Assembly: GCA_029204225.1 (NCBI GenBank)
Contig: CM055100.1
Span: 34,772,645 to 34,836,644 of the forward strand
Length of the DNA: 64,000 bases
Source of the DNA: Diphasiastrum complanatum
Taxonomy: Eukaryota; Streptophyta; Lycopodiopsida; Lycopodiales; Lycopodiaceae
Direction: 5' to 3'
Of the stretch, positions 1 through 64,000 are shown piece after piece. A model generated the notes under the pieces. It saw only the letters and a list, made by a program, of their open reading frames with translations, was not told the origin of the DNA and did no database searches. Position numbers and translations under genes: made by a program. Within the stretch, counting starts at the first letter, position 1, and each line of letters opens with the position of its first letter.

Positions 1-485
1 CTTTGAGATAATAATACACTTTGCCACAATATTGTTCGACTATTCATTGATCTTTGCAAATACACAAAGGTGTATAACACTGTAATTTTTTTATCAACAA
101 ATTAGCTTAACAAGCTACCACACAGCTCTCAAATATAAGGTACTTAGCATCCTTTCACATGCATATTAAGCTCACGCTCATATTTTTACCCATCAATACC
201 ATATTGAAAAAATTGTCAAATTTTGATTAAATTTTTTTTTCAATATAGAAACACATCATAATGTCTATAAATACATAAGATAGCATGTAATATTCAACTC
301 ATAATAACTTTAATTCGTCAGAGCATAATAATTTGAGATAATGATCATTTAATTTTTAGTCCACATTTTATTATAAGTATACACTTATTCAAAATATAAA
401 AAAAAAAATCTTATTTGCTTTTGAATTAGTCATAAAGTTGTTGTTTATTAAGTTATTATTCATAATAGATATAGAAAAAAAATTA
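1..485. other. AT-rich spacer, no gene seen
   Basis: Very AT-rich sequence with short homopolymer runs. The frames that stay open are short and have no recognisable domain. Nothing here supports a gene or RNA. Confidence 0.6.
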
Positions 486-487
486 CA

Positions 488-985
488 ACAAACTAATTTT
501 GCCATGCGTGGCACTGCCACGTGTGGCAAATTTTCAAAACAATATTTTTCTAAGTATTGTGTTTTAATATTGCCACGCACGACAAATTTTTTGACAAATT
601 TTGCCACAAGTGACAATAAAAAAAATCATCGCTTTGGAATTTTCTCTGGAGATTTGCCACGCATGGCACTGCCACGTGTGACAAATCAACAAAATTTATG
701 TCACATGAAAATTGGTTAAATAATAACCGTATGTGGCGCTTCCACTCGTGGATGTGCCACACCGACATATTTTGGCACTCAAATTTCAAGTTTTAGTTTA
801 AAAAAAAATTGCGTGGCAGTGCCATGCAGAATTAAAATTTTTTTGTCGGACCTCTCCTCCAGCCTGGATTTCATCGGCAGGATCTTCAGAAAAGTTTTAG
901 CGTGGATATGCCACACGTGGCAGTGCCATGCATAAGAAAAATGTCAAAATTTCGGCTAAGTATCGGGTTCGCGTGATAGCGTCGT
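488..985. repeat. Cluster of degenerate TGCCACGTGTGGCA-type palindromes
   Basis: At least eight variants of a palindrome with the core TGCCAC(G/A)(T/C)GTGGCA occur within 500 bases. Examples lie near 502-530, 572-590, 602-616, 655-692, 733-762, 812-828, 905-932 and 983-992. Several keep the CACGTG hexamer. Spacing is irregular, so this is not a clean tandem satellite. It could be a decayed subterminal repeat array of a DNA transposon or a cluster of G-box-like sites; the sequence alone does not decide. Confidence 0.55.
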
Positions 986-1041
986 GTGGCAAACACACAT
1001 ATATGTAGTTGTGCAAGCCGACAACTCAGTGATACAGAAAT

Positions 1042-1176
1042 GAATTATTCACCACAGAGCGGGAACGACTGGCAATGATCTATGCGGTTAAGAAATTTCG
1101 ACACTACTTGATGGCCACACATTTTGTTTTTTATATGGACCATCAACCCTTGCTATATTATGAAAAGCTATTATAA
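1042..1176 (+). pseudogene. Ty3/gypsy RNase H fragment
   Basis: Translation from 1042 gives a short stretch ending at a TAA (1174-1176). It carries the gypsy-type RNase H signatures TERERLAMIYAVKKFRHYL and, 15 residues on, DHQPLLYY. In intact Ty3/gypsy elements this region follows the reverse transcriptase and precedes integrase. Neither neighbour is present here, so this is an orphan piece of a pol gene. The fragment lies about 870 bases before the TATA box of the next coding unit and on the same strand. Confidence 0.75.
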
Positions 1177-2040
1177 TAAACCATCACCACTAGATCTAGG
1201 AAGATCAAGCCACATCAAGCTAGATCCATCAAGATTCGAGTAGATCTGGCAAGATAGGGAAAATCCATCAGGATCCAAGGGGGATCTAGATCTAGATGGG
1301 ATCAAGAAGAAAGCAAATCATCAGATTATGTCAATAACTCCTCTAAATTTGCAGTTCAGGAACCCCGATCTCAATAACTATGGCAATTAAGGACAAAATT
1401 CAACAAAAATTGATGGATCTGTTATCAATTATCCATCAGAACTTCCAAAGAACTACCAACAGTCAGATCTAGCATGGATGAAGCTGATTATCAGTTCGCA
1501 AAAGTTAAAAATCAGAGAATCTCGAGATCTCGTCAAAAAACACTCTAAAAGAGCATTTTTTTCATGATTTTTGGAGATCCCTTGGGAGATAGCTCTTGAA
1601 ACTTTTACAATCACCATATCTGACTAGATGCATTCATGAAAATCTCTACGAGAGTTCCTGATGGAGGAATCATCATTTTTAGTGTCTGCGAGGGTTCCCA
1701 GAAGCTGAATTTTCAAAATCCTTACTGAGCATCAAGATCATCTTACCAACCCTTGCAAGGTATCTAAATGGAATCAGAGCAGTCAAATTAGCCTGCCTAC
1801 ATGGTTTCATCTTGAAAATACAATCAGATGAACATGTTGTGCGAGAGATCACTTTCTGTGAGAGTTGAACCCTCGTAGACAGTTTGAACCCTCGCATAAC
1901 CTTCGCATGACAGTGAAATCACCTTCTGAACTCTTGCAGACTTCCCTGAGGTCTTAGAATTTTGTGAAGAAGGTCTCTGCCAAAATTTGGGTGGAACTGA
2001 ACTAGGGAAAGTGGATTTCCCATAATACGCACTCTAAATT
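1177..2040. other. Non-coding stretch rich in AGATCT/TAGATC
   Basis: No credible coding region. The first 150 bases are unusually rich in TAGATC and AGATCT words, for example 1190-1300. The rest leads into the putative promoter at 2045. It may be the upstream region, or a decayed LTR, of the coding unit that starts at 2317. Confidence 0.5.
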
Positions 2041-2043
2041 CCG

Positions 2044-2051
2044 CTATATAA
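2044..2051 (+). promoter_or_regulatory. Probable TATA box of the outer unknown coding unit
   Basis: CTATATAAGG lies about 270 bases upstream of the ATG at 2317 in otherwise gene-free sequence. Placement and sequence fit a plant RNA polymerase II TATA box, either of a gene or of a retroelement LTR. No transcript evidence is available. Confidence 0.5.
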
Positions 2052-2316
2052 GGGCTAAATTTGAGTCATTTGTCACCTTTGCTAGCGAAGCTCTGCCAAA
2101 ATTTACACTGAATTTTACAAGTTTTTTGTTTGCGAGCAAACTTTCTGCCAGCTATCATCTTCTTATTTTTGAACCCGAATCTATGCTCTGAACTACAATT
2201 CTTGCCATCCAACACTCGTTATTCATAGTTTTCTATCGTTTCCACATCTTTATACCTTTTCCACCACTTTTCCACCATTTTTTCTACTTTTTCGTCCTTT
2301 AATCATCACCACTAAT

Positions 2317-2355
2317 ATGGTCTCCTCGCCCTATGAAGACTCTGGCACCAACAAG
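2317..2355 (+). pseudogene. Start of an uncharacterised protein, split by element A
   Basis: The ATG at 2317 opens a frame of 13 codons that runs into element A at 2356. The frame resumes cleanly after the element at 8228-8232, so this is the original N-terminus of the unit continued at 8228-9844 and 15986-17239. I do not recognise the protein. The TATA box at 2045 and the CT-rich leader are appropriately placed for this start. Confidence 0.6.
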
Positions 2356-2777
2356 TGTTAGAAACTTTGTAATGAGTCCAAATTATGCTTAGATACAAGA
2401 GAGGAAAAATAGGAACTATTTTTGGGGATCATGTATATATAGGTGATGATATCTCACCAAAATTAATCAAGCAATTTCATGATTTTTCTCTCATAATGGT
2501 GCAATTGCTCTCTATGTTCATAATTGTTTGAGTACTTGTGATTACTGATGATTACAAGATTGAATGTAGGTCTGGTGTACAGTACTCAGACTGTGGAAGG
2601 CCGTACTTTCACACATGTGAAGCCTTCTTTAAGAATTTGGGCCATTGAGTGAGGTTCAAGCATAGATTTTTGATGGATTTTGATGGTTCAACTTGTGCTA
2701 ATCTTATGAAATCATAATCTATTGTTTCCCTCATCATTTCAAGTGTTTTAGGATCCTTATTTGCTGTAATTTTCACA
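2356..2777 (+). repeat. 5' LTR of element A, truncated (422 bp)
   Basis: This LTR matches the last 544 positions of the 682-bp LTRs of elements A (3') and B, minus a further internal deletion of about 122 bp near 2431. The first 138 bp are absent: it begins at TGTTAGAAAC, which corresponds to 7684 inside the 3' LTR, and not at the family's normal TGTTAAAAATTC. A TATA-like GTATATATAGG is at 2433-2443. It ends in TTTTCACA immediately before the primer site. Confidence 0.88.
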
Positions 2778-2789
2778 TGGTATCAGAGC
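2778..2789 (+). other. Primer-binding site (initiator Met-tRNA type)
   Basis: TGGTATCAGAGC directly abuts the 5' LTR end. This is the usual complement of the 3' end of plant initiator methionine tRNA, used to prime minus-strand synthesis in copia elements. Confidence 0.9.
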
Positions 2790-3588
2790 CTAAAGGCTGA
2801 AATGAGCTAAATCCTTGGTTTTCATTCAATTTGATCACAATTTTTGATCTAAATCTTGTGTAGATTGGATTTTAGCATCTAGTATTGATTCTAGATCTCA
2901 AAGTGAGTCAAATAGATTGGAGATTGGTGTTGTGTGACTTCATTTGCAGGTGTTTAGGTGTCTAAAACCAGAGGCAAAGTTGAATTCAATTCACATTACC
3001 AAGATAGCAAGTTTTGCTTGCTCCAAGCATTGATTTCTAGGCGAGTTTTGGAGGTGATTTCATAGAGAAGGCTTTCTAGAATTCAAGGAGAGGGAAGATC
3101 AGAGTTTTGGGGACTCTTCAAGGCTGTTCTAAGGTGCAGTGGACACCTCCTAAAGTCATTTAGGTTCAGTCCAACCATTGCTTGACTTATGCACCAAATT
3201 AGATCAATTTTTCATCAATTTTGATCATTTTTTTGCTTGTGATTGGATAGTAGATTGTGATGCATCCTCATTAAGTTCCATTTAGATCTTTTACAAGTGA
3301 TTTTGGAAGTATATTAGGTTGTTGAAATTCACTCTTGATCAGATCATTTGGAAGCTTTAATGTTCTTTATAGAAAGAGGGGCAATTCTACTAGTATTGTC
3401 TACTTCAATCAAGCAAGTGCATTGTTTCTAGTATTCTATGATTTGATTTTGTTAGAGATCATTCTTGGATCTTTATAGGAGTCTATTACTGATCCTTTCA
3501 GGTCCCTAAGAACTGGGATAAGGTAGATCTTCAATCAAATCAATAGAAGTAACCTTCATTTGTGTCAAGTCCTTGATTAGGAGACTAG

Positions 3589-4443
3589 ATGTCATCTATA
3601 AATGCATATCTTTTGGATACTAATGAAAGGCTCAACAAAACTAACTATTCCATATGGAAAGTTAGAATGGATCCCATCATGATCATGCAAGATCTGATGG
3701 AAATTGTAAATGGTAAGGAGGGTGAACCTATTCATCCTCAAGAAAAAGCCAAATACATCAAGAGGTGCAATGTTTCACTACATTGCATAAAAATGAATGT
3801 TGCAAATGAACTCTTAAGAGAGGTAGGAGATTGCACTTCGGCTCAAGATGCTTGGGAGACTTTGCAAAAGGTCTATGAATCCAAGAACCAAACTAGAATG
3901 TTAGCTTTGAAGAATCAAATATATAGAAACTATCAAAAGAAAGGAGAGAGTGCACATAGTTTTGTCCTAAGAGTAAAAGAATTGAACAAAGAGCTAGCCT
4001 TTCATAGGTGATCCTATCAAGGATGAAGAGCTTGTTCAACTCAATTGAATGGACTAAGCTTTAAATTTGACAATTTGGTTCAGGGATATGCAATTATGGG
4101 TAAGCTACCCATACTTGAAGAACTCCAAGGCACACTCATGGCCGAGGAATCAAGAAGGAGCCAAATGCAAGAGAGGATGGATAGGCTTTCCATCCAAGGT
4201 GGAGATGACCAAGCTCTCTTCACCAAAGGCAGAGGCAAGTCCAAAGGCAAAGGATCAACATTCAAGAAGCCTACAAAGCTTGAGGATCAAGAAGGACCCT
4301 CAAAGGCATCTCCATCAACCACCAAAGTCAAGAAGGACAAATCAAATGTGAAGTGCTACTTATGCCTCGGAATGCTTCAAGAGGAAGCAAGATCAAAGCC
4401 AAGCCAACATGAGCAAAGAGGAGGAGGAGGAGAGTTCACATGA
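3589..4443 (+). pseudogene. Element A gag (broken)
   Basis: The copia gag frame begins at ATG 3589 (MSSINAYLLDTNERLNKTNY...) with the UBN2-type core around residues 20-140. It leaves frame near 4005, where an extra C is present relative to element B. Further indels near 4045 shift it again. The CCHC zinc knuckle, complete in element B, is destroyed here by a deletion of about 20 bp at 4362. The result cannot make a working capsid protein. The first ATG after the leader is the same in both copies, which supports the start. Confidence 0.88.
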
Positions 4444-5953
4444 GGTCTCCCTCATGATGTCCATATTTTCTTCAACAAGTTTCAAAGGAGAAGATCCTTG
4501 GTGGATTGACTCGGGTGCTAGTTCACACATGACTAGTAAAAGGGAGTTTTTCTCTTCTCTCTTATCTTATGATGGACCTATAAAGTCTATCTATACAGCA
4601 AATGATGAAGCTTGTAAGATTGAAGGAGTTGGTAGCATTCCCCTTTGCTTAGGATCTTCCAAAAAGATCAACATAGAAGGTGTTTTGTACATTCCTACAA
4701 TAACAAAGAATCTACTAAGTGTTGGCCAAATGGTAGACAACGGTTTCAATGTTGACTTTGCTTCAAATGAATGTTTCATCAAGAAGAAGGGTAAAATAGT
4801 GGCTAAGGGCACTAGACTTGGCAAACTTTATAAGTTGGATTCATTTGTGGATACTAATGTTGTCATGTTGGCCGAGAAGAGCAAGATATCTACCTTTACT
4901 TTATGGCACAAAAGACTTGGACATGTCAACTCGGGTTCCATGGAGGCTATGATCAAGGAGGAGTATGCTTTAGGCCTACCAAGGTCTATTGGGAAGGAAG
5001 ACAAGGTTTGTGAAGCTTGTGCCTTATCCAAGGCACATAAGAAGGTGTTTCCTAACTCCATCACAAAGTCATCTCATCCTCTTGAACTCATACACTCGGA
5101 TGTGCACATTGCTAGCACCAAATCTAATGGAGGTTCATCCATGTTTTTAACCTTCATTGATGACTACTCAAGATATTGTTGGGTGTTCTTACTTTCCTTC
5201 AAGTCTCAAGTATTTGATACTTTTGTAAAGTTCAAGTTGTTTGTGGAAAAGCATCATAATCATAACATCAAGATTCTTAGAAGTGACAATGGTGGAGAAT
5301 TCATCTCCAATGAGTTCAAGGCCTTTTGTGAGGAGGAAGGGATCAAGAAAGAGACTTCTTGTCCTTACACTCCTCAACAAAATGGAGTTGCTGAAAGAAG
5401 GAATAGAACATTATGTGAATGTTCTAAGGCTTTAAGATTAGATGCTTGTTTGCCCAAATCCTTTTGGGGTGAGTCTCTTGTATGTGCGAACTACTTGATG
5501 AATAGGGTGTCTTGCAAAGCAATTGAAGGCAAAACTCCTTATGAGATGTTGTATGGAAAGAAACCCAATCTTAATCACTTGAAAGTTTTTGGGTGTATAT
5601 GTTATGTGCATGTGCCATTGGAAACAAGAACCAAGGAGGATCCATCTTCCACAAGAGGGATCATGCTTGGATATGCAAGCTCAAGCAAGGGCTACAAAGT
5701 CTATCTCCCATCCTTGAACAAATTTGTTGTTTCAAGGGATGTCATCTTTGATGAACATCATATGCATATGCTTGAAGAAGGCTCAAGTGCTCCAACAATC
5801 AAGAAGAAGATGGCCGAGGAGCAAGATCTTGGTTTTGAGGAGGAGCTCATGGAGGAGCAAGCACCAAACCCACCTATCACACCAAGGAGATCTTCAAGGG
5901 CAAAAGTGGAGCCATCAAGGCTCACATATCAAGGCAAAGGACAACAAATTTAG
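4409..5953 (+). pseudogene. Element A protease and integrase part of pol
   Basis: This frame contains the copia protease signature WWIDSGASSHMTS (4500-4540), then the GAG-pre-integrase motif LWHKRLGHVNSGSM (about 4903-4944). The integrase core follows, with HSD near 5095, RSDNGGEF near 5278 and the glutamate in GVAERRNRTL near 5390, giving a D-D-35-E arrangement. It ends at a TAG (5951-5953) after the GKGQQI peptide, before the reverse transcriptase. Element B also has a stop in this linker, but at a different codon. The segment is open and the motifs are intact, although the element as a whole is dead. Confidence 0.88.
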
Positions 5954-6016
5954 GGTATCTCATTCACTTCTTATGCTTTATCTAGTTTTGAAGAACCGTC
6001 TAATGTTGAAGATGCA

Positions 6017-7531
6017 TTGAACTCCAAAGAATGGTATAAAGCTATGTTGGATGAGTATGATGCCTTGATTGAGAATGAAACTTTGTTGCTTGTTGAGAGA
6101 CCTCAAAGAAATGTAATAGGATGCAAGTGGGTCGTCAAGCTTAAGTTGAATGCAAATGGGAGTGTTAACAAACATAAAGCAAGATTAGTTGCAAAAGGTT
6201 ATGCTCAAGAGAGAGGGATAGACTATGAGAAAACTTTTGCACCCATGGCCAAGATGGTCACAATAAGGCTAATCATTGCACTTGCATCACATTTTGGATG
6301 GATTCTATGTCAAATGGATGTCTCTAATGCTTTCTTGAATGGTTTTTTGGAAGAGGATATCTATATGGAGCAGCCACAAGGGTTCATCAAGCATGGAATG
6401 GAGAACAAAGCCATCTCCAAAGAAGCATCTATGGCTTGAAGCAAGCCTCGAGATCTTGGAATTCAAGACTACATTGCTATCTTATTTCACTTTCTTTTGT
6501 TCAAAGTGAATATGATCCCACTCTTTACATTAAGTTTGATGATGTTGGTACTGTACTTTTACTCATTTATGTAGATGACATCATCATTAGTGGAAATAGT
6601 GTTGATGGTATTGAAAAAATCAAGATAGATCTATCCTTAGAGTTCAAGATGGTAGATCTAGGGTGTCTTCACTTCATCTTAGGCATAGAAGTACTTAGAG
6701 GGTCTGATTTTATCTTTATAAGTCAAGTAAACTATGCTCAAAGTTTTAAAGAAGTTTAAGATGGAAGTATGCAAAAGTGTTGACACACCAATGGAGCAAG
6801 ATGTAAAAGTGCCAAATGAAGATGATGAAAGATCCTTCATGGACATCATTTTGTTTAGGCAACTTATAGGTTCCTTAATGTGGATCACTATAACTAGACC
6901 AGATCTTAGCTTTAGTGTATGGAGGTTGAGCCAATCCATGCAAAAGCCATTGAATATCCATTGGAAAAAGACTAAGAGGATTCTAAGATACATCTCGGGT
7001 ACATTGGATTTTGGGATTCTATATAGAGGAGATGTGATTAACCTTCATGCATTTAGTGATTCAGATTTTGTAGGGGACAAGAGGGATAGGAAATCAACAA
7101 GTGCCTATTCAACTCTCATAGGAGAAGGTGTGGTTTCATGGCTTTCAAAAAAGCAAGAAACTATATCTCTATCTTCAACCGAGGCCGAGTACAAAGCTTT
7201 GACAACCACTACAAAGGAGTTACTTTGGATCAAGAGATTATTGGTGGAGCTAAAGATCATGGATTTAGAGGAGGAACCAATCATCTACAATGACAATATA
7301 TCAGCCCAACACCTTGCATCTAACCCAATCTTCCATGCAAGTTCTAAGCACATTGAGATATGCCATCACTTTGTGAGAGAAATGGTGCAAGCCAAGGAAA
7401 TTGCTTTGGAGCATGTTCCAAGCAATGAATGTGTAGCTGATCTATGTACTAAACCACTTCAAAAGACACCTTTTATGAAGTTCAGATCATCACTTGGAGT
7501 GATTAGTAAAGCAATGATTGAACCAAGCTAG
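6017..7531 (+). pseudogene. Element A reverse transcriptase and RNase H (frameshifted)
   Basis: Three overlapping frames (6017-6439, 6436-6759, 6734-7531) make up the copia RT-RNase H region. A 4-bp loss near 6412 relative to element B causes the first shift, and an indel near 6744 the second. The catalytic YVDDIIIS is retained near 6569. RNase H motifs (SDSDF, STEAEYKAL, HASSKHIEICHHFVRE) are in the last frame. It ends at a TAG just before the purine tract. The closely similar intact copy in element B shows what has changed. Confidence 0.88.
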
Positions 7532-7536
7532 ATAGT

Positions 7537-7545
7537 GAGGAGGAG
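7537..7545 (+). other. Polypurine tract of element A
   Basis: GAGGAGGAG directly precedes the TG of the 3' LTR at 7546. This is the expected primer position for plus-strand DNA synthesis and fixes the true LTR start as TGTTAAAA. Confidence 0.8.
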
Positions 7546-8227
7546 TGTTAAAAATTCACAATTCTAGCTTGACTAGTTTTGGTCATATGACTTGTAAATA
7601 GTTAGATGGTCATGATGTGGCTTGTCACACGTGCCAAATAGCGTAGGATTCCATTCATAAGGATGTTCTCAAGTAGACCTAAGTGTTAGAAACTTTGGAA
7701 TGAGTCCAAATTATGCGTAGATACAAGAGAGAAAAAATAGGAGCTATTTTTGGTAGTTTTTGCATTGTTGAGGGATCTCCAAGATTCCAACCCTAACTTG
7801 ATAGGGATGAAAGATCCACCAAAATTAGCATTAGGGATAGGTTTAGGGCTACTCATATCTGCCCAAAATTGTGATGGATCATTTATATATAGGTGATGAT
7901 ATCTCACCAAAATTAATCAAGCAATTTCATGATTTTTCTCTCATAATGGTGCAATTGCTCTCTATGTTCATAATTGTTTGAGTACTTGTAATTACTAATT
8001 ATTATAAGATTGAATGTAGGTCATGTGTACAGTACTCAGACTATGGGAGGCCGTACTTTCACACGTGTGAAGCCTTCTTCAAGGATTTGGGCCATTTAGT
8101 GAGGTTCAAGCATAGATTTTTGATGGATTTTGATGGTTCAACTTGTGCTAATCTTATGAAATCATAATCTATTGTTTCTCTCATTATTTCAAGTGTTTTA
8201 GGATCCTTATTTGCTGTAATTTTCACA
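7546..8227 (+). repeat. 3' LTR of element A (682 bp, full length)
   Basis: Runs from TGTTAAAAATTC to TTTTCACA, with the same length as both LTRs of element B. It includes the segment missing from this element's own 5' LTR. It carries the palindrome TTTCACACGTGTGAA at 8058-8072 and a TATA-like TTATATATAGG near 7882. Confidence 0.9.
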
Positions 8228-9844
8228 AGAAGGTGATCCAATGTGAAATCCCTGAGGCCACACAGATTTGGCCCTTAACCTTTGACGCTCTAATCCAACC
8301 ATGGCTACAGACAAGTCGGCCCACTTCTAGAAGCAACGGGTTTTTACCTGGCACCTTTTCATTCTGAGATTAACATGGGCCTCGCCCTTCACACTTATGC
8401 CACCTGGGAAGCGCCTAAGACACGCTTCTACTTCCTATACCAAAGTACCACATACAAGGTCAGGATTAAGGCAGACTCGATGGTCACCATTGTCATTATG
8501 TCCGGTGATCGTCAGCCCATCTCCCATCGCCACGCCAAAACTCTGATCAAACCTTTTGTCACCCAAACTGCACCAGAAATTCCAATTCAGACTAACAATG
8601 GTTACCTGATAGACGCTATCACGGAACTCGTCATTCAAGCGGCTGCGCATCTATTGAATAACTTTTTGGTTATTTCAACATTTCGCAAGGACAGAATCCA
8701 GTCCACGCTGTTGAGTCAGATAGTGGAATCCTTTCTGGAATTTCTTGGTCCCTCAGATAGCTTCATCATTCGTGAACCAACCACCACATCAAACCCGACA
8801 ACCATGACCGTATCGCAGCAGCCCCCCTGTTGTGTAACTTTGCCTATGCACTTCTTGAGGCAAAAGTGCCCAGTTTCCAACGCTGATCTCTTTTGTCTTC
8901 CCTCGTGCCACACACTAACCTCTATCCGCCGTCTCAAGCATCCACCTCCCGCCAACCTGCAGTTACTGACACAACAGCCAGCAAACGAATGCATGGCACT
9001 GCCTCTTCTTCTTCATCTCCACCTGCTACCCGAAGACGCACCACCACCACCGCACTAATGACTCCATCAGCCATCGCCACTTCTTCTTCCGTGAAATCAT
9101 CCCCTTCCGTCTCTGTTGTCACTACCTCTCTTCTTGTTCCATCCACAATTGTTTCTGTGTCCAGTCCCATTTCTTCTATTGATACCACTTCCACCTCTGT
9201 TCCATTATCCACTACTCCATCCATCATCATCGCATCCTCCGTCACTCCTGCCACCACCATTGCTTCCATACCATTTAATCTGTCTGATTCTCAATTGTCT
9301 CCCAGCACTCTGACATGGATGCTAGTCATCAATTTTTCACCCCCATGCCAAACCGTTTCTGCTCCATCTTCGTCTTTTTCCATACTCCAAACCACCTTTC
9401 AGTTCCCCTCTGTTCCTCCCATTCTCTCATTCAGACAAACCGTCATCAGTCCCGTCTCCACAGTTGCTCCTCAAACCCCACCTGCTTCGCCAACAAAGGT
9501 TGTCGAGGGCAACCAATCGTTGCCTGGTGACGCATTTGTCCAAATAGTTTTTGTACCATCGCCAGATCGGACTGATCCTACCACCCCAAGTCCAACGGGA
9601 ATATGATTGAAGATGATGATGACGGAACTCCACAAGTCGTCGGGGCCGATACAACACAAGCCCCTACCAGTGCCAGTGTACCGACTGCTCCCACAAACCT
9701 AACGACGGTGTACCAGACTCTGGACAAATACATCTTGGAGGTAGTAGCAGCCAAAGCTATATTGGAAGGCAGAGTACTACACTTGGCAACAAGCAACACC
9801 CAGCTACGAGCAGAACTCACCAAGCTACAGCACGAGCTGATCCT
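8228..9844 (+). pseudogene. Uncharacterised protein, middle part (globular, S/T/P-rich, coiled-coil)
   Basis: Directly after element A the frame begun at 2317 resumes (KVIQCEIPEATQIWPLTFDAL). It appears to shift near 8292 into the frame that stays open to 9058. That second part reads as a folded domain (for example YATWEAPKTRFYFLYQSTTY). It is followed in another frame (8893-9606) by about 200 residues of serine, threonine and proline-rich linker, and then (9603-9844) by an acidic patch and a helical heptad-like segment (AKAILEGRVLHLATSNTQLR). Element B interrupts the helix at 9844. I recognise no known family. At least two frameshifts mean the copy is not functional as it stands. Confidence 0.55.
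9840..9844. other. Target-site duplication ATCCT (left) of element B
   Basis: ATCCT immediately precedes TGTTAAAA of element B and recurs exactly at 15986-15990. Five bases is the normal copia duplication length. Confidence 0.93.
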
Positions 9845-10526
9845 TGTTAAAAATTCACAGTTCTAGCTTGACTAGTTTTGGTCATATGACTTGTAAATAG
9901 TTAGATGGTCATGATGTGGCTTGTCACACGTGCCAAATAGCATAGGATTCCATTCATAAGGATGTTCTCAAGTAGACCTAAGTGTTAGAACCTTTGGAAT
10001 GAGTCCAAATTATGCTTAGATACAAGGGAGAAAAAATAGGAGCTATTTTTGGTAATTTTTGCATTGTTGAGGGATCTCCAAGATTCCAACCCTAACTTGG
10101 TAGTGATGAAAGATCCACCAAAATTAGCATTAGGGATAGGTTTAGGGCTACTCATACCTGCCCAAAACCGTGATGGATCATGTATATATAGGTGATGATA
10201 TCTCACCAAAATCAATCAAGCAATTTCATGTTTTTTTTCTCATAATGGTGCAATTGCTCTCTATGTTCATAATTGTTTGAGTACTTGTGATTACTAATGA
10301 TTATAGGATTGAATGTAGGTCTGGTGTACAGTACTCAGACTATGGGAGGCCGTACTTTCACACGTGTGAAGCCTTCTTCAAGGATTTGGGCCATTTAGTG
10401 AGGTTCAAGCATAGATTTTTGATGGATTTTGATGGTTCAACTTGTGCTAATCTTATGAAATCATAATCTATTGTTTTCCTCATCATTTCAAGTGTTTTAG
10501 GATCCTTATTTGCTATAATTTTTACA
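9845..10526 (+). repeat. 5' LTR of element B
   Basis: 682 bp, TGTTAAAA...TTTTTACA. Contains GTATATATAGG near 10183 as a probable TATA box and the palindrome TTTCACACGTGTGAA at 10356-10370. Confidence 0.93.
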
Positions 10527-10538
10527 TGGTATCAGAGC
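10527..10538 (+). other. Primer-binding site of element B
   Basis: TGGTATCAGAGC immediately follows the LTR end, as in element A. Confidence 0.9.
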
Positions 10539-11336
10539 CTAAAGGCTGAAATGAGGTAAATCCTTGGTTTTCATTCAATTTGATCACAATTTTTGATCTA
10601 AATCTTGTGTAGATTGGATCTTAGCATCTAGTATTGATTCTAGAACTCAAAGTGAGTCAAATACATTGGAGATTGGTGTTGTGTGACTTCATTTGCAGGT
10701 GTTTAGGTGTCTAAAACCAGAGGCAAAGTTGAATTCAATTCACATTACCAAGATAGCAAGTTTTGCTTGCTCCAAGCATTGATTTCTAAGCGAGTTTTGG
10801 AGGTGATTTCATAGAGGAGGCTTTCTAGCATTCAAGGAGAGGGAAGATCAGAGTTTTGGGGATTCTTCAAGGCTGTTCTAAGGTGTAGTAGACACCTCCT
10901 AAAGTGATTTAGGTTCAGTCTAACCATTGCTTGACTTATGCACCAAATTAGATCAATTTTTCATCAATTTTGATCATTTTTTGCTTGTGATTGGATAGTA
11001 TATTGTGTTGCATCCTCATTAAGTTCCATTTAGATCTTTTACAAGTGATTTTGGAAGTATATTAGGTTGCTGAAATTCACTCTTGATCAGATCATTTGGA
11101 AGCTTTAATGTTCTTTATAGAAAGAGGGGCAATTCTACTAGTATTGTCTACTTCAATCAAGCAAGTGCATTGTTTCTAGTATTCTATGATTTGATTTTGT
11201 TAGAGATCATTCTTAGATCTTTATAGGAAGTCTTCACTGATCTTTTCAGGTCCCTAAGAACTGGGATAAGATAGATCTTCAATCAAATCAATAGAAGTAA
11301 CCTTCATTTGTGTCAAGTCCTTGATTAGGAGACTAG

Positions 11337-12171
11337 ATGGCATCTATAAATGCATATCTTTTGGATACTAATGAAAGGCTCAACAAAACTAACTATTCCA
11401 TATGGAAAGTTAGAATGGAATCTATCATGATCATGCAAAAAATTGTAAATGGTAAGGAGGGTGAACCTATTCATCCTCAAGAAAAAGCCAAATACATCAA
11501 GAGGTGCAATGTTGCACTACATTGCATAAAAATGAATGTTGCAAATGAACTCTTAAGAGAGTTAGGAGATTGCACTTCAGCTCAAGATGCTTGGGAGACT
11601 TTGCAAAAGGTCTATGAATCCAAGAACCAAACTAGAATGTTAGCTTTGAAGAATTAAATCTATAGAAGCTATCAAAAGAAAGGAGAGAGTGCACATACTT
11701 TTGTCCTAAGAGTAAAGGAATTGAACAAAGAGCTAGCCTTTATAGGTGACCCTATCAAGGATGAAGAGCTTGTTCAACTCATATTGAATGGACTAAGCTT
11801 TGAATTTGACAATTTGGTTCAGGGATATGTAATTATGGGTAAGCTACCCATACTTGAAGAACTCCAAGGCACACTCATGGCCGAGGAATCAAGAAGGAGC
11901 CAAATGCAAGAGAGGACGGATAGGCTTTCCATCCAAGGTGGAGATGACCAAGCTCTCTTCACCAAAGGCAAAGGCAAGTCCAAAGGTAAAGGATCAACAT
12001 TCAAGAAGTCTACAAAGCTTGAGGATCAAGAAGGACCCCCAAAGGCATCTCCATCAACCACCAAAGTCAAGAAGGACAAATCAAAGGTGAAGTGCTACTA
12101 TTGTAGCAAGATGGGGCATTATGCCTCGGAATGCTTCAAGAGGAAGCAAGATCAAAGCCAAGCCAACATGA
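11337..12171 (+). pseudogene. Element B gag with a stop codon
   Basis: Gag starts at ATG 11337 and is open to a TAA at 11655-11657, where element A has a sense CAA, so a single C-to-T change truncates it. The same frame continues (ATG 11721 is the next internal Met) through a lysine-rich segment to a complete zinc knuckle, CYYCSKMGHYASEC, around 12092-12133. Compared with element A there is a short in-frame loss near 11438. The capsid core and nucleocapsid motif are otherwise intact. Confidence 0.88.
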
Positions 12172-13696
12172 GCAAAGAGGAGGAGGAGGAGAGTTCACAT
12201 GAGGACTCTCTCATGATGTCCATATTTTCTTCAACAAGCTTCAAAGGAGAAGATCCTTGGTGGATTGACTCGGGTGCTAGTTCACACATGACTAGTAAAA
12301 GGGAGTTTTTCTCTTCTCTCTTATCTTATGATGGACCTATAAAGTCTATCTATACAGCACATGATGAAGCTTGTAAGATTGAAGGAGTTGGTAGCATTCC
12401 CCTTTGCTTAGGATCTTCCAAAAAGATCAACATAGAAGGTGTTTTGTACATTCCTACAATAACAAAGAATCTACTAAGTGTTGGCCAAATGGTAGACAAT
12501 GGTTTCAATGTTGACTTTGCTTCAAATGAATGTTTCATCAAGAATAAGGGTAAGATAGTGGCTAAGGGCACTAGACTTGGCAAACTTTATAAGCTGGATG
12601 CATTTGTGGATACTAATGTTGTCATGTTGGCCGAGAAGAGCAAATATCTACCTTTACTTTATGGCACAAAAGACTTGGACATGTCAACTCGGGTTCCATG
12701 GAGGCTATGATCAAGGAGGAGTATGCTTTAGGCCTACCAAGGTCTATTGGGAAGGAAGACAAGGTTTGTGAAGCTTGTGCCTTATCCAAGGCACATAAGA
12801 AGGTGTTTCCTAACTCCATCACAAAGTCATCTCATCCTCTTGAACTCATACACTCGGATGTGCACATTGCTAGCACCAAATCTAATGGAGGTTCATCCAT
12901 GTTTTTAACCTTCATTGATGACTACTCAAGATATTGTTGGGTGTTCTTACTTTCCTTCAAGTCTCAAGTATTTGATACTTTTGTAAAGTTCAAGTTGTTT
13001 GTGGAAAAGCATCATAATCATAGCATCAAGATTCTTAGAAGTGACAATGGTGGAGAATTCATCTCCAATGAGTTCAAGGCCTTTTGTGAGGAGGAAGGGA
13101 TCAAGAAAGAGACTTCTTGTCCTTACACTCCTCAACAAAATGGAGTTGCTGAAAGAAGGAATAGAACATTATGTGAATGTTCTAAGGCTTTAAGATTAGA
13201 TGCTTGTTTGCCCAAATCCTTTTGGGGTGAGTCTCTTGTATGTGCAAACTACTTGATGAATAGGGTGTCTTGCAAAGCAATTGAAGGCAAAACTCCTTAT
13301 GAGATGTTGTATGGAAAGAAACCCAATCTTAATCACTTGAAAGTTTTTGGGTGTATATGTTATGTGCATGTGCCATTGGAAACAAGAACCAAGGAGGATC
13401 CATCTTCCACAAGAGGGATCATGCTTGGATATGCAAGCTCAAGCAAGGGCTACAAAGTCTATCTCCCATCCTTGAACAAATTTGTTGTTTCAAGGGATGT
13501 CATCTTTGATGAACATCATATGCTTGAAGAAGGCTCAAGTGCTCCAACAATCAAGAAGAAGATGGCCGAGGAGCAAGATCTTGGTTTTGAGGAGGAGCTC
13601 ATGGAGGAGCAAGCACCAAACCCACCTATCACACCAAGGAGATCTTCAAGGGCAAAAGTGGAGCCATCAAGGCTCACATATCAAGGCAAAGGATAG
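12172..13696 (+). pseudogene. Element B protease and integrase
   Basis: The gag frame runs straight into protease (WWIDSGASSHMTS near 12259). It is then lost by a one-base deletion near 12642, where element A reads AGCAAGATATC and B reads AGCAAATATC. The pol frame continues from 12698 with the integrase core (RSDNGGEF near 13037, GVAERRNRTL near 13144) and ends at TAG 13694-13696 in the linker before RT. Both lesions are point-like, so all domains remain recognisable. Confidence 0.88.
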
Positions 13697-13768
13697 CAAG
13701 TTGAGGGTATCTCATCCACTTCTTATGCTTTATCTAGTTTTGAAGAACCGTCTAATGTTGAAGATGCA

Positions 13769-15289
13769 TTGAACTCCAAAGAATGGTATAAAGCTATGTT
13801 GGATGAGTATGATGCCTTGATTGAGAATGAAACTTGGTTGCTTGTTGAGAGACCTCAAAGGAATGTAATAGGATGCAAGTGGGTCGTCAAGCTTAAGTTG
13901 AATGCAAATGGGAGTGTTAACAAACATAAAGCAAGATTAGTTGCAAAAGGTTATGCTCAAGAGAGAGGGATAGACTATGAGGAAACTTTTGCACCCGTGG
14001 CCAAGATGGTCACAATAAGGCCAATCATTGCACTTGCATCACATTTTGGATGGATTCTATGTCAAATGGATGTATCTAATGCTTTCTTGAATGGTTTTTT
14101 GGAAGAAGATATCTATATGGAGCAGCCACAAGGGTTCATCAAGCATGGAATGGAGAACAAAGTATGCCATCTCCAAAGAAGCATCTATGGCTTGAAGCAA
14201 GCCTCGAGATCTTGGAATTCAAGACTACATTGCCATCTTATTTCACTTTCTTTTGTTCAAAGTGAATATGATCCCACTCTTTACATTAAGTTTGATGATG
14301 TTGGTATTGTACTTTTACTCATTTATGTAGATGACATCATCATTAGTGGAAATAGTGTTGATGGTATTGAAAAAATCAAGATAGATCTATCCTTAGAGTT
14401 CAAGATGGTAGATCTAGGGTGTCTTCACTTCATCTTAGGCATAGAAGTACTTAGAGGGTCTGATTTTATCTTTATAAGTCAAGTAAACTATGCTCAAAGT
14501 CTTTTGAAGAAGTTTAATATGGAAGTATGCAAAAGTGTTGACACACCAATGGAGCAAGATGTAAAAGTGCCAAGTGAAGATGATGAAAGATCCTTCATGG
14601 ACATCACTTTGTTTAGGCAACTTATAGGTTCCTTAATGTGGATCACTATAACTAGACCAGATCTTAGCTTTAGTGTATGTAGGTTGAGCCAATCCATGCA
14701 AAAGCCATTGAATATCCATTGGAAAAAGGCTAAGAGGATTCTAAGATACATCTCGGGTACATTGGATTTTGGGATTCTATATAGAGGAGATGTGATTAAC
14801 CTTCATGCATTTAGTGATTCAGATTTTGCAGGGGACAAGAGGGATAGGAAATCAACAAGTGCCTATTCAACTTTCATAGGAGAAGGTGTGGTTTCATGGC
14901 TTTCAAAAAAGCAAGAAACTATATCTCTATCTTCAACCGAGGCCGAGTACAAAGCTTTGACAACCACTACAAAGGAGTTACTTTGGATCAAGAGATTATT
15001 GGTGGAACTAAAGATCATGGATTCAGAGGAGGCACCAATCATCTACAATGACAATATATCAGCCCAACACCTTGCATCTAACCCAATCTTCCATGCAAGT
15101 TCTAAGCACATTGAGATATGCCATCACTTTGTGAGAGAAATGGTGCAAGCCAAGGAGATTGCTTTGGAGCATGTTCCAAGCAATGAATGTGTAGCTGATC
15201 TACTTACTAAACCACTTCAAAAGACACCTTTTATGAAGTTCATATCATCACTTGGAGTGATTAGTAAAGCAATGATTGAACCAAGCTAG
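13769..15289 (+). CDS. Element B reverse transcriptase-RNase H (intact 506 codons)
   Basis: An uninterrupted frame covering the whole copia RT and RNase H. Motifs in order are WVVKLKLNANGSVNKHKARL near residue 34, QMDVSNAFLNG near 99, YGLKQASRSW near 140, the catalytic YVDD at residues 186-189, then the RNase H residues SDSDFAGD and STEAEYKAL and the terminal HIEICHHFVREM. The ATG at 13769 is an internal methionine of pol, because in a working element this is part of a polyprotein cleaved by protease. The upstream TAG at 13694 now separates it from integrase. Confidence 0.9.
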   Translation: MNSKEWYKAMLDEYDALIENETWLLVERPQRNVIGCKWVVKLKLNANGSVNKHKARLVAKGYAQERGIDYEETFAPVAKMVTIRPIIALASHFGWILCQMDVSNAFLNGFLEEDIYMEQPQGFIKHGMENKVCHLQRSIYGLKQASRSWNSRLHCHLISLSFVQSEYDPTLYIKFDDVGIVLLLIYVDDIIISGNSVDGIEKIKIDLSLEFKMVDLGCLHFILGIEVLRGSDFIFISQVNYAQSLLKKFNMEVCKSVDTPMEQDVKVPSEDDERSFMDITLFRQLIGSLMWITITRPDLSFSVCRLSQSMQKPLNIHWKKAKRILRYISGTLDFGILYRGDVINLHAFSDSDFAGDKRDRKSTSAYSTFIGEGVVSWLSKKQETISLSSTEAEYKALTTTTKELLWIKRLLVELKIMDSEEAPIIYNDNISAQHLASNPIFHASSKHIEICHHFVREMVQAKEIALEHVPSNECVADLLTKPLQKTPFMKFISSLGVISKAMIEPS

Positions 15290-15294
15290 ATAGT

Positions 15295-15303
15295 GAGGAG
15301 GAG
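15295..15303 (+). other. Polypurine tract of element B
   Basis: GAGGAGGAG directly before the 3' LTR, identical to the tract of element A. Confidence 0.8.
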
Positions 15304-15985
15304 TGTTAAAAATTCACAATTCTAGCTTGACTAGTTTTGGTCATATGACTTGTAAATAGTTAGATGGTCATGATGTGGCTTGTCACACGTGCAAAATAGC
15401 ATAGGATTCCATTCATAAGGATGTTCTCAAGTAGACCTAAGTGTTAGAACCTTTGGAATGAGTCCAAATTATGCTTAGATACAAGGGAGAAAAAATAGGA
15501 GCTATTTTTGGTAATTTTTGCATTGTTGAGGGATCTCCAAGATTCCAACCCTAACTTGGTAGGGATGAAAGATCCACCAAAATTAGCATTAGGGATAGGT
15601 TTAGGGCTACTCATACCTGCCCAAAACCGTGATGGATCATGTATATATAGGTGATGATATCTCACCAAAATCAATCAAGCAATTTCATGTTTTTTCTCTC
15701 ATAATGGTGCAATTGCTCTCTATGTTCATAATTGTTTGAGTACTTGTGATTACTAATGATTATAGGATTGAATGTAGGTCTGGTGTACAGTACTCAGACT
15801 GTGGGAGGCCGTACTTTCACACGTGTGAAGTCTTCTTCAAGGATTTGGGCCATTTAGTGAGGTTCAAGCATAGATTTTTGATGGATTTTGATGGTTCAAC
15901 TTGTGCTAATCTTATGAAATCATAATCTATTGTTTTCCTCATCATTTCAAGTGTTTTAGGATTCTTATTTGCTGTAATTTTTACA
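15304..15985 (+). repeat. 3' LTR of element B
   Basis: 682 bp, ending TTTTTACA and followed by the right ATCCT duplication. Palindrome TTTCACACGTGTGAA at 15815-15829. Confidence 0.93.
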
Positions 15986-17239
15986 ATCCTAACTCACCAA
16001 CATGAGCAAGAAGGCCACCAGAAGATTGCCAAGCTGTAGCAGAAGGAAGAGGGCCTCAATAATTATATCCAAAGCTTCTCCAAAGCTTTGACAGAGGCCT
16101 CCACGAAGGTGTGAGAGTTTCAATCCGAAGCGTCCCAACGGCTTGATCCCATCCAGACGCAACTAAACATTTTGGAAGCAGAGAATACGCGCCTGGGGGC
16201 GGAGGTCAAAGCCCTACAAAATGAAAAGCTCGTCTGGTTAGCTCAACTTACACCAGACTCAAGGCCGCTATCTGAATCAAAAATGAGTCTCTTTTGGCGT
16301 CAGGTGTAGGTCTATAGCCAAACCTTGAACAGCTACCAATCATAGTTTAATAAATATTGGGCAAAGCACAACTCACGAGCTCGCCCAGGCCAAACAAGCC
16401 CTCAAGGCTTGCCAAAAATTCATGGAAACGAAGGCCCAGCCCACCTCCATGGTAATTCCACCACCATCTATTTTTTACACTGCACAGGCCAGTACAAGCC
16501 AAGACCAAAGCTAGCAGGCAGCAGGGGGATTTAGCCAAGATCAAGGGTCCGAAGGCCGAGACCAAGGACAAACGAATATGGCTGCTGAGACGCGAGACCA
16601 AGGCCAAGGCGTAGGTACCAGCCAAAGCCAAGAGGAAGGACAAGCCACATCGTCCAGAGGTTCGCGCACGATATCTGTCAGTCGGGCCTTTCGAAGACCA
16701 AAGTCCATGGAGGAGAAAATAAATGAATTCCTAACAAAGTATCCCCATGAGTCATCAAGAGGCGGTTGGCAGATATCGTTTTCAGCTCAGACAATAAAGG
16801 GCAAGGAACTGCAAGCATTACCCACCCTCCAACCACAACCAGAGTGGCGTTAGCAGTTGTTTGAAAGAGACTCTGCCACCATCAGATCCTACGTGACAAG
16901 TCCGCAATAATTACGGGTGAACGTGCACTTCTTGTCATGTACACGACAATCCAAATGGGCGGAATGTCACATCCCTCTGGACAAGATCACACTTCAGAAT
17001 TTTAATTGGCCGATCATTCCATTAGATACGGGTGGACTACAGATGTAGATGTCAGAAGGGCTCTCACCACGTTCGCGAATCAATATATCAACTGCCCTGA
17101 TCCAACGGTCCGTGCGGCAGCCACTTACACCCGGGACTTAGAACATTTAATGGGCATTGAAACCAAATGGGATGATTTTCTTCCCTCAATATTCACTATT
17201 TTCATGCTTAACAGAGAGGAGGAGACTCTATCATTTTGA
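15986..17239 (+). pseudogene. Uncharacterised protein, C-terminal part
   Basis: After the right ATCCT copy the helix cut by element B continues in the same frame (THQHEQEGHQKIAKL) to a TAG. Further helical segments (LNILEAENTRLGAEVKAL, near 16166) and a Q/G/S-rich stretch (16578-16700) follow in shifting frames. The last open piece, 17006-17239, ends in a TGA and contains a charged, globular-looking segment (for example VRRALTTFANQYINCPDP). Several stops and frame changes show decay. There is no match to a family I know. The N-to-C order of globular, low-complexity, coiled-coil and basic regions might suit a gag-like structural protein, but that is inference. Confidence 0.5.
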
Positions 17240-17385
17240 GAGCTCAAGCATCCTCATTTGCTAATCACTCTTGCTTATGTTATTGTTGTGATTGCTTGTT
17301 ATTGTCATTTTCCATGCTTTTTGGTTTATGCTAGTTAAGGTTTTTCCTTGAGTAATGACATTGAGCATTTGAGCTAACCTCCATC

Positions 17386-17389
<4 letters not shown>

Positions 17390-17482
<93 letters not shown>

Positions 17483-17495
17483 TCTTCTTCTTCTC
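17390..17495. repeat. (TC)n microsatellite followed by (TTC)n
   Basis: An uninterrupted TC tract from about 17390 to 17479 passes into TTC repeats to about 17495. It separates the end of the unknown coding unit from the CACTA relic. Confidence 0.97.
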
Positions 17496-17895
17496 CTTCT
17501 ATTCTATCCTCTCTCTTCACCCAAAATCATGATGAAGTTAGTTTAGGGGAGTAGAGTTAGTGTGAGTAGTGTTAAGGGAGGTAGAGTTAGATGCAAAGTA
17601 AGAAACTAACTAAAAGTAACATCTATGCATAGTTAGGTACCTATCCAGTGATCTAACCCTTGTTGACAAGTGGGAGGGCTAAACTACGCAAGATCTTTGA
17701 CCCTACACCTACAGGGACTCGAAGTTTTCTTTGAACTTCTGCAAGCTTAGATCACAATGTCGTTCATCAACTACAAAAGTTTAATGTATAGAATTAGACT
17801 TTCATACCACTGATAACAAAAAAAAGATACAAATTCGTTTTAGGGTTTAGCGTTTGAGTGCATTGACTAAGCTTATCACATTTGGTTTATGAACT
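17496..17895. other. Spacer without a recognised gene
   Basis: No open frame of interest. Contains several GTAGAGTTAG-like words near 17550-17600 and nothing else that I can name. Confidence 0.5.
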
Positions 17896-17899
17896 ATGT

Positions 17900-19744
17900 A
17901 GATTTAACCACATCGGATTACAATGCATGTTACATTTGTGGACCACTTTTGGAGGGTCATCATAGCATGGAATGAATCCGTTGATGGTATGAAATGGTTG
18001 TCTATTTTACATAAATTACCATATTGAAGGAATTTATTAATAAATCATTTATTGGATCCTATGCACATATTCAAAAACGTCAGTGAATCACTATGGAACC
18101 ACATCATTGTCATAAAAGACAACTCCGCAGCTCGTAAAGATCTACAAGTGGCCAATGTGAAAAGACCCTATTGGATTCAATACACTGAAGGTGGAGATGA
18201 GATTCTACCTAGCGTGCCATGAATTCTTATAAAAGAACAACTCTCACATGTAAAACATGTCATAAAGCAAATAAGAACTCCAACAAGCTATGCACATTCT
18301 TTATGAAAATCATTTATCAAAGATGGTAAATTAAGTGGATTGAAATCGCATGATTGGCACAACATGTTGCAATTCATACTTTCACTTTCGATTCAAGGTC
18401 TCTTCAACGATGACGTACGAAGTACGCTTTACAATTTATGGCATAAATATGTATTATTTTAATATTTTTATGTGCTAAACAACCTAATGTTATATCAATA
18501 TTCTTGCAAGTGAATTTTCTCAAAAGAAATAAAAAATAATGAATTGGATTCCGTGAAAATCCAAATGATCGAAATGGTATGTTTGTTGGAAAGAGATTTT
18601 CCAACTTTCTTTTTGGATATACAAGTTCATCTTCTAGTGCATTTGGTCGAAGAAGTATCAATTGTAGGACCTGTGCACATGCGATGGATGTTCTACCTTG
18701 AGTATTTTATGAAAGTTTTGAAGGGCTTTGTGAGACAAAAGGCAAGGCCAAAATGTAGCATTGCAGAGGGTTGGCTTGTACAAGAATCTTTATTTTATAT
18801 CACTGAAATAATCTGACAATTGCATTTTACAAGTCCAAAAATGTGGTGTGAAGAAGAAGATGAACATGTTAAGGGTGAAGCACCACAAGGAAATGGTGTG
18901 CAAAAGAGACTTTCATCTCAATTAAAAGAGAAAATTGACACGTTCATAATATGGACAATTGGAAAAGTGGATTTCAAGGTATGAAGAAGCCAAAAAGAAA
19001 AGAAACATAATATTAAAACGAAAAAAAAAATATCAATCGAAGAAGAAGGAGAGCGTTGGAGAATAGTGAACCTTTGGAGCCGTTACCTTCAAAATGCACT
19101 CATGAATGGATTTTTGATACGATGCTAAAAGCAATAAAAAAACGGAAAAGAAGTGACCGAATTAGAATGGAAATTTGTCCGTGGATGTGGATTAAAGGTT
19201 AGTGTAGTATTGTCTTTGGAAGTTTTGTTTTTGTACTACTCAGTATATAAATAGTATTTTGATTTAATCAATTTTTTTTTTTTGTGTTTTAGTATAAATC
19301 ATACACTGCCATGTGGGCATATGGACACAATTATCATGTTGAGAGAGTTCACAACAGGTGACGTACATATGATTGCGGTATAATGGCCAACTTTCAGCAA
19401 GAGAGTCATTCTAGTGCGAGGGTCATAAATGCCATTTCAGGCGATCTAGACTTTGTTGGCACATTGCAACATATTTATAAAGTCGATTACGAGACTAACG
19501 ACAAATATTTTATTTTTGATGTGAAATGATTTAAGGTCATATATCATGGAAACAATGCCATGATTAAAAATGATAACTCAAAGTTTTTTCAAATCAACTC
19601 AACAAAATGTATATCGATGGACTCTCATGGCACTTTAGTATTGCCACGACATTCGGAATAGGTGATTAATATTCTCTACAATCCAATGTATTAATATTTA
19701 CAATGTCTTATTTATGTATCGATCTTATAAAACTAACTTAATTT
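17900..19744 (+). pseudogene. CACTA (En/Spm-type) transposase relic: TNP2, DUF4218 and DUF4216 parts
   Basis: Frame-broken but clearly TNP2-like. LPY.RNLLINHLLDPMHIFKNV (about 18020-18085) matches the conserved LPYW...MHIEKNV region, and LSGLKSHDWHNMLQF (18334-18378) matches the GLKSHDxH hallmark. 18544-18816 is a DUF4218 domain (HLLVHLVEE, GPVHMRWMFYLEYFMK, KARPKCSIAEG). After an apparent intron, 19290-19661 is a DUF4216 domain ending TLVLPRHSE. Numerous stops exclude function. It ends abruptly at 19744 inside what a second copy at 50566-51060 shows to be an intron, where gypsy sequence begins. No terminal inverted repeats were found. Confidence 0.8.
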
Positions 19745-20735
19745 AGATTGATTACAAAAGTACTTCAGAGGTTGGTGATCTATATACACTATAAACTAAC
19801 TACCATAAAGGTAATGCCTCCAGGTTTTAAGTGCATGTATCACAGTAAATAACTCTTTCTCCTAAATTGTGTAACGCAACCGAGGCCCCGTGAGTTTTTT
19901 GCTTTCAAACACTATCGGCCTATCCTCCTGTAGAAGAACTACCCCTATTGTTGAATCACTTGCGTCAGTTCGCACGACGTAAGGTATATCAGGATTTGCG
20001 ATCTGCAAAATAGGAGCTGAAGCAACCATTCGCTTGAGTTTCTCAAAGCATTGGTTCAATTCATCATTCCACTCAATAGGCTCGCTAGGTTGACTTCTTT
20101 TTTTCTTTTTACTAACTCTGCCTTTAGTCAAATTATTTAGGGGTGATGCCACTTTAGCATAATCCTCAATTGACTTACGAAAGAAAAGTATAAAATCGAG
20201 AAAAGATTTAACTTCTCTAACCGTCTTCGGTATCAGCCAATCAAGCATTTTCTTGACCTTACTCTCGTCAATCTCCAACCCATTATGGGTGATCTTATGA
20301 CCGAGGTACAACAACTCATGCTTAAAGAACTCACATTTAGATTCTTTAGCGTAGAGTTTCTCTTGTCTGAGAATATCTAAGACAGTCTGAAGATGACTCA
20401 AATGCTCCTTAAGTGTTCTAATGTAGATGAGAATATCAACTAAGAATACAACCACAAACTTCCCTAGATATGGACGAAAAAGATCGTTCATCATCTGTTG
20501 GAATGTAGTTGGTGCATTTGTTACCCCAACGAGAAATTCATAGTGACCGAATCTCGTCCAAAATCTAGTCTTCTGCATGTCATCCGGATGAATCCTAATC
20601 TGGTGATATCCGGTTCTAAGATCTATCTTCTTGAAGTATTTAGCTCCACCTAATCGATCTACCAGATCATCCATACGAGGCAAAGGATATTTATTTTTAA
20701 TAGTTACCTTATTCATTTGTAGTCCACACACATCC
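19745..20735 (-). pseudogene. Gypsy reverse transcriptase and RNase H
   Basis: RT reads from about 20735 leftward with motifs KNKYPLPRMDDLVDRLGGAK, FKKIDLRTGYHQIRI and TNAPTTFQQMMNDLF. The catalytic site reads FLVDILIY where FLDDILIY is expected, so the first aspartate of the pair is lost. RNase H begins at VRTDASDSTIGVVLLQE. A TAG at 19859-19861 interrupts it, and the frame then continues to EKELFTVIHALKTWRHYL. After another stop come YIDHQPLKYF and the junction at 19745. Substitution of the catalytic residue plus stops makes this inactive. Confidence 0.88.
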
Positions 20736-21241
20736 TAAAGCCTCCATCTTTCTACGCTTTCAGAAGAACAAGAGCACCCCAAGGCGACTTACTTGGCTGA
20801 ATATGACCCATCTTCAGGTAATTTTCAATTTTCTAGACTAAGGTATTCCATGAGGTAATTCTTTTGGAAATACATCTTTGAATTCAGACAATAACTTATT
20901 CTTCTCAATTTGCTCCTGATCTAAGTCTACCGAGTTAAGAATTTTGACAATTCACAATTACTTAGATACATTTTAGATAAATCCAAAATTGGCTTAACAA
21001 ATAAAGAATAACCTTCAAATTGTGAATCAAAAATCTCCATTACATTAGCAAATGAACTCATCTTAGATGGATGTACAAAATTGTCTCCAAACAATGTAAC
21101 TATTTCTTTACCCTCTTGAAAAGAGAGAACATGCTTCTCAAAGTCTATTTTAGGATGCTTATTAAATAACCACTCGTATCCTAGAATAATATCCGTACGT
21201 GCTAAATCTAAAACATGGAAATCAATTAACTCTCTATAGTC
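20736..21241 (-). pseudogene. Gypsy protease-RT linker and RT N-terminus (decayed)
   Basis: Between protease and RT no long frame survives. Near 20790-20815 the reverse strand still reads MGHIQPSKSPWGALVL, the conserved start of gypsy RT, separated from the next RT frame by a stop. The remainder should be the protease C-terminus and linker. Confidence 0.6.
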
Positions 21242-21655
21242 CTAGATCCAAACAAGGAGTCTTGGAACTTTCACATCCCACGTCTCCAACTGCGCTCCTG
21301 AAGCTAGATATACTCGATATCTATGGTTACTGGCTTCAGTTTTGAGTCCGAGTCTCTGCACAAGACCAGAGTTTATGAAATTATGAGTAGATCCATTGTC
21401 CACTAAAATACTAACTTCATGTCCATTCATAGTGCCTTTCAAACGAAATAAATCATTTGGTAAGAATGAAGTAGTACTGAAATAACAATCACACTCACAA
21501 TTAATTTTATTGATTTCCAGCTTAAGATTCTCTTTACCTGGCATCTCAATCACTTGAGCTGCGCCTTTCTTTCGTTTCGGGCAGAATTTCATAACGTGTC
21601 CAGGCTGACCACAATGGAAACAAACATTGGTCCTTCTAGCCTTTTTTCGGGACAA
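21242..21655 (-). pseudogene. Gypsy zinc knuckle and retropepsin
   Basis: Reads CFHCGQPGHVMKFC, a perfect CCHC knuckle, then a spacer. The aspartic protease segment VSILVDNGSTHNFIN follows; the usual D-S/T-G triad reads D-N-G here. In gypsy polyproteins this segment joins gag to RT. A frame change separates it from gag upstream. Confidence 0.85.
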
Positions 21656-21787
21656 CTTTTTCTTTTGTATAAATTCAGATGCAGCTTGATCCAGTTCGTC
21701 GAAATATTTTTTATTCTTATTCCTACGAACTCTTTTCTTCTCTTTTTTCTGGCTGGGTCCGGATGATCCAGATGGATTAGCTTGTAA

Positions 21788-22265
21788 CTACTTCCTAGAT
21801 GCCACAACCATGGAGTCATATGCTTTTGCAACATGAACTACATCATCAAATGTTTGAAGCACGTTACGCTTACACTTATTCTGATAATCTTCAGGCAGAC
21901 CTAGGATAAACTGCCACAGTGCCAGTTTTGCATCGAATGAGAGGACTTTATTCCATAAATCCATAAAATCTTGTAGGTACGAGTCCAAACTCCGAGTACC
22001 CCTCGTCCCATGTGGTAGGTTTAGGTTGTACGTCACGCCACCACGACAAAGCTTTACCACTGAAGAATATAATAACTCTCTCTATCTTTTTCTCCTCAAA
22101 GATTCCGTATAAATTAAAATAACCGATCCACTTGGTTAACCAGTCATCCACAATTTCAGGCTTCTTCTCTTTCTTCTCCCCCGAAAATGGTTCAGGTTGA
22201 AAGCCTGAATTTGGAACAGACAAAGCTCTCACTTGATTTAATAGTACGTTTATCTCATTAAGCAC
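21788..22265 (-). pseudogene. Gypsy gag (two overlapping frames)
   Basis: The frame 21948-22265 holds PEPFSGEKKEKKPEIVDDWL and ALSWWRDVQP, typical of the retrotransposon gag capsid domain. The overlapping frame 21788-22060 continues it with SLDSYLQDFMDLWNKV and LGLPEDYQNK. A frameshift lies in the overlap near 22000. Upstream, about 23000-23180 is the untranslated leader. Confidence 0.85.
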
Positions 22266-23178
22266 TTGGCTTAATGACTAACAAATTTGCAGATAAGTAG
22301 GCATTGGCACCTGACCATCAAGAGCTGCATTTGCATTATCGTCTGCCATATTGATTTTCTGAGATGCAATATTTGCTTCAATTAGTCGAGATCCAATCAT
22401 CAACTAATAAGTGAAACGTTCAAAACCTTCATAATTGGCTGATATCATTTAGCAAGGTCTTTCACTTGTTTGAGCAAACTTTCGCAAAATCAATATCAGA
22501 ACAAACTAAGCAGCAACACTTTTTATGACCAACCACTAACTTTTACGAAAAATTAAGATTTTCGAAATCCATTCGAAATGGACCAACTGTGAAAATCGAT
22601 TAATCAGATCGATTTTGCAAAAGCACGGTCATTGTCACAAATCGATATCATTTCGAAAGATCCTGCATAGAACTAACTTGACATGCACTGACTTTTCCAA
22701 AAAAAGTAAATTTTTTTCGTAAATGGCCTAGTTGCTAGAAAATCTGCTTTTTGATCTAGAATTGCTAATGATAGTCACATGCAAGAATTCTACGGATCAA
22801 AATCACTGGTTACGCATGCAACATGCATTTAAGCATGCATACAGGTCTATCCATACATTTTCATTGTAATTAATGACTGTAAAACAACAAGTACAATCTG
22901 GAAAATGTACTACACCAGATCCTATAATCAATTCCTTGCAAAAACCATCAATTCTAGGTGAAAACTTCACTAAATTCATCAAAAATCTAATGATTTTATC
23001 CAAAATTCATGGAACAAATCCACAATTATGATCTTTAGGCTGAAAGTACACCAAGGATCTGAGAATCCACCTACTTGAAATTGAATTCCAACACCTAGAA
23101 GAAGAAGCAAAGAGCTACACCAAAAGAACTGCAAAATTCAAGATCCTCAAGCTCCACCTCTTGGTAGATGTGATCCAA

Positions 23179-23190
23179 GCTCTGATACCA
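23179..23190 (-). other. Primer-binding site of the gypsy element
   Basis: The reverse strand reads TGGTATCAGAGC, one base from the LTR end at 23192. This is again the initiator Met-tRNA type. Confidence 0.88.
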
Positions 23191-23191
23191 C

Positions 23192-23678
23192 TGTAGGAAC
23201 CACCAAGTGAAGATCTACAAGATTCCAATCACATGCAAACAAAAGGACACCTTTGAAGCATGAACCACCCAACCAATATGGAAAGGCTAGTCAATACCCT
23301 AACCAATCCACCCCTAAGCCACAATGAAGAACACAAGAGAGGAGAGGAAGAACTGGCTCAAGAATCACAATTCACAATAGGAGGATGGGCGAGTTTCCAC
23401 TAGACTTATTCTTCTCAAGAGAGAGAGAATATTCCCTTTAGGATCCCCATGCAACCTAAATTGAGCTATTGATCTCCTATTCTTGCATTAAAGCAGTCTT
23501 CACCATGCATGTGCTCCTATGTCCAATTATAGGTCTAGGCCCTCATATGATTATTAATTATTTAATACGACCACGTCCGGAATGACGTAGCATAACTAAT
23601 AACCACATACAACTGGAGTGACCGGCTATCCACGTCAGGAATAATTCCGATTCCCTTGTACAGGACATGGACATAACA
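23192..23678 (-). repeat. LTR of the gypsy element (487 bp)
   Basis: Plus-strand limits are TGTAGGAACC...GACATAACA. The boundaries are supported by the adjacent primer site and by the related solo LTR at 45729-46193, which has the same ends in mutated form. Flanking GTTTC (23679-23683) may be one half of a target duplication. Confidence 0.82.
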
Positions 23679-23683
23679 GTTTC

Positions 23684-24149
23684 TATCCGGCATCTATTGG
23701 AGTCAACATAGTCCACGACGGCCAATGCTTGTCCCCAATTGATTATATCGGTTGATCTTGTATAATGTCCTTTTGGCATTATTGGAACACTATCGGAGTC
23801 GTCATATGTGGTGGATGACCAAGGCTTAACGTGTCCTGTAGTCAACAGTGACTCTTTTTTCATTGTTGCCAAAGGTTATTTTACTATGCTTCCAATCTTG
23901 GATGACGCCTGCCATTCGGAGCCAGGTTGTGCCAAGAAGGAGTTTGTATGTTTGTGCATCCTCGGGTAGATCTAGTATGAAATAATCTATGGTAAACTTG
24001 ACTCCTGCAATACGGACTGGTATATTCAATAAGTGACCTGCAGGGTTGGTGACTCGTTGATCGGCCACGTAGTTTATAGCGTGGCAGATCTAAGATGTTG
24101 AATCCCCATGACTTTGCTAGTGAAAAAGCCATGATATTTACGTCTGATT
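23684..24149 (-). pseudogene. Retropepsin-type gene fragment, downstream part
   Basis: The reverse strand contains MAFSLAKSWGFNILD. After a frame change it reads INYVADQRVTNPAGHLLNIP, IDYFILDLPE and KLLLGTTWLRMAGVIQDW, a pattern of a gag-associated aspartic protease of gypsy type. The active-site part lies beyond element C at 35708-35760, and removing element C restores LDSGSDVNIMAF in frame. The fragment ends at the gypsy LTR at 23678. It is an older retroelement piece than both insertions. Confidence 0.78.
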
Positions 24150-24803
24150 TGTGAAGGATTTCAGATCATTCAAGATCCAATCCATGTCCCAAATCTTTGG
24201 TTACAATAAGGAGCAAACCAACAATCCTGCCAATGTAGAAAAATCAGCATCTACATACAAAATGAGATGCAAACTCTAAGAGATATTGATCAAACATGAA
24301 CCAGAACATAAAATATGTTTGATGTCCGTACAATTATAGTATCCTGCTGTATTTCACACGTGTGGAACTGAAAATAACAATAAATGATCATTCTACACAT
24401 AGAATTGCAAGATAACACCAAGATAGTGCACCAATGAGTAGTAGAACCCAAAGAGAACCATGTATACTGATGAAATGAGAGATAGAAGAGAGAAGATGTG
24501 TCTCTCCACGAGCTACATCATTTTATAGAGTTTCCAAACCCTATTTGGCCATTTGGCTTTCCCTCCAAAATGTAAACCCTACTTTTTTTGGGTCTAGATT
24601 CAATGTACCCAAAGTTCAAATTTGAATCTCTCTCAAACTCGACTACCAACTTTCCCACACTTTCCAAAAGTGTTTATTGAATTTATTTTAAACTAATATA
24701 ACTTCAAAAAGTTTATCTCTAAATCTAAAATAAGTTTTGGCCTCTTATTGACAATTTACCAAAATGTGACTAAACTAGATTAAACTAGTTGAAATCTCTC
24801 ACA
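24150..24803 (-). repeat. 3' LTR of element C
   Basis: 654 bp. The adjacent reverse-strand purine tract GAAGAGGGAG (24804-24813) marks its internal edge. Contains TTTCACACGTGTGGAA near 24352-24367 and, on the minus strand, a CTATAAAATG TATA-like box near 24526-24535. Confidence 0.9.
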
Positions 24804-25569
24804 CTCCCTCTTCAACTAGTTTTGGCATAGTTTTGACAATAGAACTTTGATCCAACTTTAGAATGATCTCCATCCTAAGTATAGATCTTCTTTCTAAGGT
24901 TCTAAAGTATCTTTCATAATTGATATAGAAAATAGTGTCCAAATTGGATGCTTCACTATTTCTTACATCAATTTTGCACATCAAGATATAACTGGAACAT
25001 GAATAACCAAATAGAATGTGAATGAAATGATTCCTCCATGTTTCAAACTTTGTACTCTCTGGAAAATTACAGCAACCAAACAATAAATGTGAGTGATGAC
25101 CATTTGCTTGCTTGTGTCCTCCAACTTTGTCCTTTCTTGATATGTCTCCACCATAAAACTCCATGAATGAGCCTCCATCTCCATCTTGCCACAAGAAACC
25201 ATCAAACATTGAAAATCCATGAGTAGGTGAGTACATTAATGATGCAAATCCAGCACCACATGACTCCATAAACCAAGTAGGTTGCACTAGTCCATCTTCA
25301 AGATCTACTTGACACAAGAAAATGACCATGAATTCACCAAAAATTGACAATCTCCAAGTATTGGCACCAAGTAGCTCAACACTTGAGAACTTGATCATGG
25401 ATGAGTGATATAATGAGCCTCCATTAGCCTCATTTCCATCAGCAAAACCAGCCAAGAATGCTAGCACAACTCCAACAATAAGATATTGCAAGACAATGTA
25501 GCTAGTTTGTCCATATCTTGACAATTTGCACACATCCACATGAAATAGCTCAAACATGAGATAGAACAA
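24804..25569 (-). pseudogene. Element C terminal pol-like frame
   Basis: A 256-residue open frame whose last residues (KTMPKLVEEGV) match the end of the element D polyprotein (KTMLKL..NVEEGV). Its start (VCKLSRYGQTS) resembles the D segment VGKLSQFMQDP, which lies just before RNase H. Between these anchors similarity is weak and RNase H catalytic motifs are absent. It reads as a strongly altered RNase H region that has kept its ends. Function unlikely, but the open frame is notable. Confidence 0.55.
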
Positions 25570-25632
25570 GTAAAGTAAACTTGAACAACACTTCCTTGCT
25601 GATCCTTTGACCTTACTTGAGTCTTCAATAAG

Positions 25633-26610
25633 CTACAAAAACATATCCATAACATCTTTGCCAAATAACCTTCCTTTGATGCTCTTGACTAGCTCCAAAT
25701 TGCCACCTTTTCTTTTGTGTCGTTGAAGCCCTTTGAGACCAACCTCTTGATCTTCCTCTTGACCATCAAAGTCATTGAACAGACTTTGTTTTCCAAATCC
25801 ATTACTTGCTTTTCCAGTATGAAAACCATAAGAACCAATATCCACTTGCATAGCATCATCTACACAAGAAAATTCTCCAAAACATGTGAGTAAAGCAAAG
25901 TGAGTTGCTTCCACTTGCTTACCTTTCTCTTGATCATCAAAGATATCAAAGATATGAATATCTTCAGACCTGAACCTCTGGAAAAACTCCCTCTCAAACA
26001 TATGATCTAGATCCAACAAGTTCTCATCAATGCTTGATCTTGATCTTCCACAAAGGTTAGTGAAAACAATGTCACCAATGTCACCATCACAAATCAAAAG
26101 ATAGATATCAAACTTTCCATCCAACATGAAGTAGAGTAGGTGAATATGAGTATCAAACCTAACAAATCCAGCCCTCTTGAGTCCATAACAAACCTCAATA
26201 ATCTCACCAATGAGATCTCCCTTGTCTTGAAGAAATTGCCTCTCGATTTGCTCCATGTAGTCTTCTCCAACCAACCTTTTGCCATCTCGATCATGAGTGA
26301 TCAATTCACAATCATAGAATCCTTTGAGTTGATGAAGAGATGTGAGATCCACGCCTTGGATCTTCCCAAGAACCAATCTTCCATTGCTCTTTCCTTCATA
26401 AGACTCCCTCTTAATGATTGCATTATAAGAAGTAGAAACCTCAAAAACATTAGAAGCCATGAAAAAAATGATTAGTACCTTCAACATAAGAATGAATGAA
26501 GTACTCTCTTTTTTCAAACAAGAACTTCTACACAATGTTTTACGTAATGACTCATATGATAATGATTCTTCCTCACTATCATTCACAATGACATCATTCA
26601 AAGTACATCC
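25633..26610 (-). pseudogene. Element C pol-like frame with scrambled RT pieces
   Basis: An open frame continuing, across the D insertion, from 33421-32802. It contains GEDYMEQIE near 26260 and DIYLLICDGDIGDIV near 26090, which resemble EEDIYMEQPE and the YVDD block of element D, but the catalytic pair is not preserved. Further on it reads EKGKQVEATHFALLTCFGEF near 25920, which matches EKGKQVVDNSNFAFLTSFDE of D. In D that peptide comes before RT, whereas here it comes after. Order and catalytic residues are therefore both changed. Confidence 0.55.
26606..26610. other. Target-site duplication CATCC (left) of element D
   Basis: CATCC abuts element D and recurs exactly at 32802-32806. Removing D restores an open reading frame in element C. 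Confidence 0.93.
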
Positions 26611-27265
26611 TGTGAAAATTGTCAACATTTCCTAGCTAGTTTGAGGCCTAAATTGGCTAAAATTGTAAATAGTTTTGGTTCTGGAGTTTCACACATGTGA
26701 ACCAGGCCACAATGTTTTTATTTACTGTATTTTTTCAGTATGATGAAGTGTCAAACTTCATACCCTTCAAAATGAGACCATTTTGATGTATTTTGGTCAT
26801 ATAAGCCATTTTTAGCTATTTTTCCTATATAGGGAATATCTAGGGTCAAGTACCTTCTAGAGAGAGGAGAGAGAGTCATCTTCCTCATCCATAAATAGTA
26901 GGGAAGTCGTGGAGAACAGGTTGGAGAAACCTTTTGTATGCTTCATTGAGATCAATAGATCATTGTCATTGTTTCTTCCTCCATTGAGAGCATTGTTGTG
27001 TGTATTGTCTTCAAGCTATTGTGTATGATCTTAGGTGCTTTCCAAAAGTGATAGGCTGATGTATTATGGACTGTATAATGCTATTTTGGGCCGCACTTGA
27101 TGTTTATGGAAGTTTCCATTTGTGATAAATGCTTTTTGATCAAGTTCTTTGCATTCTAGGTAGCATAGAATGTGTTGCCAATTCCTAGCTTATGTAGTTT
27201 GGAGTGCAAGCATTCAAGCCAATGATCTTGGAGTTTAGATCCACTTAGGATCTGTATTTTTCACA
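26611..27265 (+). repeat. 5' LTR of element D
   Basis: 655 bp from TGTGAAAATTG to TTTTTCACA. CTATATAGGG near 26826 is a TATA candidate. The palindrome near 26687 reads TTTCACACATGTGAA here and TTTCACACGTGTGAA in the 3' copy. Confidence 0.93.
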
Positions 27266-27277
27266 TGGTATCAGAGC
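27266..27277 (+). other. Primer-binding site of element D
   Basis: TGGTATCAGAGC directly after the LTR. Confidence 0.9.
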
Positions 27278-28437
27278 TGGTTGGCTTCTATTTACAGTAA
27301 GTATTCCATTTTTGGTGATATTTGGATGTTTGATCAAGTTCTAGCATGATTTTGCATTGCTTTGTTGATCAAATCTTACTAACCTTTGTTTTGTGAGTTG
27401 AACTTGTGGATCAAAAGCATATTTCAGGTCTATTGAAGATCAGAGGCTGAAAAGAAACTATTTTGGATCAGATCATAACACCTAATCATTTGTGATTGTG
27501 AGGCTTGTGCATATTCAATACTAACAATGTTCTTTTCAATCCTATTGTTGACAATCTCCATTCTTGGATGAACACTCTCCTTAAGTGGATGAAACTTCTC
27601 CTTAAGTGGATGACAAATGCTCTTTTGAGTGAGTTGTAATTCTCCTAAAGGCTGAGCAAAGCTCCCATTTGGATGAAAGATCCCCTTTTTTGGGTGAACA
27701 TATTGTAAGCTCCATTGTGAAGAGCATATTGTAAAGATTGTCATCAATTTTGGCATAAATTTTGGTGTACTTTGTTGAGCATGTAAGTAACTCTCCTTAT
27801 GTAATTTGATTGGAGCATTTGCTGGAAGGTGTTAACCATTATGCAAGTGTGTTTTCAGGTTCTTAACAGGTTGAGGAACATTCTCATGTGAAGTGATCTT
27901 AGATCTACATCTAAACACCAAGATTTGACAAGATAGTGAAGCTAGTCTTGTGATTCACTAAGTGTGCTCATTCATTCACCTCTAAATCTTGTATTTATCA
28001 CTTGCTGGAGTTTATAAACTTTTAGAAGTGTGGTTTACATGTGGTTTTACAGGTTGAATCAATATCTTAGTGTGTTGATCATATGTTGATCAAGTTTGTT
28101 CATTACTAGGTAATCTTGGCATCCTAGTTTTGGGTATTTTCTAAGAATGCAAGTAACTCTTCACACCATAACTTGATTTGGTCACTTGCTGGAAAGTTTG
28201 AGAGCTTAAGCAAGAGTGTGTTCAGGTTGGTTTGATTTTGTAATCCATTCTTAGTGTGTGCAAAGTGTTGCATGTGTTTCAATCTTCCTTTCTATGCTTG
28301 GAAACCATCTAGGTTCAAGATAGAAGTGTTTTAGGGTCCTAAATCTTCATAGATCTCTTTATCTATCATTTGTTGAGAGAAAAGTGAGTGCTAAGTGCTT
28401 TAGGACAGAACCTAAAAGTTGAAGAAACATTAGAATC

Positions 28438-31400
28438 ATGGCTTCCAATGGTGGGATCATGCTAGAGTCTAGTGAAAGGTTGAGTTCATCAAACTACTCT
28501 ACTTGGAAAGTGAGGATGGAGTCCTTACTTGAGTTGAATGAACTCATGGACATAGTTGCAGAAATTGAAGAGAGACCTCTCACACTTCAAGAGCAACAAA
28601 GGTTTGATAAGAAGGCCAAAAGGGCTCTTCATATCATTAAAATGAATGTTACAAATGAACTTCTCAAGGAAGTTGGAAAGTGTCAAAGTGCAAGTGAGGC
28701 ATGGAATGCCTTAAAGAAGCTCTTTGAATCAAAGTCCACATCTAGGGTATTGACCCTAAGGAGACAAATATTTTCTAGTAGGCAAAGAGAGGGTGAAAGT
28801 GCTCATGCATTTATCTTGAGAGTTAAGTCCCTAAGTGATGATTTAGCATGCATTGATGAGAACATAAAAGATGGTGAAATAGTCCAAGTTATGTTGAATG
28901 GTTTGCTAAATGAACATGCTAACCTTGTGCAAAGTTTTGCCATTCAAAGAGTCTTGCCAAGTGTGGTTGACTTGCAAGAAATCTTATTGGCTGAAGAACA
29001 TAGGTTGCAATCAAAGCTTGATGGTGCATCCTTGCAAGGTGGAGGTGAAGAGGCTTTCTTCACAAAAGGCAAATTCAAGGGCAAAGGTAAAGGCAAAGGG
29101 AAATGGTCCAAAGGTGGTAACTTTGATCATGATGATCACTCTTCCTCTTCCTCTTCTACTAAGAACAATAAGTCAAAGTTCAAGTGCTTTTATTGTGGGA
29201 TAAAAGGTCATTTTGCAAATGAATGTTATAAGAAGAAAAGAGAGCAAGGAGAGAGGCAAGGAAATCTTACAATAGATGAGGAAGAACATAACACATGTGA
29301 ATCACTTGTTATGACTTCAAGTTTGTTAGCCAACATAGATGATAATGATCCTTGGTGGATTGATGTGGAGTTCATTGGAGATGCATGTTTGATAAGTAAA
29401 TGTGGATCCTTGATTGCTCAAGGTAGGAGGCATGGTAAACTTTTCAAGCTTGATGCATGTGTGATCTCTAATCATGAAGGATGTATGGCTAGGGAGCAAT
29501 TGACAAACCAAGAAGTTTGGCACAAGAGGTTGGGCCATCCCAACTTCAAATCTTTGGAGGTAATGGCAAAGAAAGAGCTTGTTCTTGGTCTCCCTAAAAG
29601 TCTTGTTGCAAACAATAGTGTTTGTGAACATTGTGCCTTGTCCAAATCTCATAGACTTGCTTATTCTAGATCTACTTCTAGATCTAAAGAAGCTTTTCAA
29701 CTTGTGCATTCTGATATTCATTCTTCTAGTACAACTAGCAATGGTGGGGCAAAGATGTATGCAACTTTCATTGATGACTTTAGTAGGTATACTTGGATCT
29801 ATCTTCTTAAAAGTAAGGATGAAGTGTTTGCTGCATTTGTCAAGTTCAAGAATGAAATGGAAAACCAATTCAATACAAAGATCAAATGCTTAAGATCTGA
29901 TAATGGAGGGGAATACACCTCAAATAGGTTCAAAGACTTTTGTATAGCACATGGGATTAAGAGGGAGATGTCTAGTCCTAGGACTCCACAACAGAATGGA
30001 GTGGCCGAGAGGAAGAATAGAACCCTTTGTGAATGTGCCAAGGCAATGAGACTACATGCTAATCTTGCTAAGTCTTTTTGGGGGGAAGCTTTAGCATGTG
30101 CTAACTATCTATGTAATAGATGGACAAGTGCTTCCTTGGATGGTAAAACTCCTCATGAGGTTCTTTATGGTAGAAGGCCGAGTGTCAAGCATTGTAGGAT
30201 CTTTGGATGTACATGTTTTGTCAATATCACACTTGATGATAGAACTAAAGAAGATCCTTCATCAAAGAAGGGTGTGTTTGTTGGCTATAGTGAAGTAAGC
30301 AAGGCTTACAAAGTGTACATTCCTTCTACAAAGAAAGTTGTCATAAGTAGGGATGTCATCTTTCATGAAGAGAATGTTTCCAATGTTGTTGATGTTGATG
30401 TTGATGTGCCTACTAATCATCATGATGTGCAAGATGTCTTGGATGAAGATGGAGATGCCACTCCAAAGCAAACTTCAAGGAAGACTCAAAGGCAAAGGGC
30501 TAAGCCATCAAGGCTAACCTATCATGAAAAAGGAAAGCAAGTGGTGGACAACTCTAACTTTGCTTTTCTTACCTCTTTTGATGAACCAACTTGTGTAGGT
30601 GAAGCAATTCAAAAGAAGGAATGGATCCAAGCCATGGATCATGAGCATCAAGCACTCATCAAAAGCAACACATGGAGGTTGGTAAAGCTTCCAAAGGACA
30701 AGAAGGCAATTGGTTGTAAGTGGATCTTCAAGATCAAGACAAATCAAGATGGATCAATCAACAAGTACAAGGCAAGGTTGGTGGCAAAGGGGTATGCTCA
30801 AGAATATGGTATTGACTATGATGAGACCTTTGCACCCGTGGCAAAGATGGTAACTATTCGAATCCTAATCTCTCTTGCAACTCTTTATGATTGGGATATG
30901 TGGCAAATGGATGTTACTAATGCCTTCTTGAATGGTGATCTTGAAGAAGATATTTACATGGAGCAACCCGAGGGCTATGTTTCACATGATGAGCCTAATC
31001 ATGTGTGCTATCTCCAAAAGAGTTTGTATGGGCTAAAGCAAGCACCAAGGAGTTGGTATGCTAAGCTCAATTCCTTCTTACTTTCTCAAAACTTTGTTAT
31101 GAGTGAGTATGATCATTCTCTCTACTTTAGATTGAATGAAAATGATATCACTTTACTTTTGATCTATGTTGATGACATTATCTTAAGTGGTGGTAACAAT
31201 CTAGATATAGATGAAATCAAGATGGCACTCAAAAGAGAGTTTGAAATTCAAGATCTTGGTAAACTTCATTATATCTTAGGAATAGAGATTATTAGAACTT
31301 CTAAATCTACATTCATATGTCAAGAAAAGTATGTTAACTCTATTCTAAAAAGGTTTCATATGGAAGATTGTAAAGTTGTTTCTACTCCTATGGAATCAAA

Positions 31401-32151
31401 TGTAAAGCTAACTACAAGAAGTAATGAAAGATCCTTCAAGGACATTACTCTCTATAGAAAGCTAATAGGATCTCTTATATGGTTAACCATCACAAGACCT
31501 GATCTAAGCTTTGTGGTTGGTAAACTAAGTCAATTTATGCAAGATCCTAGTGAGGCTCATTGGAAGCTAGGAAAGAGAGTACTTAGATACATCTCGGGAT
31601 CTAGAGATTTTGGCATCTTGTATGGAGGTACTACACCTAACCTTTGTGGATTTTCAGATTCAGATTTTGCAGGTGATCAAATGGATAGGAAGTCAACAAG
31701 TGCCTTTGCAATCTATCTTGGAGATGGAGTGGTCTCATGGCTATCAAAGAAGCAACCAACTATCTCTCTATCTTCCACCGAAGCCGAGTACAAGGCATTA
31801 ACAACATGCACCAAGGAGATTCTTTGGATCAAGAGGATGTTATTGGATCTTCACTTGCTGGAACCAGAGAAGACTCCAATCATACTTTGTGATAACCTTT
31901 CAGCCCAAAGCTTGGCAAGCAATCCTGTTTTTCATGCAAGGAGCAAGCACATTGAGATTGCTCACCATTTTGTGAGAGATCAAGTCATTGCCAAAGAGGT
32001 GGAGCTTCAACATGTCTCTTCAAAGGAGTGTGTGGCTGATATCTTCACCAAACCATTGGGAAAGGACCTATATTTAATGCATAGATCTAATCTTGGAATG
32101 TGCTCAAAGACTATGTTGAAACTAGCATCAAATGTTGAAGAGGGAGTGTGA
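28438..32151 (+). CDS. Element D gag-pol polyprotein (1237 aa), protease core deleted
   Basis: One uninterrupted frame. Gag capsid region covers about residues 10-200, and the zinc knuckle CFYCGIKGHFANEC is at 250-263. WWID at 306-309 is the start of protease but continues directly into VEFIGDACL, so the DSGAS site and about 84 residues present in element C are missing in frame. GAG-pre-integrase starts with WHKRLGHPN near 361. Integrase has D426, D488 and E524 (D-35-E). RT has YVDD at 910-913, and RNase H has SDSDFAGD near 1073. The ATG opens the first long frame after a leader of about 1.17 kb. Without protease the polyprotein could not be self-processed, so trans help would be needed. Confidence 0.92.
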   Translation: MASNGGIMLESSERLSSSNYSTWKVRMESLLELNELMDIVAEIEERPLTLQEQQRFDKKAKRALHIIKMNVTNELLKEVGKCQSASEAWNALKKLFESKSTSRVLTLRRQIFSSRQREGESAHAFILRVKSLSDDLACIDENIKDGEIVQVMLNGLLNEHANLVQSFAIQRVLPSVVDLQEILLAEEHRLQSKLDGASLQGGGEEAFFTKGKFKGKGKGKGKWSKGGNFDHDDHSSSSSSTKNNKSKFKCFYCGIKGHFANECYKKKREQGERQGNLTIDEEEHNTCESLVMTSSLLANIDDNDPWWIDVEFIGDACLISKCGSLIAQGRRHGKLFKLDACVISNHEGCMAREQLTNQEVWHKRLGHPNFKSLEVMAKKELVLGLPKSLVANNSVCEHCALSKSHRLAYSRSTSRSKEAFQLVHSDIHSSSTTSNGGAKMYATFIDDFSRYTWIYLLKSKDEVFAAFVKFKNEMENQFNTKIKCLRSDNGGEYTSNRFKDFCIAHGIKREMSSPRTPQQNGVAERKNRTLCECAKAMRLHANLAKSFWGEALACANYLCNRWTSASLDGKTPHEVLYGRRPSVKHCRIFGCTCFVNITLDDRTKEDPSSKKGVFVGYSEVSKAYKVYIPSTKKVVISRDVIFHEENVSNVVDVDVDVPTNHHDVQDVLDEDGDATPKQTSRKTQRQRAKPSRLTYHEKGKQVVDNSNFAFLTSFDEPTCVGEAIQKKEWIQAMDHEHQALIKSNTWRLVKLPKDKKAIGCKWIFKIKTNQDGSINKYKARLVAKGYAQEYGIDYDETFAPVAKMVTIRILISLATLYDWDMWQMDVTNAFLNGDLEEDIYMEQPEGYVSHDEPNHVCYLQKSLYGLKQAPRSWYAKLNSFLLSQNFVMSEYDHSLYFRLNENDITLLLIYVDDIILSGGNNLDIDEIKMALKREFEIQDLGKLHYILGIEIIRTSKSTFICQEKYVNSILKRFHMEDCKVVSTPMESNVKLTTRSNERSFKDITLYRKLIGSLIWLTITRPDLSFVVGKLSQFMQDPSEAHWKLGKRVLRYISGSRDFGILYGGTTPNLCGFSDSDFAGDQMDRKSTSAFAIYLGDGVVSWLSKKQPTISLSSTEAEYKALTTCTKEILWIKRMLLDLHLLEPEKTPIILCDNLSAQSLASNPVFHARSKHIEIAHHFVRDQVIAKEVELQHVSSKECVADIFTKPLGKDLYLMHRSNLGMCSKTMLKLASNVEEGV
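32138..32146 (+). other. Polypurine tract of element D
   Basis: GAAGAGGGAG-type purines immediately before the 3' LTR, overlapping the last codons of gag-pol (VEEGV, stop). Confidence 0.8.
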
Positions 32152-32801
32152 AAATTGTCAACATTTCCTAGCTAGTTTGAGGCCTAAATTGGCTAAAATT
32201 GTAAATAGTTTTGGTTCTGGAGTTTCACACGTGTGAACCAGGCCACAATGTTTTTATTTACTGTATTTTTTCAGTATGATGAAGTGTCAAACTTCATACC
32301 CTTCAAAATGAGACCATTTTGATGTATTTTGGTCATATAAGCCATTTTTAGCTATTTTTCCTATATAGGGAATATCTAGGGTCAAGTACCTTCTAGAGAG
32401 AGGAGAGAGAGTCATCTTCCTCATCCATAAATAGTAGGGAAGTCGTGGAAAACAGGTTGGAGAAACCTTTTGTATGCTTCATTGAGATCAATAGATCATT
32501 GTCATTGTTTCTTCCTCCATTGAGAGCATTGTTGTGTGTATTGTCTTCAAGCTATTGTGTATGATCTTAGGTGCTTTCCAAAAGTGATAGGCTGATGTAT
32601 TATGGACTGTATAATGCTATTTTGGGCCGCACTTGATGTTTATGGAAGTTTCCATTTGTGATAAATGCTTTTTGATCAAGTTCTTTGCATTCTAGGTAGC
32701 ATAGAATGTGTTGCCAATTCCTAGCTTATGTAGTTTGGAGTGCAAGCATTCAAGCCAATGATCTTGGAGTTTAGATCCACTTAGGATCTGTATTTTTCAC
32801 A
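32147..32801 (+). repeat. 3' LTR of element D
   Basis: 655 bp, identical to the 5' LTR except for two substitutions that I could see, near 32233 and 32449. Followed by the right CATCC. Confidence 0.93.
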
Positions 32802-33421
32802 CATCCTACTTTGAACTCTTCACATGCTTCTCTTCTTCTTGAATTGTGACTATCTTCCTCACCAAGTCTCTTGATAGAACCATTTGATCTACTCTCTTTA
32901 TGAAGACATGTGACTCCACTTGCTGGAAAAATGACTTTCTTGGAATCATAACAAAAGAATGTAGAAGAACCAACTCCTTCATGCATGCATCTAGCAACAT
33001 CCTTTTCCATATGATCAAAGAAATCATTAACAACAATCTTTTCCAAAGGAAGAACCTTCACCTCCATTGATGAAGTTAGCTCTTTCCTTACCTTTTGCAT
33101 GCTTGCACTTGCCATGAAGAACCATTGAAACACCATCATTATCCTCAAGACTAGCCAAGTTAGCACAAAGATGAACATCTCCAAGAAGCATATTAGATCT
33201 TGACCTAGATCTAGCATAAGGAATCTTGTTAGACTTTGCATAAGATCCACCGATCTTATTGATGCTAAAAGGTAACTTGGGAAGATTGAGACCAATCTCC
33301 TTTTCCATTCCATCCTTTTTGTTAGCCATAACAGAAGAATCAAGCTTGAAAAGTCTACCTTGTTTATTGCCCCTAGCAACCAAGATTTCTTCCTTTGTAA
33401 TGAAGCAAGCATCACCATCAA
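32802..33421 (-). pseudogene. Element C pol-like frame, upstream part
   Basis: This open frame overlaps the end of the gag-protease frame in another register and continues past 33027 with LEKIVVNDFFDHMEKDVARC down to FKVGC at the D insertion. It is in frame with 26610-25633 on the far side of D. I see no integrase or RT motif in this part. It may result from a frameshift within a decayed pol. Confidence 0.5.
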
Positions 33422-34451
33422 ACTTTACCATGTATCCTTTCTCTATCATTTGACCAACACTTAGCAAATTCTTTGAAAGTGAAGGAATGTAAAGAACACC
33501 ATCAAGTCTTGCTTTCCTATCAGTAGAGAGACAAATAGGAATTGAACCAATACCTTCAATCACACACTCGCCACCATTGGCCATGTGAATTGCTTTCTTG
33601 GCTCCATCATAAGTGACCAAAGAAGTAAAGAACTCCTTGTGACTAGTCATGTGTGAGCTAGCTCCACTATCAATCCACCATGAATCTTTGTGACCTTCAG
33701 TTGATATTGGACTTGAAGAACACATCAAAAGAGAATCACCACCACCTAGATCCTCATCATTAGTAGTAAAGTTGATTTGCTTGCTACCTTCATCTCTTTG
33801 CTTCTTCAAACATTCATTTGCAAAATGCCCTTTGATTTCACAATAAAAGCATTTTAACTTAGACTTATCTTTCTTTTTGCCAAAAGAGAAAGTCTCACCT
33901 TGATCTTGACCTTTAGACCACTTGCATTTGCCTTTGCCCTTGAACTTGCCTTTGATGAACATAGCATCCTCTTCATAATGAGATGTCGATGTAGATCCAC
34001 CTCCTCTTGATTGAAGCCTATACTCCTCATTCACCAAGATCTCTTGCAAATCCACAATACTTGGCAAAGTGTTTTGAATAGCAAAACTTTGAACAAGATT
34101 AGCATGATCATCCAACAAGCCATTAAGTATAACTTGAACAAGCTCTACCTCCTTAATGCTTTCATCAATACATGCTAACTCATCATTGAATGCCTTAACC
34201 CTCAAAACAAAAGCATGACTACTCTCTTCCTTATTTTGCAAACTTTGAAAGATTTGCCTCCTAAGAGTAAGCACTCTCTTGTCATACCTCACTTGATCTT
34301 GTTGAGTTGCTGGTATCTCCTCCAAACCTACAACAATCTCCATCAACTCATCCATCTCCAATAAGGACTCCATCCTCACCTTCCAAGTAGAATAATTGAT
34401 TGAGGTAAGCCTATCATTGCTCTTCAACATAAATCCACCACTTGTAGCCAT
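33027..34451 (-). CDS. Element C gag-protease frame (474 codons)
   Basis: ATG at 34451 opens a copia gag (MATSGGFMLKSNDRL, NYSTWKVRMESLLEMDEL). About 50 residues of the capsid core are missing after RYDK, where it jumps to VLTLRRQIFQS. The zinc knuckle CFYCEIKGHFANEC and a complete protease signature, WWIDSGASSHMTS, follow. Then the frame drifts: IGLNLPK, KSNKIPYARSRSRSN and LGDVH recall the GAG-pre-integrase and integrase start of element D (LGLPK, KSHRLAYSRSTSRSK, HSDIH) but lack the HHCC finger and the first catalytic aspartate. It ends at GKDCC. It looks like a non-autonomous gag-protease element. Confidence 0.8.
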   Translation of the reverse strand: MATSGGFMLKSNDRLTSINYSTWKVRMESLLEMDELMEIVVGLEEIPATQQDQVRYDKRVLTLRRQIFQSLQNKEESSHAFVLRVKAFNDELACIDESIKEVELVQVILNGLLDDHANLVQSFAIQNTLPSIVDLQEILVNEEYRLQSRGGGSTSTSHYEEDAMFIKGKFKGKGKCKWSKGQDQGETFSFGKKKDKSKLKCFYCEIKGHFANECLKKQRDEGSKQINFTTNDEDLGGGDSLLMCSSSPISTEGHKDSWWIDSGASSHMTSHKEFFTSLVTYDGAKKAIHMANGGECVIEGIGSIPICLSTDRKARLDGVLYIPSLSKNLLSVGQMIEKGYMVKFDGDACFITKEEILVARGNKQGRLFKLDSSVMANKKDGMEKEIGLNLPKLPFSINKIGGSYAKSNKIPYARSRSRSNMLLGDVHLCANLASLEDNDGVSMVLHGKCKHAKGKERANFINGGEGSSFGKDCC

Positions 34452-35041
34452 GTTGAAGTGACCTGATATTCTCTTTCAACCTGTTCCAATGCACAAAGCA
34501 CTCTCTTAAATGTCAAAAAATAAACTCAAGAAGAAATCACAAAGATATGGAACCTCTCAAATCTCTTCTAGCACTTTTAACTAGAAAATCAACACATAGA
34601 ATAGTGAAATCTTGATCAACCTATGATCTATCCTCAATCTAATGATTCTTGCCACTTCCTAAAATTGAAACACACCCAAATGAAGTTCAGTAATCTCACA
34701 AACTAGAGATCCAATCAAAATTAGGGTTTTGACAAAATTACAAAAAATTGAATATCTCAAATTCTACATGCAATTTCTAGAAACTTGGTATATCTTCTTG
34801 TAGACTCCAATGAGACCTTTCTAATGCACCAAAAATCATGTAAATCCAGTAAACCAAGTGTGAAATCGGAATTGATCAAGTATCTAACCCTATATTGAGT
34901 TTTGAACTACAAAATCATCTAATTCTACACATGCAAAATGTTGATTTCTAAGTAGAGATCAATCTAGCATGCTCTAGCATTGGTAACTCCTCCAAATCCT
35001 TGCTAAAGATGGTTGATCCTTTCATAACCTGAAACACAAGA

Positions 35042-35053
35042 GCTCTAATACCA
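35042..35053 (-). other. Primer-binding site of element C (one mismatch)
   Basis: The reverse strand reads TGGTATTAGAGC next to the 5' LTR. One base differs from the usual Met-tRNA site of the other elements. Confidence 0.75.
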
Positions 35054-35707
35054 TGTGAAGGATTTCAGATCATTCAAGATCCAATCCATGTCCCAAATCT
35101 TTGGTTACAATAAGGAGCAAATCAACAATCCTGCCAATGTAGAAAAATCAGCATCTACGTACAAAATGAGATGCAAACTCTAAGAGATATTGATCAAACA
35201 TGAACCAAAACATAAAATATGTTTGCTGTCCATACAATTACAGTACCCTACTGTATTTCACACGTGTGGAACCGAAAATAACAATAAATGATCATTCTAC
35301 ACATAGAATTGCAAGATAACACCAAGATAGTGCACCAATGAGTAGTAGAACCCAAAGAGAACCATGTATAATGATGAAATGAGAGATAGAAGAGAGAAGA
35401 TGTGTCTCTCCACGAGCTACATCCTTTTACAGAGTTTCCAAACCCTATTTGGCCATTTGGCTTTCCCTCCAAAATGTAAACCCTATTATTTTTGGGTCTA
35501 GATTCAATGTACCCAAAGTTCAAATTTGAATCTCTCTCAAACTCGACTACCAACTTTCTCACACTTTTAAAAAGTGTTTATTGAATGTATTTTAAACTAA
35601 TATAACTTCAAAAATTTTATCTCTAAATCTAAAATGAGTTTTGGCCTCTTATTGACAATTTACCAAAATGTGACTAAACTAGAAAAAACTAGTTGAAATC
35701 TCTCACA
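35054..35707 (-). repeat. 5' LTR of element C
   Basis: 654 bp, TGTGAAGGAT...CTCTCACA on the plus strand, matching 24150-24803 with scattered substitutions. Contains TTTCACACGTGTGGAA at about 35257-35272. Confidence 0.9.
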
Positions 35708-35927
35708 TGATCCACTATCGAGGATAATGGATACTGCTGGATAATCTTTGTATTTGCATGGGTAAGGTAATGCTATTCCCCTTAGCAACGCCGATATTCA
35801 TCAAATTCATGGGAATCTTAAAAATTTCTGTATTCTCATTAGGTTTTCGTTGTTTATCTTGGACATTAGGCAGTTGACATTTCTATGGATATAGCTTTGG
35901 AGGCCGGTGAAATATTTCATGGCAAAC
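35708..35927 (-). pseudogene. Retropepsin-type gene fragment, active-site part
   Basis: The reverse strand reads PCKYKDYPAVSIILDSGS, ending at the element C boundary. The rest of the domain lies at 23684-24149. Farther upstream (about 35780-35850) another frame is open but anonymous. The DSGS motif and the rejoined frame make it an aspartic protease of retroelement type. Confidence 0.72.
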
Positions 35928-36782
35928 ATTAGGGTTTATTGTAATATATTGTATGTTTACGAATGTAGTAATCATGTCAAGGTCCGGCAGTGGTGAGAGT
36001 TCGGGAGATTATGTTTCAAATTTTTATTCATCGCTAACTCCTGAACAAAAAACACAATTGCAAAGTAGGCTTAGCCAAGACCTCGAGGGTGGTACCTCAC
36101 AAGCGGCAACGGCTTCCACGGCTCCCGCCCATACCAAAGAGTCATCCATGAATCTATATTATGATGTGGATCCTCAAGGGAACATAATCGCCAACCGTAA
36201 AGGGAGGGTGGTTATGGATCAATTGTATCATTTGTGCCAACGCCATTTTGGCGATAGATTGTTTATGAAATGGTCCGAACAATCTAACAAACTTAAACGG
36301 CAGATTGTTGTACCCTTCGTGACGAATTCTTGCAAGACGAGGAATTTGGCTCGAAGGAAATCCATAAGCATATGAGCTTGTGGATAAGACATCATCGTGA
36401 TACAGCACGACAAGCTTATAGGAACGGGCAATCCAAAACCAATTGGTGTTCAAGGTCATATTGGAACAATGTAAAAAATACCAAATAAATACAAGATTCA
36501 AAGAGATGTCGCAGCCGCTAGGATACATGAAATAAGAAACCCTAAGTTGGGCTCGAGTGGAAAGCTTGCAAGCAAGCATGGTAAGTAGATTTAAACTACT
36601 CTTATAGTTTGTCTATGATTTCATATGATTTTTTTTTCTAACATGCATTCTGACTAGCTACTCCAACCTAGCCTTAAACTAATTCCAACTTAAATTGAAT
36701 GGATAGTTGGCGGACTATGGACGTCTACCAACCAAGGAAGAGTACGACTTTGCTGTCAGGGAATCATACGAGGCATTAGTCG
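35928..36782 (+). pseudogene. Unknown two-exon gene, copy 1 (truncated)
   Basis: Exon 1 contains MSRSGSGESSGDYVSNFYSS (ATG 35974), an alanine-rich stretch and YYDVDPQGNIIANRKGRVV, followed by QLYHLCQRHFGD. Homology to copy 2 at 51650-52390 continues through an intron (about 36578-36706) into exon 2, LADYGRLPTKEEYDFAVRES. It breaks off near 36782, where unrelated sequence and a CT tract start. Copy 1 has an extra segment (about 36273-36412) that in a shifted frame reads RDEFLQDEEFGSKEIHKHM and LWIRHHRDTARQAYRN. A frame shift and stops make it a pseudogene. Possibly the accessory (TNPA/Transposase_24-like) gene of a CACTA transposon, by analogy and by the neighbour of copy 2; uncertain. Confidence 0.6.
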
Positions 36783-36824
36783 TCCATTTGCCCTCCCTCG
36801 CAGTTGACCACCCCCCTCCCACAC

Positions 36825-36830
<6 letters not shown>

Positions 36831-36884
<54 letters not shown>
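36831..36884. repeat. (CT)27 microsatellite
   Basis: Perfect CT dinucleotide run directly beyond the breakpoint of the truncated unknown gene. Confidence 0.97.
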
Positions 36885-36887
<3 letters not shown>

Positions 36888-36984
36888 TTGCCATCCCTTT
36901 TCCCTCACCTCTCTACCGTCCGCACGCGACCACGCCTCTTCTTTGCGTAAAATCATTTTTTTCTTTTTCATGGAATAAAAGGAG

Positions 36985-37132
36985 GTGCCTCACGCAACAA
37001 AGTTTACAAAGTTTTTGCACCTCCTGTTTTTTTTCCAATTCTTTTTTACATCCACCTTCCGAGATGCGGAAGGTGCATGTAAAAAAAATGTCCGAAAAAA
37101 AGAAGTACAAAAAGTTTTCACGCCACAGCAAT
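36985..37132. repeat. Long imperfect hairpin with a strong 20-bp core
   Basis: The core arms 37042-37061 and 37067-37086 pair over 20 bases with one mismatch and a 5-base loop. Outward, the arms continue imperfectly: AAGTTTTTGCACCTCCTGTTT near 37005 pairs against the complement of the segment around 37095-37120. It lies about 870 bases upstream of the LEA-like start codon. A MITE remnant or a small-RNA-type foldback would both fit. Confidence 0.65.
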
Positions 37133-37152
37133 TCACCTTCTTGGTCGTTTCG

Positions 37153-37323
37153 ACCGAGGGTGGTACCGCCTTCGGCCAAAGGTCCTTCCCCAGCGAAACA
37201 ACCTCAGAGAGTGACCTAGCCCCCTCCCCCCCCCCCCCCCCCCGGCCGAGGGTGGTACCTCCCTCGGCCAAAGGCCCTTCCCCAGCGAAACAACCTCCGA
37301 GGGTGACCTAGCCCCCTCCCCCC
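37153..37323. repeat. Tandem duplication, period 93, with an 18-base C run
   Basis: A unit beginning CCGAGGGTGGTACC occurs at 37153 and 37246 with few differences, and both end in GACCTAGCCCCCTCCCC. The first copy contains the C tract 37226-37243. The region is far more GC-rich than its surroundings. Confidence 0.85.
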
Positions 37324-37497
37324 AATCTCCAATGTATGATAGCCTTTCCAAAAGGAGGGCAATGCCACGATGGGGCATTAGAAAACAAAAGATTAAAAAA
37401 AACAAAAAAAGTCCTTGATGTGACTCAAAGAAATGTGATGAATCTTGAATCCTAAAGGAGATGCCATGTGGCACCTCCACCGCTAATATATGAGCTA

Positions 37498-37505
37498 CCA
37501 CGTGT
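37498..37505 (+). promoter_or_regulatory. ABRE/G-box-like CCACGTGT upstream of the LEA-like gene
   Basis: CCACGTGT lies about 143 bases before the TATA box. CACGTG-core elements of this kind bind bZIP factors in abscisic-acid-responsive plant promoters, which suits a LEA gene. The role here is inferred from position only. Confidence 0.5.
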
Positions 37506-37640
37506 TAATAGGTGGTTGATCATCACCCTTTTGACACGTTGCAAAATTTGAGAAAGACACATGTTTTTAGAAAAGCAAACTCTTGGATCAGTGCTCACAG
37601 ATGCTGCTCTCTGGTTTCCACTCATTCATTCGTACCTCTC

Positions 37641-37647
37641 TATAAAT
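37641..37647 (+). promoter_or_regulatory. TATA box of the LEA-like gene
   Basis: CTCTATAAATC, 316 bases before the ATG, followed by a CT-rich leader typical of plant transcripts. Confidence 0.6.
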
Positions 37648-37689
37648 CTGTTCTTGCATTCTAATTCTTCATCTACCCATCTGCATATT

Positions 37690-37898
37690 CTGTTTTTCTT
37701 GCATTTCTGACTTCATTTAAGGCTTTCTTCTTCGTTTTGAAGGACTTTTTTACTGAAATATCAGTGAATTTTGTGAGTTATTGAAGGCTTTCTGTTTTTC
37801 TTGCATTTCTGACTTGATTCAGGGTTCTCCTTGGGTTTGAAAAACTTTTTTACTGAATTGTCTGTCAAATTTTTTGCGGGTTGTTGAAGGCTTTCTGT
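37690..37898. repeat. Direct duplication (period about 102) in the LEA leader
   Basis: CTGTTTTTCTTGCATTTCTGA begins the unit at 37690 and again at 37792. Each unit runs through GACTTTTTTACTGAA to TTGAAGGCTTTCTG. Differences are scattered, so the duplication is not fresh. It would double the length of the 5' untranslated region. Confidence 0.8.
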
Positions 37899-37956
37899 TA
37901 TAGTGACACAGTGGTGATTTGAAGGAGTTTCTGTGTCTCTGCTTGCGTTCAAAACA

Positions 37957-39491
37957 ATGGCAAGTGCTCAGAATTCGAAGGACTCTGCTCCAGCTGCATT
38001 TGCCGAGGCTGGTGAGGATTGGAACAAGGCTACGGATTCTGCAACCAAAGGGTAACTATTCTTGATCAGATTCTGTCCAGCTTGCATGATCGGACATAGG
38101 TTTCCTCATAGCAGTTGTTTTATGTTGCTGATGAATTGGCCATCAAAGGGTGACTATCTACATGGGTTTGATGGGTTATACAGCATATGTTTATTCTGCT
38201 GATGAATTGGCCATCAGGACCTGATTCTATCTAGTTTGCATGATCGAACATAGCTTTAATAGGTTTCACAGCATTTGTTTCAAGTTGCAAATGAATTGGC
38301 CACCGAAGGGTGATTTTTTCATCACCTGATCCTATGTAATTTGCATGATCAGATATGCATTTGATAGTTTCTGCAGCGTTTGTCTTATGCTGCCTAGTAG
38401 ATAGGTGATGCTGATTGTCTGAAGTGTGGTGCAGAGTTGAGCATGCCAAGGATAGAGCTCATGGAGTTGTTGAGAATGCCAAGGGTAGCTTGAAAGGAGG
38501 CTACGATCCAGCCAAGAACAGTGGGCAGGGAGTAGTGCAGTCTGCTAAGGAGAAGCTTGGTCAGGCCTTCAGCTCAACAAAAGGCGCAGCTCAGACCCCT
38601 GTAGATTCTTCAAAAGGTAAGGTGCAGCAGGCGAGTAATGCAGTTGAGAATGTTGCGAAGAGCACTGCAGACAATGTCGGGCAGAAAGTGGATCAAACAA
38701 CCGGTCTTGGAAAAGATAAAGTGCAGGGAGCTACAGAGAAGCTGAACAATTTGAAGATCAGCTCGGACGATGGTGGAGCCAAGGAAGATCGTGGAGCCAA
38801 TGATCAGAAAGGTATCCTACAGACGATCGGCGAGACGATCACTCAATCTGCTATGTCTGTGAAGAATGCCATAGTGGGCAAGACAGAGCAGACAGATGCC
38901 AACCGCAAGGAGGAGGAAGACGCGATAGCCGAGAAGTTGAGGAAGGGAGGACAACAGGTAGGTGATAAGGCAGGCGAAGCAGCAGATGACGTGCAAAGCA
39001 AGGGGCTCCTGAAGGCAGCTGGAGAGCAGCTGATGCAGACATCTGAAGTGGTGGGCAACCAGATAATCGGATCTGCTCAAGCCGCGAAGGAAAGCTTTAT
39101 GGGCACAGCGGATCGGAAGCAAGATCATTCCGTGCCGGTTCGGCAGAGAGCAGCAGAGGAGGTAGGTGCTGCAAAGGACACTGTGGTGCAGACAGGGGAC
39201 GAGAAGAAGGAGCAGGCAAAAGGGATTCTGCAAGCCGTGCAGGAAACCTTGATGGGTAAAGCGGATCAGAAGCAAGGTCATGCCGTGCCGGATAGACAAG
39301 GAGCAGCAGAGAAGGGAAATGCTGCAAAGAACACTGTGATGCAGACAGTGGAAGAGAAAAAGGAGCAGGGTAAAGGATTTATGCAGTCAGTGGCAGACAC
39401 ACTCTCACCTAAGCAGACAGAAACCGACAGGAAGATTGATCGCAACGCTGCAGCTGATTCTGGAAAACATGTAGGCAAAGGAATGGTGTGA
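37957..39491 (+). CDS. LEA-like (group 3/LEA_4-type) hydrophilic protein, two exons
   Basis: Exon 1 is 37957-38051 and exon 2 is 38435-39491. Splicing at GG|GTAACT and TGCAG|A joins the frame as TKGVEHAKD and gives 383 residues. The product is rich in Lys, Glu, Ala, Gly and Gln, lacks cysteine, and has one Trp in exon 1. It carries repeated helical, amphipathic segments such as HAKDRAHGVVENAKGSLKGG and QSAKEKLGQAFSSTKGAAQT. A module of about 50 residues is repeated near the C-terminus (ADRKQDHSVP... and ADQKQGHAVP..., each ending KGI/FxQxVxxTL). This composition fits LEA proteins, which protect cells during drying. No signal peptide is evident. A TATA box, a G-box-like site and a duplicated leader lie upstream. 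The family assignment rests on composition and repeats. Confidence 0.82.
38052..38434 (+). other. Intron of the LEA-like gene with internal imperfect repeats
   Basis: Begins GTAACT and ends GTGCAG. It contains three to four diverged repeats built around GCATGATCGGACATAG and GATGAATTGGCCATCA (near 38083, 38130, 38199, 38237 and 38290), with a period of about 90-110 bases. Confidence 0.8.
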
Positions 39492-40100
39492 GCTTGCTAT
39501 TTTGAAGATTCGATTCACTTACTTAGTAGTGCTCTTTATTTTGTGGGTAGCAAATCAATGAGATAATTGTTGATTTTGTGGGTAGCATAGGAATCAGATG
39601 GGTATGAAACTAGGATCTATTTTGCATTACCCATTCCTTTGAGCAGGGTTATTGGTCTATCATCTCGTTGTACATTTCCATCAACGTAGTCAAGGACTAT
39701 CTTTTTGGCACCATTTTACTGATGAACTAGTTGTTGCACTTCGCATCTTGCAGCATATACACATTTCTACTTTACTTACCCTTTGCAGCATTTTGATTTG
39801 AATTGTGCTGCTCTAAAGGTCTATACTGTTGTAAGATTGTTGGTAGAGCTTTGCATTATCTTCGTACGCCTGTTGGTTATTCTATCTTTTGCAGTATGTG
39901 GTGTTCAATTTTGCTGATCAACATCTATGCTATACTGAAAATTGCAGCAGAATTTTGCATGATTTTTTGTAGCATTCTGGTTTAAAATTTTCCATCCTTT
40001 GCAGCATGTTAACTTGAATTTTTTTGGTCCCTGTTAGTCTTGCAATACATTATGTGCTACATTACTGCACATAGCAGAATATAAATGACAATATAGTGCA
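39492..40100 (+). other. Probable 3' flank of the LEA-like gene
   Basis: No coding potential. GCAGCAT/TTGCAG words recur (39751, 39786, 39890, 39945, 40002). The 3' untranslated region should lie in the first few hundred bases, but I see no convincing AATAAA to fix its end. Confidence 0.45.
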
Positions 40101-42995
40101 AGACTAGGAGGGATCAAATAATGAATAAATATGTAAGTGGTCTCTCATATTCAAGTTATTTGCTACACCCCTGAGTAAGAAGATTTGCAATTTTTCATGG
40201 CACACCACCTCCCACTCCCAAATCCATTAGAAATTTTTCACGACTATATTTAGCTCTTCCTGTGCAACAATTACTGGTTTTGACAACTGACAACTTGATT
40301 TGAGGATGAAACCATGTCTCTGGAATTTGTGAACACTTATTGCAGCTTCTGTCCACTTCCAACATGCATCTTAGCTGTTTTTACCCCTCATTCTCGTGTT
40401 CGTGCATTTTTTTTTACACATCCCTTCACACACAAGCAATACACTTTGGGTTAAATACATTTCAAAAAATAGACTTCCCACATTAGTATGTCACAGGAAG
40501 CAATGCTTAGCAACTTGACTAAAATTCATATGATAATGTGCTACTATATTCCATTGCACATGGAATCTAGATCGTCGCTACTCAATTTAGGGTCAATTAG
40601 CATTGATAGTACCTTAAAACTTAAGGTTAGCTTAGTAAGACGATTAATGCCTAACAATTGTAGTTAGGATATGTTTTGACTTGGGCTCGTAAATGTTTAC
40701 ATGCATGGGCATAATTGGCTGTAGCTTCAAGAAATTCTAGTTCATTAAAATGGGATTTAGATGAGGCTATTAAGCTTACCGAGCATGTCACTAGAGACAC
40801 AATTTGTCAAGACACATAAATAGTTGAATAATTGTCATTTGATTACGCCTACACTGCTTGGATGGTGGAGTCATAAGATCATCTAGATATTGGTTTTTGC
40901 ATCCCTAGGATTGGTCATGGTGTATGGAACACCATGGCTAGGAACTCAAGATGATGTATTTGATATGCCACTAGCTTATCTCGTAGTCTGGGGTTTATGG
41001 ATGGAGGCCATAGCGGTTATATCTATTGATACTTGGGTTAATCCTAGGTTGGATCTTGTAAGAGTTGTTATAGTGATATTAAGAGCCATACCCTATAATT
41101 TATGTTAGCTTAAAGCAAATTTTGTTGAAAAAGTAGAATTGGAGGATTGTGTTGGATGGAGCCAATGATTGGAAAATTCACAACAACCAATCGAAATGAT
41201 ATTGCACTATGTGAACTATGCTACATCATAAACCAGAATTTGACCAACACATATTGTAGAGACTACTAAATATGACATTGGATTGATGCACACAACCTAA
41301 GAAATATCCTCATGCCTAGTCTATAACCAATTTGTACATAAGATAGTACACCGACATTAATAGTTAGAGATAAAACTTTGTCACAAAAACCTTTAGTAGA
41401 TAAATAAAAAAGAGGTAGGGACTTGTATATGTGGTGCATAGGGACTTAGTAGCATATCTTGCTAATATTTGGACTAACACATTTGATTGTTTAGGAAAAC
41501 CATCACTTATGGATTTGTATGGGTCACAAAGAGAACCAAGTCGTCTCCTCTTAGAGGCATGAGAGATTGGAGAGTAGAATTTTTATGAAAAGATAAAAGT
41601 AAAAGTTACGGTAGAGACACAAGGAGATCAAGAGACTAAACATTTAGGACATAAGAGGGGTGAATGAAATCAATAATATAACCAGCAGCAAGAAGAGTAT
41701 GAAAAACACAACCTTAGAAATTGAAGGAAAAGTTCAATCATGTCACTAGTTAAAACACTTAGGAAGAAGAGAGGTAACCTAATGGAGGAGTTGGTCACAA
41801 TTGAGAACACATCAAAAACCATTCTTTGAGAAAGTTAGATGATAGGAGAAAACTAGCAGATCCATTTATGGTGAGGAGGTCAAGAAGAAAGTAAGGATGA
41901 CGAAGGAGGTCGCGCATGACCTTGTGCACATCCAATTTGAGAGGCCATGTAGCATTCCAAAGGAGGTCTATGTTTGTAGGTGCTTGGCACATGTTATGTT
42001 TATTATCCATCATTATTTGATAAGCAGGATGCAACTTGGTTGGTTAGATTTAGTTGGATTCTAGTTGCACTACATGTGGACAGATTCATGGGGAGCTATT
42101 AACGAGTAATGAATACTTGGTAGAAGGCTAAATTTTCATGGGATGCAGGATTGGCAAATAATCATCAATATCTTTGAGGGATGGGCGAGCTATAGCCTAT
42201 GGTGAGGTTTGTGTACATTCATTCATTGAGTCCTTGGTAGACTCTTGTGCTTGGAGCATGGGGAATGGATGGGGATTAGCGTTCAGAATCTACTAAACAT
42301 GATGTCAGGGCAAAGCAGCTTAGAGTAGTGCTTTGTCAGAGAGATATATCAAGGATGAGGCTTGGAGCTCTCATTGGATCGATGATCAATCTTAGATGAT
42401 GTATGTGAACATCTATTCGATATGTTGGATGACATGACATCTTGGTTATAGGTGTGGGCCATTATCGAGGACCTGATTTGGTGACCAGTGGTGTAGTAAT
42501 GGATCTACAGGTGGCATAGGTGTTGGTATGACGGGATACCACTTTTGGGCAGGCCTTGGTCATGTATTTGACAATTTATCATTTGTGTTGGTTTGCATGA
42601 GTGCGTATGAGCTTGCATGTTATTGTGTCACGAGATTCTAGATCTGAGTTGAAGTTGTATGTGTTTATGCATTTGCTCTATCAGAAACAAACGAATCATT
42701 TGATATGCTCAATGATTTGTCGTTATGTCTACTAGTTGTCTATCTGGTGAGGGTGTAGTCTTATGGTGGTAGTAAGATTTCCTCAGGTTGTAGTCACTCA
42801 TTTATGTCAACTTTACAGGTTTGTGCTTGTAAGTGTTTGATAGGATGTCAGCCTAGCTAGATGGAAGATGTAAGTCTCATGGTGGTAGTGGGATTTCCTC
42901 AATCTGAGCCATATTGCTCATGTGGTCCACTTGTGGTCAAGTCGAATTGGAGACAAGTCAGTTGGTCGGGAGTGTGATAGACTTTCTGTGAGCAT
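40101..42995. other. Long gene-free region
   Basis: I see no domain, RNA gene or intact element. Open frames are short and anonymous, for example 40890-41108. A duplicated word TCATGGTGGTAGTGGGATTTCCTCA and its near copy lie at about 42757 and 42877. Probably decayed repeat sequence. Confidence 0.5.

Positions 42996-42997
<2 letters not shown>

Positions 42998-43027
<30 letters not shown>
42998..43027. repeat. (GT)n microsatellite
   Basis: About 15 GT units without interruption. Confidence 0.95.
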
Positions 43028-43028
<1 letters not shown>

Positions 43029-43649
43029 TACTTTGTGGGTCAAACTTGGAGGTTTGTTGGTGGGCTTGAGTGTGAGTCAAGTACATAGTAGCAGGACATG
43101 CATAACATCTTTTGGATACTCCAAACATTGCTACCGATTATTATTTTACACTCCTATCAATTTGAGATTAAGGAGAAAGAGAGAAATCATAGTCAATCTG
43201 ATTTATATTGTATAAGCCTCAAATGTGATATTGTAGAAATTATACAGTTGATTGTTTTATTGTACTAGTAGTGATTGGGATGTGACCCACCATCATTATA
43301 TTAGTCGGGCACTTGTCCCGTAATGGCTACTTGGATTAGTCGTTAGCCATATGTAGGAAAATTAGTTTTACAGTGTCCCTACAGTACTTGCTATACTCAG
43401 GGGGGCATGTCTCGAGTTTGTTGGTCGAATTTGGGCATATTGGTCCCGAGTGGCAGGCCAAAGTTTAAGACACTTGTCAGGAGCATGTAGTTTGTGATTT
43501 TTGTATATATACAACTTTTCTTTGTAATATACTTAACTTTTGTTGTGCCATGTTTGAGAGCTTGAGAGGTGTAGATATGGTGAATGGTTGATGTGATCTG
43601 CATATTGCACTAGACCCTATTAGAAAGTTAACTGATAACTCTACATTGA

Positions 43650-44303
43650 TTAGATTGGAATTTCTACTTTATGTCCTAAATTTATAATTTTGCTAATAGA
43701 TAGCAAATTTGTAGATAAATTCGGTACGTTGAGGACATTTGATAGTAGTTTGAATCGATCATTCGAGAAGTTTAATCTCATAGTGTCTTCACCTTCGATA
43801 GCATGTGCGCTATTGTTGCCAAGGTGAATGTAGCTTTTGGTACTGTAAAGTTTATATACCACTGCATTTTTCGATTGATTTGATTGCATCTTATTGTGTG
43901 TCAGCTCCTGATTCCACTTGTGTTTTGAGCCTTCCTTCTTATGCTTGTTCAAGCTTATGTTGCATAAAGGGCGTGAGATTCTACATTCGAAAAACTGGAA
44001 GATTTGTTTATTCAATTCTCTATCTCTAGCAACATAACAATAACTCTTGATAGGGTCAGATATGACTGTGTCATGATGATCATCACCCAATTTTTGTATG
44101 CGGATGGTGTCATAGGCCCGCATGTCCCCTAGAATTGTGTTTGGCCTTAATTCCACGCCCGTCACAATGTCCCACAATTCCTTTTGCATGGGAATGCCCT
44201 TCACTTTGAATTTCCATATGCTAGTTGGAAATGGCATCCAACTTGCTAGCTTCACCCAAAATTGATTTCTTGCGCTTGCCATCTCCAAATAGCCCAAAAA
44301 CAC
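43650..44303 (-). pseudogene. Copia gag-protease relic, separate lineage
   Basis: The open frame begins in a gag-like segment (IWKFKVKGIPMQKELWDIVTGVE). It ends in the segment that follows the copia protease active site (IHLGNNSAHAIEGEDTMRL, LLSNVLNVPNLSTNLLSISK). The middle lacks the capsid core, zinc knuckle and DSGA site, so a large internal deletion or replacement joined the two ends. It is distinct in sequence from elements A to D. No LTRs recognised. Confidence 0.68.
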
Positions 44304-45084
44304 ACCTATAGGCTAAAACAGAAGTTCCGAGCACAATGGTGACATCAAGAACTTACAATGATGACCTACTATTTTTTTCTTACCAGGCCACTCGTTGCGT
44401 AGGTGGCAAATTAGAAGCCAAATTTTTCGCCAAACTGCAAATGCTTTATGTTTGAGCTTATGTTGTCTGATGTGGATCTTGGTGGCGATTATGGGTGTTG
44501 TTGTCCAGGTAGGCATAGGCAACAATCGTGTCCTAACATTTTGTTGCTGTCATTATCAAAGCAATTGCACAATATCAGGAATAGCTAGTATATGTGACTA
44601 GCTTTATTTTAAATAGTAACACATCAGTAGCCAAATTTGACGATTTGTCGATTGATTCGAGTCAGAGTTAGATGACAAGGGGTTCAAATGCTTGACTCAA
44701 TCTAACATTCGATCACTCATCGATAGCGACTTCCCTTGATAGTTTGATTGTTGCATAAATACCTATCTTCGAATCACATTTTAGTTAATCTTGATTCATT
44801 CATATCAGTGTTGCATGTTTACATGCATTGTTGCATAGTAATAAATCCAACATTGTCAAGATGAACCATGTGAAATTTACAATGGAAGTAAAGCTAAGAG
44901 CAAAAAAATTACAAAGCATTCAAGATAACGTATTCATAGAAAGCTAGAAACACACAGATCTCTATAGAATCGCAATAGAAATGAAAAGAAGAGTACAAAG
45001 CAATGTAAATGAGCATGGATTCATGTGGGTAGGGCACATGAAACCTAGCAATGGAGATCCCTATGGCTCACATTCACAAGGGAG
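44304..45084. other. Spacer without a recognised gene
   Basis: Mixed sequence with short open frames only. Nothing identifiable on either strand. Confidence 0.5.
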
Positions 45085-46440
45085 CTAGAAGCTCTCACTT
45101 ACAAATGAGGGAAATTTTTTTTTTTGTTTATTCATCTTTTTCTTTTTATTCACAATTCCCTTTGTTAGATTATTGAACGGTGCTGCTACTTTAGCATAAT
45201 CCCCAATGAATCTCCAAAAGAAAACTATAAATCCAAAAAATGATTTAACTTGCTTCACAATTTGTGGAATCAATCAATCAACCACTATCTTGATTTTATC
45301 CTCATCAATCTTAATCCCATGAGCAATGATCTTATGACCGAGATAAACTAGCTCATGCTTAAAGAATTCACACTTCGACACCTTAGCGTATAGTAACTCC
45401 TGCCGGAATTTTCAAGAAAGTTCTCAAGTGTTCTATGTGTTCCTAAAAGGTCTTATTGTAGATGAGAAAATCATCTAGGAACACTGCCGCAAACTTCTCC
45501 AAATATGGACGAGACAAGTCATTCATCATTTGTTGGAATGTTGTTGGAGCATTCGTTAAACCAAAAGGCAATACTAAGGACTCATAATGGCCAAATCTAG
45601 TACGAAATCCAATCTTTTGGACATCTTCCGATTTAATTCTTATTTGATGGTACCCTGGCCTATGATCTATCTTAGTGAAATATTTAGCTCCACCCAAGCG
45701 ATCTACAAGGTCATTCATCTTGGGTAACTATAAGGAGCAGCACTTCCAAGATCCTGGTTACAAGACGAATGTATGTGGTGCCAAACCACCCAACGATGCA
45801 GATGCTACTGATCAATCTCCAATAGCATCTCCTCCATGCTAATAGGATGTAGGTTTAGAGAGAATAACCTAGTAATGAAAACTCATAATGAGGGCGAGTT
45901 TCACCAAGAGGAAATAATTCTTGCCTTACTTGTGCATGTGTCCATGCAAGCATACAACATTCCCATACATGCAATTCATTACTTTACACCATGCCAATAG
46001 CCATCCTAACCCATGCAATAGCTCCACATATCACAATATGTGTGATTGGGTCCTCACAAGGCTATTAATTGCATTTTTGGCCTAGTCTGAAATGACGAGG
46101 CATAAGCAATAAACTCGAGTACTGGAGATGTACCGTCCTTGTATCCAAGTCTAAAACTATACCGAATCCTATATATAGAACGTGGACGTAATAGTAATAG
46201 ATATTTATTCTTAATATTCACCTTATTCAACCCCTTGTAGTCCACGCACATCCAAAAACCTTCAACGATCTTTGTGTTCAAAAAACCAGGAGCGCCCCAT
46301 GGTGACTTACTGGGTTGGATATGTCCCATTCTCAAATAGTTTTCTATTTGATTTGAAATCTCTCTCTCTTCTTTTTGAGAGAACCTATAAGGCTATCTAG
46401 AGATAGGTTGACTTCTTGGAATTAATACTATCTTGTGGTC
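45085..46440 (-). pseudogene. Ty3/gypsy reverse transcriptase fragment interrupted by a solo LTR
   Basis: Upstream RT sequence (46440-46200) reads HKIVLIPRSQPISR, MGHIQPSKSPWGAPGFL and WMCVDYKGLNKVNIKNKYL. The downstream part (45718-45273) reads MNDLVDRLGGAKYFTKIDHR, FGLTNAPTTFQQMMNDL and the catalytic FLDDFLIY. A last piece (45273-45085) reads QVKSFFGFIVFFWRFIGDYA. The two halves are separated by the solo LTR at 45729-46193. Gag, RNase H and integrase are missing. It is related to the gypsy element at 19745-23678 but retains the DD pair that the other has lost. Several stops exclude function. Confidence 0.85.
45729..46193 (-). repeat. Solo LTR of the gypsy family (465 bp)
   Basis: Aligns by eye with the LTR 23192-23678, especially over the right third (AATGACG.GGCATAA, GGACGTAATA). 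Ends have decayed from TG/CA to TA/TA. Flanks GTAAC (45724-45728) and GTAAT (46194-46198) are a 4/5 target duplication. Orientation follows from that similarity. The internal part was presumably lost by LTR-LTR recombination. Confidence 0.75.
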
Positions 46441-47161
46441 TACTACCTAGATGGTGGTAAACCATGAGGTAATTCTGATGGAAAAACATTTTTAAGTTCA
46501 CTTATGATCTTATTTTTCATTTCTCACCCAATATAATTGGCAGTAGTGGGGGTGGGGGCCCGTGTGGTGTGAGGTCAGTGCCGAGTTCGAGAGTGAGCTC
46601 ACGAAGATGCCGGATTGGTAGTTCATTTCAAGAATAAAAATTATCGTTTGGGATGGTAATCATAGAGTTGCCGCTTGGATGAGGACAATCAGAGAAGGTA
46701 CAATAATTGGAAACTGGATATTTCAACCAGTTGTTAGTTATGCAGCCATTTATGATTGCAACATACCACCCTTCTAGACATGTTCAACAAAATGACATAT
46801 GAAAGCAAATTTTTTGTGTGGGTGTTTATGGCTATTTAAGAATAGGTACTAAATGTGCATGCAGAATTCCATAATGTCAAAGAAATGCATGTTCGTGTGG
46901 CCTGCAGTTTTCTTGATGTGTCTCTAAAGCAAGAGGGAGAGCTATTGTTGGCCCTGCATTACATCAACATGTAAGGGCCCTATATGAAAAAAGTGTGTTG
47001 AGCCCTTTCTTTTGACATATTTGCCTTGGCTTGGAATATCTCAACTGCAACCATCCACTTCTGTAATTTGCAGGCTCACTCACATCCATGTGCCACATAA
47101 TATTGCGCCCGATATATTCATGATGCAAAATTTTGGTGTTTTCTAGGCTAAAGGTCCTGCG
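46441..47161. other. Spacer without a recognised gene
   Basis: Contains a short G-rich stretch near 46547-46565 and otherwise nothing identifiable. Confidence 0.5.
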
Positions 47162-48770
47162 ATGACTCTTGAGAAGGCAATAACCGAGATCAAGGAGGAG
47201 GTAGAAGCAAGAGAGCTCTATGATGATATACAAGCTCTATATAGCAACAAAAATCAACGCAAGAATAAGCCTAATCCTAAGAGGGAGTCATCTCAAGATC
47301 AGATCGAAGTCAGTAGAAAGAAGACGACAAAGAAGGAAGATCAAAGACACCTACCAAGCACAAACCGCAAGGTGGAGACAAGAAATCTTGCATAAGATGC
47401 AGATGCGACAGACATACCGTTGACACATGGTTGAATCCAAAGATTGAGTGCATACATTGTCATAAGAAAGGCCATGTATCCATGGATTTCTATCAAAGTC
47501 CAAGGAATAAGAAGACACAAAGCAAGAAGGAGACCTCCAATAGCTCATCGTATGAAGAGGAGCCAAAGTCCTCGAAGATGGCTGAGGAGAGAGCAAGCAA
47601 CAATCCATCCACTTACCTATGCATTGATGCATGCAATGCATCTCAAGCGGATACGCAAGAAGTAAGCTATGTCACACTTTGTGACCACGAAGCATATAAT
47701 TGTTGATTACCGTTAGATGGATTCCTCTAGATACATCATTCTAGGAGATGGATCAAACGACACCAAGTAAGTGGACTGGGCCAGCTATGGCTGTATGCCA
47801 ACAACAGAGATAGGAAGCTTGACGATGTGCTATATGTCCCAACGCTTCAAAGGATCTATAATCTGTCGCGAAGTTGGTAGATGCAAGGCATGAGCCTCAC
47901 CTTTGTAGATGACTCATGTGAGGTAACTGAAGCAAACAACGCTACATTATCACGCAAGGCAAGCGCAAAGGCAACTTGAATCATTTGAAGATACGCGTTC
48001 CAACTGAACAGGCACACCAAATCCATGAGTCCACAGACATTCTATGGCACAAAAGGCTATGTCATACTAGTACAATGGCTTTATAGAAGGCTAGTTATAA
48101 TGGAGTATTCACCGGTGCAAGCATCAAAGATGCAAAGTTGGTAGCTAAAGGTTTCTCACAGAAGTATGGCGTTGACTACACCAAAACCTTTTCTCTAGTT
48201 GTCAAGCATACCTCCATATGTTTGTTGATCGCATATGCAGCAGCATACAACTTGAATATCCACATTGTGGATGAGAAGACTGCATTCCTACATGGAGAAC
48301 TCAAGAAGGAGCTCTACATGGATCAGCCACCAGGTTTTATGTGTGAATCATTCTCTGATTACGCATGCATGATGCACAAAAGCATCTACGGATTGAAACA
48401 GTATGTCAGATAATGGTATAAGAAAAAGGATCATGCTCTAAGATCCTTAGGCTTCCAACCTTTGATAGCTAATTACAATGTCTATGTAAAGGTCATGCAT
48501 GGAGAGATCATCATAGTCGGTGTCTACGTAGATGACACACTCATCATATCAAGGAGCGATGACTTGATTGCACAAGTAAAGCAAGATATCTCCAAGCACT
48601 TTGAGATATCAGACCTGGGTAAAGCACAATGCTACCTAGGATATGAAATCGATCGAGTCCTTGAGAATAGTAGACTGTATGTGCACCAATCGAGGTATAC
48701 TCAAAGGGTCATTAATGATTTTCAGGTGATTGAATGTAACGGAGTCACACTCCGATGGTTGCAGACACAG
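47162..48770 (+). pseudogene. Copia relic (gag end, GAG-pre-integrase, RT), integrase missing
   Basis: 47162-47706 holds a lysine-rich gag tail with a zinc knuckle whose last cysteine is replaced (CIHCHKKGHVSMDF). Decayed protease-region sequence follows, then DILWHKRLCHTSTMAL near 48035. This passes within about 80 bases into the RT motif LVAKGFSQKYGVDYTKTFS at 48138. The whole integrase is therefore absent. RT continues with AFLHGELKKELYMDQPPGF and SIYGLKQYV, then in 48462-48929 VYVDDTLII and ISDLGKAQCYLGYEI. The frame runs into the GA microsatellite at 48774, and RNase H is lost. Sequence differs clearly from elements A to D, so this is another copia lineage. Confidence 0.82.
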
Positions 48771-50553
<1,783 letters not shown>

Positions 50554-50565
50554 TTGAATCTAGGT

Positions 50566-51260
50566 CTAGATATAATCGTAAATTTTCGATTGTGTCTCTT
50601 TGATGACGTGAGCTACCCTCATATTCAACTCCTCTTCTTCCAATTCTATCTCATCCAAATGTGGAGGCCTCAAATTATCCTCAATTTGGTCTTGTACGAT
50701 CGTAGGAATCTCATCATTTCCATTTGTACCTTCTTCTCCCATCATTTTGACATCATTTGGAGTTTGGATGAGTGGTTTAGGTTCTTCCAAAACGTCGCCA
50801 AAATTGGGTGGTGGTTCGTCGTGTGTATCCAATTCAACAATATCTTTTCCTTCAAACACACGTCGTTTTCTTGCATTAAGTTGGATCACATACCACCATC
50901 TTGGGTCTATTCAATCTGGATGGAATATAATCTGCCAAAGAATTTAAAAAAATTAAGTTAGTCTTATAAGATTGATACATAAATAATTGGATTGCGAATA
51001 TTAATGACATTGGAATTTTAGAGTCTCATTTGTTCGCAATGTCGTGGCAATACTAAAGTGTCATGAGAGTCCATTGATATACATTTTGTTGAGTCGATTT
51101 GAAAAAACTTTGGGTTATCATTTTCTAATCGTGGCGTTGTTTTCACGATAGATAACCCTAAACCATTTTACATCAAAAATAAAGTATTTTCCGTTAGTCT
51201 CGTGATCGACTTCATAAATATGTTTTTTTACGAGAAATAAAAATCAAGTACATGTCACTT
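50566..51260 (-). pseudogene. CACTA transposase relic, DUF4216 C-terminal exons (second copy)
   Basis: The sequence 51035-51240 on the reverse strand repeats the DUF4216 block at 19450-19661 (ending TLVLPRHCE). An intron whose sequence matches the end of copy 1 leads to a 3' splice site (TTTGGCAG near 50935). The last exon reads IDPRWWYVIQLNARKRRVFE and an acidic tail (VELDTHDEPPPNFGDVLEE) to a stop at 50566. One TGA lies just after the exon start. Alignment of the two copies identifies the exon-intron layout and shows that copy 1 is cut inside this intron. Confidence 0.72.
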
Positions 51261-51331
51261 TAGCACAATAGTTTAACTTATGATAACAAAGTCTTTATGA
51301 ATATAAGAAAACATGCATGTTTATTACTTAC

Positions 51332-51594
51332 CTTGTTAACTTGAGTAGTGTCTTCATCGCTAGACTGATTTGAATGTAATTCATCTCGTTGTGATAAACT
51401 GCATATATGCACAAGTACAAACACAAATAACATAAAATATTGTATGATTCTAATGTTTTAATTTTTAGATAGTACTATTCTTATACGTTGTCGCTTATAT
51501 GATTCTTTTGCATCTTGGTGCATGCTCTAAACGCGTCTCTCTCTTCTTTTGTTATCACGGGTATGAAAGAATCACTCCAATATGCATTAAAGTT
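51332..51594 (-). other. Two candidate minus-strand exons of unknown gene
   Basis: The reverse strand 51594-51487 is bounded by CTACTACAG and GTATAAG and is open over 36 codons (NFNAYWSDSFIPVITKEE...). 51398-51332 is bounded by ATATATGCAG and GTAAG and is open in one frame (LSQRDELHSNQSSDEDTTQ). The two do not share a simple phase. They may belong to the CACTA transposase relic to the left or be chance. Confidence 0.35.
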
Positions 51595-51649
51595 CTGTAG
51601 TAGATTTTCTTTTCTACTTCATTTCAATATATTAGGGTTTATTGTAATG

Positions 51650-52390
51650 TATTGTATGTTTATGACTGTAGTAATCATGTCGAGGTCAGGCAGTGGTGAA
51701 AGCTTGGAAGATTATGTTAAAAATTTATATGAATCATTAACTCCTGAGCAAAAAGCAGAACTGCAAAGGATGCTTAGCCAAGATGAGGGTGGTCCCTCAC
51801 AAGCGGCCGCGGCTCCCACCCCCATCGAAGAGTCATTCACAAATCCTTATTATGACGTGGATCCTCAAGGTAATATAATTGCCAACAGAAAAGGGAGGGT
51901 GGTTTTGGACCGACTCTATTCTTTATGCCAACGCCATTTTGGCGACAAATTGTTTAGTAGATGGTCCCAGCTTATAGGGACGGGCAATCCAAGCCCTCCT
52001 GGTATTCAAGAAGTGATTGGAACCATGTAAAAGCGGATGAACGAAGCAAATAAATACAAGATTCAGAAAGATGTCGTGGCCGCTAGGATGCATGGGATAG
52101 GCAATCATAGGTTGGCCTCGAGCGGAAAGGCGAGATTGCAAGCAAACATGGTAAGTGAACCTACACTACTCTTATAGTTTATCTTTGATTTCATATGTTT
52201 TTTTTTTTTTAAATATGCATTATGACTAGCTGCTCCAACGTAGCCCTAAATTAATTTCAACTTAAATTGAATGCATGGATAGTTGGCGGACTGTGGACGT
52301 CTGCCAACTAAGGAGGAGTACGAATTTGCCTTTAGGGAATCATACGACGCATTAGTCGACAAACTAAAGAGCGAGGGTCATCCTCCAAAT
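51650..52390 (+). pseudogene. Unknown two-exon gene, copy 2
   Basis: ATG 51677 opens MSRSGSGESLEDYVKNLYES, LTPEQKAELQRMLSQDE, YYDVDPQGNIIANRKGRVV and SLCQRHFGDKLFSRWSQ. The frame meets a TAA at 52028. The same register then continues with NEANKYKIQKDVVAARMHG to QANM at 52149. A GTAAGT intron (52150-52281) leads to exon 2, LADCGRLPTKEEYEFAFRES and DALVDKLKSEGHPPN, ending at a possible GTAAAT donor at 52390. Compared with copy 1 it lacks about 140 bases. It stands beside CACTA transposase exons on the other strand, so an accessory CACTA gene is a reasonable guess. A stop codon suggests a pseudogene. Confidence 0.6.
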
Positions 52391-53700
52391 GTAAATACTA
52401 GTTTTTGTATTCATACTAATGTGATTTGTATTCCGACATCAATTTTATTTAATTTATGTAGCAATGACATTGACTAGACATGGCACCATGGCCCCACTAC
52501 CCATGGGGGATCGAGTGAATATATATGGGCCCCTACCTAACAAGTACTTGCCCCTCGTTGGCCTCCATCCCTGCAACATAGGCGGCCAACCTAGGAGTGA
52601 GGCTCACCTAGAGTAGTTCATCATTCTTGCTTATATGGATCCTATTGAAAGGTTTGACGGTGTGTTAGTCGTTAAAGGGGTCCCCATCCCCCAAAGAGGC
52701 ACTTTGTTCCTAGACACACCTTTCTCCTCCATTGGCGTTCTCCTTGTAGCTCTCTCCATCACTCGTGGAAATTTTGGACCTCAACTTTGGTTGGATATTT
52801 TTTGGTAGGCTACTTTGTGTCAACTCAAATATTCTACTATTGGATTGTAGAGATCCGCTTTGGGGACCCCATAAACCACTCTAGTTTTTAGCCCTCATTT
52901 TGTCATTAAAAATCCTGTCAAATTCATCGGTTTTGATTTTGATGCTTTGAAAATATGGAGTCCTCATGGATGGATTACAAAAATATCAAGCCTTCTTGGA
53001 CGAAATGTAAAAATTTCTTTTTCATGTACCTTTCAAAAGATTCTCATGACCACATATTAGTCTTTGTAACATTTACTATGCATACTATTGAAATTACTAC
53101 TTGTCTCTTGTCTTTGCCATGCAATTTTGGGTCGTCAACATTGCATTGGATGTTGTCATGCACTTCAAAAGCCAATTTGAATGAATTGACATGCCCTTTG
53201 GATACTACTAGATAAGTCACTTTAAGTCTTGCAATATTGTTTAAACATCATGAGTCAAGTAAAGTGTTTGTAATATCTTGTTATATGTACATCTTTGACT
53301 CATTAGAACTTGCATTATTTAGAACTTAAGTGGGATCATATTGCAAGTGGAAAATTCAAACCACATAGTGAAAATTGACTCAAAGTCCGTCTTTTGTAAA
53401 ATGGACTTTGTGGCAATTGCCAACGACTCCATGGATAAGGATCAAAGACAACCTTTGTCAAAGACTTCATGCATAAGGATAACTGAACATGAAATTTCAA
53501 CACTTGCCACTAGTGCAACAAGCTAAGAGGACTTGATGATGATTTCCGTACTATGCCATACCTATTACTTTGCATCTAATGTCATCAATGCATACATCTA
53601 GAATTTTTCTTAAATGCCACACTACCCACATAGGCCAAGGTGAATAACTATCAACAACATATTTAAGGTACACGTTAATTAAACTAGCAGTCTCTCAAGT
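52391..53700. other. Region without a recognised gene
   Basis: May continue the unknown gene or its transposon (52480-52760 is somewhat GC-richer than its flanks), but no motif is recognisable. 52800-53700 is AT-rich and anonymous. Confidence 0.45.
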
Positions 53701-53701
53701 T

Positions 53702-53824
53702 ATTAGTACATGTGCAAGATTATGAATTACATATTTTTCACTTGAAGTGTATTATGGGAGTCAATAGTACATGTGCAAGATTATGAATTACATTTTTTTC
53801 ACTTGAAGGTGTATTATGGGAGGC
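53702..53824. repeat. Tandem duplication, period 61
   Basis: The unit AGTACATGTGCAAGATTATG... occurs at 53705 and 53766, each ending GTATTATGGGAG. The copies differ at about three positions. Confidence 0.9.
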
Positions 53825-55265
53825 ATTTGTGAGTGTTCGCGTAGAGTTACAACTCATAATGTGGATGAATGTAGATTGTAAATATAGCATTAAAGGTAGG
53901 TCCTTGACAACAAACTCCTTTGGTTAAAGTAGATTGCACATACAATCTTATGGTAGGTTATGCTCGTTCCCTACAAACTAGGAGGTTTACATGGTAGAAT
54001 CTTAATATAGTATTGAAGTTCAAGTCCGTTTGCATGCACAATGGGGATACTTATAAGGTTAATAGTATTGAAGTCCATTTGCATGCATGGACATAGAGTT
54101 TTTGTCACAAAATGAAACATGGAGTTAAAAAATATCAGCTCCATCCACCATTGGGTGGGAAGGGTCACCTTTTAAGGCCCTTTTGCTAGGGAAGGGCCTT
54201 CCCATAAGAGGGGTAACCTTCCCCCATGAGAAATTTGATTTAAATTGATGTTTTTGTCTTTGTTTGCAGAGCTTTTGATGCGGAAGGCCATATAGGCAAT
54301 GTTCAGCCGGGCCCATTCCATTGAGGTTAGCCTCGGGGAGGTCGAATTTGCTCGCCGTACTTGTCAAAACCAACTTAATTGTCACACACGATTTCTAGGC
54401 AATTATAAAAATCATGTGAATGACATAAAAATCAGGTGAATGACAATTAAGAAAGGAAAAAAGATGCCCGTCAAAAAAAATATCCTAAGAGAATTAACGA
54501 CACGTTTGATAACCTACCCAAGCCTGGTCTAGAGTCTACATTCGAGGCTTTGATATTATGGAGCATTGCTCAAGGACCATCTCCGAACCTTCCTTCGATC
54601 ATCATTTTATGGATGAGCATTGAGCAGCGTCGGAATCCAAGATGATCGGGATTTGATAAAATCCACCTCATTTTGTCGATAATCTGTCTGCCCATTCACA
54701 AATGACAATGATGCATTCATGCCAAGGCTTGAATGGTTCCAAGTTCCGGTTGGTACAGGACCAGATAACAGCAGCTTGCAGGCATTGCATCTCCCTCTAC
54801 CTTATCCTCTTCTTCCTCTCTGCTTCGGTCTAGCCATCTGGTGCCCGCATGAAGAAGATGACAAAAAACACGACAAAGGATAAGGTATAGCGTATCGGGT
54901 TATTTCTGTTAGTCCCTATCACAGAAGTTTTTTCTTTTCGGTCTTCTTTTGCTTCGTTTTCTTGTGCGAACTTCCCTATTTATTAGTGATTGGCTGTAAT
55001 TCACTGATATATCATTCGCGCCTCTGTGTCATTGTTGATACTATCTTCTTCTTCCTATAAGTTGCTCTTTGTTTTCAACTATTACAATCTGGCGTTTATA
55101 CATTAGAAGTCGACGCTCCGCCAATAATTTTGCTCATTCCTTCTTCTCACAGCCTTTTGTTCCAGTTGTTGATCGTAATTTTGCTTCTAAGTTCTGGAAT
55201 CTTTCTTCGCTGTGGAAGGACATTCAGACATGTCGAAACACCAGTAAAAGCTTGCTTACATAAAT
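53825..55265. other. Spacer and upstream region of the DnaJ gene
   Basis: No gene seen in 53825-54880. 54890-55265 is CT-rich and probably holds the leader of the DnaJ gene, possibly with an intron. I cannot place a TATA box with confidence. Confidence 0.45.
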
Positions 55266-56093
55266 TTGTTTTCTCTGTTTCTAGTCGTTTGCTGTACTCT
55301 ATCCATCCTCAATATGGAATCCTTTTGTTTTAAATTGGATCGAAACATGGCGTATTTACAGTCAACTTCCAAGACAGGGTCAGTCTCATCATTTGGCAGG
55401 TTTGAGACCTCTGAAATCCGTAATGTAGACCAAGATATATCTAATGTAAGTAAATTTTGCCGCCATCGACGAGCAACTGCTTTCAATGTAATACAGTCTA
55501 CCTCGAAGGCCCTCATCGCAACTACATCATGTGCCAAAATTTCTCCATTCTCATGTGCACGGTCTCAGAGTATTGAAATGACGCTCAGAAGCCATGTGGC
55601 AAAGAAGCATAGACCAAGATGTTACGGGAGATCCATGGTTTGTAGTGCGTGTACCATGCACGCCTTTGAGGCCGTGACAGACCACAAGATGGATGGAAGA
55701 ACGCTATACGATGTGTTAGGCGTGTCAAACAAAGCGGAGGTAAAAGAAATCAAGGCGGCTTATAGGCAGCAAGTGAGGCATCTCCATCCAGATGTTGCAC
55801 CTTTGGAGAAACGCGAAGAGTTCACAACGGCGTTTCTGCAGATGCATGCAGCATATATGACCTTAGCAGAACCCCGTAGCAGGGCCAAGTACGATCTTCA
55901 ACTCTCACTCACGAATTTCCGGGCCTCTGGTTACACAGATAGAAGATACTCTTTAGGAAACATTACCGGCATCGGTGAAGCAAATAGCCAAGCTAGAGCA
56001 ACTGCTGCTGAGACAGCAACCTCCTACCCTTGGGCACGCTCAAGTTCTTCAGAGTGGAAAGGGAGAAATTGGGAGACTGACCAATGCTGGTAG
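55266..56093 (+). CDS. DnaJ (J-domain) protein, DNAJ20-like, probably plastid-targeted
   Basis: A 275-codon frame with a complete J domain at residues 146-213 (TLYDVLGVSNKAEVKEIKAAY to RSRAKYDLQ). The HPD tripeptide at 174-176 is needed to stimulate Hsp70 ATPase. Upstream lies a Ser/Arg-rich, acid-poor stretch like a chloroplast transit peptide. Candidate starts are Met1 (55266), Met17 (55314) and Met28 (55347). Met28 (MAYLQSTSKTGSVSS) gives the most typical transit peptide, because the residues before it are hydrophobic and may be leader. After the J domain comes a short tail ending SSSEWKGRNWETDQCW, comparable in layout to plant DNAJ20 proteins, which deliver plastid clients to Hsp70. No intron in the coding part. 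No lesions seen. Confidence 0.85.
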   Translation: MFSLFLVVCCTLSILNMESFCFKLDRNMAYLQSTSKTGSVSSFGRFETSEIRNVDQDISNVSKFCRHRRATAFNVIQSTSKALIATTSCAKISPFSCARSQSIEMTLRSHVAKKHRPRCYGRSMVCSACTMHAFEAVTDHKMDGRTLYDVLGVSNKAEVKEIKAAYRQQVRHLHPDVAPLEKREEFTTAFLQMHAAYMTLAEPRSRAKYDLQLSLTNFRASGYTDRRYSLGNITGIGEANSQARATAAETATSYPWARSSSSEWKGRNWETDQCW

Positions 56094-57070
56094 AGATCTT
56101 TCTCTAAGGGCTCCCTTTCTCGTTTGCAAGTAAGGCACTTTCTAAACAGACGCTCCACGTAGCTGCTTTGAGCTCTTCACAGCCTTAATGATGCGAGTTA
56201 GCAAAGAAGCATCACTAATACTACCACGAGGGCTCAGTCTAAGAAGTTTAAGGCTGTTAGACGAGCCTACCTTACCTCCTGCCTCCAAAGAAGCAATTAC
56301 ATTTTCAAGGTTTCAAGAAATTTGCAGACTACATAGTTTATGCTAAATGAAGGATTTATGGTATGTGAGACTGTCGCTGGATGACGAAATATATTCTACT
56401 GAAACGGATAAAGCACTTCAAAAGGGGTATACAAGAACTTCCTCTTTAAAGATAAATTCTCCTGTTGGGGAGTAAGCTTAGTAAGGTTAAGAAGAAGGGT
56501 GTTCAGATGAATGGGGAGATATGGACAAAGAGACTGCCCTCAATCAAGCATATCAACATATGGAAACTCAAATGTACCTACATGGAAATTGTTAAATGGG
56601 GCTTTATCTATTAAAGAATAGACAATTAAAGTTTTTGCTCTTAACGAAGAATGTCCTTAGTGCAACAGAAGTGAAGAGTTCCTTCGATCATGTTATTATA
56701 AGATGTCATTTAACAGATTGGATGTATTTCTTCGGCCACACTAGGCTGCAATTGTATCCAAACAAAATACAGAAGGACTACGTACTTCTTGGAGACAGGC
56801 TTTCCCTTGAAGCAACTAAGCAGAGATATGGCACAATTTATAAGTGCCTTATTTAAGGTTATGGGAAGGTACTGGCCTTCTATGTACAGGCCAGGACAGA
56901 AGGGGAGCACTTGATGGATAAAACAGCATTTCATTTCTAACTCTGGAGCGTTGGTCTATTGTAAATTTCAAATTTGATGACCAATTGCGCTTCCCTCTAA
57001 TATTTCATGCAGTCAATATGCAACTTGTAATTGCTTGTACATATATTTTAGCATTAATAAACGGACGAAA
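56094..57070 (+). other. 3' flank of the DnaJ gene
   Basis: Non-coding. AATAAA near 57055 could be a distant polyadenylation signal, and nearer candidates are weak. Short open frames on both strands have no recognisable content. Confidence 0.4.
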
Positions 57071-58310
57071 AGAAGCTTATATGAGTGTTCCCTGTGTTTC
57101 AGTCCAATTGGAGTGCTTGTTTACACCATGTTGTGATGTTATAGTATAACAAAACCATGATTCTTCTTTAATGTCTTTGAGCATTTATCTCCATACTCTT
57201 CCTCAAGCTTCCCTTTGTCGGTGTATTATTATATGATGCCAGTAGCCGTTTTCGAGCTCCTTTGGTTGTAGAAAACTCCATGTCAATCTACAAATCTCAT
57301 ATATATTCAATAAGTAGCAAATATTAAAGAATGAAAAGCCATCAATCACTCAAATCAGCTCTCTGTCACGCGCGCGCGCGTGTGACAATCTGTTTGGAAA
57401 GTCTTCCTAAAGAAACCTTTCTTTCTGTTGTCACTCTGCTCAAGCAAGTCTTTCATGACAACACTTCCGTAAAGTGCAGCTCCCTTTACCTTAATATTTT
57501 TGTGGCAGGCAAGCGATGAGGTGTGAGTTTTTTTGATGGAATTTTGGTTTTTGGAGAGATCAAACGAAGGATGGATCCTATACAATCTGCATTCATTGCT
57601 GCCTCCGTATGGTTCTTGTTTTCATGCTGACAATGTTCGAACCAAATAGTGTTGGCGAAGCTTACGCCAGGTTCGCCTACTGACATCACAAATTCACAAT
57701 GACCTACTATAGGTCACTTTAAACCAGTGCTTTGGTTAGTCATGTTTTTGTGGATCTATCTCTTGGAAATTACTGGGACTTCCAGTAGAATTATTTGTTT
57801 CATTCACCAATAGTTCCTCGTTTTCTACCTGTTTCTTGTGATATACGTACATGGAGAAACCACCCTACAGACTTTTGTTTCTTAGAAGATGCGTATAGCC
57901 CTAGGTTCCGTTCACCACTTTCCTTGCATATCAGCCGCATGTACTGCTTGTTCATATGTATTCTGTTTGTAATGATATGGATGAGTTAATTATAGATTGT
58001 GGCTTACAACATTGAATGGCGCTTTCATTCGCCATCGCCAGAGACACAAAAAGTGGATATGAACCCTTAGAAACACAAGAAAACGGAGCTGAGAAAATAA
58101 ATGAACAGCTATGATAATGTTCATTTGCTCAAGGCAAGCCACCAGGAAACGTTGTAATGTGAACAAAACAGAGGCTTCAAACTTCAAAGGGGGAATTGTT
58201 ACATATCCTGATTACGGCAGCAGCAAAGATAAAGCAAGAGAGTAGAGAGAACAAATCTCTGCAACAACTATAAAAATTAAAAACTGAGCAAAGATATGGC
58301 TCCGTACTAG
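57071..58310. other. Spacer without a recognised gene
   Basis: Contains a small self-complementary CACGCGCGCGCGCGTGTG run at 57366-57383. Otherwise nothing identifiable. Confidence 0.5.
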
Positions 58311-58560
58311 CGTAGATCAAGTCGATGTCTCTCCTCTCAAGGGGGACGTTCGGGGCGTACATACCTCCCCGTCCCGGCAGCCCTCCCGAGCACCGGCGCC
58401 GCCCTCTCAACGCCTGGATCCCGGAGCGCCAAGTGGTCCGGGGAAAACCATCCGAGATATGGTGCCGGCAGGGGGTACACCGTACCGGGCACGGGGGCAG
58501 AACCCAGTGTTTGTGAAACCTGAAACCTCCAAAAACCCATATGTGAAAAAGTTCGGCGGC
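58311..58560. other. GC-rich island 1
   Basis: About 250 bases far richer in G and C than the flanks, with many CCGG and CGCC words. It begins near GATCAAGTCGATGTCTCTCC and ends near CATATGTG. Open frames on both strands result from composition. I recognise no rRNA, tRNA or gene. It could be an inserted repeat such as a solo LTR or SINE. Confidence 0.5.
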
Positions 58561-58724
58561 CACTATTGAGTGACAACCTCTTACTTACCGATTTTTTCTT
58601 ATAAAACTCAGATTTATGACATAAAAAATCTTGTACAATTTTTGCCATGCCGATTTTTGAAAAAAGATGCCGGTTGCATTCTTGAACTATGTCGGCTTTC
58701 CTGCACAAACAACCCCATGTGCAG

Positions 58725-59115
58725 CCTGGGGCCTTGGCCCCTCGCATCTCAGAGGCACGGTGTCTGTTTGGCCCCGGTGCGCCCTCAGCCACGTTATATA
58801 TATATATTTTTTAAATTGGCTGCTCGGGTGCCACATGTCAGGGCAACCAAAATTTATCTCATAATAAACAGGGAGTATATAACCAAACTCCCCATTCTAC
58901 TCACATATGTGTGCCTAGGCACGGCGGCTGCCACTGCCCCGGCGTCACTGCCGGGTGCCCGGACCGCGGCCTGGCGTTGCCAGCAAAAAATTGACGCGAA
59001 CTCATTTTTGACGGGCACCGCTTGCGGCGACCGGGGCCAAACCGCTCCCACGTGCGGGCCGTGCCTTAAAGCCCCATCGGCCTGCCTTAAAGCCCCTCGG
59101 CCCTCTCCTCAAGCC
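58725..59115. other. GC-rich island 2
   Basis: Two GC-rich blocks (58725-58795 and 58910-59105) flank an AT stretch with (TA)n at 58796-58807. Composition is unlike the surroundings. The open frame 58570-59271 crosses it but has no domain, so I do not call a gene. Confidence 0.45.
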
Positions 59116-59118
59116 ACT

Positions 59119-59229
59119 GAAATGGAGGAAGAAGATGAGTACAAAGAAGGAATTAGTGAAACACATGGTCTTGAAATGGAGGAAGAAGGTGAGTACAAAA
59201 AGAAGGAATTAGTGAAACACACGGTCTTG
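59119..59229. repeat. Tandem duplication, period 54
   Basis: GAAATGGAGGAAGAAG starts both copies, at 59119 and 59173, and both end in CACA(T/C)GGTCTTG. A 3-base length difference keeps one frame open across both. Confidence 0.88.
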
Positions 59230-59454
59230 TTAGTTAGATGCATCAAAGTAACTTTTGAAATTCCATCTTGAAGTATCGAAAGCAAGAAGTCGATTTTTTT
59301 TTTTAACAACTCCAACAATCAACCAAAACCACATATTAAAAAAATTTCAAAATACCGTAATAATAATGACAATACCGCATATTAAGGCCGAGCATAAAAG
59401 ATCTAACACTTTTTACATCATTATAAGAGAGTAAAATAGAGAAATAGTCCTTTT

Positions 59455-60476
59455 GGAAAGTCATTTGGGAGCTAGGCCCCACTATCAATCCACCAAGAAT
59501 CATTTGTGTTACACTTGGGTGATGGTGATGAGTTGGAAACCATTAAGGATGATTCTTCTTCGTCCTCCTCCTCTTGATGTGCAATGTTGCTTTGCTTGTT
59601 CTATTGTGCCTTCTTCTTGAGACATTCTGATGCAAAATGCCCTTTCTTGCCACAGAAAAAGCATTTGAACTTTGATTTGTCCTTGATCTTTCCTTTTGAG
59701 CTTGATGCTTCATCCTCTCCTTTGGCCTCCTTTGGATGTTTCTTCTTTCCATTTGTCTTCTTTTTTCTCTTGAATGAGAAATTGACTTTCTCATCACCAT
59801 CCTGCAAAGACAATGAGTTCAATCTTGCTTTGGTGTGAAGCATCCTACACTCTTCAGCCACTAATACACTATGAAGCTTTTCTTGAATGGCAAAACTTTG
59901 GACCAAATTTGTGAAATCATCCCCTAGACCATTAAGGATTATATGAACAAGCTCTTCATCATGAATCTTCTCTCCAATGGAAGCCTTCTCCCTATTTAGA
60001 GACTTGATTCTAAGCACATAGTCTTGTGCACTCTCCTCACTTCTTCTCATGCATTGCTAGATTTGGTTTCTAAGCATGAGGACTCTAGAAGTGTTGCTTG
60101 ATTCATAGATTGATTTCAAAGAATCCCAAGCCTCTTTAGCACTAGTACAAGATGATACTTTTCTTAAAAGATCATTACTTACATTCATCTTCACACAATG
60201 AAGTGCTAGTCTAGATATTTTCTTGTATCTAACTAACTCTTGTGCACCTAGAGGTTCATCTTCATGTTCAATCAAGAATTCATAAAGGTCTTGGAGCACC
60301 ATTAGTGACTCCATCCTAACCTTCCAAATAGCATCATTTGTAGAATTCAATCTCTCACTAGCTTCTAGAAAGTAAGCTCCAGTAGATCTCATCTTACAAG
60401 TGATTTCTACAAACAAGAAACCGATTTGATTGACTCTAGAAACTCGCGAAGGTCTCTCTTGTAGTGTTTCACTCAT
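59455..60476 (-). pseudogene. Copia gag-protease relic related to elements A and B
   Basis: The gag frame starts at 60476 or at the internal Met near 60393 (MRSTGAYFLEASERLNSTND). It has IWKVRMESLMVLQDLYEFL, a capsid core, and a TAG at 60054-60056 right after LMLRNQI, close to the position where element B gag also has its stop. It continues with ESAQDYVLRIKSLN and the zinc knuckle CFFCGKKGHFASEC near 59630-59671. Protease begins as WWIDSGA near 59475-59495 and stops at a TAG. The rest of pol is absent. No primer site or LTR could be found upstream, so the element is truncated at both ends. Confidence 0.83.
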
Positions 60477-61195
60477 ATTGGATTTCTAATCCAATAAATG
60501 GACTTATAATCTCAGTTCTAGCACTCCCTCACAAACATGGAATGAAGATTAGATGATGCGAAATCTACTTACAATCAAATCTTGCCATTCTTGGCTAGTT
60601 TTGGACAAAAACAAATGACACAATCTCCCTGACTCTTCTTGATATACTTTCAAGGCCTGTAAATCACTTAAAAAGGTCTTGAATTCAGCCTAGATTAATT
60701 AAATCTCATGAATCAATTCAAATCTAATCAATGGCACTCAAACTAATTCGTAGCTTGTCCTACATTAGGGGATATTAGAACTCAAAATGGGCCCTTTGTC
60801 AAGATGCTATTTTTGACTTTCCACGCTTTCAACGCTTATGTGTCCCAATGAATGGTGTCCATCTGTGTCGAACTGTAACAATGGTGGATGGACAGAAATT
60901 GTATTTAACTTTCCCGGCCAAATTTTTGTGATTTTCAAATATCTCGCTGAGTAGAACAAACTATTGTGATTGGACCACAGTTACTGCCCAAATACTCTTA
61001 TGATGCCCGTCATTGTACACTCGAGGTTGATTTGATGTCAATAGTCATAAACTGTGGTTAACTAATCCTTGTAGTTTAGGAACTTCTTGTCATTCATAGG
61101 TATACCTCTCATTTTCTTCATTCTATCTCTTATTTTGGATTGTCATTCTTAGGTTTACCTCGCAATCTCTACATTCTCTCCATTCTCAGCTTGCG
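60477..61195. other. Spacer, partly leader of the copia relic
   Basis: The first few hundred bases may be the leader of the minus-strand gag. The rest has no recognised feature. Confidence 0.45.
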
Positions 61196-61198
61196 TAC

Positions 61199-62235
61199 TC
61201 GTATTCTAATGGCTACACATAATCGGAGACCAAGAGGAACCATTGATGCAATCAATATTTGCAATGAAAAAAATGCAGAAGATCAATGGATACCAAGAAT
61301 ATATCGAAAATATCAATGGATCTTGATGCATCCCTCTGCAAAAGGCTCATTCTGAAAAAGAAAAAGATCGGAGAACATATATAGAAGCTCTTGGAAAGGC
61401 AGGATAATGGATTTTAAAGTATCACCTGTCGGTCAATCTATCACTGAAGTTTTAGTTCAGCATGCTTATCTTCACAATGAGCTCAACATTCATGATTTGA
61501 ATCCAAATGATAGAAGAAAATGTAATTGTAAGTTTTCATATCTAATTTCTTTAGAGTTAGCATTTTCTTTAAATTATATTTTTCTTGAGATGTTTTTGTT
61601 GGTTTTGCATATTTGTATCCATCAAATTTCGTTGCATGGCAAATAGTTCAATTGATTGTAGGAATAATCAATGTCATACATTCGGATATCGGTATTTTAC
61701 AATATAAATGTCGTTCTCCAAAATCACTTTTAGAATCAGGAGTTTTTTTTTTATGATCACACCTATTTTTCTGATAAAAATGATTTAGTTGGTAGATTAG
61801 AGCCATATCCTCTACCAGATTTTTTGAGTGAGGAATGGATTTCTCCGGATGCAGCAATTTCAGAAAGTTTTCGATCTAGGCTATATATTGATATTCAAAG
61901 TATATATAATTGTGGCACTGGATCAAAGAATAATAGATTAAGTTGGTATCTACCTTTTACTATTTTTGTTGATTTTTTTTTTCCAAATGCAATATTCGGA
62001 GAACGAAAACAATGTTAATTTATAAGGACTTGAGTGTTGAAATAATCGCCGAGTTGTTGGATGATGATGGTTTGGATACAAAACAAAAACAGCAAGTTGA
62101 GTGCAGAGTATGTTACTCATCCATGACATTTAGATATCACATCGAAAAACAAATGCTCACTTTGTTGCTCTATTATAGAAGATGGATTAAATGTAAAAAA
62201 GGAAGCCACTGGATCAAAATTTTGGTATAAACTCT
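61199..62235 (+). pseudogene. Unrecognised coding remnants
   Basis: Protein-like segments in changing frames are MATHNRRPRGTIDAINICNE (61208), RRTYIEALGKAG then VSPVGQSITEVLVQHAYLHNELN (61370-61510), LVGRLEPYPLPDFLSEEWIS with SFRSRLYIDIQSIYNC (61790-61920), and YKDLSVEIIAELLDDDGLDT (62018-62077). A GTAAGT at 61528 and a TAG acceptor near 61661 suggest a former intron. A T9 run near 61743 shifts the frame. Several stops are present. I recognise no family. It reads like a decayed gene or transposon gene of unknown type. Confidence 0.4.
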
Positions 62236-62609
62236 CAAGAGCAATTTCAGATAACAGTGAAAAGAAATGACAACATTCTTGCAACGGTTGAGGTCGAGAA
62301 AGATTGGTGCCTCAATCACATTCGATCAGAATTAGACATGTTGTAATTCGATCTACCTCAGTACTATCAATTTCGATTGAATGGTGTAAAGGTACTTTAT
62401 GCCATATAAAAATATTTTTTTTTTTCTATTTCTAAGTAAAAATCTATTAACTAAAACAATTTCTCTTGTGCAGGTAAGAGATAGGTAGGAAGAGCATATA
62501 AAATACAAAGATATTGGAACATCCATCGAAATTGAAGATCCATAGATTATGAACTATGGAATTCTGTATTATGTAATACAATTTTCTATGTACATTATTT
62601 TTAAAAATA

Positions 62610-63594
62610 TATGAACCACTTTTTCTATGAGGCTCTTTCATTTCTATGATCTCCATTTCCATGGTGCAAAACACAATGTAATCGCAACTGGATAATACGA
62701 GTTTTTGATAACAAGATTCATTGTCTCCTGCGGGAAATGCATTATCTCCATTGGGGAGATCTTCAGTCACTTGAACTCCAGTGACCACTACAATCAGATA
62801 TCGAACCAACGCTTGCCCTTGTTGAAGTCTCATACATATCGGTTGTATTTTTTGTCTTCATTGCCTTGGTCTGTATTGTCCTTGTCTTGGCATATTTGGA
62901 TATGTTCAGATGATGATCTGATCAAAGCTTTGCTGCAATAAATCTAAGTGAACTAATGTTGCATGTTTGGATTGGTTGTGGCAAAGGTTCGACTAGATCA
63001 TCATTCTGAACTTATCCAAAAAACACCATGGTAAAGGCAAGGCAAACCAAGACTATAAAAAACAAACATGTTGGAAGTAATTGAAGATGAGTGAATCATA
63101 ACCTGAATTAATAACAGGAAAACAAACAAGTAAGAACAACCATAAAAAACTATTAATATATTTCTCTTAAAATTTTCTATACATGTGTCTCATCCACATC
63201 AAGTGAGATGAATTTTTTATCAATATCAACTATCTATGATCTTTAAATCCATTTCTCCAGTTGGAAGTAGCTTGGGTGGAGAACACTTTGCCACTGCAAC
63301 TGGATATGTATTTTTGATCACAAGATTTATGGTCTTCTGTCTGAAGTGTATTATCTCCATTGGGGAGACCTTCGGACATTTAAATTGAAAAAAACATAAA
63401 CACAGTTAAATGTTATTAATCAAAGATTAGTTATTAGGAATTTGATTATGAAAAGAAAAAAAAAACACAATTAAATGTTATTGATCGTAGATTACCTCTT
63501 CCAGATTAGGAAGTCCATCATGTAGTGCAAGCCAATTGAGAAAGTGTTTGGCATTGCATACCGCATATACAAAACAACTTACATAATCAACCTG
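62610..63594 (-). other. Unrecognised minus-strand exons with a duplicated segment
   Basis: The exon-like block 63594-63496 is bounded by CTACAG and GTAATC and reads VDYVSCFVYAVCNAKHFLNW and LALHDGLPNLEE. Farther along, two related blocks occur: near 63400-63240 (SEGLPNGDNTLQTEDHKSCD) and near 62780-62640 (TEDLPNGDNAFPAGDNESC, QKLVLSSCDYIVF). The duplication is about 610 bases apart. Splicing between them cannot be settled by eye. I do not recognise the family, and coding status is uncertain. Confidence 0.4.
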
Positions 63595-63599
63595 TAGTA

Positions 63600-64000
63600 T
63601 CAAAATTTTAACATTATGAGATATCGGATTAACACGCAGGATGTTATAATAAAATCTACAACGAAAACAAGCGCACATCAAACTGATATCCAAAAAATAT
63701 TGTTTGAATATCGGATCAGCACGCACGATTTGAAAAGAAACCAAACAATAACTACAAGGGCACGTCAGACCGATATCGATAAATTTTTACCTCTGCATCA
63801 ACAATTTTCAGCTTCATATACGCTATTGCATTTGGTATTGGAAAGAGTTCCAATATTTTCTAAATATGGCTCCTGGCAATTTTTGTGTGTGTAATAGAGT
63901 TCATCTTTAATGTGAAATCAAAATTCATATGAAAAATTTAACTCAATAAAATCTGAAAAAAATACACTTACTTTCTTATGTATGGGAGCACGAGAATTGG
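63600..64000. other. Window end, no clear feature
   Basis: AT-rich. ATATCGGATTAACACGCA and ATATCGGATCAGCACGCA at 63620 and 63709 are two copies of a repeat of about 90 bases, each followed by AAACAA and CAGACCGATATC-like words. No gene recognised. Confidence 0.4.

Follow-up and report, generated by a model that had tools for sequence, protein, structure and literature searches.

Element C, a copia-type LTR retrotransposon of Diphasiastrum complanatum, belongs to a recently inserted family, flanked by target-site duplications, in which a single frame is intact and maintained, contains no recognisable pol enzymes and holds pol-derived pieces in an altered order. In our preferred reading, to which we give a probability of about 70%, C is a semi-autonomous Gag-protease element that would be moved in trans by D-like elements and that keeps a dead, permuted pol in frame (hereafter X, the part of the frame behind the protease). 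The initial annotation of this DNA had proposed a dead, reordered pol that stays open; our analysis supports this and shows it to be a trait of a whole high-copy family.

Layout of element C and its family

C lies on the minus strand of the window (the whole stretch of 64,000 nucleotides analysed, from a genome of 1.74 Gb), with element D nested inside it on the plus strand (26611..32801). The 5' LTR of C (35054..35707, minus strand, 654 bp) and its 3' LTR (24150..24803, minus strand) show 22 differences (K2P 0.0345), and the long frame takes its stop codon from the first bases of the latter, the ORF ending at 24799. The primer binding site (PBS; 35036..35053, minus strand, TGGTATTAGAGCT...), which we take to be that of tRNA-Met, has one mismatch with the PBS of D in its first 13 bases. 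D has LTRs at 26611-27265 and 32147-32801, 99.7% alike, an ORF at 28438-32151, and target-site copies CATCC on both sides within C. The flanks of C itself, TGATT and TGATC, differ by one base.

The frame for Gag, a CCHC knuckle and protease occupies 33027..34451 (minus strand), 474 codons as it stands, with Pfam matches to Pol_BBD (3e-25) and, weakly, to gag. The Pol_BBD match was taken as protease, and the DSGA motif is presumably the mark of this enzyme. The gag had been described as intact; in the window copy it is not, because of two private lesions: a 132-nt deletion at ~34277/34278 (minus strand), missing from all ten aligned copies, and a 1-nt frameshift at ~33047 (minus strand), a base without counterpart in the same ten, which leads from the protease frame into the X frame. 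The alignment covers copies that carry the 24804-26610 region, L052 excepted.

X begins with an integrase-side part (32802..33047, minus strand), open in frame 0 up to the D insertion, and continues in frame beyond D as orf1 (25636..26610, minus strand, 325 codons); the claim that the coding frame is open across this point is borne out. Within orf1, all on the minus strand, lie a block derived from the RT palm (residues 87-206, 25993..26352, by alignment to D pol), with the former YVDD motif at 26080..26091; a linker block, EKGKQ...DDAMQ (25846..25929), downstream of the palm in C and upstream of RT in D; and, tentatively, a block derived from the RT fingers (25636..25845, by alignment to the fingers of L002). 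There follow an in-frame stop (25633..25635, minus strand), common to 3 of the 12 other copies carrying the region (L037, L038 and L050), and orf2 (24805..25632, minus strand, 276 codons), in the position expected for RNase H.

Copies of C, when looked for genome-wide, proved to form a high-copy family. The LTR gave 4354 first-look candidates, which are not confirmed copies, and the best 40 were scored, 39 of them besides the window's own, at ~97%; orf1 gave 12,600 such candidates, of which 123 (the window's included) were scored and 90 are free of internal stops. Copies with pol in the ordinary order, named beforehand as evidence against a reordering, number 0 among the 12 region-carrying copies in 20 stretches fetched by LTR match. 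In the copies read, L036, L047 and L066, a single ORF of 1193, 1195 and 1195 codons, respectively, runs from gag to the 3' LTR, and in 48 of 90 scored gag-protease copies the frame stays open for 1086-1203 codons (1203 codons in 18). A Pfam scan of the intact ORFs of L036 and L047 recognised Gag, Pol_BBD and the zinc knuckle (Retrotran_gag_2 4e-21 and Pol_BBD 6e-25 in L047; knuckle above cut-off in L036 only), and no integrase, RT or RNase H family.

LTR ages, at an assumed substitution rate, are 0.14-1.05 My for ten C copies; the overall range for C is 0.14-1.33 My, and the LTRs of the window's D date to 0.12 My. The 5-bp target duplications are exact in three of the four copies with both flanks readable and off by one base in the fourth. 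C has the LTRs, PBS, polypurine tract (PPT), 5-bp target duplication and copia-type Gag and protease of Ty1/copia elements but lacks their catalytic integrase, RT, RNase H order; judging from these features, it is a derivative rather than an autonomous copia. It shares with semi-autonomous elements an open Gag-protease without RT or integrase.

Openness of X and constraint on it

How unusual is the openness of X? The 24804-26610 region has 1 stop in 602 codons, while the best frame of Markov-shuffled sequence has a mean of 21-34 and never fewer than 10. Simulated neutral decay of D pol to 60%, 40% and 30% identity gave means of 15.4, 24.0 and 27.7 stops, with at least 4 at 60% and at least 13 in all 60 runs at each of the two lower levels; X has none in L036, L047 and L066. 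X is much too open for neutral decay and C is not an ordinary decayed copia copy, in agreement with the earlier remark that its openness is unlike simple decay.

Indels shared between copies of X are multiples of three in 3 of 3 cases, singletons in 3 of 18. Among orf1 variants, shared ones comprise 60 N and 37 S against 129 N and 28 S for singletons (p 0.0006, one of five regions), and the RT-derived third of X is under modest purifying selection. The corresponding pN/pS is modest, 0.57, and the singleton value high, 1.63, both from a single sample of close copies; earlier counts pointed in the same direction (0.58 in 15 copies; 0.60 in 22, near-duplicate L060 included). For X as a whole the variant test gave p 0.044; in the same sample we found no protein-level constraint in orf2 or the integrase remnant, and constraint on Gag was weak. 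Codon-position bias is about equally strong in orf1 (0.094 G per codon) and gag-protease (0.109). Pairwise dN/dS between C and D (gag 0.264/1.714, palm 0.683/1.981) was not used because it is saturated.

Does the RT-derived part work as a protein? We tentatively entertain the idea that the element's own RT was turned into a permuted, non-catalytic tail of Gag-protease, under selection and serving the particle or a partner RT, for example as a structural or RNA-binding particle domain or as a dead partner subunit of an autonomous RT. This would be compatible with the preferred reading and go further. The purifying signal and the retained codon bias of orf1 point this way, as do the motifs looked at, where most residues are invariant or have a single exception in 17-20 copies (YGLKRAG excepted, with five of seven places variable). 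However, the pN/pS signal is modest, the singleton value is itself high, and X has no fold or family match. Structure predictions from single sequences, without alignment, carried no confidence (pLDDT 32.5 for orf1, 31.1 for X) and were kept out of fold searching.

Alternatively, X could be a functionless dead relic, open since the sampled copies stem from a few recent open masters. Such a founder effect, which we regard as unlikely, would accommodate the 95-99.8% identity among sampled copies, the identical scores of many of the 90 scored gag-protease matches and the free drift of orf2 (pN/pS 1.7 for shared variants). It would also accommodate the stops shared within X, at codon 918 in four copies (the window's included), 803 in two and 1057 in two near-duplicates. 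Elements bearing such a stop therefore seem to have multiplied, which weighs against the preferred reading; no stop observed in gag-protease is common to several copies. Nevertheless, a relic so far from D would be expected to hold ~24-28 stops in 537 codons, and intact copies hold 0; moreover, the shared indels keep the frame, shared orf1 variants are poor in replacements and the codon bias of orf1 is close to that of gag-protease.

Under the preferred reading of a semi-autonomous element, C RNA would encode one polyprotein of ~1195 residues, comprising Gag, zinc knuckle, protease and, presumably, X. X would have stayed open in transposing lineages most probably because a single RNA is both packaged and translated, so that a premature stop in so long a message would be costly, either through nonsense-mediated decay or because the full-length Gag fusion would no longer be made. 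In addition, the protein encoded by the RT-derived part would be under some selection. Because the copies that spread mostly kept the pol remnant readable, it may still matter.

Traces of pol within X

The RT-like block aligns to residues 805-936 of D; a global score as good was reached by 0 of 1000 shuffles against D, 1 of 1000 against element B and 0 of 1000 against L002, with block boundaries picked from the search itself. When the whole of orf1 was compared with the whole of D pol, using two kinds of shuffles, 1 and 2 of 3000 shuffles did as well as the palm, and 0 and 1 of 3000 as well as the EKGKQ linker. The linker aligns to D residues 697-725, upstream of the palm counterpart. The inverted order of these blocks, pointed out previously, is seen at the DNA level in L047, where linker and palm match D with 55 bits (E 3e-10) and 39 bits (E 2e-5); in L036 the values are E 9e-9 and 2e-4. 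The best of 40 codon-shuffled control sequences gave 30 bits, a level exceeded by five stretches of X against D pol DNA, three clearly (55, 39 and 39 bits) and two barely (33 and 32). The recognition of altered copia pol pieces in C holds for palm and linker, whose alignments to D pol are rarely matched by shuffles.

Other parts are less clear-cut. The YVDD region had been read as ICDGDI, which is correct for the window copy (CDGD) but not for the family: the family state is YDGD, and the C residue is private among 20 copies. The last residues of orf2 resemble the C-terminus of D, and the reported match at this extreme end holds, with 33 bits in L047 and 30 bits in L036, the latter level with the strongest control. 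Over its length, orf2 was rejected as an RNase H homologue, the likeness being not significant (8 of 500 shuffles as good, against 3 of 500 for the reversed control); nor were traces of SH3 and integrase core significant in the X frame. In global alignment of the fingers block to L002, 0 of 1000 shuffles did as well, but against D and B, where 192 and 347 of 1000 did, the likeness lacks significance; in the profile comparison the numbers were 8 and 19 of 400. D alone proved more sensitive than a copia profile from 14-16 pols, and for the palm a broader profile left 10 of 400 shuffles as good; these profile scores are unreliable, since an unrelated gag-protease tail beat all 400 shuffles against the fingers profile. 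On the preferred reading, X goes back to a D-like pol whose enzymes were lost, with the integrase shortened, RNase H unrecognisable, the RT palm moved ahead of the linker (perhaps of the fingers too) and YVDD changed to YDGD.

Could X instead be a captured host or foreign coding sequence that replaced pol? X has no family match in Pfam or PDB, as capture would predict, and no confirmed match in IMG/VR and GTDB genomes, but the five stretches matching D pol DNA above the best control, three of them clearly, disfavour this reading and make it highly improbable. That the RT-like and linker likenesses are chance matches, with no reordering at all, is hardly credible: at the protein level they are weak (E 5e-4 and 9e-4; in L047, equalled by 0 and 1 of 300 shuffles) and profile support is poor, yet the controls for the DNA matches of L047 and L036 reach no more than 30 bits, and none of 300 shuffles equals the palm score against D, B2, L001 or L002.

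Supply in trans and comparison with known systems

RT and integrase would be needed in trans, and the likely supplier of both would be a D-like autonomous family whose LTR ends and PBS resemble those of C. The likeness between the first 60 nt of the C and D LTRs is matched by 0 of 2000 shuffles, and the PPT is an identical 13 nt in both. The LTR ends do not single out D as the partner, because those of B also resemble C more closely than expected by chance (scores matched by 9 and 44 of 2000 shuffles, compared with 0 and 12 for D). It had been suggested that C keeps a protease that D has lost and that the two could complement each other. The loss is real in the window's D, which has a deletion near 29360, but not in its family: in the 36 other scored copies a single frame stays open for 1316-1322 codons and includes ~80 more residues at this place, where the copy read (L065) has the protease motif WWIDSGASSHM. 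Mutual complementation is unsupported, the loss being private to the window copy.

Loss of pol in non-autonomous elements is usually ascribed to deletion or plain decay. TR-GAG elements are plant LTR elements with Gag as sole product; C falls outside this definition, as it also encodes protease and X. Permuted viral RNA polymerases, and p51, the dead subunit of HIV RT, resemble X in permutation or catalytic silence, by analogy alone. Among the matches listed in our literature search, at the level of titles and abstract openings, none described an LTR element with a dead pol that is both permuted and open; this does not prove absence.

In the available parts of the respective accounts, wheat RLG_Sabrina_SA is termed 'semi-autonomous': like C, it is a high-copy element with an intact Gag-protease frame and without RT or integrase, and its movement is attributed to an otherwise dissimilar autonomous family whose PBS and LTR ends resemble its own; unlike C, it is a Gypsy element, and those parts describe no open pol-derived frame behind its protease (PMC9744471). 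RLG_Quinta of einkorn centromeres, as far as the excerpts go, likewise has a single frame, with Gag and an extra domain (DUF1), and no RT or integrase, the enzymes being supplied by its partner RLG_Cereba; however, it is Gypsy and its DUF1 is of origin unknown there, whereas X is partly traceable to a permuted pol and C keeps protease (PMC11302176). Non-autonomous RLC_Angela of wheat, in the portion at hand, has a coding sequence with numerous frameshifts and stops, whereas that of C is open (PMC9744471). SbdRT of Chrysanthemum seticuspe, according to the sections accessible, is a copia family in which a non-autonomous form has been successful beside an autonomous one, but the insert of the former has no valid ORF, in contrast to the long open frame of C (PMC8497461).

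The C family separates the translatable state of a pol-derived frame from its enzymatic state. With C and an intact D family, one genome offers a copia pair, and the C family would be a test bed for whether openness reflects RNA stability, Gag fusion or a new protein.

Distribution and state of the C family

C, a copia-type LTR retrotransposon on the minus strand, is bounded by a 5' LTR at 35054-35707 and a 3' LTR at 24150-24803 (both minus). Comparison of the pair gave 96.6% identity (K2P 0.0345), that is, an insertion age of about 1.3 My at a rate of 1.3e-8. The copia element D (LTRs at 26611-27265 and 32147-32801, 99.7% alike; ORF at 28438-32151) is nested in C, where copies of CATCC flank it and the C reading frame stays in register on both sides.

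The initial annotation described C as an intact gag-protease followed by a reordered, catalytically dead but open pol. The pol state is real and unusual, and is a trait of the C family, not a decaying curiosity, as seen in the intact frames of genomic copies L036, L047 and L066, the inversion of an RT palm-like block (palm) and an EKGKQ block (linker), and a YDGD motif. The gag of the window copy, on the other hand, is not intact: it is 132 nt shorter than in all ten copies aligned from gag to the open region behind protease (X), and beyond gag the window copy has one extra nucleotide near 33047, absent from the same ten (L052 and copies without the 24804-26610 region were omitted). Its stop at 25633-25635 also occurs in L037, L038 and L050.

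Searching the 1.745 Gb assembly that contains the window with the C LTR yielded 4354 first-look candidates, the best 40 of which, when scored, comprised the window copy and 39 others at about 97%. Twenty stretches were fetched around scored matches. The 24804-26610 region was present in 12, collinear with the window copy except for deletions, and none of these 12 has an ordinary pol; the rest carry the LTR alone (three) or the LTR and 5' part alone (five). A single ATG-to-stop frame spans 1193 codons in L036 and 1195 in both L047 and L066, the latter picked later out of an equal-score group, and in intact copies it terminates just inside the 3' LTR. Four copies picked because their open frames are long, L061, L062, L063 and L064, reach 1065, 1084, 1115 and 1138 codons. 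Among 90 copies scored for gag-protease (window copy counted), the open frame reaches at least 1086 codons in 48 and 1203 codons in 18, L047 and L066 appearing with the latter length. The RT-derived part of X (orf1) is stop-free in 90 of 123 scored copies, again counting the window copy, in a set made of best matches, some of which resemble duplicated contigs. A subfamily (L035, L037, L050, L052 and others) is marked by an in-frame 174-nt deletion in orf2, the part of X at the place expected for RNase H. Of 22 rows set against L047, 7 show it, and the open frames near 1145 and 1088 codons in length seen in the genome may be deletion forms of this kind.

Content of the region behind protease

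In the intact L036 and L047 proteins, Pfam found Gag and Pol_BBD above cut-offs, the latter read as protease, and a zinc knuckle (above cut-off in L036, slightly below in L047). Integrase, RT and RNase H gave no Pfam match in either protein. At the protein level, the palm (L047 aa 684-798, D aa 810-936) had an E value of 5e-4 with none of 300 shuffles as good, and exceeded all 300 against each of B2, L001 and L002; the linker (L047 aa 820-847, D aa 697-725) had 9e-4, with 1 of 300 as good. At the DNA level, five X stretches of the L047 ORF score higher against D than any of 40 codon-shuffled control runs (maximum 30.0 bits): the linker at nt 2453-2541 (D 2084-2175, 55 bits), the palm at 2251-2310 (D 2683-2742, 39 bits), so in inverted order relative to D, then 1345-1388 (D 1207-1250, 39 bits) and, narrowly above control, 3493-3588 (D 3623-3714, 33 bits) and 3423-3463 (D 2979-3019, 32 bits). 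Only the last 18 nt of the D 3623-3714 match have a counterpart in L036 (30 bits). A fingers block downstream of the linker is backed by one reference (0 of 1000 shuffles as good), and alignment to D or B gave it no support. The YVDD position reads YDGD, with Y in 19 of 20 copies and the last D in 17 of 18.

Copia-type pol is also encoded on three 4.6-5.4 kb 'plasmids' of soil or plant-associated actinobacteria, L001 (NZ_CP115302.1), L002 (NZ_CP115454.1) and L003 (NC_015657.1), which are likely plant retrotransposon DNA within bacterial assemblies, perhaps as circles. Eleven contigs of bacterial genome records encoding copia pol (L004-L014) are probably eukaryotic contamination.

Movement and relation to D

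LTR divergence dates ten C copies to 0.14-1.05 My, and 5-bp target duplications are exact in three of four copies with both flanks readable, the fourth differing by one base. The C and D LTRs resemble each other at their first 60 nt (0 of 2000 shuffles as good) and last 60 nt (12 of 2000); between C and B, 9 and 44 of 2000 shuffles do as well, so that the likeness is strongest to D, yet shared with B. Over its first 13 nt the PBS agrees between C and D at 12 positions, and a 13-nt PPT stretch is identical in the two. Protease loss, ascribed to D in proposing that C and D could complement each other, is confined to the window copy: of 37 D copies scored, the 36 others have about 80 aa extra at that place, confirmed as protease in the one copy read. 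Each of these 36 keeps a single open frame, 1316-1322 codons long, and their identity of 99-100% points to a very recent burst. The copia elements A and B, each with its own LTRs, lie at 2426-15985, with pol identities to D of about 50% (tblastn) and 62%. Long (GA)n tracts at 48743-49875 have the opposite orientation to the CT tracts found around 17376-17479 and 36826-36890.

Openness of the frame and its meaning

Frame 0 of 24804-26610 has one stop in 602 codons, whereas the best frames of Markov-shuffled controls (two kinds, 2000 sequences each) average 33.5 and 21.3, with minima of 21 and 10. Neutral decay of D pol, simulated with substitutions only and D as ancestor, gave 15.4 stops per 537 codons on average at 60% identity (always at least 4), and 24.0 and 27.7 at 40% and 30% (60 runs each; always at least 13). 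Codon-position bias in orf1 (325 codons) about equals that of C gag-protease; in orf2 (276 codons) it is weaker and inside the null range. C and D share 64% identity in gag (242 aligned codons) and 36% in the palm (114), whereas for B and D the gag value is 48% and the pol value 62%, so the order of conservation is reversed in C.

Variants were counted in 22 copies on L047 columns (kappa 2.88), leaving out the near-duplicates L046 and L060 and also L057, the same copy as L037, and including L066. For variants in at least two copies, pN/pS was 0.82 in gag, 0.59 in protease, 1.32 in the integrase remnant, 0.57 in orf1 and 1.72 in orf2; for singletons, 1.01, 1.40, 0.89, 1.63 and 1.42. The shared-singleton difference was significant in orf1 only (p 0.0006; 0.003 corrected for five regions), a result favoured by the high orf1 singleton value and drawn from variants that are non-independent events; for X as a whole, p was 0.044. 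Over 23 alignment rows, the window copy entered as two pieces, indels in multiples of three made up 3 of 3 shared and 3 of 18 singleton cases in X, and 1 of 1 and 5 of 14 in gag-protease. Against frame maintenance count the X stops at codons 803, 918 and 1057, each common to at least two copies (for 1057, a near-duplicate pair, 99.8% identical); none of eight gag-protease stops is shared. A founder effect, as the source of the openness of X, keeps a residual probability, and selection for a translatable message is the favoured explanation.

C belongs among the semi-autonomous Gag-protease elements, of which it is a new variant, with a dead pol of permuted order held in frame. It is possible that the RT-derived part of X has a new protein function.
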